Notes under the pieces: generated by a model
The model's input: only the letters and a program-made list of their open reading frames with translations
Told to the model about the DNA's origin: nothing
Databases searched by the model: none
Part shown: positions 1-64,000 of the stretch, one piece after another
Position numbering within the stretch: the first letter of the stretch is position 1
How the letters are laid out: every line of letters starts with the position of its first letter
Made by a program: the position numbers and the translations under genes
NCBI GenBank assembly: GCA_019054805.1
Contig: JAHQIY010000005.1
Location: forward strand, 1,657,501-1,721,500
Length of the DNA stretch: 64,000 bases
DNA from: Brachionus manjavacas
Lineage: Eukaryota > Rotifera > Eurotatoria > Ploima > Brachionidae
Direction: 5' to 3'

Positions 1-66
1 TACCAAATCCAATTAGTAAAAATAGTTTTAATTGCAAAAATTTTAATTGATTTTATTTACTTTTAG

Positions 67-2560
67 CTTTTTTTACTTTTATTGAGCGAACACTTATTTA
101 TGGTTCGTCACTTGCGTATTTTTTTAATCTCCGAGATGTTGAAGAATGTGCCGAAAAATGTTTTAACAATGTGAAATGTTTAAGTTTTGATTTCAGCTCT
201 GGTAAATCTGGTAAATCATGCTATCTTTACAACAGAACTGTTACCGATGGTTCTTCTTCATCTTCATCTTATTTTGACCACTACACAAGTAAATTTTAAA
301 TAAAATAAAGACGGTGTTTCTATAGAAAGCTCAGAATCAGTTACATTTTTGTAATCGATTCCTTCATACAAAGCTAAAATGAATTTTTAACGATTTTAAA
401 GTTTAAATGTTTTTTCATCTAAAATAATTTTTTCCATTAGCTTTTATTTGATTTATCTATTAATTTCTATTTTCTTAGTTGAAATTTAATGATTTTTCGA
501 AAATTTTTTATTTGTGTGATTGCGCATATCGAAATTCATTTTTCTATTAATAATAATAATAATAGTTTAGGCTATGACAGGGTGTCCACTTTTTAGTGAG
601 GATGTCCCTCATAGTCAGTATTTTTTAGCTGTTATAGCTCACTTTAAAGCTGTTCTTTCTTTTAGCATGAATTGCTGAAGCTGGAAGTTGCTTCAAGTTT
701 GAGCAATTCGGTCTGTTATAAAGAATTGTCTTTGACTACAGTTAGATATAAATCTTATTAATATATGTTTGATTCCTCTAATGGCACTTGCTTGGCCATC
801 AACTGAGGCCATTTCCAATTTTGTTTTGTTTGTATAAACATTCTCTGATTTTATTTTTTGCAAAGGTTCTTCTCAATTAATACTGTTTTTATAATTCCTT
901 GATTTTTATACATTCTTTGCAAATGGAAAGATTTTTTTTCTATTTAATTTTATTTAAAAATCTTTGAGCTCAAAGATTTCAAATAAAATTCGTTCAAAGA
1001 TTTTATAAAATCAAAGATTCTTATATGGGAATCGGCTTTGTCAAAAAAAATCAAACGGGATAAAACTCAAAAGATTAATTGAATTTTAAATAAAAGTTTA
1101 AGTTATTCTACTTTAAAGAAATATAACCGAAAAACTTTAAAATGAGTTTATTTTATCAAATGAGTATTTTTGAATTTTATACTGTTTGATTTTTTATTAA
1201 TAAAACAAATAATTCTATGGAAATTTTTTACTTTATTGAAAAATATTAAACAAATCTTTGCAAATTTGAAAATAACAATCTATTGAGTTACCTGTAGAAA
1301 ATTCATTAAATGAAATTTTTTTATTTATTTTTCTTAAATTAAGGAAATGTTCCTGAACAAACAGTTTACAGAAATAATATTGAATTGTTCAATACTATAA
1401 ACAATCTGGTTGTGGATGGAAAATTTACACTTTTTATTTCATCAAAAGATGAAAACAATCAAGCTAAACTAAAAACCTTAAAAGCTAAAGAACTAATCGA
1501 AACACGTGATAGATTCGATAGATTTGGAACAAGTAAAAAAATAATTAAATTCTTCTCTAAAAATTAAAAAAAATTTCCAAAAAAGCATTACTTTTGTCAA
1601 AATACAGTCTAATTCATCCAAATTCCAAATTTATTACTTTTCAAGAAGTTGAATTTAGTCAGCTTAGTATTGATGACTGCGCCAAAAAATGCAATGAACA
1701 AGTTGGATTCGATTGTAATATGTTTGAATTTTGCTACCAAACAGGTGATTGCAGATTAAGAAGATACACTGAAAATGAGAAGCCTACAAACTTTTCCACA
1801 GATCTCAATTGTGATATTTATGAAAGTATTTTGATTTTTGATTTTTTGGAAAATTTTTTAAATTAAATTAAAGAGGATGCTTTGAGTCACTATAACCGAT
1901 TTAGAAGTCACGTAAGTGTAAATGAAAAAGATTTAAAATACGTGCCGGTAAATAATCCAAGTGAATGTGCCAGAAAATGTGATAAAGAGTCTAAAATCAA
2001 CTGTAAATCATTCAACTATTGTCCTTTGACATCATCATGTTACCTTAGCGAATCCCATTTGACAGATGCATCCTCTAATCTTGACAAAAATTCAACTTGT
2101 GATCATTTTTCAAGGAAGTTTCTCTCAGATTTTACTTATGTAGCCACCAGTGAAATAAAATTAATTGGCGAAGTTGTTTTCAACGACGCTAATCTGGAAG
2201 CATGTAGTGCTTATTGTGTAACAGCTGAAGGAATCCGATGCAAGTCATTTGAATACTGTGAATCGAGCAGGACTTGCATATTGAATTCAGGATCGTCAAA
2301 TGTTATTATAAGTCCAAATGTTCCTACAGATAAATGTGGACATTACAGAAGTATTAAGTTTTTTAATTTTTATTGAAAATTTAAAGTTATTTTCAAAAGG
2401 AGAGTATTTTTATGAAACAAATGAATATTACAATTCCAAAACAAAGTCGGATAAAAACAAAGGTGTTTTGATAGGCTTATCAATTACTTTTTCGATTATC
2501 AGCGTTACTGGTGGTATTTTGGGAACAATTTTCTTCTTAACAAAAATAAATCCAGTTTGA
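67..2560 (+). CDS. PAN/apple-domain single-pass membrane protein, 5' end missing
   Basis: Five exons can be joined: 67-288, 1344-1532, 1586-1825, 1874-2350 and 2400-2560 (stop). Every junction, including the acceptor before 67, is phase 1, as expected for shuffled extracellular modules. Exons 1, 3 and 4 encode PAN/apple-like modules (one, one and two) with the pattern ECAxKC ... C.SF.. C ... C.L; examples are DDCAKKC (exon 3) and SECARKC (exon 4). Exon 2 is not a PAN module and I do not recognise it. The last exon codes a charged linker and one hydrophobic segment (GVLIGLSITFSIISVTGGIL), then a very short tail, so the protein is probably a type I membrane protein with an extracellular binding ectodomain. 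Signal peptide and first exons lie left of the window. PAN modules bind proteins or glycans; the ligand is unknown. A polyadenylation-like AATAAA lies near 2611. Confidence 0.82.
289..1343 (+). other. Long phase-1 intron of the PAN-domain gene
   Basis: GT at 289 and AG at 1342-1343 bound a 1055-base intron, far longer than the roughly 50-base introns that follow. It holds a short TAA/AAT microsatellite near 546-566 and an imperfect hairpin at about 572-620 (CTATGACAGGGTGTCC against GGATGTCCCTCATAG), possibly a transposon end. No coding signal seen. Confidence 0.6.
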
Positions 2561-4062
2561 AAATTTGAAATTTTAATAGTTAAATATTTCTATAAACTTG
2601 AAAATTTAATAAATAGTAAAAATATTATTAAATAAATGCTTAAAATATATGGAAATAACAAAGATTCTTATTTTAAAAAGAAATACTGAAATACTGACTG
2701 AAGTTAGGGTTTTTTTAATCAAAATTACAATTAAATGATTTAGATTATAATTAAAAAATGTTCAATTTTCATTTAATTGCTACAAATTAACTAAATGGGA
2801 TCAATAGTACTTTAAAAAATTATAAATTTAAATGAAACAAATTTTTAAAGTAATCACAAAAAAAGAGTTACCAAATATCACCAAACTTTTTCATTTATCA
2901 TTAACTTTTTAATGATAAATGAAAAAGTTATCTTTTAACCAACTCATGATACAGTACTGATTTAGTTAAAATACTAAATTTTAAGCGTGAATTCATTTTT
3001 GATACAACTATTTTATTAAAAAAATCACAAAATTGAAAATGTCCATTAAAATTAAGAAAAACAAATTTTTTTTTATTTCAACACAAATTTATTAAAAAAA
3101 ACTAATTTAATTTTTCTTAATTCACAAAAATATTTTTATCCCCACAAAAAATTGATAAAGAAAAATTTTTTTTTAACAAACAAAATATTTATTATCATAA
3201 TTAAAAAACAAAAATAAATTATTTCTTAACACATTTATTTAGACAAGCCTAGTTACTTCTTTTCATAATTTTACTGCCTAACGCTTAATAATAATAATAA
3301 AAGCTACAGCAGACTAGCTGCGAAGAAAGGCTATTGTAGCTGCTATGGTAGCTGTCTGATTTCAACATAATCCATCATAATGATACACTTATGTAAATAA
3401 AATAAAATAATTATTTTGTTTCAGAATTTGTTATCAAGTTTGTTTTAGTAATCATTATAAGATTTAATATAATTTTGCTTTTATATTGAGTTATTTGGTC
3501 ATGTTTAAAACATATACTCATCAAGATTGCAAAAAAAAACAACACCGGGTGTAAATCGCCAAAATATTTGTAAAAAATTTCAAATTTTTTTTGAAACATT
3601 TATTCCTAAATATCTGAATTTTATTGTTCACCCATTTTCATCTAAAAAAAATTTTCATCACCTTTAAATTTCGAATGACAAAAAAAAACAACACAAAATA
3701 CCCAAAAACACCCTCATAACTTTCGAGATACATCCCAAAGCTGATTAAATTTTTAAATAAAGCATAAAAATATCTACTAAAAAATTTAGTTTTTAAAATA
3801 ATATGATTTTGCTATTAAAAATCGAAAAAATAACTTTTTTTGCTCTTCTACAATACACACTGATTTAAGGTTTAAAGTAAATTTTTCAAATCATTTTTAA
3901 TTTTTAGACCAAAATTTTTTGTGATTTTTATTTAATTAAGTGCTAGACTTTAATTTTATGGATTATTTTAAAAATTGTGTTATTCTATTAAAAAATTGTG
4001 TAATCGATTTTATTAGGCCAATTTAATTAAATTTATTTGAATTTTCACTCCTTTTCAATCAA
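2561..4062. other. Intergenic AT-rich spacer
   Basis: No gene is supported here. It holds a perfect hairpin (2884-2929, listed separately) and a GC-richer patch at 3299-3362 in which AGCTAC/GTAGCT-type words recur in both orientations, possibly a transposon end. A minus-strand open frame at 3411-3599 looks fortuitous. Confidence 0.6.
2884..2929. repeat. Perfect 20-bp inverted repeat (hairpin)
   Basis: Arms 2884-2903 and 2910-2929 are exact reverse complements separated by 6 bases. It lies about 320 bases past the PAN gene stop with no coding around it. It may be a cruciform-forming repeat or a remnant foldback element. Confidence 0.8.
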
Positions 4063-4337
4063 AATTCACTCCTTATCCAGGAGCAATCTGGATTTGGAAA
4101 CACCGGCGAACATCATATCTTTTTAATTCAAAAAATTGTGGAATCTGATCCAAATGAAAAAGAGCTCACCGAAAATGAATCAAAGAAACCATTAGCTGTC
4201 TTAGAAAATGAAAACGACAATACCTTCGAGTCTGAATCAAACAGTTCAACAACTGAATGTTTAATTCAAGTAGATCAATCATTTAGCGAAATTGGTCAGC
4301 AAAATGCCAGTCAAAACAGCTTTGAAGAAAATTTAGA

Positions 4338-4945
4338 ATGAACAAGAAGATAAATGAATCAACTTTAAGAACAAAACCTCTTAATAAAACAAGGTTAGTA
4401 ATTACACACTGGAATTGTCTTCATTTACCTAGTAGGGTTCATCTCTTAGCCAATTTTTTAGCTCAAAAATGTCCCGACATTGTTTTCTCTTATGAGGAAT
4501 TCAATTCCGAACTCCTTTGTATAAAAATGAACTTAGGAAAGAATAATGAATTGTTTATATTCAGTCTTTATAATCCACCCAATGTGCTTCTGAACTTTGA
4601 GTTTTTTAAAACAGTTAATAAAAAATGTAGAAACTTCATTTTAGGTGGTGATCTTAACGCCAGAACAAGCAAATAGGCTGCGTAGGGGAAAATGAAAACG
4701 GCATAATGTTGGAAAGAATAATCAATGAGTTAGACTTCTCAGTAATCAATGATAAGCGTCCTCCTTTCAATATTTTTAAAAGGAATTACTTTGAAATTCT
4801 TGATCTTTTTTTAGTTTCATCTTCATTAATTGACAAAATTACCGACTTTTGTGTTCTAAATAGTCAAGACATTACTAGTGACCATTTCCCAATCGAAGCA
4901 TTTATTTCTATGGGCTATCAATTAGAAAATAAATCAGCAGCTTAA
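4338..4945 (+). pseudogene. EEP endonuclease region of retrotransposon A (broken)
   Basis: Two adjacent frames carry the endonuclease. Frame one (4338-4676) begins with the family's N-terminal pattern (LVITHWNC ... PDIVFSYEEF) and reaches GGDLNAR, the metal-binding region. Frame two (4706-4945) ends in SDHFPI, which contains the catalytic His. A stop and frameshift at about 4675 separate them, and the stretch between EEFNSE and YNPPN is too short, so part of the domain is deleted. In the family this enzyme nicks target DNA for target-primed reverse transcription. The start ATG at 4338 overlaps the stop of the upstream acidic frame as ATGA. Confidence 0.8.
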
Positions 4946-5579
4946 TAGTTTAACTATAAGAAAGCAAACTGGCAATTATTCAGCGAGATTTTAAATTCTC
5001 AAATAGTGAATATCACTGAAAGTTCCCTCACAATAGATCAACTAAATGATAAAATTAGAGAAAAAATTTTTTCTACTTCACATAAAAGCATTCCTTATCA
5101 TTCTCAGAAAATCTACAAAACCAGTCTTCCCCCGAACATTGTTATTCTGATATAAGAACGCAGGAAAGTAAGAAGAAACTTTCAAAAAACTGGCTGACAA
5201 AATCTCAAGAAAAAATTTAATCAACTAACATTTGAGTTAAAGGCCTCTTTAAAAATATTCTGGAATCAAAATTGGTTTGATTTTATTGAGAAAATGGGAA
5301 AAAAAACACTGACAAATAGACCATTCTGGAAAAAAATAAATAAATTTAGATCAAAAAAAAGATCAAATTTAATCCCAAATTTGTTTTTAAATTGACAAGG
5401 AATTCAAAATTAATGAAGAAAAGGGAAAATGCTTTAGAGAACTCCTATCTTCAATATTTAGTCCTAATTCTGATTTAATAGATCTTGATAAAGATTTCGA
5501 AATCCTTAATTCTTACTCTGAATTCTTTAGAAATTATGATCAGTCTAATTTTAATGATCCAATTTGCTAAAATGAATTA

Positions 5580-7009
5580 ATTATGGCTTTAAAAAGATTA
5601 AAAAATGAAGCGGCATCAAGACCTGACCAAATTCATAATCTAATGTTAAAAAACTTACCTAGAAATTCATTAATAGAAATTATAGAACTTTTTAATTTAT
5701 CTCTTCGAGAAGGTAAGGTCCCGAAAGCGTGGAAAACTTCGAACATTACAATGATTTAAAAAAAGGCCTCTAATTTACAAGATCCTTTAAATTATAGACC
5801 AATTAGTATAACGAGTTGCTTAGGAAAGTTACTGGAACGAATAGTTTATTCAGGATTATACAATTTTTTGGAACAAAATTCACTCCTTATCCAGGAGCAA
5901 TCTGGATTTAGGAAACATCGGCCAACATCAGATCATCTTTTCTTTTTAATTCAAAAATTTGTGGAATCATTTAATAGAAAAAAAAGAGTTTGCAGCCTTT
6001 TTTTTATATTTCTAAAGCCTTTGATAGGGTTTGGCATGAAGGTCTACTTTTTAAATTGATTAAAATGAATCCACCTCATTACTTGACTAACTGGATTAGA
6101 TCCTTTTTAGATAGTAGGACATTTAAGGTAAATGTGAATGGTCATCTGAGCGAAGAATATAAAATAACTGCAGGTGTTCCTCAAGGCTCAGTAATTAGTC
6201 CTCTTTTATTTAGTATATATATTAATGACATCCCAAAAAGAAACAAAACAAATAATGAATACTCTCTGCTTTTCGCAGATGATCTAGTTACATTCTTCAT
6301 CTATAACAAAAAAGGGAACCTAGAAAATAAGATTAATAAATACACCAACGAACTAGAACAATGGCTTATTAAATGGAAAATGAAGATATCAGTTGAAAAG
6401 TCGTGTTCAGTAGTCTTTTCTAGGTACAAAAAAGAGAGTGATAATCTAAGCTTAAAAATTTATGGAAACAGAATAATGAACCAAAAAGAAATCAAGTTTC
6501 TTGGTATAAAATTTGATTCTAAATTAAATTTAAAAATATTAGTAGACGAAATTAAAGAACGCTTCAACAAAAGGCTAAATATTATTAAGATATTGTCAAA
6601 CAAAAAATGGGGTCTCAATCAAAACACACTAGGAAATATAAATAAATCTTTAGTCGGATCAATTTTAGACTATTCTTTTCCTTGCTTGAATTCATTTTCA
6701 GAAAATAATATCAAAAAACTATAAGCAATTCAGAATACAGCAGTAAGATCTATCCTTAAATTAAAATATGATACTCCCTCCAACATCGTGCAACATGAAG
6801 CTTTTAATAAACTAAAATTACTAAAAGTCTCGAATCGTCTTTTTGAGTTGAGTGAGAAATATGTTGGGACAGGACTGAGTCATTCTATTCCATTGGTTGA
6901 AAGACTGGTGAAGGAATACAAAGAAGGTTTCGAATCAAGATATATTGAATACCCAACTCCATTGTGTAATTGCTACCTTACTATTTCTTCTTTTTTTCCT
7001 GAAACTTGA
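5580..7009 (+). pseudogene. Reverse transcriptase region of retrotransposon A (broken)
   Basis: The RT core reads from about 5580 through 5990-6724 and 6788-7009. Visible motifs are NYRPIS (RT1/2), ISKAFDRVWH (catalytic Asp region, motif A), AGVPQGSVISP (motif B), LLFADDL (motif C) and KFLGIKFD (motif E). Defects are an in-frame TAA at about 5757, a frameshift near 6000 inside the motif A region, and a stop at 6724. After the final stop comes a T-rich 3' UTR and the tail. The product would copy element RNA at the nicked target; this copy cannot make an intact enzyme. Confidence 0.88.
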
Positions 7010-7324
7010 ACTATTTTAACATGTGCCACATGTAACAATCTTTTCCAATTTATGTCTTTTCAACGTTCATTTTTTTAGCTTATTTACTCTATTTTGATTC
7101 TTTTTTTTTATCTAATTTTATTAACTTTAATTTTATTTTTATTTTTTTTTTTTTTTTTAACTTATTCTGAAGGAGCTTTAGCTCGGTACAGAAAACAAAT
7201 TAATAAAAAATAAATAAATAATAATAATTTTTTTTTTCGAAAATTTATCAAAAAAAATCTAAAAATCAAATTCAAAAACAAGCTAAAATCTAGCTTTTTT
7301 TGATGAGCTCTCGAGTATTCAAAC

Positions 7325-8815
7325 ATGTCATTCTATTTTCAGATAAGGCTAAATAATTGGCTTCTTGAAACCAGAATCTTTTGGTGCTCTCGACAAACAA
7401 AAGATCAAATCCTTAGAATCGGACAATCAGGTATTTCTGTCATTAACGGAATTTATAAAAAGGATGTCATTTTTATTGATATTGAGGAGGCCTTTTACAA
7501 AGTCTGGCATCCAGATTTACTTTATAATAATGAAAAGTTATCCTAAGCTATCTCAGTGAGTCATTAGACAACTACTTGAATGAAGTAGCTTTAAAAATTA
7601 AGGCTAATTACACAACTATGATCTAGAGACAAATCATCCTCCAAGGAATCATCTTAGGTCAACCTCATTTAATATAAAATTGACGAAGCAATTTTTGCAG
7701 ACTTTAGAATATGGCAATGTTTTAATAACTAAAAATATATCTCCATAAGGCTACAGGGGAATCTCGGTAAAATCTACAGCTGGATGTGTATTTTGCAGCT
7801 TAGTATCAATTCAACTAAAATTATTGTTATCTAATCTAATAGAAATTTTAAAACATCAACCATGAGCTAAAATTAAATTAAAGCGAAAAAATTCCTATGA
7901 AAAAAACCCAAAATTTCTAGGTAAAACTCTTGATCTTTGGCTAAATGAACATGCTAAAATTATCAAAGAATCGTCTTATCAATCTAGCTACGACTGAGCG
8001 GCTGGCAGACTTTTCCGAAAAGTCACTTCCGATAAGTCATATCCGATAAGTCACTTCCGAAAATTTTTACTAAATGTAATAACGCAATTATTTTTCAAAA
8101 ATTAAAAGTTTTGAAATTTAATTTTAGTATTATTATCAAAAAAATTCACAGGATATATACGACTATCGAATTTTGAAAGATCAATCAACGAAAATCTAGA
8201 TTAATTATTTTACTAATAATTCTAATATCGAACATACCCGAATCCCTAATTCAGGGCTACACCTCGAACCACGTTTACCTAAACCTTTAATTAGTTAAAT
8301 TTAAAAAACCAATTTTATTATTTAATTTAGTTAAAATTGTCGGATATGACTTATCGGAAGTACATTTGTCTGAAAGGTCCGACTACCATCAGAACAACCA
8401 ACTTAATAAGAAATGATCTTAAAACATTTAACATTGAACAATATAACTATGACGCTAGACCAACTGTTTTTGGATTAATTGTAATAACAGTCTATTGATC
8501 AGTCAAGATTATCATCAATACAATAAAGAAGAATTGAGATATCTCTAGATAGAAAATAATCAAATAATTCTAATTGATTTGCTTTAGATTCACAAGGATC
8601 ATAGTCCCGCATTGCTCAAGTGACCTTTTCACAAAAAATATCAATCATTATTACTCATTTATCAATTTATCTATATGTCACCAAGTTTTTATTACATGAC
8701 AACTTAATTTTAATTTGGTCTAACAATATCTTTTATAAAAACCTTTTGAGTTTTTATTTTTTTCTAATTTTGAAGGAGCTTTAATCCGAAACAAACAAAT
8801 GAATAAATAAAAAGT
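7325..8815 (+). mobile_element. Older relic of the retrotransposon A family
   Basis: A decayed RT is recognisable: FIDIEEAFYKVWHPDLL (7468-7523) matches motif A of element A, and a degenerate GxxLGQP-like stretch near 7640 matches motif B. The 3' end at about 8771-8810 repeats the element A terminus with mutations, followed by AAATGAATAAATAAA. Many stops in all frames show age. The relic is interrupted by a foldback element at about 8007-8385. Confidence 0.7.
8007..8385. mobile_element. Foldback/MITE-like insertion inside the relic LINE
   Basis: Left end (about 8007-8060) and right end (about 8340-8385) are inverted repeats sharing ACTTCCGATAAGTCATATCC, with a more diverged outer part. The left arm also contains three tandem copies of a 14-base word around TCCGATAAGTCA. 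There is no coding capacity. The DNA transposon family is not assigned. Confidence 0.68.
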
Positions 8816-9654
8816 AATCTTTAGAGACTGTAGAATGATAAGTTGAACAAAGCCAAAGTATCAGAATTTTAAGTTTATTTTAAAAAGCAATGGTGCATGG
8901 ATGGAAAAGATTTGGACAAAAAATCGTTAGAAAGGCGAATATGTCAACAGCCGAATTTGACAGATTCGTACAAACGACAAAGGCTATCTAAATGAGTTAG
9001 AAAAAATAAGCAAATAAGTTTTAAATGGAAGCAAACCAGAGATTATCAAATGAAGATTCCATGATGAAAAATTACGCAATTCGGAATTTCGAAATTTTAC
9101 CTTTAAATAAATGTATCGATTATGTTCAATCGACAAATGAAGCTGTAATAAAATTTATTTTTTTAAGGTCAAATTAATTTTTTTGTCTTTAATTTTTAAT
9201 GAAAATTTTAAGTTATTTTTTCTTTAGCAATAGAAGATTTAAAAATTGTTTGATAAAGTTTAACATTTTATTTTACTTGAGCTCCATTAATGTTCCTCGT
9301 TTTTCATAAGTTCCTAGTTATTACAAAAGTATTTAAAAAAGTATTTAAGAATACAGATTTCTAATTAAAAACATGAATTAAATTTAAATTTTTAGTGTTT
9401 TAAAAGGTAATCAAAAAATTATGATTACTTGGTGAAAGAATTTATTTTGGGTTACTAATCAAGTACAAGATTAAAATTAATAAACATTTTAAATTTTCTA
9501 CTAACGAGCAAATAAATCCTGGATGTTTGAAAGATTCATACTTCTAAGATAAATATTAAACTAAGAGATCAAGTTTTATAACATTTATTGCATTATTTTA
9601 TTAATGATTAACTTTTCTAGTATAAATTCATTTGATTTTGTAATAAAGTTCAAA
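8816..9654. other. Intergenic spacer upstream of the SR-type gene
   Basis: AT-rich and without a supported gene. A short less AT-rich stretch at 8880-9010 reads like decayed coding sequence, but every frame is closed and no family was recognised. Confidence 0.5.
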
Positions 9655-10155
9655 ATGAATGAAGAAAAACTAAGCGTTGAAAACCAGTCATCAATTCTTG
9701 ATAAATTTAGCGAACTGTTTAATAAAAAACAAAATAGCTTAAGTTCGTCAAGTAGTGATGAAGAAAACAATGGTAAAAATAAAAGTTTAACAAATGAAGA
9801 AGATGTGAAAAAAAACGAAAAATCAAGTGAAACAGATCAATCGACTGACTCTCAAAGTGAAAATGGTGAAGATAAAAAGTCACGGAAAAGACATAAAGAA
9901 CACAAGAAACGCAAAGATAGAAAGAGAAGCTGTTCACGTGAAAGGAAAAAGTCCCACAGTAGAGATAGAAAGCGAAGCAAAGATAGAAAGAGAAGCTGTT
10001 CACGTGAAAGGAAAAAGTCCCACAGTAGAGATAGAAAGCGAAGCAAAGATAGAAAGAGAAGCTGTTCACGTGAAAGGAAAAAGTCCCACAGTAGAGATAG
10101 AAAGCGAAGCAAAGATAGAAAGAGAAGCTGTTCACGTGAAAGGAGAAAGTCCTAA
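9655..10155 (+). CDS. Small SR-type (Arg/Ser-rich) protein
   Basis: From ATG 9655 the frame codes about 166 residues: an acidic, Ser-rich N-terminal third (a run of six Ser then DEENN), then a basic region of alternating Arg/Lys-Ser-Asp-Glu words such as SCSRERKKSHSRDRKRSKDR repeated about 3.6 times. ATG 9604 is in frame upstream; 9655 was chosen because the 17 residues added by 9604 look like untranslated AT-rich sequence. SR-type tails mediate contacts among splicing and RNA-processing factors and are phosphorylated by SR kinases. There is no RRM, so a classical splicing factor is not supported. It stops abruptly inside a repeat and may be truncated or lack a further exon. Confidence 0.6.
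   Translation: MNEEKLSVENQSSILDKFSELFNKKQNSLSSSSSDEENNGKNKSLTNEEDVKKNEKSSETDQSTDSQSENGEDKKSRKRHKEHKKRKDRKRSCSRERKKSHSRDRKRSKDRKRSCSRERKKSHSRDRKRSKDRKRSCSRERKKSHSRDRKRSKDRKRSCSRERRKS
9913..10153 (+). repeat. 66-bp coding tandem repeat (about 3.6 units)
   Basis: Units start at 9913, 9979, 10045 and 10111, the last being partial. Copies look identical by eye apart from one substitution near the end (AGGAGAAAG for AGGAAAAAG). Because 66 is divisible by three, all frames stay open across the array, which creates spurious reading frames on both strands. Near identity implies recent expansion. Confidence 0.92.
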
Positions 10156-10159
10156 GCAT

Positions 10160-11225
10160 AATGATAACAAAGAAAAAAGTGAAATTGTTTTAAAAATATG
10201 GACAAAGAACCAATTTAGCTACTTTTGATAAATTTAAAATATAATCAGAAATTTAAAAAAAAATCTTCAAAAAATTAAATAACATAAGAAAGAGACAAAA
10301 GAAATAAACAAGAGTTATTAGTCGTCAAAGACGAATAATTAATTAATTAAAAATTTCATTTTTTTATTTAATCATTAATAATAAAATAAAATGATGAATC
10401 ATCTTGTTAAGCCAACAAGTTATTTTCATATATTTACCTTTAGTAGTTTTTGCTGCTACATTCTAAAAAGTATAGTGTCTGACCCAGTCACTGCTTTTTG
10501 ACGGTGTTGTGCTGAAGCAGCTATTTCTGTTAAATATATTTAAAGCCGCCTTTAAACTTTCAATTAAACTGAACATTACTTCATTCAGCGTGGAACCCCT
10601 CTTTAAAAAAACAAGCCTAGCAAACACAGCTGCTGCAAAAATTTTCCCTTTGAATTGGAGCTGGTAAAAGTCAAAATTTAAAGTCAGAATCGTTAAAAGT
10701 CAAAGTCTTTTCTTTTTGATATTTTAGCATGATTTAGTATATTTTAAAGATAATGTATAATTTATCAAAATATATATGAATAAATTTTTTTGAATTCATT
10801 AAATTAAATTTTCTCCGAGCTAAAATGATCCTTCCTATATATGCGGTCCTTTATGTATTATTTTTTTGTGTATCAAGAAATTAATTTTAAATTTTTTCAA
10901 ATTTTAATTTTAAAAGTGAAAGAAATTAGGGAAATTTTTCATCTAGATTAAAAATTAATTAATGATTTATTTCAATTAAAAAATTCAAAGAGTCATTTTG
11001 ACCATTTAAGTCTTAAACATTTCAATCGTATCTCCTCTACCTTTTCTTTCAATTAGTTTTTTCAATCCCTTTTTCATTTTATTAAAAAAATAACTTTCTG
11101 TCTTTTTTTAAAGTTTTTAAAGATTAATTGACAAAAGAATTTTTTTTTCCAAACAAAACTTTAGTTAATAAAATCGATTAGATTTTAAAGTACTAATAAA
11201 GGATTTTAAATTAAAAAAAAAAATT
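10160..11225. other. Intergenic spacer between the SR gene and ROCO gene A
   Basis: Mostly AT-rich. The stretch 10440-10660 is clearly less AT-rich than its surroundings but has no open frame or recognised motif; it could be a decayed exon or transposon. The 3' UTR of ROCO gene A (minus strand) should extend into the right part. Confidence 0.5.
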
Positions 11226-12076
11226 TTAAATGATATTTTCGTTTACTTTACTCATTTGTTCGAAAAGTCTATTTTTTTCTCGATTCTGATTGTAACCAGA
11301 TTTTTTCTGATCTCTAATCATTTTACCGCCAGCAGCCTTGGAATGTTCAGCACAGAGCCATAGAATTTTTCCATTCTTTAATTCGTATTTATTTAGACCA
11401 AAAAAAGATTCATTTTGATTGCCACTCAATTCTTTAGAATAATAGAAGTCATCATTTTCATATTTTTCAATAAAATAGCTCCTAAGACTGTTATACGAAT
11501 CCTTTATATTAGTTGAATTCTCAGCTTCTTTTTCTTTTATTTCTTTTAGTAAATTTTCGCTTTTTTCTGAAATTAATACCCCGAATTCACTAGAAAAACT
11601 GCAATTCATTAGTATGGTCATGATTCTAAGCAAATATACACAATTTGAAGCTAAGACATTGGGATACGAAACAAAGAAATCGGAAAAATGCCAACATTCA
11701 TCATGTTCACACATTGAACGAATACAAACAAAAAATTTTTTTGAGTCAGACATTTCTTCTAAATCCATTGATAATTTTTCTTCATGATCTTCTTTTTCTA
11801 CCTCGGATTGCTTTTTGTATTTGAAATTTTGAATTTTATCTTCGTCTATTAAATCTAAGAAGAAAAGTCGAGGATATGATCGAATTGTCGAAGCTGCGTC
11901 TGAAAATTGGATTAATTGACGCAAAAATTTCCGCTGAGTCAATTCGTACAGCTCATTGTAAGCATTAATATTAGAATCTTCTGCACAAATTTGATCCTCT
12001 GAATCATTGTTGGTGCATTTTTCCTGGATATTATTCAACTCTTGTTTCACATAATTTAAAAGAAGCGGAAATGCCT
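11226..12076 (-). CDS. ROCO gene A exon 19: Cys/His-containing C-terminal domain
   Basis: The acceptor at 12077-12078 joins in phase to exon 18 (QYETS-EAFPLLL). The domain has FLRQLIQFSDAASTIRSYPR, then CIRSMCEHDECWHFSDF and, near the end, KILWLCAEHSK, so conserved Cys and His residues could bind metal. Gene B has the same pattern at the same places. I do not know a function for this domain. Confidence 0.8.
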
Positions 12077-15000
12077 CTAAAATAGTTAATTTTAAATTAC
12101 GAAAACATAAAATTTGGGTCTTTAGTGATGAATGACAAGAGCCAATAAGCCATTTATCTTATCCTAGCAATGATTAGTATTAGTTGACCAAATGAATAAA
12201 TTTGTGGGTCATGGGAAATATGGTAAATTTACCTTTATTTAATCATTAAAAAAATTAAAATTACATATTTGACATTTTAATTTTTTAACATTTTTTTATC
12301 ATTAATATTACTAAATTTTGTTTTTCTATCAAAAATTCGGTAATTTTTTTTTGAAAAATGTGCAAATTATAATTTTTCTTTAAAAAAATCACTAAAATTC
12401 CCCAAAATTTATAAAAAAAACTAAAGTTGTGCTCTATATTTATTTTTTTTTAAGTATGGTAAATTTGATATTTTTCATTTTTGTAAACTTTCTAAAAATT
12501 ACTCTATTTCACATAAAGTAAGGTAAATTTACCATATTTTACGTAAATCGTTTTAAAATCAGAAGCAGAGCATCATTGTGGTTGTTTTTTTTTTTCAATT
12601 CAATAATGGAACTATACACATATTTTTGAGATTTTTTCCAAAACTTCATCTTATTTATAGGAATTGACAAAAAATTATATAAATCAACAGTATATACGCA
12701 TTTATAAGATATAATTTTGACAATCGATAATCTAAATTAGTATATTTTTTTATAGTAATATTTTCATGTACTTGAATAGATCTCCAAAAAGAGACTTTCA
12801 GGATGCATTTATACCAAGGTATCCTATTTTTAGTAACCTAAACCCTCCACCTTTCTATGTTAACATGATTTGTCAAATAATTAAGTGGATCAGTTCTAGC
12901 CACACACTATGTGACCTTCAATCTATGACTAAAGATCTAGAATTTTAATCATTTTTTACCTGATGTCTCATATTGAAAATTAATTTCGGAATAATTGCCA
13001 GCCAAAAAAGCTATCTCAGTTTTGCGCCATTCATTACCAAGGCCGACTACGGCTTTTATAATAGGCAGTTTGAGTGATATGTGAGCGAATCTAAATTCTA
13101 ATTTACAATTTTGTGACTCGACATATTCGTCTGAAACACAGGCCACAATAACTTTTGCCAAATTCATTCCTCTGGTTATCTCGCCAAACATCTGAGTTGT
13201 CGAGTCCAAATTGTCAATATCTAGCCATGCATTTATTCCATTATCAGCAAAAAATTTCACCAAACTTCTCGGATCTAGCCAGCCGAGACTTTTATTTGTG
13301 CCCTTGGACCCCTTTTTGATAGCTTCATGTGAGTTAGCCCAACAATAGCTTATAAATACATCAGGTTTTTTAATCCCTCTTTCTTTTTTCGGATCAACTT
13401 GAATAATTTTTTCTATTGATTCCAATGTATCGGCTATTTTTGTTGCATATCGCTTTGGATCCTGCATTATGATCCGAAAGTCAGCACAAGACGAGGCAAA
13501 AATTGGATTCAAAAGCCATTTTCGGGCTCCCAATAATCCGAACTCAATTAGTAAATAGGTTTTTTTTATAAGATTCTTGGCCAATTCAAATATTTGAATA
13601 CTTTTTGAGTCCCTGGAAAAATTGTCTGACACTCCGAATATAACTAATTTGGACTGTTTTATGATGCTGGTTATTTTATCAAATTTTTCTCTAGATGGAG
13701 TATTACTGTACCATATTTTGTATCCTTGAAACTCAATGGCTTTAATGACATTCAAAGGATCAATAGATTTTTGCTGGTCAAGAACTGTGTCTTGCTCACA
13801 ATACCAAAACATAATGTCAAATTTAAAATTATCCCTTAGCTTTTTTAAGTCCCTGATTGAATACTCGAGATTCAAGTCCATGTTGTTCGATTCATCGATA
13901 GGCATTATAGCCATCATTTCCTCAATTGATACTGCATGAAAATGTTTGGCACACTGCAAAAAGGGTGCTTTTAGCTCACTTGCTCTTTTAAGCAGGACAG
14001 AACTAAACAGATGAGGATCAATCGATTGGGAGTCAACACAATCGGGACAGGGAAAGCTAAAGTCATATTTAAGTCCATCGAATGAATCATTAATTAGTGT
14101 CTCAATTGCTTCATGTATTACCAAGATAATATTTTCTGGTTTTATGCCTTGTACTATCACTTGAATGTGAGGAAGATTATCCAATTGAGTAATCATAGCC
14201 AAATGTGATTTTTTTTTCAACAGTGATCCTTTTTTCCAAATGACCGAGTTGTCTCCATATTGATAGAGTCTGACTTGAATTCGGTTGAACAAACCGATGG
14301 GAAGATAGTCAAAAGTGTACATCACTCTGAAGTGTTTAATTTTAATTGAAGATTTGTGATCTATTTCTGGCCACTCGAATTCAGGTTCAGTTTCAGGCAA
14401 AAGGCATGGAATTATACTTGTTTTGTTGTCTTGTAAAGAAAAAGTAAGATCAAATTCTTCGGTTAATTTAAGCATCCATTCATGTAAATTTTCTTCATAA
14501 TCCGACCAAACTTCTTTTAACTCGTCAATAGTAAATTTTCCATCTTTAATACTTGTTTCTTTGACTGAAACGATCTTGGCAAAAGCGTCAATTATCCATT
14601 GAGGATTGATGACTAATCTATTTCTTAAAATTTGGTTCTCAAAAAACTGCACAGAACCTAGATCATGTAGAAATCGGATCGATTGTTCTAATTCACGTTC
14701 TTCATAAATACCATTTTTTTCGGCTAACAATTTAATGTCTTCATAAAGAATCAAAGGCTTTTTTGATGCATTCACTTTTATACTGTTTTCAAAGTCTATC
14801 CATGCTTTCTTAAATTTTTATTTTATTAATTACAGTTTTTTTTTTGATAAAAAATATAGGCAATATGGGTTATTTTTAAAAAAGTTCAAAGTTTCATGGA
14901 TAAATTATTTGCGTCCGTTTATTTACATTTGGTTTCAAACTTCAATCATTTTTTTCTTTACTCCTTATCAATTTTTTCCTCGGCTTGAGTCAGGGTCCTC

Positions 15001-18000
15001 AAGCTGCTTCAAATTTAAATAAGTATTTTGAAGAAAAACTTATTTAACTTATTTAAAATAAAAAAAATTCCAGTTGATGTTTCTGAATAAATTTAAGTGA
15101 TTTTAAATAATTTTTTTCAAACAAATTTTCAAATCATTTTTATTCAGTGAAGGCTTTTATAAATCATTAAGCACATTTTATTTTATATTTACAAAAAAAA
15201 AACACTTTTGAAACAAATTGGATTTTTGGAGTTAAACTACTTATTTAATATTTGGAATATTTAATAAAAATGATCTTTTAAAATAAGAAAATAAATTATT
15301 GTAAAACTGGCTTAGTGATCAAAAGCCACCAATTTCCCATAATATTTATTTAATTTTTACAGATTTTAAGGCGAAATTTAGCTTGAAAAACTTGTTGTTA
15401 AATTTTTTTCTAAATTTAAACTAATTTAACTTTAATTAAATTAAATATTTTTAAATATTTAAAAAACCCTCGTTTTCTTAAAGAGAATTTTACGAGCTTT
15501 CTAAAAATGTCCTTAGTTTTTGTTCAGGAAGTTTACTTATCGAGATATTCAGCTTAAAATAAAAGAGCTTAATTATAATGAGAATTTGATTTTAAAAATA
15601 TCAAGATCTTAGAAAAATAAAACACTGTGTTCTTAAGTTAAAGAAATAAAAGAAAGAATACAAGTGATAGATTTCTAGTACTTTGAAGCTTTTTGAAGAG
15701 TTCCCGTGACTAATGAAAAATTTTTAAGAAATTTATTTCAAAGTTTTTTCTAATCTGTGAATCATCGAAAACAAAGTTTTAGTTTTTAAATTTTTCAAAT
15801 TTCTCATATTTTATAAAATAATCCCATCACCAAAAGATTAAATTAAAATAAAAAGGGAACTAACTTTCCTTTACGAAAATGAGAAAAAAGAGGCAAAAGA
15901 TTGCTATAAAAGAAATAAAAAATTTTGCCTCATTTAAGTTTATCAAATTCTTACGCAATTAAAAATTTAAGACATAGACTCTTTTTTTTTGTTAAATTAA
16001 TAAAACAAATATATAAAATTATACAATTATAAATTGAATTTTCTCAATTATTATGAAATTATTTGAAATTCTCGAAAGCCATACTTCCTTTACAAAAATT
16101 AATCACATTTTCAGAAAGCTCGTTTAATTCTCTTCAAGAAAAATTGGTGTCAGTTGGGGGTCAGTGGTAAACAATTGGGGTGAGGTTTTTAAAAATTTTA
16201 AATATTCAATTTTGGCTAAAAATAAAAATTTTGAAGAAAAACTTAGTTAACTTATTTAATATTAAAATTTTTTAATATTCCATTTAGTTTGAAATTTCCT
16301 CTATTTTTTGAAAATTAAATGTTCACTTTCTAAAAAAGTGCGGGTCAGTGATTTAGTAGGACCCGTTTATTTTTCCCCTTAGCTATTTAATTCCACATAA
16401 CAATTCGCAATAATTTTGTTAAAACCAATTTAAATAATGAGTACCCTATTTATTTTTATTCAAGACGAAAAACAATTTATTGAATTTAAAAATATTTTAA
16501 TGTTTAAAAATTTTGACCCGATCTGGCAATAGAAATGATATTTCAGCTTTTCTATTCCAGTCTCAAAGAAAATTTAATCCTTGATCAATTTTCAAAACAA
16601 TTTCAAATTTAGTTTTGTCCAAATTTTCGCATTTTTGTATGTAAAAATTTTCGCTGAATTAATTATAAGTAAATATTTACTCACAGGAATCTTTTCTCCG
16701 ATATACTTTTCTTTTAGAGTTATGTCAACAATCTCTTTTCTTAATTGATCAATTCCATATCTTGTTGTGCATGATACAAAATAAAATCCGACAATATTTT
16801 TAAATCTAGATTTTAGATTTTTCTGATTCAGAGTATATTTCGAAACCTAATTAACAAGTTTATTTTTTGAGTGAAGTAAAATTTATCAATTACCTGATCA
16901 ATATGGGTACCAACTATTAAAACGGGTGCGCTTGGAGAATGACAACTTATGCTACTAAGCCAAAATTCTAATCCAGCATATTCGCTTCCCAATCTTACAT
17001 TCCAAACTAACAAATAAACGCTTCTTGAACTCAAAAAAAATTGATGTGTGTTATAATAGACACTCTGGCCTGCAAAATCCCACATTGAAAACGAAAGTTG
17101 AGACCCATCGTCTAGATCCACATGCCAATCATCAATGCTTATACCATCGGTAACATCGCATTTTTCTTTTTTAAAACCTTTTAGAGCTCTTGAAAGTGAC
17201 GTTTTTCCTGCCTGGCCTAACCCAACTAGCATTAATTTTGTTCGCTTTAGCTCAACCGAACCTGATATTAATTTTTTCAGGTAAGTCATGACTGAGTCCA
17301 TCCCTCGATCTACAATTTCAGGTGGTGGAGTTACAAGAGAAAGACAATTAGATAAACTTAGCTTTATTAATGACAAATTAGCTAATTTAGGACTGATGCT
17401 TTGCAATAAAATGCAGTTATTTAGAATAAGGCTATATAAATTTTTCAAGTTTTCTATTTCATCTGATATTTGTTCAATAGATTGAAAGCTTAAATCTAAA
17501 GTTTCCAAATATGTCATTTGTAAAATAATATTTGGTAAGTCAGGACCTAAACGCAAAAATCTTTTGAAAAGAAAAGCATTCAGTTTTAAAATTTCATCTG
17601 ATTCCAGATATCCATTCGAATTTGAATCAAAGTATTTAAATAGTTTTTTTGATTGATCAGAACTCAAAAGCTTTGTTTTGGAAATCTCTCTGGTATAGCT
17701 TTCCTCACCAATTAATGAACTGTTTTTGAGACATTTTTTAAGGTCAAAAAGTGCTATGCCAATAAATTTTAAATTTATAGTTTTCAGAGGCTTTAATTTA
17801 AAAATGAAATGAGAGAATGAAGATCGAGAAATTTTGAGATTTTTTATCGCACCCGGAAGGCGTACTTTGTGTTGTGGGTCTTTTACTTCCAAATTTTCTA
17901 GTTCCAAAGTTTCAAGACTCTTCATTTTGTCAAATTTTAAACAATCAGCATCTATTCTATTGACAAAAGAAAAACTTTTTAATTTTTCAAGCTTGAATAT

Positions 18001-21000
18001 AGATTTAGGAATTGAATCTAGATTGTTATTCCACAATTTTAGATAGATCAAATTTTCTAAATGTAGAAAAAAATTCTGATCATCAATTTCCAAAGGCACG
18101 CTGATTAGAATTAACTCGACTAAATTAGGAAAATTTTTAGCAAATTTTGCTTCAAGATTAAGAATTCTATCAGAAGCTACTATTCCAAAGTGGAGACAAA
18201 ATTTTGAATATTCATTAATTTTTTCGTTCAGAGAATATTCTTGTCTACTTGAATGACTGTATTTATAATCAGCTAAAAAGCAATAATAGCATCTACCCAG
18301 TGGAATCGGACTCTTTTCAAACTTGTATATAGTTGATTCCTGTTTACCGATTGCAACTGAGTGGTATTTTTTCAAATCAATAGTAAATATTTGTGATTCC
18401 ATTTGGCTAAGATTTAAAAAAATACTCAATTCCTCAAATAAATACTTCAAATAGTCTCGAATATGTTTAGTTAATTCGTGTTCATCAATGTTCGTATCTT
18501 TGTCATCGAAAATTTGACAATTATCAGGCACAATCGAATCAAACTGAAAAATTAAAATATTAGATTAACCATAAAAAAATCTAGCCTTATAAAGAAATGC
18601 ATTTTGAAAATTTTTTCTATAATTTTAATAATAATCTTTAATTAAATCACCAATTTTTTTATGAGCTGAATTTACATTTACAGACCTCAGTGAATACCAA
18701 AATTTATTCCATCGTCAAAATTTACAAAAAGACTAATTTTCTAACTTTTAACTTGATTAATTTTTAATTTCTTAAGAAAATTCTTAAATTATATTCTTTT
18801 TTTGAAATTCAGTAAGAATGAAAAATATTCCTTTGACTACAATTTACCAAAGTACAGTAAATACACAAAATTACAGGTATTGAACAATTCATCAATTAAA
18901 TCGATTTAACATTTCAACAGCGACACATCATCTTAAAAACTCTTCATTTTTATTTGTATTCAAAAATTTTAAAAATTATATTAAAAGATCATTTTTAATA
19001 ATCTATTTTCTTTAAATAATTAACTCCTTCTCAAATGCATCAAAAATTATTTGTCTTTCTACAATGAGCTGCTTTCACTTTTCTCTGAAGTAAATTCCTA
19101 TTTGGACGATTTAATAATTTTTATTTTCTCTTACATCTTCTAAATATTAGTAAGTTTCTAAGTTTTTAATTGAATTTAAGTTCAATAGTATAATAAATTA
19201 TATAACTCAGCCATTTATGATTGTTTTCATTAACTAAAAAAAAGGTATAAAAAAATTTCATTTTTTCCAGAGTTAAAAAGTAAGTTCTTAAAATGCAAAA
19301 TAGTGCAACCAATATTATTGCTTATTCGGTGTTATTATTTATTATTTATCATTTGCTAAAGACAATAAAAAAATACAAAATCCAGCTGGATTTCTGATGT
19401 CAATATTCAAAAGTGATGAATTGAACGAAAGCCTTGAGTCAGAAAATGATGATATAAAAGGTAACACAATGTCTCAACAAATATCAAATGAAGAAAAAAC
19501 ATATCTTGATCGAGATGAAAATTGCCTAATAAAAAGATCAGCATCTTTAACTTTAAATGAATCCTTAATTTCTAAAAAGCAATATAACCCTTCAATCGAT
19601 GTTTTTTTTTTACATGTGCCTTGTTGGGGTGCCAATTTTTGTAACAACAATATAAATATTAGACTCACTAATACTTGTACAATTGACTATTTTTTATTAG
19701 GACTTTGGTATTCCAGTAAGCTTTCGTCTAAAATATTACCGTGTTTAAACAATTCGTCATCAAATATTAAGGACAAGTTACATGAGCTTATCAATTATAT
19801 CGAAATAAATGACTGGAATATTGCCCGTAAATTCTGGCTTACAGATATTTGCATAATAAATTTTGACTTAGTCGCAGAAATACCAACAAAATATAATGTG
19901 AAAATTGGTAGAAGAAATAAATTAGTCATATCTACTTTCGGAAATGAATTTGAATTTTTTTTTGATTATCTTTTTCATTTACAAAAATTCGAAGTTGTAA
20001 AAAAATGTTCAAATGAATTATGCAAATACCAGTCTGTTCTTCCAATTAGTCACTTTTACTTCGAAAAACAAGATGATGATATATTTTGATTTTGTTGTAT
20101 TCTTTTGTACTGAATTTTTGAAAAACAAAATTTTTAAGTGTTTAACTTTTTTAGAAATATAAAAAAAAAATTTACTAGTTCATGAAACATTATGGAAAGT
20201 GTGATGCTTTAGAGTGAAAGACGGATCAAACTTAAAAATTCAATATCCCATTAATGCAAAATATTTAGTATTTTTTCAATTGTTAAAATTTTAAAATAAA
20301 AATTGATCGTAAAAGAGTTAACAATTTTTTTTAAATTCATCTCATATATTTGGTTACCATTAATATTCACAAAACAGAAAATATGCATTCTTCAAGATAC
20401 TTATAAAAATAAGTGAAAAATTTAAAAATGTCGGTTTTTAGAAATTCAATTCAAAAGAACATAAAAAACTTTGTTATATAACTCTTTTTGTAGTTTCTTC
20501 TAGGTATTTTTTTTACCAAATTAAAAATTTTTGTACATTTATTTAATATTTGTAGCATTCAAATTAAATTAATGTTCAAAAAATAAATAATTTCTGGTAA
20601 GCCTCAAAAAAATAATTGATAAATTTTGAAAGATTTATTAAAATGGAAAAAAATTTCCGCTACCATTATGTGTGGAATTATTAAAAATATTTTTACTTAG
20701 TGCATATGTAGATTAAAATATTAGAAAATTTAGATCTCAAATTAAATTTGTTTTTACAAAATGTATCCAATGTTGAAATAACATATAAAAAGCGCTATTT
20801 TTCAAACATTTTTTTCAGTCTCATTTAAAAAAATAATTTCAAGTTAATATTGCAAGCATTTTCAAATTTAAAATTAAACTTGTTAGTGAAATAGAACAAG
20901 TTTAGTTTTTATTTAAAAAATAAAAAAATAAATATCTTGAATTTTTTTTTGTGTTTTGTGGTTCATCCTAAACACTTTAATTGTGGTTCGTTTAATGTAT

Positions 21001-24000
21001 TTTAACAAAAACTTTTATGATAAAAAAATGGAAAATAGAACGTAGAAACAGGTCTAGAAATAGGAAATAGGTCTAATCAACGTAGTATTATTTTAAGTGT
21101 TCATTAAATCATAAGCCTGAATAAGTTTGAAAAAATTTTAGTTCCAAAAATATCTCCGTTCAATTTTCTATTTTTCATTATATAAGCTTTTGTCAAAACA
21201 AATTAGACAAACATCATTTAAAAATTTGAAAAAAGGCTTTTTAATGATTTTTTTTAATTTTGATATTGTGAATTTTTAAATGCGGAATTAAATTTCATTG
21301 CATTTTTAATAATTACAATCCTTCTTCATGATTTAAAAAAAAAAGCTTTGAAATTTAAAAAAAAATTTAAAATCTGCGATGAAATTTAATTACACAATTA
21401 TTAAATTTTTTGATTAAATTTGAAAAATGAAATTTGATCAAAAATTTCACTTCGTTCAAATTATTTCCTATTTTGATAAATTGGTATTGTGAGGTAAAGT
21501 GAATTTCAAAAACAAAAGAACATTCAGTATATTATGTATAATTTACTGAATGTTCTAAATCACCTTTAAGGCCTTCATTTAAATAAATAAATAAATATAT
21601 AATAAATTTTGATTTATAAAAAAGAAAGAATTTTTTTTCATTTGTTTTTGAAATTCACTTTACCTTCAATTATTCAAACAAAAACTAAACTTGTTCTATT
21701 TCACTTACAAGTTTAATTTTAAATATGAAAATGCTTGCAATATTAACTTGAAATTAATTTTTTATGTGAGACTGAAAATAATGTTTGAAAAATCGCACTT
21801 TTTCTATGTTATTTCAACATTGGATACATTTTGTAATTCAAACACAAAAAATTAAACCAAATGTTTAAGTGATTTAAAAAAAAAAACTTCAAAATTAATC
21901 AGAAATGAATAAATACTAAATTAAATACCTTTGAATTGTAGACTAAATAGCTGCTTATCAATATAACAGTCAAATCATTCATATTTATCATTTCTTTTTT
22001 AATAGATATGCCCTTTACATTTAGTAAGTGTGCATATAAAGTTTTATCGTCGTTTAATCTGGTCATACAGCACATATGTAATTTTAAGTCGTCTAATAAA
22101 GAATACTTTTTTGGTTTAATTAGATCTTTAAATTTTTGAGGTAAGAGTAAAATTCCTCTCAATGGTGCAGATATTTGATCATATTTCATTTTCACTTGTT
22201 TTTCTATCATATAAACCGATTTTTGTTTCATATAATCATTAATGTATTGTAAATATTTTTTTGAATTCTTCAAGCAAGGTCTTTGAGCAATGTCATCATT
22301 GTTACCTTTGAATTCTGAGAGATCCATTCCACTTTTTTGCTCCTAAACATAAAGCGAAAGTAAAATTAAATAAACATTGTAATTTAAAAAGCTACAATTG
22401 TAAATAAATCAAATGGTACTGCCTTATAGCTATTTTTTTTAAGAAATTCACTCCATTCAAATTCATGGTTTAATTTATTTGAATCTTAAATAAAAATTTT
22501 AAATGTTAAGCTTTCCAAAATAAATAATTTTACTCATAAAAGAATAGAATTTAATGTTTTTATTTTCAAGTTGATTAAACAATTCATTCTTCTCCCTTTT
22601 TTTCTTTGTATAATTATACCAGCCAGCTGGTCTCAAGTCAAGATCACTGATATCCGCCCAATAATCACAGTTTGCACGCGTTAAATGTACTAGCACTGAA
22701 TTTTCCTTGACATGGACTGCCAAATATAATTGTTAAATTTTAAAAAATAATTTAATAAATTGACTTCTTATACTTATTTTAGCAGTTGTAAAAATATTGC
22801 TCTTTTTACGGTCTCTGGCTTCGAGGTAATGATCAATTAAACAATTTAATTGAGTTTTGAAATATTGAATTTTTAAATAGCTATTTTTTTTTAAATTTTT
22901 TCTATATTCCGATTTAACATAAAAAGTATCTCTAAATGATCCAAAATGAGGCACTAAATTACAATCGATAGATTCTATTTCTAGCAAACTTAAACCATTA
23001 AGACAAAGTTTAATTCTTGTAACACTTTTTTTCTTTAAAAAAAATATATTATATTTCTTAAAATTTAAATCTTTAATACCTCTTTTAAAAATTCGATTTT
23101 AACAACATCACCCATATTAATTTGATTTTTTAAATCAGACTTTTCAGACAGTAAGCTATAGGTAACACTAATACTTTTAGTTTTTACAAATTTTATTTCC
23201 ATTTTTTGCAAAAAAATCCATATTTCTGAATTTTCAGCATTATCTCTTAAAAGATATAAACTAAGGAACAAAAAATATTTTTTAATTAACTTACGTAGAT
23301 AAACAAATAAAAAAATCTTGGACCATATTTTCGCTTGTAAAATCGAGAATAAAGACACTGTAATTTTCATTTATGCTATGTATTTCTGGTAGGTAACAGT
23401 AAAGCTGATCATTGTTTCCATCTAAAAAATGATTTGGTCTTTTTTTTGATACTCTGCTTAATGGTACTTCAAAAAACTTCATAAATAACTCAAAATATGC
23501 ATTCTTTAGTTTCTTAAATTTGTAAAATTTCAAATCACAAACGTTGCATTTTGATTCATCTTTTTCATTTTTCTCAAAATTATGTTGACTGATTTCGAAT
23601 AAATTCTGTAGAAAAGATAAATCACTAGACCAAACTGATAGAATGGTTAGTTTCATTATTTAAATTCATATTTTCAATCTTAAAAATACCTCTTTCATAT
23701 TCTTTTACTTCTTTATCATCACAAATTGGATGTTTAAAACATTGGCTATCTAGTTTTAGCTAAAAAAATGTTACAATTAAAAAAATCACTAAATTTAAAT
23801 TTACTAAATAAATTGAGTGAGATTTGAATATTAAATATTTTAGGTAAATATAAAAATTCATATAAATTGTCTTGAAGTGGTTCAAAAAAGATTTATCAGT
23901 TAAATTAAAATATCTCTCTGGGTCGAGCATTCTAACAGATAAATAGACTTTAAAAAAAATCATTAAGTGATATTAAATTAAGAATAAAAAAAACCTTCTT

Positions 24001-26579
24001 TTTCCGAGTATCTAACCAAAGCATCAAAATGAGTATCTTGATACAAAAAACCATTTTTGGATAAGTTTAGACACGTCCTGCTATCAAAAAACATTGATAC
24101 AAATTCTGAAAATACATTGAAAGGCAACGGAGAAAATAACTCCCATGAAATTTTATATTCCAAGTCTGACCATTTATCACTCCATTCATCCTTAATCATT
24201 TATTTTGTTAGATAAATAAATATTTAAAATATGTTCTCTAATTTCTTACAAAAGCTGAATCTTCATTTTTACTCAAGCAAAAAATTGGAATTATTTCCTC
24301 TTTATCAGTGACAATTATAAGACTATTTTCTTTTAAAAATGAGATTAAATAATCAAATATTTGATCAGTTGGACACAATTTTTCTAATTGTTCTCTGAGT
24401 TCATCTTTATTCCAAACTGGGATATCTGTGCCCAAAATATCATTCAAATGTGATTCATTTGTCTCTCTATTTGACAAAATATCAAAGACACTTTTCAGCC
24501 AAATTAAATCAGTTATTATAAATTCATTTTTTCGTTATAGAAAAAACGACCACGAGCACTCTGAGCTCTGGCGTACCTCAAAGAAAGCTGCTTGAATTGG
24601 TTCGATTGGTATTCTTTTAGCTTTTCATTAGCCAAAAATAGTTGATTCAGTTCGTCAATTGTTAAAATAGGCTTATTTTTTAAATTAATAGATTTTGTAA
24701 TCAATTCATCTATTTCTTTTTCAGAGCTTTCGTACTTATCTCCATAATAAAGATTCCATTTGAACATATAAAAAGAATTGTCGAACAGATATGCTCTTAA
24801 AGTTTTATATGATGATTTTGGTATAGAATGAAAATCTTGATTTTCTGACGAAAAAATTTGAAGCTAAAAAAATTTAAAAAAATTGTTATTTAATTCAAAA
24901 AAATCTTAATTACCATTTTCAAATTAAAACAATAATTATAAACGCTTAGTACCCATTCACATAGCAGAGACGCTGCCTCAGATATTTCGCCAATGTATGT
25001 AGGATTGAAATTTTGCATTTGTATATATTCTTTTAGGTGTTTGAGTTTGTAATCATTCACTGTATTTAAGTCAAAATTTCTAAGTTGAATTATGAAATCG
25101 TTTGAATTGATTAATTTGGCAAAATTTTGATAATTTGGTGGTCTGGCGAATAAATAGCAGATAGCTTCTCCGACTGATTGTACTGCAGCTGGTGGTGCTG
25201 TAAATCCTTTCATACTGGCTAAGTTTTTTCGATTTAATTTGTTCATTATTTCTTCGATTTTTTTCAAGTTTTCACTTAAAAAATTTAAAATTTTTTCATT
25301 CTTTGGTCTAATTTTTGTGCATGTAAATCGATCTGGTACATCGAGATTTTTTTCTGGGTCTATCATTCCAAAATTTAAAATATTTAGCACAAGATCTATA
25401 TGTTCGTTTAAATTTAACTGATTGCTTAACTCAATTTGAGAATGAACATTTAACTCCGAAAGTTTCCTAGATAAATAATATTTTTTTTTTAAATTTACGA
25501 TTTTATTTTGTCAAAAAAAATACTTCAAATAAGTGTCGATTGTTTTCTTTAATTTTTTTTTAATTTTATTCAGACTTTTGTGCAATTTGTTGTGCAATTT
25601 TTCTATCAAATTTTGGTCACTTTGGCCAACACCAAGTACAAGAATTCCACGAGGAAGAATATTTTTTGCCATAATCATGAGCAAACGTGATATAATGGAA
25701 TTAAGTGTTTTTTCTTCATTTTCACTAGTATCATAGGTTAACACAGCCAAATTTCTTTCAGAGGTAAACAAATCTGCAAGGGACTTAAACAAATTTTTTT
25801 TTATTAATTCATAGAGAATCTAACAAATTATGTATTTTACTTGATTGCATTCAAAAATATTCAAAAATTTGTTTTTTGAGCTCTTTAATTTAGAATATCT
25901 AAAAAAAATCTGTGATGGAAGATTAGCTATTGATTTGTCAATTTTTTCAGTTAAATTTGGGCTAAAGTTATCTGAATTTATGATTACACACTTAGCGTGA
26001 TCAAAAAGATGCTCTATGTTTTAAAATTTAGTATATAATTTTGAATTGTTTTTAAAGACATCTTACCATTTATAGATAATGATTCTGAATTGTAATTTAA
26101 AGACACCATCAAGCTTTCAGATATCTTTGGACAACATGATAAAAAATTGTTCAACTAAAAATAGATTAAAAGTTTGAGCTTTCATTTAAATTAGAAATTA
26201 CTTTTTCTGATGGTAAACTAAATAAATTATTATTTTGAATTTTATTTAAATAATGTAAAGCCCATATTGATATATTTGAACATCCGTTTAATATAAAATT
26301 ATTCGGTATTTTTGCTTTTAGGCTTTCACTTCCAACAGAAGTTTGATGCAAATTCCAAAAAAAAAAATCCGTAACATTTTTTGTACCTGATAAATCAAAT
26401 TTTCCCTCTATATAATAATCGAATTTATTTAATATGTCAACATCTACAAGATTGTTTCGAAAGAAAATATTGTCGATCTGATGCTCAATTTTTAATGAAT
26501 CATTATCACTTTCTTCTGAAACTATTTGCCGCACACTACCAGCATCATTGTTGGGAATTATGTCAGAAGTGTTTTCCAT
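11226..26579 (-). CDS. ROCO gene A: dynein-stalk-like/COR-like/MBT/LRR-EF/Roc-COR-TIR protein, frameshifted
   Basis: Nineteen exons, 5' to 3' on the minus strand: 26579-26202, 26154-26067, 26013-25841, 25783-25524, 25466-24914, 24863-24250, 24190-23995, 23947-23805, 23759-23690, 23634-23295, 23260-23080, 23032-22774, 22716-22534, 22484-22396, 22342-21929, 18543-16894, 16846-16685, 14808-12960, 12076-11226. Every junction has GT..AG and the phase found in gene B. Without its defect the protein would have about 2817 residues. The Roc GTPase, COR and TIR domains are near the C-terminus. Exon 6 lacks one T (six T at 24527-24532, seven in gene B), which truncates the product at roughly 600 residues, before the MBT, LRR, Roc and TIR regions. 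The gene is therefore either recently inactivated or carries a homopolymer sequencing error. Roc-COR proteins are GTP-regulated scaffolds and TIR domains signal or cleave NAD; the cellular role here is unknown. Confidence 0.82.
12216..12540. mobile_element. Foldback element in intron 18 of ROCO gene A
   Basis: AAATATGGTAAATTTACC at 12216 onwards is repeated inverted at the right end (GGTAAATTTACCATATTT, ending 12540), enclosing about 280 AT-rich bases without a reading frame. This is a MITE-like structure; the target duplication was not resolved. GGTAAATTTAC words also occur in the small element at 27290. Confidence 0.55.
12960..14808 (-). CDS. ROCO gene A exon 18: COR domain and two TIR-like domains
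   Basis: The first half is COR (C-terminal of Roc): LVINPQWIIDAFAKIVSV, PCLLPETEPEFEWPE, then FDYLPIGLFNRIQVRLYQYG. There follows a degenerate TIR-like segment (FDIMFWYCEQD ... KLVIFGVSDNFSRDS) and then a full TIR: DVFISYCWANSHEA, INAWLDIDNL, VIVACVSDEYVESQNCKLEF, LPIIKAVVG. The Glu in NCKLEF falls where NAD-cleaving TIRs carry their catalytic Glu, by my alignment. Bases 13020-13365 match gene B at all but one position. The donor is CAG/GTAAAA at 12960. Confidence 0.88.
13020..13365 (-). repeat. TIR gene-conversion tract (gene A copy)
   Basis: These 346 bases match 34729-35074 in gene B with a single difference that I can find (T at 13218, C at 34927, an Ile/Val change). On both sides identity falls sharply, including within the same exon. 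The tract covers exactly the second TIR domain. Confidence 0.9.
15472..16142. mobile_element. MITE-like element with about 75-bp inverted ends in intron 17 of gene A
   Basis: The left end (about 15472-15550) and right end (about 16068-16142) are inverted copies: TTTTCTTAAAGAGAATTTTA and ACGAGCTTTCTAAAAATG on the left match, reverse complemented, the right. The interior has no open frame. A 30-base word around TTGAAGAAAAACTTA flanks it as a diverged direct repeat at about 15030 and 16220. Confidence 0.65.
16685..18543 (-). CDS. ROCO gene A exons 16-17: LRR, EF-hand, LRR and Roc GTPase
   Basis: Exon 16 (18543-16894) starts with a Cys-containing helical region (GRCYYCFLADY), then leucine-rich repeats (LEIDDQNFFLHLENLIYLKL, KLEKLKSFSF), a canonical EF-hand loop (DSNSNGYLESDE, with ligands at 1, 3, 5, 7, 9 and 12), more LRRs (TYLETLDLSF, LKNLYSLILN), and the Roc domain. 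Roc shows the P-loop GLGQAGKTS, the G3 motif DFAGQ and the G4-like THID. Exon 17 (16846-16685) completes Roc with FYFVSCTT (G5-like) and ends EKIP at the GTGAGT donor. All GTP-binding motifs are intact, so the G domain was under selection until recently. Confidence 0.9.
19397..20089 (+). CDS. Uncharacterised 230-residue protein nested in intron 15 of ROCO gene A
   Basis: An open frame on the strand opposite to its host intron (18544-21928). The N-terminal 70 residues are polar and acidic, and the rest is a compact-looking domain with INIRLTNTCTIDYFLLGLWY, aromatic stretches (WNIARKFWLTD) and a C-terminal CSNELCKY Cys pair. I do not recognise the family. A TATAAA-like site lies at about 19246 and a short upstream frame (19293-19394) encodes a hydrophobic segment. 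Candidates are a nested gene or a captured transposon gene. The codon pattern and length argue against chance. Confidence 0.5.
   Translation: MSIFKSDELNESLESENDDIKGNTMSQQISNEEKTYLDRDENCLIKRSASLTLNESLISKKQYNPSIDVFFLHVPCWGANFCNNNINIRLTNTCTIDYFLLGLWYSSKLSSKILPCLNNSSSNIKDKLHELINYIEINDWNIARKFWLTDICIINFDLVAEIPTKYNVKIGRRNKLVISTFGNEFEFFFDYLFHLQKFEVVKKCSNELCKYQSVLPISHFYFEKQDDDIF
20740..21855. mobile_element. Large foldback element with nested inner palindromes, intron 15 of gene A
   Basis: Arms at about 20740-20913 and 21680-21855 are inverted copies; shared words include ACAAAATGTATCCAATGTTG, AATATTGCAAGCATTTTC and GAAATAGAACAAGTTTAG. Inside lie a second inverted pair (21492-21520 with 21637-21665, GTAAAGTGAATTTCAAAAAC) and a third (21517-21529 with 21544-21556, AGAACATTCAGTA). 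There is no coding frame between the arms. This looks like a composite MITE/foldback. Confidence 0.72.
21929..23759 (-). CDS. ROCO gene A exons 9-15: linker and MBT region
   Basis: Exons 9-11 (23759-23690, 23634-23295, 23260-23080) code a Cys-containing region (CNVCDLKF) that I do not recognise. Exons 12-13 (23032-22774, 22716-22534) form a diverged MBT repeat: LIDHYLEARDRKKSNIFTTA, then VHVKENSVLVHLTRANCDYW and LDLRPAGW. Exon 14 (22484-22396) starts a second MBT-like unit with FEWSEFLKKNSYKAVPFDLF. Exon 15 (22342-21929) continues with SGMDLSEFKG and a region unique to this pair. In the family, MBT repeats bind methyl-lysine through an aromatic cage; the cage looks less complete here than in gene B, so function is uncertain. 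Confidence 0.7.
23805..24863 (-). CDS. ROCO gene A exons 6-8: first COR-like region, with frameshift
   Basis: Exon 6 (24863-24250), exon 7 (24190-23995) and exon 8 (23947-23805) give winged-helix-like sequence that parallels the downstream COR domain: FIITDLIWLKSVFDIL resembles VIIDPQWIVNAFANVV, and WSDLEYKISWELFSPLPFNV resembles the COR stretch ending YDFLPIGLFNRI. Exon 6 has lost one T in the run at 24527-24532; the frame opened at 24863 therefore stops at 24516, and the correct frame resumes only in the next ORF. Positions 23851-24768 are almost identical to gene B, introns included. Confidence 0.75.
23851..24768 (-). repeat. Gene-conversion tract over exons 6-8 (gene A copy)
   Basis: These 918 bases match 45182-46100 of gene B across exon 6, two introns, exon 7 and part of exon 8. 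I find one intronic substitution and one T deletion (run at 24527-24532). Identity ends abruptly just past the ATGTTCAAATGG codons at the upper edge and inside exon 8 at the lower edge. Confidence 0.9.
24914..26579 (-). CDS. ROCO gene A exons 1-5: N-terminal region and dynein-stalk-like segment
   Basis: Exons 1-3 give an N-terminal region with LFWLL/FILNGCS-type hydrophobic words shared with gene B and a cysteine-bearing CCPKISESLMVSL word. Exon 4 (AVLTYDTSENEEKTL ... ILVLGVGQ) has the feel of the second half of a degenerate small G domain, which is only inference. Exon 5 matches the dynein heavy-chain microtubule-binding stalk: MKGFTAPPAAVQSVGEA, then a spaced FIIQLRNFDLNTVNDYKLK, KEYIQMQNFNPTYIGEIS and ASLLCEWVLSVYNY. 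In dyneins these correspond to the K-P-P turn of coiled-coil helix 1 and the helices up to the LCxWVxA.xxY stretch. No AAA+ motor is present. Confidence 0.72.
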
Positions 26580-27289
26580 TTTATAATTTTCAAAATGAAA
26601 TTTTTTTCAGACCCTAATTTAATCTAAAATTTAGCAAGTTTCCTTGGTAACTTAGATAAAATTAAATGAGTAAAAAAGTAAAAGATATGTTATATTAAAT
26701 ATTAAAATACATAAACTTTAAAAAGAGATGATTTAAAGCTAATAAATTCAAAAGAAAATAAAAACCTTAACTAGGAACTCAGACTTGTGATGAACATAGA
26801 TTTGGATATTTTTTTTGATGGAGCAAATAGCCGCGTACTTTATTTGAGACTTGTTTAAAAGTCACAAGTCTCAAGTTAAGTCCAAGTCAAAGATATTTTT
26901 GATTTTTATATTTTTTTTCTAAAGGAGATTTAGTTTATAATTAATAATTTTATCTAAAGTTTATATCTCATAATTGAATAACTAATATTATTTAGCTTAT
27001 AAATCAAATTAATGACTCATATTTAATAAATTTTGAGCAAGCATGAATAACAATCTGTAAACCGTTCATAAAATAAAAGATTTTTTTAAAAATAAATATA
27101 CTCTTCTAGTAATTTTTGAAGACTAGACAAGTTAAAAAAAATCAAATATTGAACAAGAAAGGATTATATAAAAAACCTTAAATACTATTTTATTAAAATT
27201 TCGAGATTATTTTTTTTTTATTTTAATTTTTAAATATTTAATTTTATTTGCCATCAGCGAATCCGGCGTGATTTTTTAAATTTCTTAAA

Positions 27290-27377
27290 GTGGTGTTCCG
27301 CATTTTGTATTTTACCTTATTTTACGTAAAATATTGTAAATTTTGGTAAATTTACGAATTTCAAGAACACCACTGTA
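27290..27377. mobile_element. Short foldback (MITE-like) element
   Basis: AGTGGTGTTCC at the left end faces GAACACCACT at the right end about 88 bases later, with weaker internal pairing (TACCTTATTTTACGTAAAAT). The CAGTGGTG-like ends resemble hAT termini, which is only suggestive at this length. Confidence 0.5.
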
Positions 27378-27909
27378 GGTGAATTCATAAATTATTTATT
27401 TTTACGCATTGTTTAGAACAAATAAATTAATAGTCTTAAAGAATAGTTTAGTCAATCTGAATAGTTTGAGTTATTGAGAGGACAATTTATTTTTCGTTTT
27501 TTAGCTCAGCTAAAAATCCTTGATTGAACTTGGAAATTTTAATTGAGCTTTAAGAGACGAATTTATGTTCGATCAACCATATTCTTTTTACTTTAGTATT
27601 CGATCAGAACTAAAATGAAAAAAGTATTTTTGAATTTAATAGGAATTTAAAAAATTTTTTAATTTCTGAAAAATTATCAGCTTATAATTTTTTTTTTCTA
27701 ATGCATCTGTTTCTTTATGATAGTCCGAATTAAAATATTTATATTTCAAGGGCAAATTTGAGTGATTTAATTAAAAATTTTTGATTGCAAGTTAATATAA
27801 AATTTAGAATAAACATTTTAAGGATAGTGTTTCAGATAAAGCTCGTATGTCGTGACTTTAAAGCTATTAGCAGTCAATTATTATATCAATTTGCTTTCTT
27901 GAATTCGGC

Positions 27910-27917
27910 TATAAAAT
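27910..27917 (+). promoter_or_regulatory. TATA-like box of the GPCR gene
   Basis: TATAAAAT lies about 50 bases before ATG 27961, a suitable distance for a short 5' leader. In DNA this AT-rich such a match can occur by chance. Confidence 0.35.
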
Positions 27918-27960
27918 TTGGATTCAAATAAATTAAAATTTATCATCTAAATTTATTAAA

Positions 27961-30279
27961 ATGTCTATTTTTTTTCTGCTTTTTTACTTAACTCCTGTTT
28001 TTATGGAAATAAATGGATATTTAATAAACGAAACAGGTAAAAATATTCAATTAACTAAAGATTGTCAAGATGCTTGGAAATTTATTAAAATAAAAGATTT
28101 AACTATACATCTTTTTGTTGATTTTCATAATTTTAGATCATTCGAGCAGATAAAATATTTTTGCTACTCAAATCTGTTAAAACCCATAGAAACCATTAAT
28201 TTCAAGCCAGAAAAACCTTTATCATTAGATAATACGTTCAAAATTTTATTAAATGGTAGTTTATTTTTTGAAACTCTTTTTCTTAATTTTGCATATATCA
28301 AAAATTTTGGAAATTGTTTTAATATTTTAGATAATCAAGAAAATGGAAGACAGGTTAAGTTGGAACTATTATTTGTTTTTTCAAGACTGGAGTTACAAAT
28401 TTCTAATGCCAACTTTTCTCAAAAAAATTGTTCAAATTTCAAAAAAATTTGGAGCCTTAAGATTTTTAACAATTGCAAATTCAGTCAATTAACTGATCCG
28501 CTAATTTTTAAAAATAGTGAAATCAATTTTTTATCGATTGCTGGTTTGGTTGATACTCTTGTTAAAAGAAACATTCTTGGTTTCAGCAGCCCAAAAGTAG
28601 ATGTGAAATCAAAAATTCGGTCTTTAAAACTCAGCTTTTATCGTGGTCATTTAACTGGTAAATTATTCATGCACAACATTTTCAAACAGGCTACATTGAT
28701 CAATATAGAAGGACGCCTTGATAAAATAGATGATGATATATTTAATAATTTTAAACATATTAAAGAAATATACATGGATAATTTTGTAAATATCTATCTA
28801 TTTGGAGTGAAATTTTTGAAAAGTTTAAATGCAAATTTTAGCGAAAATTTGAAAAATAATACTGTTGGATTTAGTATAATGAACTACTTTTATCCAGATG
28901 AAGATTTTTGTTTTTTCTCTGATTTTCCTCAGAATAGACATATTCAAATAATTCCGATTTCATTTTATTTGGTTCCAAAGTGTAGCTGCTTAATTTTCTG
29001 GCTTTTGGATTCCTTCTACTTCGATCACGGAAGAGAGATAATCAAAAATAAGAGGATTTGTTTGAATCTAAATGATGCAAAATTATGCAATTATCAATTG
29101 ATGATCTCACGATGCAAAAAACGAACTTTTAAAAAAATTCAAAAAAATGATATAGATTACTTTTTTGAGGCTCAACTCTTGAATTTTTTCATTCTAATAT
29201 TTATTCCCTTTTTTAGTTTATTTGGTATTTTATCTAACCTGTTGAATATAATTGTCATCAGGAAAATGGCAAAGTGTGGTTGCTTTGCCAAAAATGATCC
29301 AAAATACATTATTTATAAAATGATCAAATTCAATTCAATAATTAATTTAGTATATTGTATAATTTGTTTGTCTCATTTAATGAACATTTGCACTGTGGTA
29401 AATGGTGTTTATTGTCCAAACTTAAGTCGATCAAAAATTGTGCAGTTTCATGAAATAATTGTGGTTGACTATTTTGGCGGAGTGTTTAAAACTGCTTCAA
29501 ATATTTTTAGTTTTTTGGTATCTTATGAGAGATACAAAACATTAAAAAACAACAATTTGACTTTCTTGTTTAGAAAATCAAAAAAATTTCAAAATTATTT
29601 AGTTGCTTTTTTTGTTTTTTTCTTAAGTGTGGCAATGAACATAGAGAGACCATTGACAAGTGCTATCAATGAATTGGATTTCGATGGATTTGATGAAACA
29701 TCTAACCACTATCCTGATTACCCTATTAGAAATAGTTTTGAAGGTATCTTGGACCAAGATTTGCCATTCGTGACAGCAAGATTGCATTTAAAAAAAAAAA
29801 ATCCAATATACTTTGCTTTATTTTTGTTCAATTTCATATCTAATGATGTAATTGTATTCATGCTTATTCTTGTAGCTGACATTTTTTTACTGATTAAATA
29901 CAGGAAAAAAATAGAAGAAAAAAAAAAGGTTCTATCTAGTCTTTTTAAGGATTCGAAAGAAAAAATAGCAAGAAATACAAATTCAAGTATTCGACTTACA
30001 GCCATCTTACTGATTTATTCAAATATTTTATTACTTTTTCGTGCTTTAGAATTTACGATGAATGTGATGAATTTTATGCGAAGTCAATATGGTGGAATTT
30101 GTACTTTCATGAAATCCACATGTACAATTTATTATCAAATCGGAAATTTTTTCTTTCTAATCACATCGTCATTTTCAACATTTTTCTACTTTTCTTTACA
30201 CAAAAAATTTAGACATAATCTAAGAAGTTTGTTTCCTTACTTTTTTTTCTATATAACCAAAATGAAAAATACTTTTTAA
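27961..30279 (+). CDS. Rhodopsin-like seven-transmembrane receptor with large LRR-like ectodomain
   Basis: A single uninterrupted 772-codon frame. A signal-peptide-like start (MSIFFLLFYLTPVFM) leads to an ectodomain of about 400 residues with hydrophobic repeats and, near its end, KCSCLIFWLLDSF ... RICLN ... KLCNYQ, resembling an LRR C-terminal cap. From about residue 404 come seven hydrophobic segments, the first LFGILSNLLNIIVI (the GxxxN of helix 1). The end of helix 3 reads SYERYKTL at about 520, where E/DRY is expected. A long basic loop precedes helix 6, and the tail after helix 7 is short (HKKFRHNL at its start). It is likely a plasma-membrane G-protein-coupled receptor; the ligand is unknown. 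It is intronless and sits between the ROCO paralogues on the opposite strand, hinting at retroposition. Confidence 0.78.
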   Translation: MSIFFLLFYLTPVFMEINGYLINETGKNIQLTKDCQDAWKFIKIKDLTIHLFVDFHNFRSFEQIKYFCYSNLLKPIETINFKPEKPLSLDNTFKILLNGSLFFETLFLNFAYIKNFGNCFNILDNQENGRQVKLELLFVFSRLELQISNANFSQKNCSNFKKIWSLKIFNNCKFSQLTDPLIFKNSEINFLSIAGLVDTLVKRNILGFSSPKVDVKSKIRSLKLSFYRGHLTGKLFMHNIFKQATLINIEGRLDKIDDDIFNNFKHIKEIYMDNFVNIYLFGVKFLKSLNANFSENLKNNTVGFSIMNYFYPDEDFCFFSDFPQNRHIQIIPISFYLVPKCSCLIFWLLDSFYFDHGREIIKNKRICLNLNDAKLCNYQLMISRCKKRTFKKIQKNDIDYFFEAQLLNFFILIFIPFFSLFGILSNLLNIIVIRKMAKCGCFAKNDPKYIIYKMIKFNSIINLVYCIICLSHLMNICTVVNGVYCPNLSRSKIVQFHEIIVVDYFGGVFKTASNIFSFLVSYERYKTLKNNNLTFLFRKSKKFQNYLVAFFVFFLSVAMNIERPLTSAINELDFDGFDETSNHYPDYPIRNSFEGILDQDLPFVTARLHLKKKNPIYFALFLFNFISNDVIVFMLILVADIFLLIKYRKKIEEKKKVLSSLFKDSKEKIARNTNSSIRLTAILLIYSNILLLFRALEFTMNVMNFMRSQYGGICTFMKSTCTIYYQIGNFFFLITSSFSTFFYFSLHKKFRHNLRSLFPYFFFYITKMKNTF

Positions 30280-30282
30280 AAA

Positions 30283-31821
30283 TTATAGCTTAATATTAAA
30301 CCTAAATAATTTTAGTTTTTTGTTTTTTTTTAGATATTTCTTTAATAAAATCTCTTAAAAAATTTTATTAAACTTATTAAATTAGTTTAGGAAGCTATGC
30401 GCTGAGTTTCACTTGTCAGACCTATAAATGATGTAAAAAGTCTAAAAAAAATTTAAAATCTAATAAAAATTTTTCTTGGATTGATAGTTATAAAATGTCT
30501 TGAAATAAAAATTGAAATTGAAACGAATTTGAATGATTATTAAATAAATTTTAGTTTATGTATAGACTGCCCTGGATTCTAAATTAAATTCGGACTAATT
30601 ATAAATTTTATTTTCGTTTGTAAAAACAGCTAGAATAGCGAGACTAAAGCTAATCTCTCTCGGCAGGTATCCTGCTCTAGCTAATCACTATTTTATTAAT
30701 ATTATTATTATTTTCTTCTGAGTTTGTTGACCACAATCTTGGTATTAAAAAGGTTTTGTAGAAATCAAATTTTTCTTTTCAAATTTGTAAATTTCCAAAT
30801 AAAATTCCTATACAAAATTTAAATTCTTAACTTTAGAATAAAAATATTAAGTTTTATGTAAAATAAAATTCAATTTAAATTTAAAAAGAGAAAAATCCAT
30901 AATTTATGAATTAAGTGATCAAATTTATTGATTTAACTCAATTTGGTTAAAAATTCAAGAAAAAAATCTTCGATAATTCTATTAAAATTTTCTCCAAAAA
31001 TATTTTACTAAATATATCATTTTTTTATTTCTAAAATAATTTCTAAAATAAAAATAAGCAAAAATTTAATAAAAAAGGTTTTATTTTATAGATTTTTTTT
31101 TCAATTGTTTTAAATTTTTTTTATCTTTCGGCTAATTCATCTAACTGATTGATTTTTTAATTTCTTTTTTTTTTTTTCGTTGTTTCGTGAATTTACAATT
31201 TTTTAGGATTTAGGATTTTTTACAATTTTTTAAATCTTAAAATCTTGAATTTTTTTGTCTAAATAAAATAAAAATTCAAGATTTTAAGATTTAAAAACTC
31301 AAAAAATTATATTAATGACTTTTTTAAATAAAATTAATTATTTATTTATCTTCATTTCTTTTCAAGGGCTTTCTGAAAATGTTTACAAATAATATTGATG
31401 ACAACTAAATAATTTTGATTTACATAATTTAATGACCGCCCGCCAAAAAATTACTAAATGCGGACTTGATCATGCTTTTGAAAATTTTGGCAGGTTAAGT
31501 GTCCGCTTGTACGGATCCCAACCCTACTTAAAAGGCACGGAGGGGCTTTTTTCTTCTAAAAATATATATTTTTTAAGCCTGTTCCTAGAAACAAATTTTT
31601 TCTTAAGTTTCAATTTATTTTGTTATTTTTAAGCATATGGGCTGTTTTCGAATACTTTTTTGATAATTTCTGCTTGATTACATTAATTTTTTAGCTTATT
31701 TTAAAAGATGAATATTTAAAATTTGATTTATTTGAAAATTATTCTTGAACTTAAAAATTTTTTTGTGTTAATAAGATTTTAAATATTTAAAATTTTTTCT
31801 TTGAAGATGATTAAGGAAATG
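30283..31821. other. Intergenic spacer, GPCR to ROCO gene B 3' end
   Basis: Two converging genes should end here. AATAAA-like sites follow the GPCR stop (about 30352). A GC-richer patch at 30630-30695 and another at 31430-31550 (with an open frame to 31632) have no recognised content. A perfect hairpin lies at 31227-31297. Confidence 0.5.
31227..31297. repeat. Perfect 27-bp hairpin
   Basis: Arms 31227-31253 and 31271-31297 are exact reverse complements around a 17-base loop. It lies between convergent genes and could act as a transcript-end structure or be a foldback remnant. Confidence 0.75.
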
Positions 31822-32681
31822 TTAATATATATTCAATTCGACTCTTTCCAATTCGTTGATAAGGGTATTTTTTTCTTGCTCTATTGGGTTAGTTGTAAAA
31901 TTTTCCTGATCACTTAAAATTTCGGCATCAGTTTGCTCACTGTGCTTTTTACAGAGCCATAAAACTTTAGCATTTCTCAATTCACAGTTTTCCAGTCCTA
32001 AAGGTTTATTGTTCCAATTCCCACTTAGCCATGAAAGCGAAAAGAATCTGTCATTTTCAAACTCCTTGATAAAAACGTTTCTAAAACTATTGTAGGAATC
32101 GCACAGATCAACTGATTCATTTATTGATTTTTCCATTTCGCTGAACAATTTGTTACCTTGATCTGTTAAAAAAACACCTAATTCATTTGAAGAACTACCA
32201 TTTTTTAGAATTGTAATCAGTCTAACCAAGAAAGGGCAAAAGATATTGAGCAGTTCTGGGAGAATAACGACACAATCCGAAAAATGCCAAGATTCTTCGT
32301 GTTCACACATTGGTCGGATACATGGAATCAATTTTGAGCTAACAGCATTTTCTTCACTAATCTCTGATTTTTCTGAATCAATTTTCTCAGCGCCTATAGA
32401 AACGCTTTTAAAATTCTTTATGAACTTGAGTTTAGATATTTTGTCTTCGTCAATAAAATCAATGCAAAACAGTCTGGGATATGAGCGAGCGGTTGATACC
32501 ATGCTTGAAAATTGAATCAGCTGACGCAAAAATTTGCGCTGAGTCAATTCGTAAAGCTCTTGAATTGCTGTATTGTTTGATTCAATAATAATATTGCTTT
32601 CACTAGACTCTTCAATTGTTTTGGTCTTGTTGAATTTTGAAAGCGCTTGTCGAACATGCTTTAAAAGTACTGAATATGCCT
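31822..32681 (-). CDS. ROCO gene B exon 19: Cys/His-containing C-terminal domain
   Basis: Joined from acceptor TTAAG/AGGCATATT (QYETQ-EAYSVLL). It contains KFLRQLIQFSSMVSTARSYP, then CIRPMCEHEESWHFSDC and VLWLCKKHSEQ, matching gene A exon 19 in every Cys/His position I compared. The stop is at 31822. The function of the domain is unknown. Confidence 0.82.
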
Positions 32682-35600
32682 CTTAAAAAAAAATTAAGTT
32701 TAAAATTAAAGAAATTTATTTTTTAATTTGAATCCTATAAAGAATATGGGAAAATAACGCAACAAGAGCTTTATTACCAAAGAGGAATTTCAATTCTTCC
32801 TTCAATTTGATAAACTTTTGAAAAATAGTTTTTAATATATACAAAACATTTTTTTAAATCATAACAAGTTTTTTTTATATTTTTCATTTTTCTACTTAAA
32901 TCTTAACGTTTTAAATTTTTTAAAGAAAAAATGTGGTCCCATAGAGACTTGAACTTCGCCCAAAGAGTCACTGTACCAAACTTTTTCTTTCAAATTTCAA
33001 TAAAAATTGATTGATTATTTACCTTTAGATTTAATAAAGTATGTTAAATCTAAAAATGTATCTCTATATTAAATTCATTTAAAAATAAAAAATTATCATT
33101 ATCTCATAATTAAGACAATCAGAATTAAAAAAAATATTAATCCTTTCTGTACTTTTTGTTCTTAATCAAAATACTATTTTATATGGTCCTGTTTTGATAA
33201 TTAAAATAAAGATTTTAATTAATCAATAGTTTAAATATTAATTTAAAATTTTTAACATCTATTTCTCTAACCTTCAGCATACCTGAATCCTTAAACCATG
33301 AAATATTTCTGATAATAATATTCAAATAAAGTATAAAAAGTACACAAAGTACGGAAAAGAAAAGGGTTTTTTAAAAGTTTAATTTAATTGTCTTAGTGTT
33401 ATAGTAAATTTACATCCCAGTAAATATACATATTTACTGGTCGATCGGTAAAAGAGTGAAATTTAGAAAATTTAATTAAAGCATGAATGTTTACTGGTTA
33501 GATTACATAATCACGGTCTCACAAGTTATTTTCTGTAAATTTCTATATCGACTTAGTAAAATATAAATTTAAATTTTCTTAGAAACTAGTAAATATGCCT
33601 CAATCCGAAAATATAGATAAAAAATTGAACAAACTCGAGTTAATAAATTCAAATTTTACGTGGTACGCAAAGCACAAATAATAGAAGAAGCATCGGTCTT
33701 GAAATCTAAAACAAGTATGATATAAGCATTGTGCATGGTATAGCAAGGCATCCACAATCTCAAGGTGGTGTTGAAAGACCAAACCCTAATATAAAGAAAA
33801 TGCTCGCTACTCGCTTTTTTTTTTTTTAATAAATATTGAGACACATATTCTGAAGGTGCATTAGCTCGGTACAGAAAAACAAATAAATAAATAAAATAAA
33901 TACATGAATGCGTGAAATTAAGTCAACTAAATGGTTAATTGGTGTCAAGTTTGTCCACTTACGTAAACTTATATTAATGACTTATATGCATATTTACGGG
34001 AATTGTAAACTTACTATAGCATTTAATTATATAACTGATTAAATATATAATTTAAAGTATATCAAAATTAAGACACTTGATCAATAAATGATTATTTACG
34101 ATCAATCGGCTTTTTTATCTATCTCCGAGAGTAAAACTACAAATTTTTTAGTCATTTATTTTAACTTCTTTTGGCTTTTGTTTAACCTTTGTTATCTCCT
34201 TATCTAAAAAGGAAGTTCAAAAGCTTTTTAAGTTGATACTTTCATTATCTTGAAAATTTCAAGATATTTAAAAAAAATTGAATCTTTAATTATTCTTTAA
34301 AGCCCAAAATTATAAACTGTAGTCAGAAATTTAAATTTCAAGTTTAACAATCTCCATCATATTCTATAAATCTCAATGATCTTTATTATGGATTAAAGCT
34401 GGTAAATTTCTTTATAATTCATGAGGAAAATTTTGTTTACTAATTTATGTTACCTGAGTTTAAATGTCTAAATTAATAAAGATAAAATTTCTGAGACCAC
34501 GGCTAAGGACACTATAGAAAATAATCTTTTTTGAATCATTATTAATTTCTAAATTATACCGTTTTGAAAAATAAATATAAAAAAGTGGATAGTCAACCTA
34601 ATCATGACATAGAATTTTTTTTTTGCTTTTAGGTAAAATAAATGAGAAATTGTTAGTGAATTTTTTACCTTGAGTTTCATATTGAAAATTAACTTCAGGA
34701 TAATTACTTCCCAGAAAAGCAATCTCATTTTTGCGCCATTCATTACCAAGGCCGACTACGGCTTTTATAATAGGCAGTTTGAGTGATATGTGAGCGAATC
34801 TAAATTCTAATTTACAATTTTGTGACTCGACATATTCGTCTGAAACACAGGCCACAATAACTTTTGCCAAATTCATTCCTCTGGTTATCTCGCCAAACAT
34901 CTGAGTTGTCGAGTCCAAATTGTCAACATCTAGCCATGCATTTATTCCATTATCAGCAAAAAATTTCACCAAACTTCTCGGATCTAGCCAGCCGAGACTT
35001 TTATTTGTGCCCTTGGACCCCTTTTTGATAGCTTCATGTGAGTTAGCCCAACAATAGCTTATAAATACATCAGGCTCTTTCACTTCAATATCTTTTTTGG
35101 CTCCGTTACTAATTATCTTTTCTATAGATTCTATTAAATCGAGGATTTTAGATTTATATCTTTTAGGATTTTTCATTATTACTCGAAAATCAGCACATAC
35201 AGAAGCAAAATAAGGATTTTTAAGCCATTCTTTGTTACTCATCAGTCCAAATTCAACCAACAAGTAAGGTTTTTTAAAAACATTCTTCACTATTTCAAAA
35301 ATTTCCAAACATTTCGAATCAACCGCAAAATTATCTGATATACCTAATATTACCATTTTTGCTTGTTTGATAATTTTAAATACAGTATCAAGTTTTTCGC
35401 TCGAAGGATCTTGAGTAAACCAAACTTTTAGCCCCTGAGACTCAAGATCCTTAATAGCATTTAGTGGGTTTACAGAATTCTCTTTATCTAGATTGCAATC
35501 CGCTTCGCAATACCAAAAAATGATATCATATTTAAATGCACTTTTTTTAAAATTATTCAAATCCCGAATGGTGTATTCTAAATTCATTTCCATGTAATGA

Positions 35601-38600
35601 GTATTATCTATTGGCATCATAGACATCATTTCTTGTACAGATATTACGTGAAAATATTTTCTGCATTGCAAAAACTGAGCCCTCATTTCATTAGCCCTTT
35701 TGAGCAGCTTTGAACTAAATAGATATGGTTCGCTTGTCTGAAGCTCCATACAATCTGGACACGGAAAACTGAAGTCATATTTTAGACCATTGAACGAGTC
35801 ATTTATCAATGTCTCTATTGTTTCGTGAATTACGAACACAACATTCTCTGGCTTAATACCTTGGACCTTGATTTGAATTGAAAGAGTGTCTTTAGACTGT
35901 GTTACTAATGCAACATGTGAATTTTTTTTCAAAAAAGATCCTTTTTTCCATATAAAAGAACTGTCGCCATATTGAAACAGTCTTACTTGAATTCGATTGA
36001 AAAGTCCAATCGGTAAATAATCAAATTTATAATTAACTTTAAATTGTTTTATTTTTATTGAACTTTTTACATCTAATTCAGGCCAGTTAAAAGTTGGCTC
36101 AGTGTCTGGTAGTAAACATGGTACTATGCTCATTTTTTTTTCTGGCACAGGAAAAGTCAGATCGAATTCTTCGGTCAATTTGAGCATCCATGCATGCAGA
36201 TTTTCATCATAGTCTCTCCATATCTCCTTAATTTTATCATGTGTCAGCTTTCCATTTGAAATGCTTGTTTGCTTAACAGAGACAACATTGGCAAATGCGT
36301 TCACAATCCATTGAGGATCGATAATAACCTTGTCTTTTAAGCTCTTATTTTCGAAATATTGCAGTGAGCCTAAATCGTTCAAAAATTTTACCGCTTGCAA
36401 TATTTCTTCCGAGTCGTATATTCCGTTTTCTTCGGCAAATGGCTTCAAATCCTCGAACGAAAGAATCGATCTATTGCTAGATTGTTGTTTTAAGCTTTGT
36501 TCAAAATAAAGCCAGGCTTCCTAAAATAATAAATTTTAAAAATTTTGAACATTCATTTATCATATTTTAGGATGACTTACTGGAATTTTTTCGTTTATAT
36601 AGCTTTCGTTGAGTGTTTTTTCAAATAGCGCTTTTTTTAGTTCTTCAACGCCTTGTCCTGTAGTACAGGAAACAAAAAAAAAACCAGCGATATCTTTGAA
36701 CTTTGATTTTAGATATTTTTCATCAAGAACATAGTTGAAAACCTTCAAAAACATTAGTTTAAAATTAGAAACTTTTTCAAAATTATATGGAAACATTTAA
36801 TAGATAACAAAATGGCGACCAGTTTTACAGTTTTTATTTAAGCTGATAATGTCTGACAGGATTATAGTTCATCTTTTTAATCATTCAAATGTAAATCTTT
36901 GAATTTCAAACGGTTTTTTCAAGAAAATAATCAAACTTGGCCAAAAGTCATTAAGTCAAAGTCAAGTCAAGTCAAATGACTTAAAAAAATAATTTTTTTT
37001 TTCGAAAGATGTAGCTTTTTTTTTTAAATTAAATGTTGATGTCGAACACTTAATGTTAATTTTTTCTTTTTTTTGATATTTAAACTCAAAATTAAAAAAA
37101 AAAAATTTAAAGTCAAGTTAAATGACTTTTTTTAAAAAAATTCAATAAATGAAAAAAATTCAAAAGTCAAGTCAGTGACTTGACTTTTAAAAGACTTGAA
37201 AATTACTTTTTTTTTACTTTTTCCGAAGTCTGAAAATAATGCAAAATTTTAATTGTTTAATGATAAACTATTATTTACATTTTTTTTCTAGCAAAAATAA
37301 AAGATTTGAAAAACTTTATTTTAAAATCTTCTTTACATAAATTAATATTTCAAAACCTGTTGGTGTCTTATCAAAATAATAAAGAATTTTTTTTCTAAAT
37401 TGATTTTTTCTAAGATAATGCAAAACTTTCATAAAAATTAGATTTTTCTGTCAAAAAAAATTTAAATTAGGAAAATTCAAAGAATAACTATTCAGGATAA
37501 TAATTTACAAATCTCATAATAATTAAAATTTATTTTATTACTCTTTTCATCTAATTAACCAGATTTTCTATTCCAAAACTCAGCTTTAGACTCCGTTTTG
37601 CCACTGACTTTGGTTCGCTGATTTGTTTAAACAAAGTGATTCAGAATTATTAATCCTAAAATTAGCCTTAATTTGACAAAACAAGCTTTGCAACGTCTTT
37701 CGCTTAGTCAAACTATTTTTAATTTTAATTATATTTTGATATTTTTTTGAAACTAAACAATTCTTATTTTCTTGCTTTAGATAATTTAAATTATTTTTAA
37801 AAAATCGAATTAACAATATTCGATTACTTGGTCTATTAAGAGTTCTGTCCATGACTGTTTAAACAAAAAATAGTTATTTTTTCTAATTTTCAAAAGCAAT
37901 TTATTATTTTTTAATCTAAGTTTTTGATTGCATCACCATAAATACGAAAACAAAAATAATTTTTTGTGATTAAATCTCAATTCTCTTTTTTTATTTTTCT
38001 TGAGGTAGAATAAAAAGTAATTAAATTTAAGATTTCTTTTCTAGAAATCAAATGTTAAATTAAATAATTTTGTACAAGAATTATTTAGCGAATGCGATCA
38101 GTGATGGCGCTACGTTATAGCGAAGTGAGGCGATCTCCACACCATCTTTTGAGGTATTGTGGCGCCGCTATAGAAGAAAATTGTTAAAAATTTAAATTAA
38201 AAAAGAAAAATTTGTTTTAATCTCTTCTTTTTTCAGACAATTATAGAAAAAAAATAAAACAAAATTAAAAAACAAAAACCTTCATTTTTTGATATTTTGA
38301 AAATCCAAAAATACATGTACATGTGTACTTAATTATGCAATATTTGATTAAAACTTTTTATTTTATTAGAAACTAGTGGCTGAATGTTTTTGATCAATAA
38401 AATAAAAATCTATAATAAAGCAATACGATTTTTTTTTAAATGCTCCTTTTTCTTATCTAAAAATATTTGTGTTTTCTTAATATTTTCGGCGGATAAAAAA
38501 TGTATTTTGTTAACTTAACTGCTTTTAAATTAAGTTAATTTCAAACGCGGAGGTAGAGAGAACTTTTTCTGCTCTAAAAAAGATAATAAATTGTCTCCGA

Positions 38601-41600
38601 AGCAGGACAGGTCAAGAAAGATTAAATGAAATAAGCCTCATAAATAATGAGTCATCTGAATTAAAAGAAATTGACGTTTACAAAACTGTAGATATTTTTG
38701 CTAACCAAAAGAATAGAATACTTAAATTTTGTTATATATTTTATTTAATTTTGTTTAATTAGTTAAATTTTTAACTTTTTAAACTATGTTTTGAATTTTG
38801 TAAAAAAAAATAACATTTTTTTAAAAGACTGATTTTAAAGTTTAATTACTTTGTCATTTAGCTCCCCTCAACTCACCAATTCTATCTCCTCTTCTTTGGT
38901 CTTAAAGTTCGTCGCACCATTTTCAACTTTCTGGCGCCGCCACTGAATGCGATTACCAAAAAAGATTAGGAAGCTCAGTAAAAGCTTAGTAAATACTCAG
39001 TAGATTTATATTACTAAAATAAATGAAATTTTGCGATACATCTAAATTCTTCAAACTATTTACTAATTTCGATAAATAATAATTTTGGTCAAAACTAAGC
39101 TGAAACTAAATTGGAAAAAAGACCATCGCTTCGAATGCAATGCAATCAGCTTTTTATATTTTTTTAAATATTTTTAATAAAGAGAATTTAGATTATTCTG
39201 AAATTTTGGTGTTAATCAATATTATTAAATATAATAAGAATTTTAAAAAGGTATTTATTAACATAAAATCGCTGAAAGAATTTAGTGATAAAATCAGAAA
39301 TTAAAGATAATAACTCGCCATTTTTAAATAGCTAAAGTTACCAGTAAAATCTAACATTTAGTAGATCAGAACTTGAGCTTTCAAAATGTATTGCTTTAAT
39401 ATCATATAAATTTTACAACATATAGTTTGCAATAAAAGCATGCGAGGGATTGTCACAATTGAAAAATTGAAAAATTGTATTTTTGGAAATTTTCCAAAAT
39501 TTGATTTTGATAATGGAATCGTTGAAGTTTGGATTGCGTACAAGTTTTGAATCGACTGAACCTTAAATTTCCTAATATTTTTTTGTATAATTACAAACTC
39601 TTATTTTGTTTTTTTTTTTAAATAATTTCAAGAATTAATTACAGAAAAATATTGAGAAAAAAATTTAAATTTAAAGCTTTTTTTGTAGTTTTCAAACTAG
39701 TCGAAATTTTATATCAAAATTAAGCTTGTTTAATAAAAACCCGCATATACAGATTAGAAAATAAAAAAACAATAAATACTTGATCAATGTGAGTTCCAAC
39801 AATAAATATTGGCGCTCCAGATGCATGAGACGATATACTATTAAGCCAAAATTCTAAACCAGCATATTCGCTTCCTGATCTTACATTCCAAACTAATAAA
39901 TAAACGCCTCTGGAACTCAAAAAAAATTGATGTGTATTGTAATAGACACTTTGACCGGCAAAATCCCACATTGAATAAGTAAGAGTAGACCCATCTTCCA
40001 AATCAATAACCCAATCATCGATTTTAATTCCATCAGTCAATTCAGGTGCATTTTCATGATCGAAACCTCTTAATGACCTTAAAAGAGACGTTTTGCCCGC
40101 TTGACCAAGGCCAACTACCATTAGTTTTGTTCTTTTTAATTCAATTGATCCAGTTAAAAGACGTCTTAAATAAGTTTGTATTGAATGAATGCCTCTATGA
40201 ACAATTTCTCTTGGCGGAGTTGTTAATGAGATACAATTTGTTAAGTCAAGCTTGCTTAAAGGTAAATTTGCCACTTTCGGACTTAAGTATTTTAACAGTA
40301 TACAATTTTTTAATACAAAAACGTTCAAATTTTTTAAATTTTCTATTTCGTCCGGAATCATTTCAATAGATTGAAAACTCAAGTTCAAAATTTTTAAATT
40401 GTTCATTTGAAAAATTTCTTCTGGTAAACTTGGACCTAAACGACAATATCTTTTAAATAGAAATGCATTTACTTTTATCATTTCTTTAAAATCCAAAAAA
40501 CCATTCGCATTCGAATCAAAATGACTAAAAAGCTTAGCAGCCTGATGTTCGCTTATTAATTTAGAAGTGTGTATTTCTTTTTTGAAATTTTCAGCGCTAA
40601 TTAATGAATTACTTTTTCCATATTTGTCCATGTCTATCAACGGAATAGCTGACAATTTAAGCTCCTGAATTGACTCCGGATTCAAATCAAAAAAGAAATA
40701 ATCAAAAGAAGACTTGGAAATTTTCAAAGTCTTGACTGAATTTGGCAAACTTATAATTATCTTATTATTTGCTGGTATTTCGACATTCTTAAGCTCTAAG
40801 ACTTCAAGGCTGTCCATTTTCTCAAAAGAGACATTTTCTAAATTAATTATATTGTTGAAAGAAAGCATTTTTAAACCGCGCATCTCAAGGAGTGAATCGG
40901 GCAAAAGCTCAAGATCGTTCTGGATAAGCTTAACTTTGGCTAAAGAGCTGAAAAGTTTGAAAAAAACGGGAGAATCAACAGTAACCGGAACGTTTATTAA
41001 GATAAGGCTCGTTAAATTAGAGTATTTTTTGGCAAAACTAGAATCCAGATTGAGAATGGTGTCTGAATCTATGATACCATACCGAATAAAAAAACTAGAG
41101 TAAGCACCAAATTCCTCGTCTGATAAAATATCAATTTTATTTGCGCATCGATTATTTTCGTTGGCCATATGACAGAAATAGCACTCTGCTAAGTTTGAAT
41201 TTTGTGAATATTTTTGAAATTTAAAAATTTTTGATTTTTGCAGATCAGTTGGCACAAGTTTTAGGAATTTTTTGATATTACATTCAAATTTTTGTTCTGA
41301 CATGTGTCTTTCGTTGACAAATAGTCCCAAGTAGTTAATTAATTGTCGTAGAAAATTTCGAATATGTTCACTTATCTGATGTTCATCCAAATCTTCATTT
41401 TGATCAATAAACAGTCTGGAATTTTGAGGAATGATTGATGTGAACTTGAAAAAGTGAAATTTTAAAAAGAAAAAAATTAGAAAAATTAATTTACTTGTGA
41501 GAACAAGATCAAATAGGCAGACACTATGATAAGTACTAGGTCATTTGAATCAAAAATCTTTTTATTGAGTATAATTCCTTCAAAGCCTAGCATGTGAGCG

Positions 41601-44600
41601 TATAAAGTTTGATGGTCATTTGACTTGTTAAAACAGCATAAATGCAAATTACAGTCTTCTAATAATTTTTTTCTGTCAATCGATATTATATTATTAATGG
41701 TTCGGGGTAAAGGAATGAGACCTCGGGTTGGAATGGCTGCAGCTCCAAGAGTTGTTATTATGTTATTTTCAATTAAATGTTCCAAATTTTTATCTATAAA
41801 TTTTGTGAGATTTTTAATTTTTAAGCTGGTGTTTGGCAAATTCAAACATGAGGTCAAGACTTGTTGGTTTTTGTTACCTTTAAAATCCGATAAAGTCATT
41901 CCAAATTTTTGATCCTTGAAAATAAATACTGCTTAAAAAAGTCTAAAATTTCAGATTTCAATTAAAATAAAAAATAAGAATATTTTAAATAGTATAATAT
42001 GCTTGTTGTTAATGATTTATTTTTGATAAAAAAAAGTTTACAAAATTGGAATAAAGTATTTGAATTTAATTTTCCAAGTTAAAACCTGAAATCTATTGTA
42101 CTTGAAAAATAAAATTATTAACATATCTCTGAGGCAGCTGGTAATGACTTGAACTTTTGATTGATAAATATAGTGTTCTTAATAGTTTTAATTTTCTACA
42201 TGATTGACAAAAATTTCCACACAATTTTGTTAGAGTTTGTGTAAGATTTAAGTATCTCGTTTTATAGACTAATTATTAAATTAATAAAATAAAAAAAAAG
42301 TATTTTACGGTAATTTAGTTACCAAATTTTTTTTAGGTTTTTGAAATGAGTGTGGGAATTTATGACAATCGATCAATAATTTATTAATCAGAGAAGTATT
42401 CAAACAATTTCTCGTTTAAAGCTTGCTTTTAAATTTTTATTAATTTAATTTATCATTTATTTAAAAGACTTTTTGGAACTGTTTTTTATTGATTTTCCTT
42501 TGATGCTGATATAATTATTTGTTTGAATTTAGAAAAAAAAAATTTCTTCTGATTAAAAAATTTAATTTCTGCTCAATTACCAGATATTTGTAATCTAAAA
42601 ACTTTATTAGACACCCATGGTTTATGGTCGCAATGCGTCAATTGCATTTTAAATAAGATGCTTTTAATATGTAAAATACGATATTTTCTAAAAAATTATA
42701 ACTCATTTTATTTAGAAATAATTTTAAGAACTCAAGAACTCGAAATGCATCGTGAATTTTGGAATAAAAATTTAAAATTATCAGAATGAGTTATTTCACT
42801 TTCAAATTTATTTTTTGTTTTTTACTCCAAAATTCACGATGCCTTGCTTTTGAGTTCTTAAAATTATTCCTAAATAAAATTAAAGTTAAAAGTTAAAATT
42901 TTCTAGAAAATATCGTATTTTACATAGCAAAATCGAAATAACTTAAAATCTTTGACTTTAAAACAAGTCTGATAATTATTTTATTCAATCTATTCTGATT
43001 TTTTCAGGCACTATCACAGAAAAATTATTATTTTAAAATAAGTAATTAAGTAAAAAATTTAAATATATAAATTTACTAGAGTGAAAATATCAAAAGGTAC
43101 TGCTTTAGCGTTTTTCTCAAGCAAATAATTCTCCCACGTAAAGTTCCTGCTTCTATCGTTTTTATAGTCTTTAATTAAAAAAATCGAAGATTTTATTCAT
43201 TGTATTCAAATAAAATATAAAAGCTACCTATCGGAGCATCAAATTTTATATTTCTCAAGTCATAATCAATCAACCATTTTTTCTCTTTGATTTTTCTTTG
43301 ATGATACTCAGACCAGCCAACTGGTCTCAAATCAGAGCTTTGAATTTCAGCCCAATAATCATAAGTAGTCGCCCAGCCGTCAAGATGAATTAATACTAAA
43401 TTTTCTCGGATGTCAACTTTTAAAGTTTTAAAGTAAAATTATTCTTATTTTGCTTTATTTAATCAATTACCAATTGTAGCAGGAGAAATTAAATTTGGAT
43501 ATTGTCGATCTATTGCTTCAAGACGATGATTAACTAATGGATTCAGATCATTTTTGGTGTATTTTTTTGTTATTATGGAATTGTTGTATTCAAAGCATTT
43601 GGACAAAAAGTTTGTATTGACGTCTTTTGAAAGATTTAAAAACGAAAACATTGGAATCAAATATTCATGGGTGTATTCAATTTCTAAAATTTTTATCCCA
43701 TTTAAAGCAATTGTTGCTGCATTGTGCTCATTTGACTAAAAAGTAAATAATTTTAATTTATATTTTTAAAAATTCTATTAAGATTACAATTCTTTTTATT
43801 TTTATCAATATTCTATCTCCTAACTTTATTTGATTGTTTAAATTTGAATTTACTGACAAAAGAGAAGATTTAACTCTAAAAGCATCAGATTCTTGGTCAT
43901 ATTTGATTTCCATTCTATTTAATTCGATCCAGATTGCATTTACTTCGGCTGAGTCATAACTTTAAATAAAAAGTATTTAATTTTTAATTTAAACTTTAAA
44001 AATTAAAACTAAATTTTTTTTCTAAATTACCAAGTGAGTATTAAAAATATTTGTTCAGCATTGGTCAAACTGTTTTCAATGAATTTGAATGAAAATATTT
44101 CATTATTTTGGTCAGTAATCACAACCTCTGGCTCCAAAGCAAAAACCAAATTTCTATCATCCGATTCATTTGTCCCCCAAAATAAAGGAATTTTAGTTTT
44201 CATTACATTTATTTCGTTTAATTTGGTATACAACGTAAAAAAGGCGTTTTTAAGTTTGGTTAAAAAATCAAAATCTAAGGCACAGTCAAGACACTGTTGT
44301 CGATTCGAATCAATTAATTTAAAATTATGTAAATATTTTCCAACTTGAGTTTTGTAAAAAAGCTCGTCATTCTTGCTCATCAAATCATAAATGGTAATTA
44401 TGTCATCTTTTAATTAATGAAAAAAATTAACCAATTTAATTATTAGGTAAAAAATTAAAACTCGAAATTTCAATAGAAACGAATTCATGTACAATTATTT
44501 GGATCTATTTTCAATCTGAATTTTTAAATATAAATATTTTATTTCAATAAAATTCTCTGTTTTCGTTTATGTAATAAAATTTGATTGAAATTGAATCTAT

Positions 44601-47600
44601 ACTCTTTGCAAATCACTTCTAAATAACTGTTCTACACACAGAAAAATTTATCTACACTTTTCCTTATTTTAAATTTTTATATAAAAAGTTAAATTTTAAA
44701 TTTAATTCCGAAGTAGTTTGACTTAAAATAAAAGTAAAAATATAATTCAGTAGTATTATATATTTTTTTTTTCAATTAAAATTTTGATTACATCAAGTCT
44801 AAACATTTTAACTTTTTTCAGATTTTTTCATATATTTTGAGTTTTTTTCATTTCGAAAGAAAATGAGTCTGTGTTTCAATGACTTTAAATGAAAAAACCA
44901 TTTCTCTTATTTCCCTAAAAGAACTTTTGAACGAGTCAAGGTAAAATTTTTGTACACAACGTAACACAGTTTAATAGTTAAGGTATAAAAACGCAATTTG
45001 ACCTACCTGAATTGTCTTTCAAAATTTTATATTCACCATTTTCGATCTGAATTGGATGATTCAATTTATAATCTTCTTGTTTTAACTTAATTTGAAATTT
45101 AAATTATATGATCAAATTTGTTAAAGCGTATTTACTTTATGTGGTACATGATATTTAATCAATAAATGTCTCAAGTAAATGTAAAAATTCATATAAATTG
45201 TCTTGAAGTGGTTCAAAAAAGATTTATCAGTTAAATTAAAATATCTCTCTGGGTCGAGCATTCTAACAGATAAATAGACTTTAAAAAAAATCATTAAGTG
45301 ATAGTAAATTAAGAATAAAAAAAACCTTCTTTTTCCGAGTATCTAACCAAAGCATCAAAATGAGTATCTTGATACAAAAAACCATTTTTGGATAAGTTTA
45401 GACACGTCCTGCTATCAAAAAACATTGATACAAATTCTGAAAATACATTGAAAGGCAACGGAGAAAATAACTCCCATGAAATTTTATATTCCAAGTCTGA
45501 CCATTTATCACTCCATTCATCCTTAATCATTTATTTTGTTAGATAAATAAATATTTAAAATATGTTCTCTAATTTCTTACAAAAGCTGAATCTTCATTTT
45601 TACTCAAGCAAAAAATTGGAATTATTTCCTCTTTATCAGTGACAATTATAAGACTATTTTCTTTTAAAAATGAGATTAAATAATCAAATATTTGATCAGT
45701 TGGACACAATTTTTCTAATTGTTCTCTGAGTTCATCTTTATTCCAAACTGGGATATCTGTGCCCAAAATATCATTCAAATGTGATTCATTTGTCTCTCTA
45801 TTTGACAAAATATCAAAGACACTTTTCAGCCAAATTAAATCAGTTATTATAAATTCATTTTTTTCGTTATAGAAAAAACGACCACGAGCACTCTGAGCTC
45901 TGGCGTACCTCAAAGAAAGCTGCTTGAATTGGTTCGATTGGTATTCTTTTAGCTTTTCATTAGCCAAAAATAGTTGATTCAGTTCGTCAATTGTTAAAAT
46001 AGGCTTATTTTTTAAATTAATAGATTTTGTAATCAATTCATCTATTTCTTTTTCAGAGCTTTCGTACTTATCTCCATAATAAAGATTCCATTTGAACATA
46101 AAAAAGGATTTATCAAATAAATAATCAGTCAGATTTGTATTAGAAATAGTGGATGCTGTTGATTTTTCTTCATTTCCTGCCTTAAAATTAAATTAGAAAA
46201 AAAAGACTTTTAAATTAAAAAATTACTGCTGAGCCATAGTTGTAGACTGAATGAATCCAATCGCATAGAACTGATGCTGGACGTGAAAAGTTGGCAATTG
46301 TATCACAATCAAAAGCAGGCATCTGAATGTATTTTTCCAGATTTTTCAACTTATAATCATTTATTAAATTTAAATCAAAATTTCTTAACTGATCTAGAAA
46401 ATTATTTGTGTTCAGGAGCTTGACAAAATTTTGATAGCTTGCTTGCTTTGCGAAAAGATAGCACATTGCTTCAGCTACATTTTGAACAACTGATGGAGGA
46501 GCTTTGAATGATTTGAGTTCAGCTAGATCGTTTTCGTCTATTCTGTTGGAAATTTTTTGAATTTCATCCAAATGACATTTTGTGTTTGTGGCGTTGTCAA
46601 CCAATTTCGGTTTGATTATCAAAAGCTCATCAAAAGTTTTGTTATTCGGTATTACACCATAATCAATAATTTCTAAAATTAATCCTATTTTTTCGCTCAA
46701 ATTTACCAATTCACTCAACTCAAGTTGTAAATTAAAATTAGGATTTTGAATATTTCTTAAATAATTTTTTGGTAAATGTTACTTAAATTTTTTCTAAATT
46801 TACTTTATTTGAGAATCGACTAATTTGTTTAAGAATTTCTGAATTTTGTTTAGCGAATGGACTATTCTTTTTTCAATGTATTCAGTGACTTTTTCATTGT
46901 ATTCACCAAGTCCGACGATAAGAATTCCAATTGGTAAAATGTTTGTACCAAGCACTTGTAATAAGCGTGATAAAACTGAATATTTTAGACTTTCTTCTTT
47001 ATCGGTTAGATCATAAGTCAGAACTACAAAGTTTCTTTCGGTCAAAAAAATACTGCAAAATGACTAGGAGAAAAAAATAAAGAATTTAAATAAAGAAATC
47101 TTTTTGGTAACAAAAAATTTGATCAAATGATGACATTTTTTACATTTGAAAAAATCTTTGTTTATGGTCAAAATAATTTTAGAAATGATTAAGAATTTTT
47201 TATACTTGTGAACATTGGTAAATATTTAAAATCTGGTTTGTTTCATCTTGTAGCTGAACTGCCGTGAAGTAACTATTATTTGCTTCGTTATTTTGGTCGT
47301 ATTGAGTAAGTGCTTCGACAATTTTAGGGCTAAAGGAATCTGAGTTAATTATTATACATTTGGCTTGGTTGTAAACACTCCCTTTGAAAAAAAAAACCTA
47401 TTTTATACATAAAACTTTTGTAACTGCTGCATTTAACCCTTGAGGTGCTTTAGTTAACTTATTTTTATAAAAAAAAAATATTGCCTACTATCTTTAGAAA
47501 AATTTTTGAAGTCATAACTGAGTGAGACCATTAGGGATTCGGAAATTCTCGGACAGCACATTAATTTCTCATCTAGCTAAAAAAAAAGAAAAATTGATTT

Positions 47601-47933
47601 GATTTTTCCATTTATTTAATTTACTCTAGATGTATGGTCATTGAAAAAACTCAAACCAAAATTTTTAAACAAATAATGAATAGTCCAAATTGAAATGCAA
47701 GAACATCCATTGAGTAAAAACTTATCAACACCCAATTTGAAACTTTGGTTAGCTGGAAGATTAAATTGCAAAAGCCAAAAAAGTAAGTCTGTAGCTCTAT
47801 CGAAACCTGAGAAATCTAAAATACTAGCATTCTCAACTTCCATCTGTTCCAACAGTGCTGTCCAATCCAGTAATCCATTTGGATAAAAGAAATTTTCCGA
47901 AAGATCAATAATTTTGATTTTATGCTTATTCAT
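31822..47933 (-). CDS. ROCO gene B: intact dynein-stalk-like/COR-like/MBT/LRR-EF/Roc-COR-TIR protein
   Basis: Nineteen exons on the minus strand: 47933-47625, 47576-47489, 47381-47206, 47063-46804, 46755-46227, 46180-45581, 45521-45326, 45278-45136, 45085-45007, 44406-44031, 43959-43788, 43735-43471, 43416-43228, 43168-43077, 41914-41495, 41444-39780, 36742-36581, 36520-34669, 32681-31822. The total of 8433 coding bases (2810 residues plus stop) keeps frame throughout, and phases agree with gene A at every junction. Approximate residues: degenerate G-like region up to 278, dynein-stalk-like 278-454, first COR-like 454-767, linker 767-976, MBT 976-1160, LRR/EF/LRR/Roc 1298-1907, COR and two TIRs 1907-2524, C-terminal domain 2524-2810. 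It is probably a cytosolic GTP-regulated scaffold with TIR output. Alternative splicing, and fusion of two transcripts by my model, cannot be excluded. Confidence 0.88.
33731..33814 (+). pseudogene. Retroviral-type integrase core fragment (relic)
   Basis: The frame reads VHGIARHPQSQGGVERPN then IKKMLATR. HPQSQG.VER.N is the hallmark around the catalytic Glu of rve-family integrases from LTR retrotransposons and related DDE elements. Only about 28 codons are left, with stops upstream, so it is a fossil fragment without function. Confidence 0.75.
33848..33905 (+). mobile_element. 3' terminal fragment of the retrotransposon A family
   Basis: TTCTGAAGGTGCATTAGCTC and GGTACAGAAAAACAAATAAATAAATAAA match the terminus of element A (7165-7220). 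This dead-on-arrival copy retains little beyond the tail and confirms the AAATA-type 3' repeat of the family. Confidence 0.8.
34669..36742 (-). CDS. ROCO gene B exons 17-18: end of Roc, COR and two TIR-like domains
   Basis: Exon 17 (36742-36581, 162 bases, the same length as in gene A) finishes Roc with FFFVSCTTGQGVEELK. Exon 18 (36520-34669) contains COR (VIIDPQWIVNAFANVV, PCLLPDTEPTFNWPE, FDYLPIGLFNRIQVRLFQYG), a TIR-like segment beginning YDIIFWYCEAD and containing KMVILGISDNFAVDS, and a TIR domain DVFISYCWANSHEA ... INAWLDVDNL ... VIVACVSDEYVESQNCKLEF. The putative catalytic Glu is retained in the second TIR only; the first lacks the SxxC-x2-E pattern. Confidence 0.9.
34729..35074 (-). 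repeat. TIR gene-conversion tract (gene B copy)
   Basis: Partner of 13020-13365 with one visible mismatch (34927). The tract covers only the second TIR domain and ends sharply on both sides within the exon. Confidence 0.9.
36743..39779 (-). other. 3.0-kb intron 16 of ROCO gene B
   Basis: It separates Roc proper from its last 54 codons. It contains a hAT-type element (38099-38945) and AT-rich repeats around 36950-37200 built from GTCAAGTCA/TGACTTGAC words. Open frames at 37586-37852 and 39358-39543 (minus) show no recognised domain and are probably chance. Confidence 0.65.
38099..38945 (+). mobile_element. Internally deleted hAT transposon with 8-bp target duplication
   Basis: The element starts CAGTGATGGCGC and ends GGCGCCGCCACTG, and is flanked by AATGCGAT on both sides (38091-38098 and 38946-38953), the 8-bp duplication typical of hAT. 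Around 38547-38700 the plus strand encodes NAEVERTFSALKKI and LRSRTGQERLNEISLIN, the C-terminal dimerisation domain of hAT transposases. At 847 bp it lacks the catalytic core and is non-autonomous. It sits in intron 16 of ROCO gene B in the opposite orientation. Confidence 0.93.
39780..41914 (-). CDS. ROCO gene B exons 15-16: spacer domain, LRR, EF-hand, LRR and Roc
   Basis: Exon 15 (41914-41495) continues from the second MBT start with FGMTLSDFKG and ends at CAA/GTAAAT. Exon 16 (41444-39780) has a DEHQISEHIRNFLRQLINYL helix, ECYFCHM, leucine-rich repeats (SLEVLELKNVEIP, NLTSLILINVPV), a canonical EF-hand loop DSNANGFLDFKE, further LRRs (NNLKILNLSFQSI), and Roc with P-loop GLGQAGKTS, G3 DFAGQ and G4 THID. 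The EF-hand lies between two LRR blocks and has all usual Ca2+ ligands. A lone loop may bind Ca2+ weakly or need dimerisation. Confidence 0.9.
42669..42925. mobile_element. Foldback MITE in intron 14 of ROCO gene B
   Basis: ATGTAAAATACGATATTTTC at 42669 is matched inverted at 42906-42925 and pairing continues for about 100 bases (TTTAGAAATAATTTTAAGAA, CATCGTGAATTTTGGA). A loop of about 60 bases lies between, with no coding capacity. Confidence 0.8.
43077..45085 (-). CDS. ROCO gene B exons 9-14: linker and MBT repeat
   Basis: Exons 9-11 code an unrecognised region with CLDCALDF. Exons 12 and 13 join in phase 1 into a good MBT repeat: NHRLEAIDRQYPNLISPATI, then ENLVLIHLDGWATTYDYW and SSDLRPVGW. 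Typical MBT repeats read GMKLEAVD...P.L...ATV...LLIHFDGW...YDYW...DI.PVGW, so the aromatic-cage positions (the D and the W/Y/W cluster) look preserved. Exon 14 begins a second unit with FTWENYLLEKNAKAVPFDIF, the usual MBT start. MBT repeats are normally found in chromatin proteins (L3MBTL, SFMBT, SCM), so their presence beside Roc and TIR domains is unusual. Confidence 0.78.
45136..46180 (-). CDS. ROCO gene B exons 6-8: first COR-like region
   Basis: Exons 46180-45581, 45521-45326 and 45278-45136 are intact and in frame. They encode a helical stretch (ELNQLFLANEKLKEYQSNQF), the COR-like FIITDLIWLKSVFDIL, a DELREQLEKL helix, EEIIPIFCL, and WELFSPLPFNVFSEFV, followed by a tail resembling the end of a COR-B half. 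The order parallels the second COR domain in exon 18, suggesting an internal duplication of Roc-COR. The seven-T run at 45858-45864 is the intact counterpart of the gene A deletion. Confidence 0.75.
45182..46100 (-). repeat. Gene-conversion tract over exons 6-8 (gene B copy)
   Basis: Partner of 23851-24768; 919 bases, one T longer. It includes two introns, which elsewhere cannot be aligned between the genes, so selection on protein alone cannot explain the identity. Confidence 0.9.
46227..47933 (-). CDS. ROCO gene B exons 1-5: N-terminal region and dynein-stalk-like segment
   Basis: ATG 47933 opens an N-terminal region with ILDFSGFDRATDLLFWLL and FLLNGCSCISIWTIHYL. Exons 2-4 add CCPRISESLMVSLSY, AKCIIINSDSFSP and FVVLTYDLTDKEES ... 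GILIVGLGEY, which could be a G-domain remnant without a P-loop. Exon 5 (46755-46227) resembles the dynein heavy-chain stalk: LKSFKAPPSVVQNVAEA, FLDQLRNFDLNLINDYKLK, LEKYIQMPAFDCDTIANFS and SVLCDWIHSVYNYG match in order and spacing the coiled coil, microtubule-binding tip and return helix. The K-x-P-P turn and the LCxW stretch are diagnostic in my reading. No dynein motor or tail surrounds it. Confidence 0.76.
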
Positions 47934-49472
47934 AACAAATTTATTAATTCAATTACCGATTTACGTTTTAATTTTTTACGAGTCAAATTAATTATTACTT
48001 TTAAATTTACATTTAATTGTTTCCCTAGCGACTTAAAAGTATACTTTTTTTTCTTTTTTTATAATTTATGAAATTTTTTAATTCAATTTTTTAAATGAAC
48101 CGTAACTATAAGATTTTAATGAACTAAGAAAAAACATTAAATTTGAAAAGATCAAGTTAAATTTGTTAACCAATGGCAACAAATAAATATAAATTTCGTA
48201 ATTATATAATTTATCAAAATAAAACTTATTAAAATTATTATTTACTTAAATTTTTTCTAAAAATAAAAAATAAACTCATACACAAATTTAAATTTCATAT
48301 AGTTTACCAAGTCTAATCAAAATTTAGATATTTAAACAAGTTATACAACTCAGCAACATAAAGCATTCTGAATTTTCTTAAAATTATTCCAATACAAATT
48401 TTAATATGGATATTGATTCTTGAGGAATTCTGAATACAAACCTTCCAAAAATTACAAGAATAAAATTCTTTTTTATAATTATTTTTAACAAAATTAAGCT
48501 TTATAAACTTTAATGATGAAACTTCATGGAACAAAATATGTTTTAAAAAATTCATAATATAAAAATTTATTTTAATTAAAACTGGAAATATTAATATAAT
48601 ATCGAATAAAATAAAAAAATTGAGATTTCTTTTATTTTTGTCTCTATGATCTATTGTTATTAGAATTTTTTTCAATTTGTAAATTAAATTTATTCAAATG
48701 AAAATTTAGTCATCACTCCTTAATAATCTTGAATTCGATGATTTTAAATGTAAATGTGGCTGCTCTATTTAAAAAGAGTTAAATTAAAGTTAAAATTTTT
48801 ATAACTCCATAAAAATGATACAAAAAAAATTAAAAAATTTAATCCTAAAAAGTGTGTATTAGAATTTCTCGAGTCTTAAAACTCATGTGATTTTAAGTGA
48901 CTGGTCTTGTTTCAAAGCTCTGACTTATTCTTCTTTAAATTCTCTTTCAAAATTTTAAAAGTATTGAGGGTTTGGTATGATGGAATAAATCAAAAGTGTG
49001 TAATGGAATGCAGTAAATCAAAAAAATAAACGAGAATATCTCATAGAAGATTTTTTTCCAAAAAAAAACAAATATGATTTTATGAAAGAGCAAGTGCATA
49101 TTAACAATAAATCACTTAAAAATACACAATTTTTTTTTTCAATTTAGCTTTACACACGATGGTTTTTCTATAAAAAAAATTTGGGTATGTTTTTTAAAAG
49201 TTTCCTTTTATTTTTATTTTTTATATTTCATAATTCAATTAGAGTTTTTTTTCTGTAAATATTTCATAAATTGCTATTCTGCCGAAACTTTGTTTTGCTG
49301 TTGTAGATGCCTTTAAAACCAAGACGTTAAAAACTCATTTGAGTGGAATCACTTCAATTGATATTAAATAATTAAAAATATAATAAAAAATTAAATTTTG
49401 TTTTAATGTTTTAATCTTAAAATAATAATTTTCAACTAATTACACTTTGAATTAACTTACTCTTTTAAATTT
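47934..49472. other. Upstream region of ROCO gene B and spacer
   Basis: AT-rich and presumably including the gene B promoter. A minus-strand open frame at 48313-48675 (120 codons, rich in Ile, Asn, Lys and Phe) has no recognised domain; its composition mirrors the DNA and I do not call it a gene. Confidence 0.5.
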
Positions 49473-50240
49473 ATGTTTCAAATCGGGTCAAATACATCGT
49501 TGACGAGTAGTCCACCACAGTCAACCGCTACGACTTCTTTCACCACCATATCAGAAACCTATAAAAGGGCGAGGACTAACAACTCCACGGGAAATAGTCC
49601 CAATGAAAGAGTTGAAAAGCGGTATATCGATTCGTTAGAGTTTGCTACCTGGAGGAGTAAACTTCTCATTTTAGAATCAGCAATTGCATCAAAAGACAAA
49701 ATTATCAGCGAACTCCAGAGTGTTATCGAAACTCTTGTCGAAAGAGTTGGACAACTGGAACATAAAGATAACGTTGAACAAGATCCGCAACCGCCGTCTT
49801 ATTGGGTCTCTATTGCAAGTCGTGCTGTTGCTAGAGTTGAGGAAAAGACAGTTTCTAGACCAACACAACAAATTGAAGTAATTAATTCAGTAACGAATGA
49901 ACAAGCCGAGAGAGAAAGGCGAAAGAGAAATGTCATCGTTTTTGGTGTCCTAGTGAGTGTAAAGAGTACGAAAGATGAACAGGAAAAAGATGACAAAGTT
50001 TTTATGGAGCGCACTTTTAAAGCATTACGTATCGATACCAGGAAGATTAAGTTTGTCCGCCGGTTTAGTTCAAACCCCACAAACAACCGTCCACCACCAA
50101 TATTCATTCGATTAGCATGTGAGGAAGATCGTGATACAGTTTTGTCATGTGCTAGAGAGTTAAATAAGATAACTGAATACAAGGGGATATTTATCAACCC
50201 TGATTTGACTGAAGCACAAAGAATATTTAGAACAAATTAG
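49473..50240 (+). CDS. ORF1 protein of retrotransposon B (coiled coil plus L1-ORF1-type domain)
   Basis: 255 residues: a Ser/Thr-rich N-terminus, a heptad-like helix (IASKDKIISELQSVIETLVE) predicted as coiled coil, then a region starting RRKRNVIVFGVLVS with KVFMERTFKALRI, RKIKFVRRF and PPPIFIRLACEEDRD. This is the arrangement of RNA-binding ORF1 proteins of CR1/L2/Jockey-type LINEs (RRM-like, related to Transposase_22). It ends TEAQRIFRTN with a stop where the full protein normally continues, so the C-terminus and the start of ORF2 are probably deleted. Confidence 0.75.
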   Translation: MFQIGSNTSLTSSPPQSTATTSFTTISETYKRARTNNSTGNSPNERVEKRYIDSLEFATWRSKLLILESAIASKDKIISELQSVIETLVERVGQLEHKDNVEQDPQPPSYWVSIASRAVARVEEKTVSRPTQQIEVINSVTNEQAERERRKRNVIVFGVLVSVKSTKDEQEKDDKVFMERTFKALRIDTRKIKFVRRFSSNPTNNRPPPIFIRLACEEDRDTVLSCARELNKITEYKGIFINPDLTEAQRIFRTN

Positions 50241-51342
50241 AGGAGCTAGAGGTGTTACTTTGCGAAAAAAAACTGACTTGGTATTTGTGAGTGAAACATG
50301 GTTTTCTGAGGATTTTGGTCCATGTTTATCTGGGTATGAAATTTTTGACACAAATCGAGTAAACCGTCCGTGGAGGAGGTGTATGTGTCTATGTTAGCAA
50401 ACGAATAAATGCGTACGAAATTCATGATATAACCTTATGTAATAAAGAAATCGAACAGATCTGGTGCATGTTGAATTAATTCTTGTTGGTTGTATTTATA
50501 GACCACCTGGTGTAAATTCTAATGACGTTAAGATAATTGATAGTATCAAAAAGTCATATGAAATACTTAACAACAAGTATAGTAGTGTACTAATCTGTGG
50601 CGACTTCAACTGCCCCAAAATAGAATGAAGCTTACTGATTGATTCGATAGACGATTGCTTTTATCACCAAAACGTTATTAAACCTACATTTCAAGATGCA
50701 AATTCTTAGATCTTGTAATCTTGGATTCTAAAGAACATCACGATCCTCCTTTGGGGTGTACAAACAAAGGTCATCATACGCTTTTTTGGGACTATGCTTT
50801 GAAGTCAAATGATGAATCGGTCCTCACACCTTTTCGTTCTTCTAATTTCAATTATGCAAAAGGTGATTATGCTTCTTTGTCAAAGTTTATCAGTCATGTA
50901 AATTGGCGCCAGGTTTTTTTAGATTTATCGGTTGATGAAATGTATGAAAAGTTTATAGTTTTCTACAATTTAGCTTGTTATAAGTTTATACCTAAAAAGA
51001 AAATTCAAAGGAGAGATACTAAGCCTTGGGTGTCAAAAGACTTGAAATCTCTAATTCGACAGAAATTCTCAGCGTAGCAATCTTATGCAGCGAGTCGATG
51101 GTCACCAGAGATGAAGCAAAAATTCTCAATTATCAACAAGAAATGTGAGCGATCGATTAATGCGGCTATAATGAATTATGAAACCAAACTTGCATCATTA
51201 TCGAAATCAAATCCAAAATTGGTTTATAAATATTTGAACATTAAGAGACCCCAGAGTTCGATTATATAGGCGTTAAACTCAATTGATGGATTAAGAACAC
51301 ATCAAAATGAAATAAAAACACCTAAATGAATTTTTTAAATCA

Positions 51343-52901
51343 GTGTTTAGCGTAGACGATTTCTCTGCGTTACCATTATTTGATCACAAAACTGAACAAA
51401 TCTGCGAGCCAATGACCGACGAGCTTTTTAATGTTAGTAAAATTATTGATAAATTAAAAGCCTTAGATCAAAACAAAGCTATTGGCCCTGACAAGATCTG
51501 TAATAGGGTTCTTAAAAATTCCGCTGAAGCATCTTCTGTTCCCCCTTCAAAAATTTTTCGTGCATCATTTAAAAATGGTATGGTGCCAACTCAATGGAAA
51601 CAAGCGAATTTTACCCCTTTGCACAAAAGTGGAAGTCGACTTGAGGCTAAAAATTACCGCCCATTATCGTTAACAAGTGTGGTATGTAAAGTTTTCGAAA
51701 GCGTTGTTAAAGATGTCATGTTAAAACACCTTTTGGAAAATAATTTAATATCCGTTTCTCAACATGGTTTTATCCCTAAAAAGTCGCGTACTACAAACCA
51801 GCTAGAAACAATCGACATCATTACAAATGCTCTTTCAAGTGTTTTTCCAGTTGATGTTATATATACTGACTTTGCTAAGGCATTTGACAAAGTCTCTCAT
51901 CGCAAGTTGCTTTATAAGATTAAATTTTATGGTTTTGGTGAGAAATTGATACGATGGATCAAAGATTTCTTAGTTGGCCGTACCTAAAGAGTGGTGCTGG
52001 GAGATCATCAATCTGTTTGGACCGAGGTAACAAATGGTGTACCACAAGGATCGGTCTTAGGACCTATACTGTTCATTATTCTTATAAATGACATGCTGGA
52101 GATGATCAATTCCCATTGTGAAGCCTACGCTGATGATACCAAGATGATCTCAGTCATAAAAAGCTTGGTCTAGTGGCAAGATGGTCTAGTGATTGGTCTA
52201 CTCAGTTAAATGCCGATAAGTGTAAGATTGTACATTTTGGAAGGCTAAACAAGAAATTTGACTATGATATTCAATTTGGCCCAAGTAAAAAACCATTAAC
52301 CAAGTCAGATTGTGAGAAAGATCTTGGGATATATATAAATCATGACTTAAAATGGAACATCCAAATACGAAACCATGATTAGGAAAGCATTTAAATTCCG
52401 AGAAAAAAATAATATCAAGCTTCGTTAGTGAGACCGCACTTAGATTACGCTATTAGCACTTGATGTCCGTATCTCGAGAAAGACGTTATCGAACTAGAAA
52501 AGGTGCAGAGAAGAGCCACAAAACTTATTTCAGGGCTTAAAAACCTTGACTATGCGCAACGTTTAAAAGAACTTGGACTTAGTGATCTAAAAACAAGGAG
52601 ACTACGAGGAGATCTAATTCAAATGTACAAATTGGCAAACAATCTAGAGAAAGTGAATTTTTTCAATGGACTTGAAATCGGTTATGAATCAAGCTACAAT
52701 TTAAGAAGGCACAGAAAACCAATGCATCGAGAGCAAGTTAGGAGTTGTTTACCAAGATTTAACTTTTTTGTTAATAGGGTTGTGAACGATTGGAACAGTC
52801 TGCCGGTGGATGTGGTCGAAGCAAGAAGTTTGAACTCTGTAAAATCGAAACTTGACAAGTGGCTGTTTGAAAATCCCGAAGTATCTGCTACAGCTCAGTA
52901 G
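51343..52901 (+). pseudogene. Reverse transcriptase region of retrotransposon B (broken)
   Basis: Motifs in order: NYRPLSLTSVVCKVFE, QHGFIPKKS, YTDFAKAFDKVSH (motif A), GVPQGSVLGPILF (motif B), AYADDTK (motif C, here YADD), CKIVHFGR and EKDLGIYINHDLKW. The C-terminal part has RRATKLISGLKNLDYAQRL, typical of the family. Stops at 51985, near 52173 and 52380 plus frame changes break the ORF. An upstream remnant (50721-51077) encodes the linker between endonuclease and RT. Confidence 0.88.
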
Positions 52902-52960
52902 AGCTTGCTTGAATATTATTCAAGTTGCAGATCATTTTTACTACTACTAACTGAATCCAA

Positions 52961-53256
52961 TTTTTCAAATTTAATGTTCATGCTATGGCTTCTTAATAAC
53001 TATTTAATTATTAATTTTAGTAAATCTTTTAACATTATTTTTAAAAAATAATTAAAAAAATCGAAAAATCACGTTCTTCTTGCTATTTTGTTTTTTGTAA
53101 TTTATGTTTTTTGATCTTTAACTTATTTATTTAATCGGAAAAAAAATATTGATTTAGTTTTCGCCGGAATAAAAATAAATATTAAAATTTTAATCTATAC
53201 ACAGATTAATTAATTTGTAAACTAATAAAAAAGACAACAACTTAAACAAGAAAAAA
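52961..53256. other. Spacer between retrotransposon B and the hydrolase gene
   Basis: About 300 AT-rich bases, probably the 3' UTR of the minus-strand hydrolase gene. No further feature seen. Confidence 0.5.
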
Positions 53257-54285
53257 TTATGAATGTACACAAAAAGGACCTGTTTTTAAAACATCATAAC
53301 CATTATATTTGAATGTGGATAAAATGTTAATGTTTTTATCAAAAAATCCAGATTTATTTGGATTTTCCAGTCCTTTTATAAATTCCATATTTCTTTTTGT
53401 TATTCCTTGGTAAAATAAACTTATAGCTTTTACAATATTTGTCCTGTACATGTCGAAATCACAATCGGTCTCACATGTTTTGCATATAGTTGATACAACA
53501 TATTTAACAGCAAAATCATCTAGAAAATCACCATGACCATAATGTGTGAAGTTGAGCATCCATGTAGGTCCAGGCAGTGAATCATAAAATCTTTTATTTG
53601 ACAAAGCATCTGGTGCACAGGCAGGAAAAATACCTGATTTCGGTATCGGATCCAATTCAGTTCGTAATATTAATGTAGGAACGACAAAAGGCAATTGAGC
53701 AGGTGGATGAGTTATAAACTGTTTTATGAAACCAAAAGGGTCATATCCATCTACTGGATCAAAAAGAACAAGACTTTTAATCATTCCACAGGTCTCATTT
53801 AGATATGAAACGACAGTATGACCAGAAGCCGAATGACCCATCAAACAAGCATCTTCAGCAATTGGAAAAACTCTATTCTTAATTATTGCTGGAGTATTTT
53901 TAGAGTCAAACAATTGTTGGAGATTTTTCAAGGTCCATTCAATACTTTTGGCAAAAATCTTTTCTTCTTTTTCAGGAAATTTTGGTGGTCTAATTGTATC
54001 GAATATGATCAAAATAATTGAATTTTCTTTTACTAATTTAGTAGAAAAATCTACATAAAAGGAACCAGAAGCCATACCATCTAAACCGGTAAGAAATACT
54101 GCTGTTAGATATTTTCCAGGTTTTGTTGGAGCAAAAAATTTTAATTCAAATTCAACAGAAGAATTTCGAGGACGAATTGGAGAACCGAATTTCCATGAAA
54201 CGACTTCATCATCAGATCGGCTCAAATTGCATGCTGAAATCAATAATGCTAATACGAATATCAACATTTTACTTAAAATTTGCAC
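53257..54285 (-). CDS. Secreted chlorophyllase-like alpha/beta hydrolase
   Basis: A single exon of 342 residues. Residues 1-19 (KMLIFVLALLISACN) form a signal peptide, so it is probably secreted or lysosomal. The nucleophile elbow is GHSASG with Ser152 and follows a long alpha/beta N-terminal part containing the oxyanion-hole-like LTGLDGMA (65-72). LFDPVDGYDP (175-183) and THYGHGDFLDD (248-257, His251) supply candidate Asp and His. This set (GHSxxGH, DPVDG, GHxDxLD) is that of the chlorophyllase/PAF-acetylhydrolase-like family, whose plant members cleave phytol from chlorophyll. In an algae-feeding animal it might act on dietary chlorophyll or other esters, but the substrate is not shown by sequence. 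Cys-rich stretches (CKTCETDC) suggest disulfides. Confidence 0.88.
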   Translation of the reverse strand: MQILSKMLIFVLALLISACNLSRSDDEVVSWKFGSPIRPRNSSVEFELKFFAPTKPGKYLTAVFLTGLDGMASGSFYVDFSTKLVKENSIILIIFDTIRPPKFPEKEEKIFAKSIEWTLKNLQQLFDSKNTPAIIKNRVFPIAEDACLMGHSASGHTVVSYLNETCGMIKSLVLFDPVDGYDPFGFIKQFITHPPAQLPFVVPTLILRTELDPIPKSGIFPACAPDALSNKRFYDSLPGPTWMLNFTHYGHGDFLDDFAVKYVVSTICKTCETDCDFDMYRTNIVKAISLFYQGITKRNMEFIKGLENPNKSGFFDKNINILSTFKYNGYDVLKTGPFCVHS

Positions 54286-54623
54286 TTTTGAATTTAGCTT
54301 TTTATAGAAAATTTAATTTTCAATCACTAAAAATAAATTAAAAAAATGCACCCTAGATTCTTAGATTGTTAAAATCTTATCTAACATGTGAGAAATTAAC
54401 TTGTTTCATTATTTGTCAAAACGATATTTATTATGTTGAAGTAAAGCGCTGATAAAAGTTTTGCCTATTTGTCAAAATTTCAAGATTTTTAAATTAAAGA
54501 ATAAATTAATTAATTTTTTTGAGTAATAAAATTCGACTCAAATTTAGAAAAAAATTATTTTAAAATATTATAAATTTTTACTAACCTAATAAAGTTAACC
54601 AACAACTTAAGCTTTGCTGAAAT
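54286..54623. other. Upstream region of the hydrolase gene
   Basis: AT-rich, with no coding signal. On the minus strand TATAAAA-like sequence near 54305 could serve the hydrolase gene, but it lies only about 20 bases before the ATG. Confidence 0.4.
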
Positions 54624-54930
54624 GAAACCCTTGAAAAGAGATCTTGGTATAATTATATGGAATAACATAAAATGGAAAAAACAATATATGTTCACCGTGG
54701 CGAAGGCTAATAGAGTTTTAGGGTAAATTAGAAGATATTTTACTTAAATTTGGTAAATAGAATACATTTTTCAAAAAGTTTTCGGAGAGCGAATATAGAA
54801 GCTTGTGAGAGAGTTTAACGGAAGACGACATTATAGTAACTGGTTTTTGATGAGCAGATTTGTAGAATCATGGAATAAATTAACCAAAGAATTAAAAGAT
54901 GAGCCAAAAAAATTAACAGTTTCATAGCTC
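54624..54930 (+). mobile_element. LINE C-terminal relic
   Basis: LKRDLGIIIWNNIKWKKQ and VAKANRVLG (54630-54725) match the region after the RT core of retrotransposon B (EKDLGIYINHDLKW). After a deletion, EFNGRRHYSNWFLMSRFVES then WNKLTKEL (54813-54895) match its C-terminus. Several stops intervene. Confidence 0.72.
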
Positions 54931-56829
54931 TTATTATTTTTATTATTAAAAAATAGTTTTGGATTAAATCTCGGTAACGTCCGAATGGCACTTAGCCTTC
55001 GTTTGAATCCTCTTTTTTGAGTGTATTATAATAAAAAAAAATTGACAAAATAATTTTCAGTTTAAAAAAAAATGATAAAAAAGGTGATTTAAATAATGTT
55101 GTCCAGATAATTTTTGAAACGTTTGTATTTTGTTGAACTATCGCTTATAAGTTAGAGATTGTTGGATATAAATTAAATGAAAAGGCTATTGGAATGATCT
55201 TCGATTAGGTCTAGTTTGAAGTGCTTATGTATTGTTTTGGTTGAAGTTTTAAATGAAAACGATTTAACTATTCCAATTGATCATGATGTCAATACCAATA
55301 TAAGGAATATAAAATCCATAAATGGGTAAATGCCTTTTGGCGATGGTATAGAGTACTAAACCGAAGTAAACTACCAGTACAACTACTATATTTGAATGCA
55401 ACATGTTAAATCAAATGTTAAGATCTGGTATGATGTTCAAAATCTTTACAAATTACACATCGGGAGAATATATTGAAGTTTCATTTTTACTAACTTTTAC
55501 ACAGCTTTAACATATGTTGACAATCAGTGCAACTATTTATGTCGTACCATGCTGCATTCACAAAACTAATTTTTAAACTTATTAAGAAAAGTCACAAGAT
55601 TTTTATTTGTTCTGTTCTTTTGTACTGAATTTCACAATGCCAACTAAAAATTAATATTTTATTGGAATTTATTTTTTTTTTATTTTCTAAAAGAGAATGC
55701 CTTTAAAAATTTGAAATTTTAATAGCTTATAAATAATTCAGAAAATCACAGTTATTTACAGCCTGTCTAATCAGTTCATCTGATTTAAGGAAGAAATATT
55801 TTATCCCTTGAAAATAACTTGAAAATAAATTAAATTAAGATTATTTTAAATAGATTGTTTTTTTTTTGAATTCATGAAATTTTTATTAGATGCTATATTG
55901 ATTAAAATAAAAATTAATTTCTTTCAAAAATTATATTTTAATTTTTTATTCAAATAAAATTGAAAAAAATATATATATTTTTAAATATGTTTCTTTCTGT
56001 AAAATTAAATACAAAGTCATTCTTTGATAAAAAATACCGATCGAAAAATAAATTACTATGCTTTAATCTAAGTTTTAGAATGAAAAAATTCCGAAAAATA
56101 TCAACTCCAGTCATGCCTAGTTATAATCGTTCAGTATTATACAACAAAACAACTTGGAGAAAATTCGATTTCTTTTTTCAACTGTTTACTGATATAATTG
56201 TTCTAATTGAGCCAGTGCATTTTCTATTTCCGTCGAACCATCAGACCTGAAAAAAATATTTATTTATTAATTTTTTTTTTAGCTTGTAAACCACTAAGGC
56301 ATATATTCCTATTTAAGTTCTCACAAAAAATTATAAAAATAGAAATGCATATACAAATTCTATGAATGTATCTAAAACTTGAGATCTTTTTCGACTGAAT
56401 TAATAAACAAAAAAATTCGCTTACAATAAGTTTACTAAAACGTGTAAAATATAGAATATTCTGTGAAATTAAAAATATTTAAGGTAAAATAGTATAAATT
56501 AATTATGTTTTCTTTGACTTTTTTAATCAAAAGATTAAGTAAAAAATTTTAAAGGCTTTTTAAAAATATTACATATTGACAATAGTTAAATTAAATGAAA
56601 GGTTTGTAAAAAAAAGTAATTACAATAAAAGCTTAGGCTGAAGTTAATTCTAATGCAATTAAGCTTATACAGTTAAGTTGATAGAGGTTAAATCGATGAT
56701 GCCATTTGAAATAATTTACAAGAAACAACTTGAGTGTGGAAAAATCCTAGAATAGTAAACGAGCCAAAATACACCAAATTTTGAAGAAAGGAAGCAGAAT
56801 GAAACCTGTGAATTATCTACTTGTATCAC
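54931..56829. other. Spacer between LINE relics
   Basis: A less AT-rich stretch at 54960-55015 may be the 3' end of the preceding relic. The region 55110-55560 has a broken open-frame texture suggesting another decayed element. The plus frame at 55960-56250 shows no known domain and lies in very AT-rich sequence. Confidence 0.45.
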
Positions 56830-57465
56830 TCACATAGATGATATGCAATGTTCTGGAAAGTAAAATCAGAAATCGACAAATGGTCTATCTTCAACAGAAT
56901 AATCTCATCGCTGGAAGTCAACATGGTTTTGTGCCCAAAAAAAGATGTGTAACCAATCTTCTGGAAACGTGTTCTGAAGGCTCAAAAACCCTAGCGATTC
57001 TTAATCAAGTTTTTGAAAGAACCAGAAAGTTACAGAAATATTTTGATGCCATTTGTGAATGGATATAGGTATGGTGCATGGGCTTTTAAAAATGTAAGGT
57101 GATGCACTTTATTGAAAGATGAATGAGAGACATAAGTATGTAGCTCATTTAATAAGGAACAAAGAGAGAGAGAATGAAACAGTAGAGGTTACTAACTGTG
57201 CAATTAGTGTGACGGTATCATTTCATCTGAAATGGACTGCTCAAGTAAAAAGTGCATGTGCAAAAGCATTCAAAATACTTGGAATGCTTAAACGAACTTT
57301 TGCAAGTAGAGAAAAAAACTTAAAGACAAATTCTGTACGATCACACCTAGTATTTGCAGAACAGGTCTTGAATCCAAGTAAAAGAATGGATGTGAATGGA
57401 TTAGAGAAATTACTGGAATGCGTTACAAAAATCACATATACTTACTTGATTGAGTTTATATGATG
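56830..57465 (+). mobile_element. LINE reverse transcriptase relic with RT core deleted
   Basis: VYLQQNNLIAGSQHGFVPKK then VTNLLET (about 56880-56970) corresponds to the RT2 region; without motifs A, B or C it passes to KCKVMHFIERM-like sequence, then HLKWTAQVKSACAKAFKILG (57221 onwards). An internal deletion must have removed the catalytic core. It is related to element B but distinct in sequence. Confidence 0.75.
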
Positions 57466-58076
57466 ATGAGATAGGCCAGAGAAAGGAAAAGGGAAGGGTT
57501 TTCTGCCAAGTTCTGCCAATAAAATTTGTAAATATTTATAAATAATATGATTTTTTTGTTTTATTTTAAATGAAAAATTAATTAATTGATAACTAATTAA
57601 AACTTTTATTTCTAAAAAATGTCATTTTATAAACTAAAAAAAATCCTTCTTAATCAATAAAATATATTACCCTAACACTGTTAGAACTTAAAGTCCCCCA
57701 TCCCTATCTCAGACGGGTTTAGTCGCAACATCTATATTTCATAAATTTCATTTTATTTTTTTAAATTAAATTTAAAAAATTAAATTTTGCTAATTGAAAA
57801 TATGGAATTAAGATTCTAAGAATGTCTTTTTTTTTAAAAAATATTAGAAATAAAATCTTGAATTAATAGCTTGAATGGGAAATAAAAATTAGAAAATTCT
57901 ATGTTTAATTAATTGAAATTTTTTTTAACCTTTAATCTTAAAATTGATTGACAAAAAATAGATTTTTTTATGTGTGCAAAGAGCCTAATTTAAATGCTAA
58001 AATCAATATAAAAAAAATATTATCAAAAAAATCTTCAAATCACAAAGTGTCACTTATTTAAATAAAATTAAAAAAA
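57466..58076. other. Spacer downstream of the transportin gene
   Basis: AT-rich, including the presumed 3' UTR of the minus-strand transportin gene. A short GC-richer word cluster at 57690-57730 is unexplained. Confidence 0.45.
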
Positions 58077-61000
58077 TTACATCATTATCATTCTATGTAT
58101 GTCCATTAACTGTTGTTCGGTCACAATTTCTGATCCCTGATGGTTAGTTTTTCTAAGATTTTTCAGCACCGTCATTAAATCATTTTCCACAAGCTATTAA
58201 TAAAATTTATAAATTTTCAAAATATTTAAAATAAATAAAAAATTTTTTTTAAAAAATACTCTTCTATTAGCCGAAATTAGCTCACTCAACACATCGGCTA
58301 TTCCGTCCTTGGTATCTCTGGTAGTCATGTTGATTGTAGAATGAATTGAATTTTCTATCATTTTGTATCCGATCTCGGCTATAAATCGATTAACTAGATT
58401 CAAATTAGCCTCATCGAGGCCTTTTATCTGGGGCTTATGTGACAAAGATATGAATTCTGAGAGAAATTTTGTGACCGATAGATTGGCGTCTCGGTGATCT
58501 AAATTCAATGATGTCACTGCTAGGGTAATGACTGGGGCAAATATAGAGCTCTTTATAAATTCTAGAGGACAGCGTTGCATAAAACGCAGACACAAACGAA
58601 AAAAATCGTCAATGGTGTCCGGATGTTTGCGTAATTCATCCAAATTTTCGACATTGGTACAATTTTCAATAATGTAATCAAACGCCTCTTTGGTAAATAC
58701 CTGCATCATTTCAACCAGGCCAGACTTGAAATTGTTCTCAGTGCCATAGATGTCCACAAGTATACTTCCCAGATAGAGAAAACATGAAAAGTGATTCAGC
58801 CGATACAGAGTCACTATGTCAGTCACAAAATTACCAAGAATGTTTTGAGAATATTTTTCAGATGATCTGAGCAGAAACCTAAGGGTTCGACAACACGACT
58901 CGGTCACCTTCGAGTCAGCTTGATATTTTTTCAAGCACTCGGACAAAACTGGCCATATCTGCTCAATGGCAGACTGGCAAGGATGCAGATTGCCTACAGG
59001 ATTGGAAATTTTTATTGTTCTAAAAATAGCAGTCAACCGATCCAGCCAGTAAAGGGGCAGTCCTTTGGACCCTTGTTGGCCTTGGCCGTTCAGCACTTTT
59101 TGAAGTCCTTCGAGCTGAATGCTGCACAATTTGACCAATGGATCAGTGATTTCAACTGGTGGTAAATTGTTCAAGATGACTATCGCTGCTTTCAAGAGCT
59201 CCATAGAAGCATCGCTTGGAATTTCAAGGGCGTCTGTGGACACAACAATGTTCAATAGAGTTTGGAGATGGTTGACCAAATGGCTTTGACAGTGGCTGCA
59301 TATGTTGAGCATTGTGTTGGCCGCTATCTGGGCTACATTTGGATCTGAGAATCCGACACAAACAAAGTTCAAAGCATTGTCCAAATATTGTGGATTTTTG
59401 TTGAGCCAATCGCACAATTCGCCTATAAGACGATAGGCAGTGCATTTCACTGATATGTGTACTTGAGAGGGCAGATTTAAAATGGCTTGAACTACTTGGG
59501 TAATTGACTGATCGCCATTTTGCGGCAGCGACTTGGCAAACGAGCACATGACAAACAGAGCGGCTTCGATCTCAAACCAAGTTGCGTTTGGAGCTTGCAG
59601 CATTAAACATAGTTTTTCAAAGCATTTATTGGCTTCTATTATGAACACAATATCGGCAACTAGATCTGCGGCCTTGATCCTAAAGTCGCCGAATTCATCT
59701 AGTCTAGATGGTGGAACCGACTGGTGCTCCTTGTTTAGCTGACAGTGTTTGTAAATGCAATCAATGAGGCTGTACACATAGGACTTAAAATTCTGGCATA
59801 GTTTATCACATTTGGAGTTGGTGTAAATTTCCTCGGAAATATTAAACCAGAATACAAACGATTTTTGGAACACTTCGTAGTCTTCGTGAGTTCCACACAT
59901 CAGGAGTAAATTTAATGTGTTCAAGTCGCCTAGCTGAGTATTAGACTCGTTTAGCAAATAAAATGACAAAGCATTACACAACTCAGTGTAAATCATACAA
60001 AAATCGGAACACTTTTCACTGTCTGATTCACTCTCCGCTTGCTTATAGCCAATTGTTAAATTGCATATGTTCTCTTTTAAAGATATTAATAATCCTTTTT
60101 CGGACTCCTTAAAATTAAAATATTAAATTAAAAAAAAATTTGTATATTTCGATTTTCAAATTCAAATAAGTTATCTAAAGAAAAATTTGAATAAAAAAAA
60201 TTAAAAAATTCTCTTTTTATGTCGAAAAAATTTAAACTAGCTAAAATTTTTATTTGTTTTGTGAATTAATATACAAAATTAATTCACAAAACAAGAAAAA
60301 AGCAAGTTTCGTAAATTCTCGAAAACAGAAATTCGCATTCAATCTTATTCAATTATTAAATTTTTTAAAATTGCAATCAATAAAATTCTTTAAATGAAGT
60401 TTCGTTTTTTAGTTTTAAAACTAAAAAGCAGTCTTAACTTGCTATTGAAGCTTTAAATTAAAAATGTATTTATTTTAAAATGAGCATAGGATAAAAGTGA
60501 TGAACTTTTATTCACTATTAAATGAAAACAATTTCAAATTTTTTATTGAAATGAATTTTTTGTGCTTAATTTCGAAACATATTTTTTAAATAGAAAAAAA
60601 CAAGAATCATAAAAAAATTTATTAAATTACTAAGCATGTTATTAAAATCCAATTTTAATTTTTAAATTGATTGTCAACCAAACATGAATATCATACTTAA
60701 TTTTTTTTAAATAAATAAAAATGTGTCCTCAAACTTTATGTGACCAAATGATTATGAAAAATTTAATTTCAATCAATTCATTCCTACATGGATTGAGAAT
60801 GAAAAATAAAAACTTTTTGAGTTCTACATTTAAAAGAAGACATAATATCTAAAACATCCTAAATAAGTGTTACTTTTTATTCTTTTCCAAGTTATTGTGC
60901 AAAATTCTCTGTTTTTTTTGTTCTTTTAGGTTTAGCACTTGTCGATTTTGGCAACAAATTTTTTATTTAAAAGCGAAGAATTTAATAAAAAATAAAGAAA

Positions 61001-63518
61001 AAATAAAATAAAAAAAGAAGTGAAAAATTTATAAAATGAAGAACAAAAAAACATTACATGACACTTTTCTCCTTTTCTTTTAAATACTTAAACGGCTAAT
61101 TTTTTTGAAATATTTTGATTAAAATTTTTGATACTATTTTTGTCACGAGCAACAACTCCTTCAGAATAAAAGCAAAATTATTGTATAAAAAATTAATATA
61201 TGGAGGTATGGAGAAGATTAAAGATAAATTATAAATAATACTTTGATCAGGAAGTGTCGGGTAATGTCTAGTCGAAATAGTCACTTAAATGTTAATTCAA
61301 CAATTAATGAAAAATTTCATAAAGCTGAAAACGAAAAATTTAGACTTGGAATCTTAAAATGATTATTGTATTCTATTGCTAGTGTTTTTTCGCGAAAGTT
61401 TTTTTTTTAATTTTATTTCCTTTAACTAAGATGGTAAAAATTACGCTCCAAATATTAGATAATCTTCAATTTTGATTTAAAAGCAAGTTTAATCAAATTT
61501 CTAAAAATTAATTTACATTATATAAGGATTTTAATATTTCTAAAATTTTAGAAATAATCAAAAATTCTTAAAATTAAGTTTGATTGGAAAAGTAAAAGGA
61601 ACTTGCTTTTAAGCACTTTTTAATACCCATTAAATTTGATCCATTCCAGCAAACTTATTCTCAACTGAGTTTTCCAATTTTTAATATATCAGCCGTTTTA
61701 TGTTATCTAATAATGAGCATTTGTTGAATTGGCTACAGCAATTATTATTTGATATGCTTAGGAGATAAAATTGTTGTTTAATTGATTTTATATTTTTGGG
61801 TCTATTGACAAGCACTAAAAAATTAGTGTGGTAATTTTTTAGATTTTTTTTCATATTTTTCTTCATATTAACCCTTTTAAATTAGAAATACCATTAGCAT
61901 TTTTTTCAATTTTAAAAGGAAAAGAAACTTAACCCTCCTCTAATAAAGATATGTACTTAACCTTCCTGTAATTATGCTTCGCGAATGCTTTACAAATCAT
62001 TTTTGGCAATGTTAGCAAGGCCAAGATGGTTAAAAATAGCTGTACTTAAGATGTATTTGAAAGCTGAATGGTGCGAAATCCAATGATGATAATTTTTAAC
62101 TTTGGTATGCAAAAGTTTTGACTTTTCCGGAAAAAAGTGAAAAAAAATTTATAATTTTTTTTTTTCAAATGTTCAAATTAATTGTTTTTATTTTCTTTAC
62201 AAAGTTTCATTCTTTAAATCTACTAAAGAAACGTCTTTTGATACTATTTTCTTTGAACTTTATAAATTCAAATGGTTTAACCTTAATCGACCACCTTCCT
62301 TGCCCACTAGACTCAGCTCCATGTGATTTTTGGTTGTTCAGTGAAATAAAAAAGCGCTTTCACGATTTTACAAATAAAAAAACAATTGACTCCCCAAATT
62401 ACAGAGAAAATAAATTCTATTCCTAAAGAAGAGAATTAAAAGATCTTTCATAAGTGGATTGAAAGGATGAAACTTCGTATAGAAAATAAAGACAATCAAT
62501 TTGAACATCTGAAAAAAATAAAAATTTTAATTATTTTTAGTTTTTTTTTTCAAAACGTCAAAACTTTTGGATACCCTTTAGTATTTGGGAGAATTAAAAA
62601 GCAAGTTGAAATATTATCAATTTAACGAAGAAAAGTGTTAAATTTTGCTAAAAAATAAAATAAAATGAGTTTAAATCATGATCCTTAATTACATTAAAAA
62701 ATGAAATTTTAAACAATACTTACATCAATGCGTGCATTGAACGGAAACAATAAAAGAATATTTATTAAACATGTAGTTACAACATCGTGTAAGTCTAGAT
62801 CAGTTTTTGGTTCGGATAAAATTCGAAATAAATATGTATATAATTGAGAATTGATGATTAGATTGGTGTCGATCAGTTTACATTCAATCCAGCTTGAATA
62901 GCATTTATATATTGATTTTATTTTAGATTGATTCTCTTCGCAAGCCAGAAGAGATATTTGTGCCAATGATTGTTCCAAATATTTGATTAAAAACGGAGAT
63001 GAGTTGGAGAACAAGCTTCTTAGTTGATCTCTTCTGTTCTGTCCTAATTTGAGGCGCTTGTTGCTTATTTCTTCAGGCAAAATGGTTAAAAAATCTATTA
63101 AAGTGCCCATTTGCTCTGGTTTATTAAACTTTTGGATGATTTCGGGCAATGGAGCTTGCCATGTATTCATTAGCATTATCAGATCGGACAAGGCAATGTT
63201 TATTTGTGTTTGAACTGTGGTGTATTTGGACGTGCTGAGTTTTTCTAAATGCTGAATAAGAGAGTTTTTCAAGGACTCATGGCTTTCTGCAGACAACTCG
63301 TGAAAACTGTTCTGAATTTTGTTTCGGATGGTTTGTGCGGCAAAAAAAAGCACTTGTTCATTTTCGTCTGTGTGCAGAATTTGGTCGGACACGTACCAGG
63401 CATTGACGGATTTTTTGAAGTCATTCAACCATTGTTCGGCGCTGCGACGCTGCTCCTGGTCCTGTGTGCTGTAAAAGGTAGTAGACGCGTTTATCACAGT
63501 CTGTTTTATCGAATCCAT
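58077..63518 (-). CDS. TNPO3: Transportin-3 (importin-beta family nuclear import receptor)
   Basis: Three exons: 63518-62724, 60107-58260 and 58193-58077, joined in phase 0 to about 919 residues, close to the usual 923. Exon 1 has the N-terminal HEAT repeats (RSAEQWLNDFKKSVNAW, FFAAQTIRNKIQNSFHEL, LTILPEEISNKRLKLG). Exon 2 has YTELCNALSFYLL, LGDLNTLNLLLMCGTHEDYE and VKCTAYRLIGELCDW. Transportin-3 carries phosphorylated SR-domain splicing factors into the nucleus and releases them on binding Ran-GTP. Exon 3 gives TEQQLMDIHRMIMM and a stop, so the last 20-30 residues of the vertebrate protein seem absent or on a missed exon. Intron 1 (2.6 kb) contains a mariner-derived element. An importin-13-like alternative is less likely given the close N-terminal match. 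Confidence 0.93.
60108..62723 (-). other. 2.6-kb intron 1 of the transportin-3 gene
   Basis: GTAAGT donor and TTTTAAG acceptor bound this intron. It holds a mariner derivative (62099-62580), a 15-bp-arm palindrome at about 60257-60293 (GTTTTGTGAATTAAT and its complement), and a weak inverted pair around TTAAAAGCAAGTT at about 61478 and 61605. Other open frames inside it have no recognised product. Confidence 0.65.
62099..62580 (+). mobile_element. Mariner-type deletion derivative with inverted ends
   Basis: The left end GGTATGCAAAAGTTTTGAC (62104-62122) is matched inverted by GTCAAAACTTTTGGATACC at the right (to 62577). The interior encodes DHLPCPLDSAPCDFWLFSEI then KKRF, the C-terminal catalytic region of mariner transposases (H-P-Y-S-P-D-L-A-P-x-D), followed by IPKEELK-like remains out of frame. 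About 480 bp remains of an expected 1.3 kb, so it is non-autonomous. Confidence 0.85.
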
Positions 63519-63554
63519 TTAAGTTTTAGCTTCAAAGTATCTCTAAAGACATAA

Positions 63555-64000
63555 ATAAATGTTCAAAAAGCATTAAGTTAAATATGTTACTAAAGCAAAT
63601 TTTTTTTCTCGAAAAGCATAAATTTCAAGATGTATGCACACATTTGAAATTTCAGTTTCTCTCATTTTATTTCAAATGTTGCAAACAGAATTTTGAAATT
63701 TTATGCACAAGTGAAATTCATGCAACCTTCAATTTAGAAACAAATTCGATTTTGAGGTAATCAAAATGAAAATATTTACCACTTCTATTAAAAGGTTAGT
63801 TAAATTAAATTGAAATTTTTAATGACACCATTTTTTTTATAAAGTCTCAGGAAAGATACACATGTAAAAAGTGGTACATGCATGAAACATGCCGTGCACG
63901 GAATATTTAAATTTCCGCCAGTAAACCTAAAATTGTAATATTTAAAATCGAATTTTTAGTTATCTCAAAATTTTAAGACAATAAATTTAAAAAATTTTTT
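63555..64000. other. Upstream region of transportin-3
   Basis: Presumed promoter and 5' UTR side of the minus-strand gene. I see no open frame; a GC-richer patch around 63858-63925 is unexplained. Confidence 0.45.

Follow-up and report, generated by a model that had tools for sequence, protein, structure and literature searches.

The 64,000-nucleotide stretch of rotifer (Brachionus manjavacas) DNA that we analysed, referred to here as the window, holds a gene (gene A) predicted to encode, in one chain, a ROCO protein that ends in two TIR domains and a Cys/His domain and that carries in its N-terminal half the microtubule-binding domain (MTBD) of a dynein heavy chain. We put the probability of this single-chain architecture, with its domains in the order given below and as the property of a conserved gene family, at about 0.95. 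Judged from sequence, the dynein MTBD is the new element of the family, the rest of the combination being mostly known.

Gene A and its exon model

Gene A was rebuilt from its splice sites, which gave 8433 coding bases and 2810 residues with a sole, terminal stop, GT-AG ends at all 18 introns, and consistent phase across the 19 exons. In coordinates, exon count and length the rebuilt model agrees with a sequence-only reading of the same DNA, which had claimed 19 exons joined in consistent phase into one protein of about 2810 residues; the single chain and nearly all of the domains which that reading had named were likewise borne out, by exon joining and by Pfam matches. (Note that the start codons in the models of gene A and of its copies are predicted.) The Pfam families matched over cut-off in gene A or in copy D, described below, were dynein MT, MBT, Roc, COR-A, COR-B, TIR and TIR_2, together with LRR_8 in gene A only. 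The features are as follows.

31822..47933 (-): gene A, whole coding sequence; 19 exons, 2810 residues; by exon joining, with one terminal stop
47206..47933 (-): exons 1-3, N-terminal region; by eye only, repeats of LRR type and the beginning of a Roc-like segment
46804..47063 (-): exon 4, putative degenerate Roc-like segment lacking the P-loop lysine; positions by eye
46227..46538 (-): dynein MTBD, residues 351-454, inside exon 5 (46755-46227)
45136..46180 (-): exons 6-8, COR-like region; hhalign to the protein's own COR
43788..45085 (-): exons 9-11 and the start of exon 12, no fold match; no row at E <0.1 in a PDB search
43077..43546 (-): MBT repeat (residues 1040-1106) and MBT arm (1136-1158), exons 12-14; Pfam MBT
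41495..41914 (-): exon 15, linker after the MBT arm, no fold assigned
40212..41024 (-): exon 16, with LRR at 41024-40632, EF-hand at 40538-40461 and LRR at 40421-40212
36599..40136 (-): Roc GTPase, residues 1735-1901, exons 16-17 with a 3037-base intron inside; P-loop at 40112-40089
35741..36520 (-): COR-A and COR-B, exon 18; Pfam E 3.6e-31 and 3.4e-30
35099..35536 (-): TIR1, degenerate; hhalign to TIR2
34670..35074 (-): TIR2; Pfam TIR_2 E 1.8e-13
31822..32681 (-): exon 19, C-terminal Cys/His domain; Cys/His motifs conserved in all six family members
11226..26579 (-): tandem paralog B; 19 exons, with a one-base frame difference in exon 6

Paralogs with the same exon structure

Paralog B lies in the same window as gene A, and its phases match those of A at 18 of 18 introns (phases after exon 6 were counted with the one-base frame difference read through). 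Two more copies, C (some 0.66 Mb distant, on contig C5) and D (on contig C6), have phases identical to those of A, again at all 18 introns. Because copies B, C and D each have 19 exons with phases that match at every intron, the predicted architecture of gene A goes beyond chance. Consistent with this, single-family Pfam scans of the genome found MT, Roc and COR-A in one order at four loci, with MBT over cut-off at three of the four. Full-length identity among A, B, C and D is 52-65%, and per-exon identity between A and B is 25-68%, except in exons 6-8, where it is 81-100%.

The models of C and D were made by aligning the A and B proteins with a purpose-written splice-aware aligner. Placing the A protein on B served as a check of the aligner: 13 of the 19 exons fell exactly where they had been set by hand. 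The disagreements were in where exons 1 and 6 start, in exons 9-11 and in where exon 19 ends; two frame shifts were also introduced, the first where exon 5 ends (unneeded by the hand model) and the second within exon 6. The A query gave 19 exons in C and 20 pieces in D, with neither stops nor frame shifts in either copy; the B query gave a single frame shift in C, located in exon 9, and 22 pieces in D. Exon 1 of C and of D was placed by an upstream ATG (a predicted start), which gave 19 exons each.

In the blocks with computable dS, Nei-Gojobori omega between A and B was 0.13-0.41, a divergence below neutral; the values are rough because synonymous sites are near saturation in most blocks. In exon 5 dS was saturated, and pN was 0.35 compared with a pS of 0.76.

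Two further, more diverged relatives were found in the genome, E (contig C15) and H (contig C2). In E a single open frame of 956 codons spans COR, the two TIRs and the C-terminal domain, and in H one of 842 codons extends from mid-COR to the C-terminal domain; thus, in both, the Cys/His domain shares one open frame with the TIRs. We claim no shared exon structure for these two relatives because E was aligned in 32 pieces and H in 28, both with frame shifts. (The aligner also put gaps of 33-66 bases inside the 956-codon frame of E.)

These comparisons bear on whether two genes, exons 1-14 and exons 15-19, have been wrongly joined, a reading that has in its favour the 1162 bases of intron 14 in gene A and the fact that the C-terminal half alone would make a complete ROCO-TIR protein. 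In B, C and D the same intron measures 53, 60 and 51 bases, respectively, and the same order of domains recurs at the four loci and in H, so that we consider a wrong join very improbable. More generally, each of introns 1-17 is 60 bases or shorter in at least one of copies A-D, and intron 18, which is 883-2329 bases long in A-D, corresponds to the junction of exons 18 and 19 that lies within one open frame in E and H. Since short introns or a common open frame in the paralogs close each junction, the split-gene reading was rejected.

The dynein microtubule-binding domain

Exon 5 of gene A, searched alone, matched Pfam MT with an E of 2.4e-14; full-length D matched it at 2.2e-8, and a 674-residue piece of C at 3.3e-11. 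Profile searches had been set by the sequence-only reading as the test that could overturn its claim of a dynein part and an MBT domain, and they matched both strongly. The MTBD was found in five of the six family members, one of them (H) scoring below the Pfam cut-off (18.9 versus 24 bits), and was not detectable in E. Of five AF2 models of exon 5, with mean pLDDT of 74.5, 64.6, 50.2, 36.7 and 35.4, the best alone exceeded 70. The family's likeness to dynein heavy chains is in the sequence and fold of the tip domain, whereas most of the coiled-coil stalk is absent.

No part of the motor ring accompanies the MTBD, in that none of the 18 AAA_9 matches in the genome falls within a ROCO locus and full-length D has no AAA match. 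An origin of the MTBD match in an adjacent dynein gene was therefore rejected, there being no AAA_9 match at the locus. Among the 26 MT matches listed in the genome, 4 are ROCO copies A-D. The other 22 lie elsewhere: 20 have an AAA_9 match no more than about 3.5 kb away, and two, on contig C8, resemble diverged dynein-type genes on inspection by eye. The five ROCO MTBDs form one group in a 15-row tree, at a support (92/84) that is moderate and falls short of the level starred by the tool. The dynein rows came from a sample of 16 dynein-type stretches, of which 10 were usable and 6 were dropped, under a length rule or for want of a match; the 15-row tree does not single out the donor dynein.

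Whether this domain binds microtubules is, in our estimate from its sequence, an evenly balanced question. Net charge does not discriminate, because the range in the five ROCO copies (-2 to +2) falls inside that of ten dynein stretches of the genome (-3 to +6). It is quite possible that the protein is instead a ROCO-TIR receptor of the ordinary animal sort, in which the MTBD-like domain has lost its hold on microtubules and acts as a structural spacer or has a different binding partner. In keeping with such a loss, exon 5 is 46% identical between A and B, below the 53-68% of exons 16-18, which hold Roc, COR and TIR; the MTBD is absent in E and weak in H; and one position in helix 1, which we take to be basic in cytoplasmic dynein, has a non-basic residue in the ROCO copies, although the best-matching axonemal dynein chain also has Gln at that position.

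The LRR-Roc-COR core

In gene A, LRR_8 was matched over cut-off (E 1.2e-6) and EF-hand_1 below it (E 0.0018); in full-length D, LRR_14 (0.00085) and EF-hand_6 (0.13) were both below cut-off. The 12-residue loop of the EF-hand is near-canonical in A, B, C, D and E and degenerate in H, a sequence motif by which Ca2+ might be sensed. The Roc domain of A matched Pfam Roc at an E of 2.4e-20, with P-loop, DFAGQ and THxD-type motifs present, and the P-loop Lys is found in all six members. A Roc domain with a P-loop that is followed directly by COR, as matched here by Pfam Roc, COR-A and COR-B, is what defines the ROCO family. Moreover, the LRR-Roc-COR part of D, in a PDB sequence search, matched 4wnr ('leucine-rich-repeat protein') at 3.7e-45 and LRRK2 at 5.9e-42. 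The same core is also found in prokaryotic Roco proteins. The family shares it with LRRK2, with a predicted TIR output in place of the kinase. When full-length D was searched against Pfam down to E 0.5, no kinase, ankyrin or death domain came up, which by domain content places it outside the LRRK subfamily and the DAPK type. (A predicted structure of exon 18, with a pLDDT of 34, was set aside.)

The two TIR domains and the C terminus

The claim of two TIR domains held up: TIR2 was matched by Pfam, and TIR1 aligned to TIR2 by hhalign with a probability of 96.6% and an E of 4.8e-10, which makes the two homologs. All six members have a Glu in helix alpha-C of TIR2, where TIR1 has I, V or M in 6/6. 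This Glu aligns with a Glu of the Cat1 and RPP1 TIRs and is, we presume, the residue that is catalytic in NADase TIRs. The TIR profile, built from four TIRs of which one is from another gene, also matches SARM1, TLR1 (0.0013) and, weakly, MyD88 (0.24); we take the TIRs of TLR1 and MyD88 to be non-enzymatic, in adaptors or receptors. With TIR1-TIR2 of D as one query, a PDB search gave one row, at an E of 1.7, attributed to chance. On these grounds TIR2 could as readily be an NAD enzyme as not. No Pfam match over cut-off was found for exon 19.

A different role for these domains would be that of a ciliary or axonemal scaffold, in which Roc-COR dimers would be docked on doublets by the MTBD, while the TIRs would serve as modules for assembly and have no part in immunity. 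Against it stand the TIR2 Glu, conserved in 6/6, and the combination of LRRs, tandem copies and gene conversion, which as a matter of general knowledge is more typical of receptors; we regard the scaffold as improbable.

The MBT region

Pfam MBT was matched in A at an E of 2.4e-11 and in D at 2.6e-18, and a PDB sequence search with the MBT of D matched an L3MBTL chain at 1.5e-34. In the genome scan MBT was over cut-off in A, C and D, that is, in three of the six members; Pfam found no MBT in the searched pieces of E and H. Copy D retains all the residues of the methyl-lysine aromatic cage (D, F, W and Y, going by L3MBTL1); one of them is altered in A (F to L) and one in C (Y to F), and the cage is lost in B. 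The suggestion that the protein reads methyl-lysine is plausible for copy D. Exon 15 is open and conserved in A-D, with no Pfam match over cut-off.

The N-terminal half outside the MTBD

The region of exons 1-3 is conserved in B, C and D and was aligned in H; Pfam gave no match in exon 1 of A alone or in this region within full-length D. By eye, the order in the N-terminal half is Roc without a P-loop, then the MTBD, then the COR-like region. The Roc-like segment of exons 3-4 was not significant when tested against a Roc profile, its score being reached by 10 of 100 shuffles.

For the COR-like region a profile of six members aligned to the protein's own COR by hhalign with a score of 26.8 over 154 columns, which none of 100 column-shuffled controls reached (maximum 25.7, over at most 63 columns). 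The program's own figures were a probability of 4.9% and an E of 0.0081, or 0.4% and 0.17 with four copies only. When the Roc-like and COR-like regions were joined, with the MTBD left out, and compared with Roc-COR, 1 of 100 shuffles reached the score; for control pairs the score was reached by 10, 71 and 36 of 100 shuffles. The score of 26.8 is not decisive alone because a shuffle in one control pair scored 35.1. Exons 6-8 of copies A, C and D had no PDB match at E 10, and no Pfam match over cut-off was found for exon 6. The COR-like assignment made in the sequence-only reading thus has profile similarity to the protein's own COR in its favour and lacks a Pfam or PDB match, so that we regard it as moderately supported. 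A PDB search with exons 9-12 gave a best E of 0.11, taken as chance, and Pfam found nothing in the N-terminal frame of E or in its exon at the MBT position. We infer that the N-terminal half may be a worn-down second LRR-Roc-COR unit, with the dynein MTBD inserted at its Roc/COR joint.

Comparison with known systems

The C-terminal three fifths of the predicted protein looks like a known animal kind. Among the ROCO-TIR proteins of Aplysia, PMC9334734 describes one that carries MBT (LOC101848126) and one that carries an EF-hand (LOC101845043), both placed in one clade. Compared by description only, this pair has TIR, ROC and COR plus MBT or EF-hand in common with the gene A family, and the word 'dynein' is absent from that text. 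Excerpts of PMC5094078 describe a sea anemone protein, 'Novel Gene 1', with the order LRR-Roc-COR-TIR_2, as in the C-terminal half of gene A, and a TIR_2-GTPase-MBT protein of Trichoplax. No MBT or dynein part is seen in the former as excerpted. The Trichoplax protein, also compared by description, shares MBT, GTPase and TIR with gene A, with no dynein domain seen in the excerpts. As reported in PMC4104024, Trichoplax ROCOs have a Ras-like domain ahead of ROC and hence two GTPase-type domains per chain, a precedent for the double-ROCO idea; their first GTPase is Ras-like as described there, whereas the putative Roc-like segment of gene A lacks a P-loop.

The domain combination had been put forward as undescribed. 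With ROCO-TIR proteins carrying MBT or an EF-hand, LRR-Roc-COR-TIR and TIR_2-GTPase-MBT already reported in these sources, that view stands for the dynein MTBD, which we did not find in print: among the matches listed in a search of titles and abstract openings in the open-licence literature, no paper combines a dynein domain with ROCO or TIR in one protein, and excerpts of PMC8195603 and PMC6321704 contain nothing on such a combination.

A possible mode of action

From these domains the protein may be, though we hold the whole chain of steps only tentatively, a ROCO-type switch of the cytosol, with TIR domains as its output and a grip on microtubules that derives from dynein. The MTBD would dock the protein on microtubules or axonemes; an LRR ligand (and Ca2+ at the EF-hand) would release the Roc-COR unit; and GTP-dependent dimerisation would bring the TIR2 domains together, so that these could cleave NAD+ or nucleate a TIR assembly, in which event TIR1 would be a partner without catalysis of its own. 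A narrower version strikes us as rather unlikely as a whole, namely a GTP-gated TIR enzyme on microtubules, in which a degenerate first LRR-Roc-COR holds the dynein grip at its Roc/COR joint and a live second one drives NAD+-cleaving TIRs, such that an immune or damage signal would be read on the cytoskeleton or cilia.

The combination of a GTP switch, immune-type TIRs and a dynein-like grip suggests a sensor possibly tied to the cell's internal tracks and, if true, a dynein MTBD put to use without the motor in a signalling protein. The purpose of the co-localisation of LRRK2 with microtubules is debated. An excerpt of PMC9758056 states that LRRK2, the Parkinson's disease ROCO, co-localises with microtubules in some circumstances. 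A ROCO family with its own dynein MTBD would be an independent test case for the coupling of Roc-COR to microtubules, with TIR replacing the kinase.

Finally, exon 18 of gene A can alternatively be read through to a stop after 23 further codons, and a form of the transcript without exon 19 is possible.

Near-identical tract shared by the two ROCO-TIR genes

Alignment of copy A, the ROCO-TIR gene with a dynein microtubule-binding domain (MTBD), and copy B, its tandem paralog, revealed a tract (window 45149-46123 in A, 23818-24791 in B) in which the two genes are 98% identical over 975 bases, introns included. Outside this tract, the remaining exons of A and B are 25-68% identical at the protein level. 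We read the tract, from the sequence, as the product of recent gene conversion. Note that the one-base frame difference in exon 6 of copy B lies within it. Of the paralogs outside the window, copy D is nearer in sequence to the tract than is copy C, and copy A is likewise nearer to D; because the tract shares this affinity with A, conversion probably proceeded from A to B.

Other sequences in the window

Between genes A and B there is a single 780-codon open frame (27937-30276, + strand) that by eye resembles a long-ectodomain, seven-helix receptor. A tandem repeat at 9911-10152 (66-base unit, 3.7 copies, 99% matches) sits within an SR-rich open frame. The following sequences resemble parts of mobile elements, as judged by eye:

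4326-6721, + strand, LINE endonuclease/reverse transcriptase-like open frame
49440-52898, + strand, LINE endonuclease/reverse transcriptase-like open frame
38529-38762, + strand, hAT transposase end-like fragment, within the 3037-base intron 16 of A

Loci with similar domain matches elsewhere in the genome

In Pfam scans of the genome, two loci, L040 (C8:264046-267435) and L042 (C8:2355019-2354174), each had an MTBD match and lacked a match to AAA_9, the family that marks the dynein motor part; by eye, both appear to be diverged dynein-type genes. In a tree of 15 rows, L040 was the nearest neighbour of the ROCO MTBDs, weakly (support 80/68).

At C19:376001-386000, Neuralized (E 2.4e-34), COR-A, Death (E 1.8e-8) and TIR_2 matches occur in one gene-like order; Roc, expected between the other matches, is absent there from the Roc match list of the genome Pfam scan. 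Architectures of this type have been reported from oyster, Strigamia and Aplysia (PMC9334734, PMC5094078). A locus at C16:431001-441000 has Roc and COR-A matches, preceded by ankyrin-like and LRR-like sequence detected by eye, and on such inspection looks LRRK-like. Finally, TIR_2 matches with equal or nearly equal scores recur on contigs C26 (four) and C48 (two), spaced ~6.46 kb, possibly representing a tandem TIR gene array.
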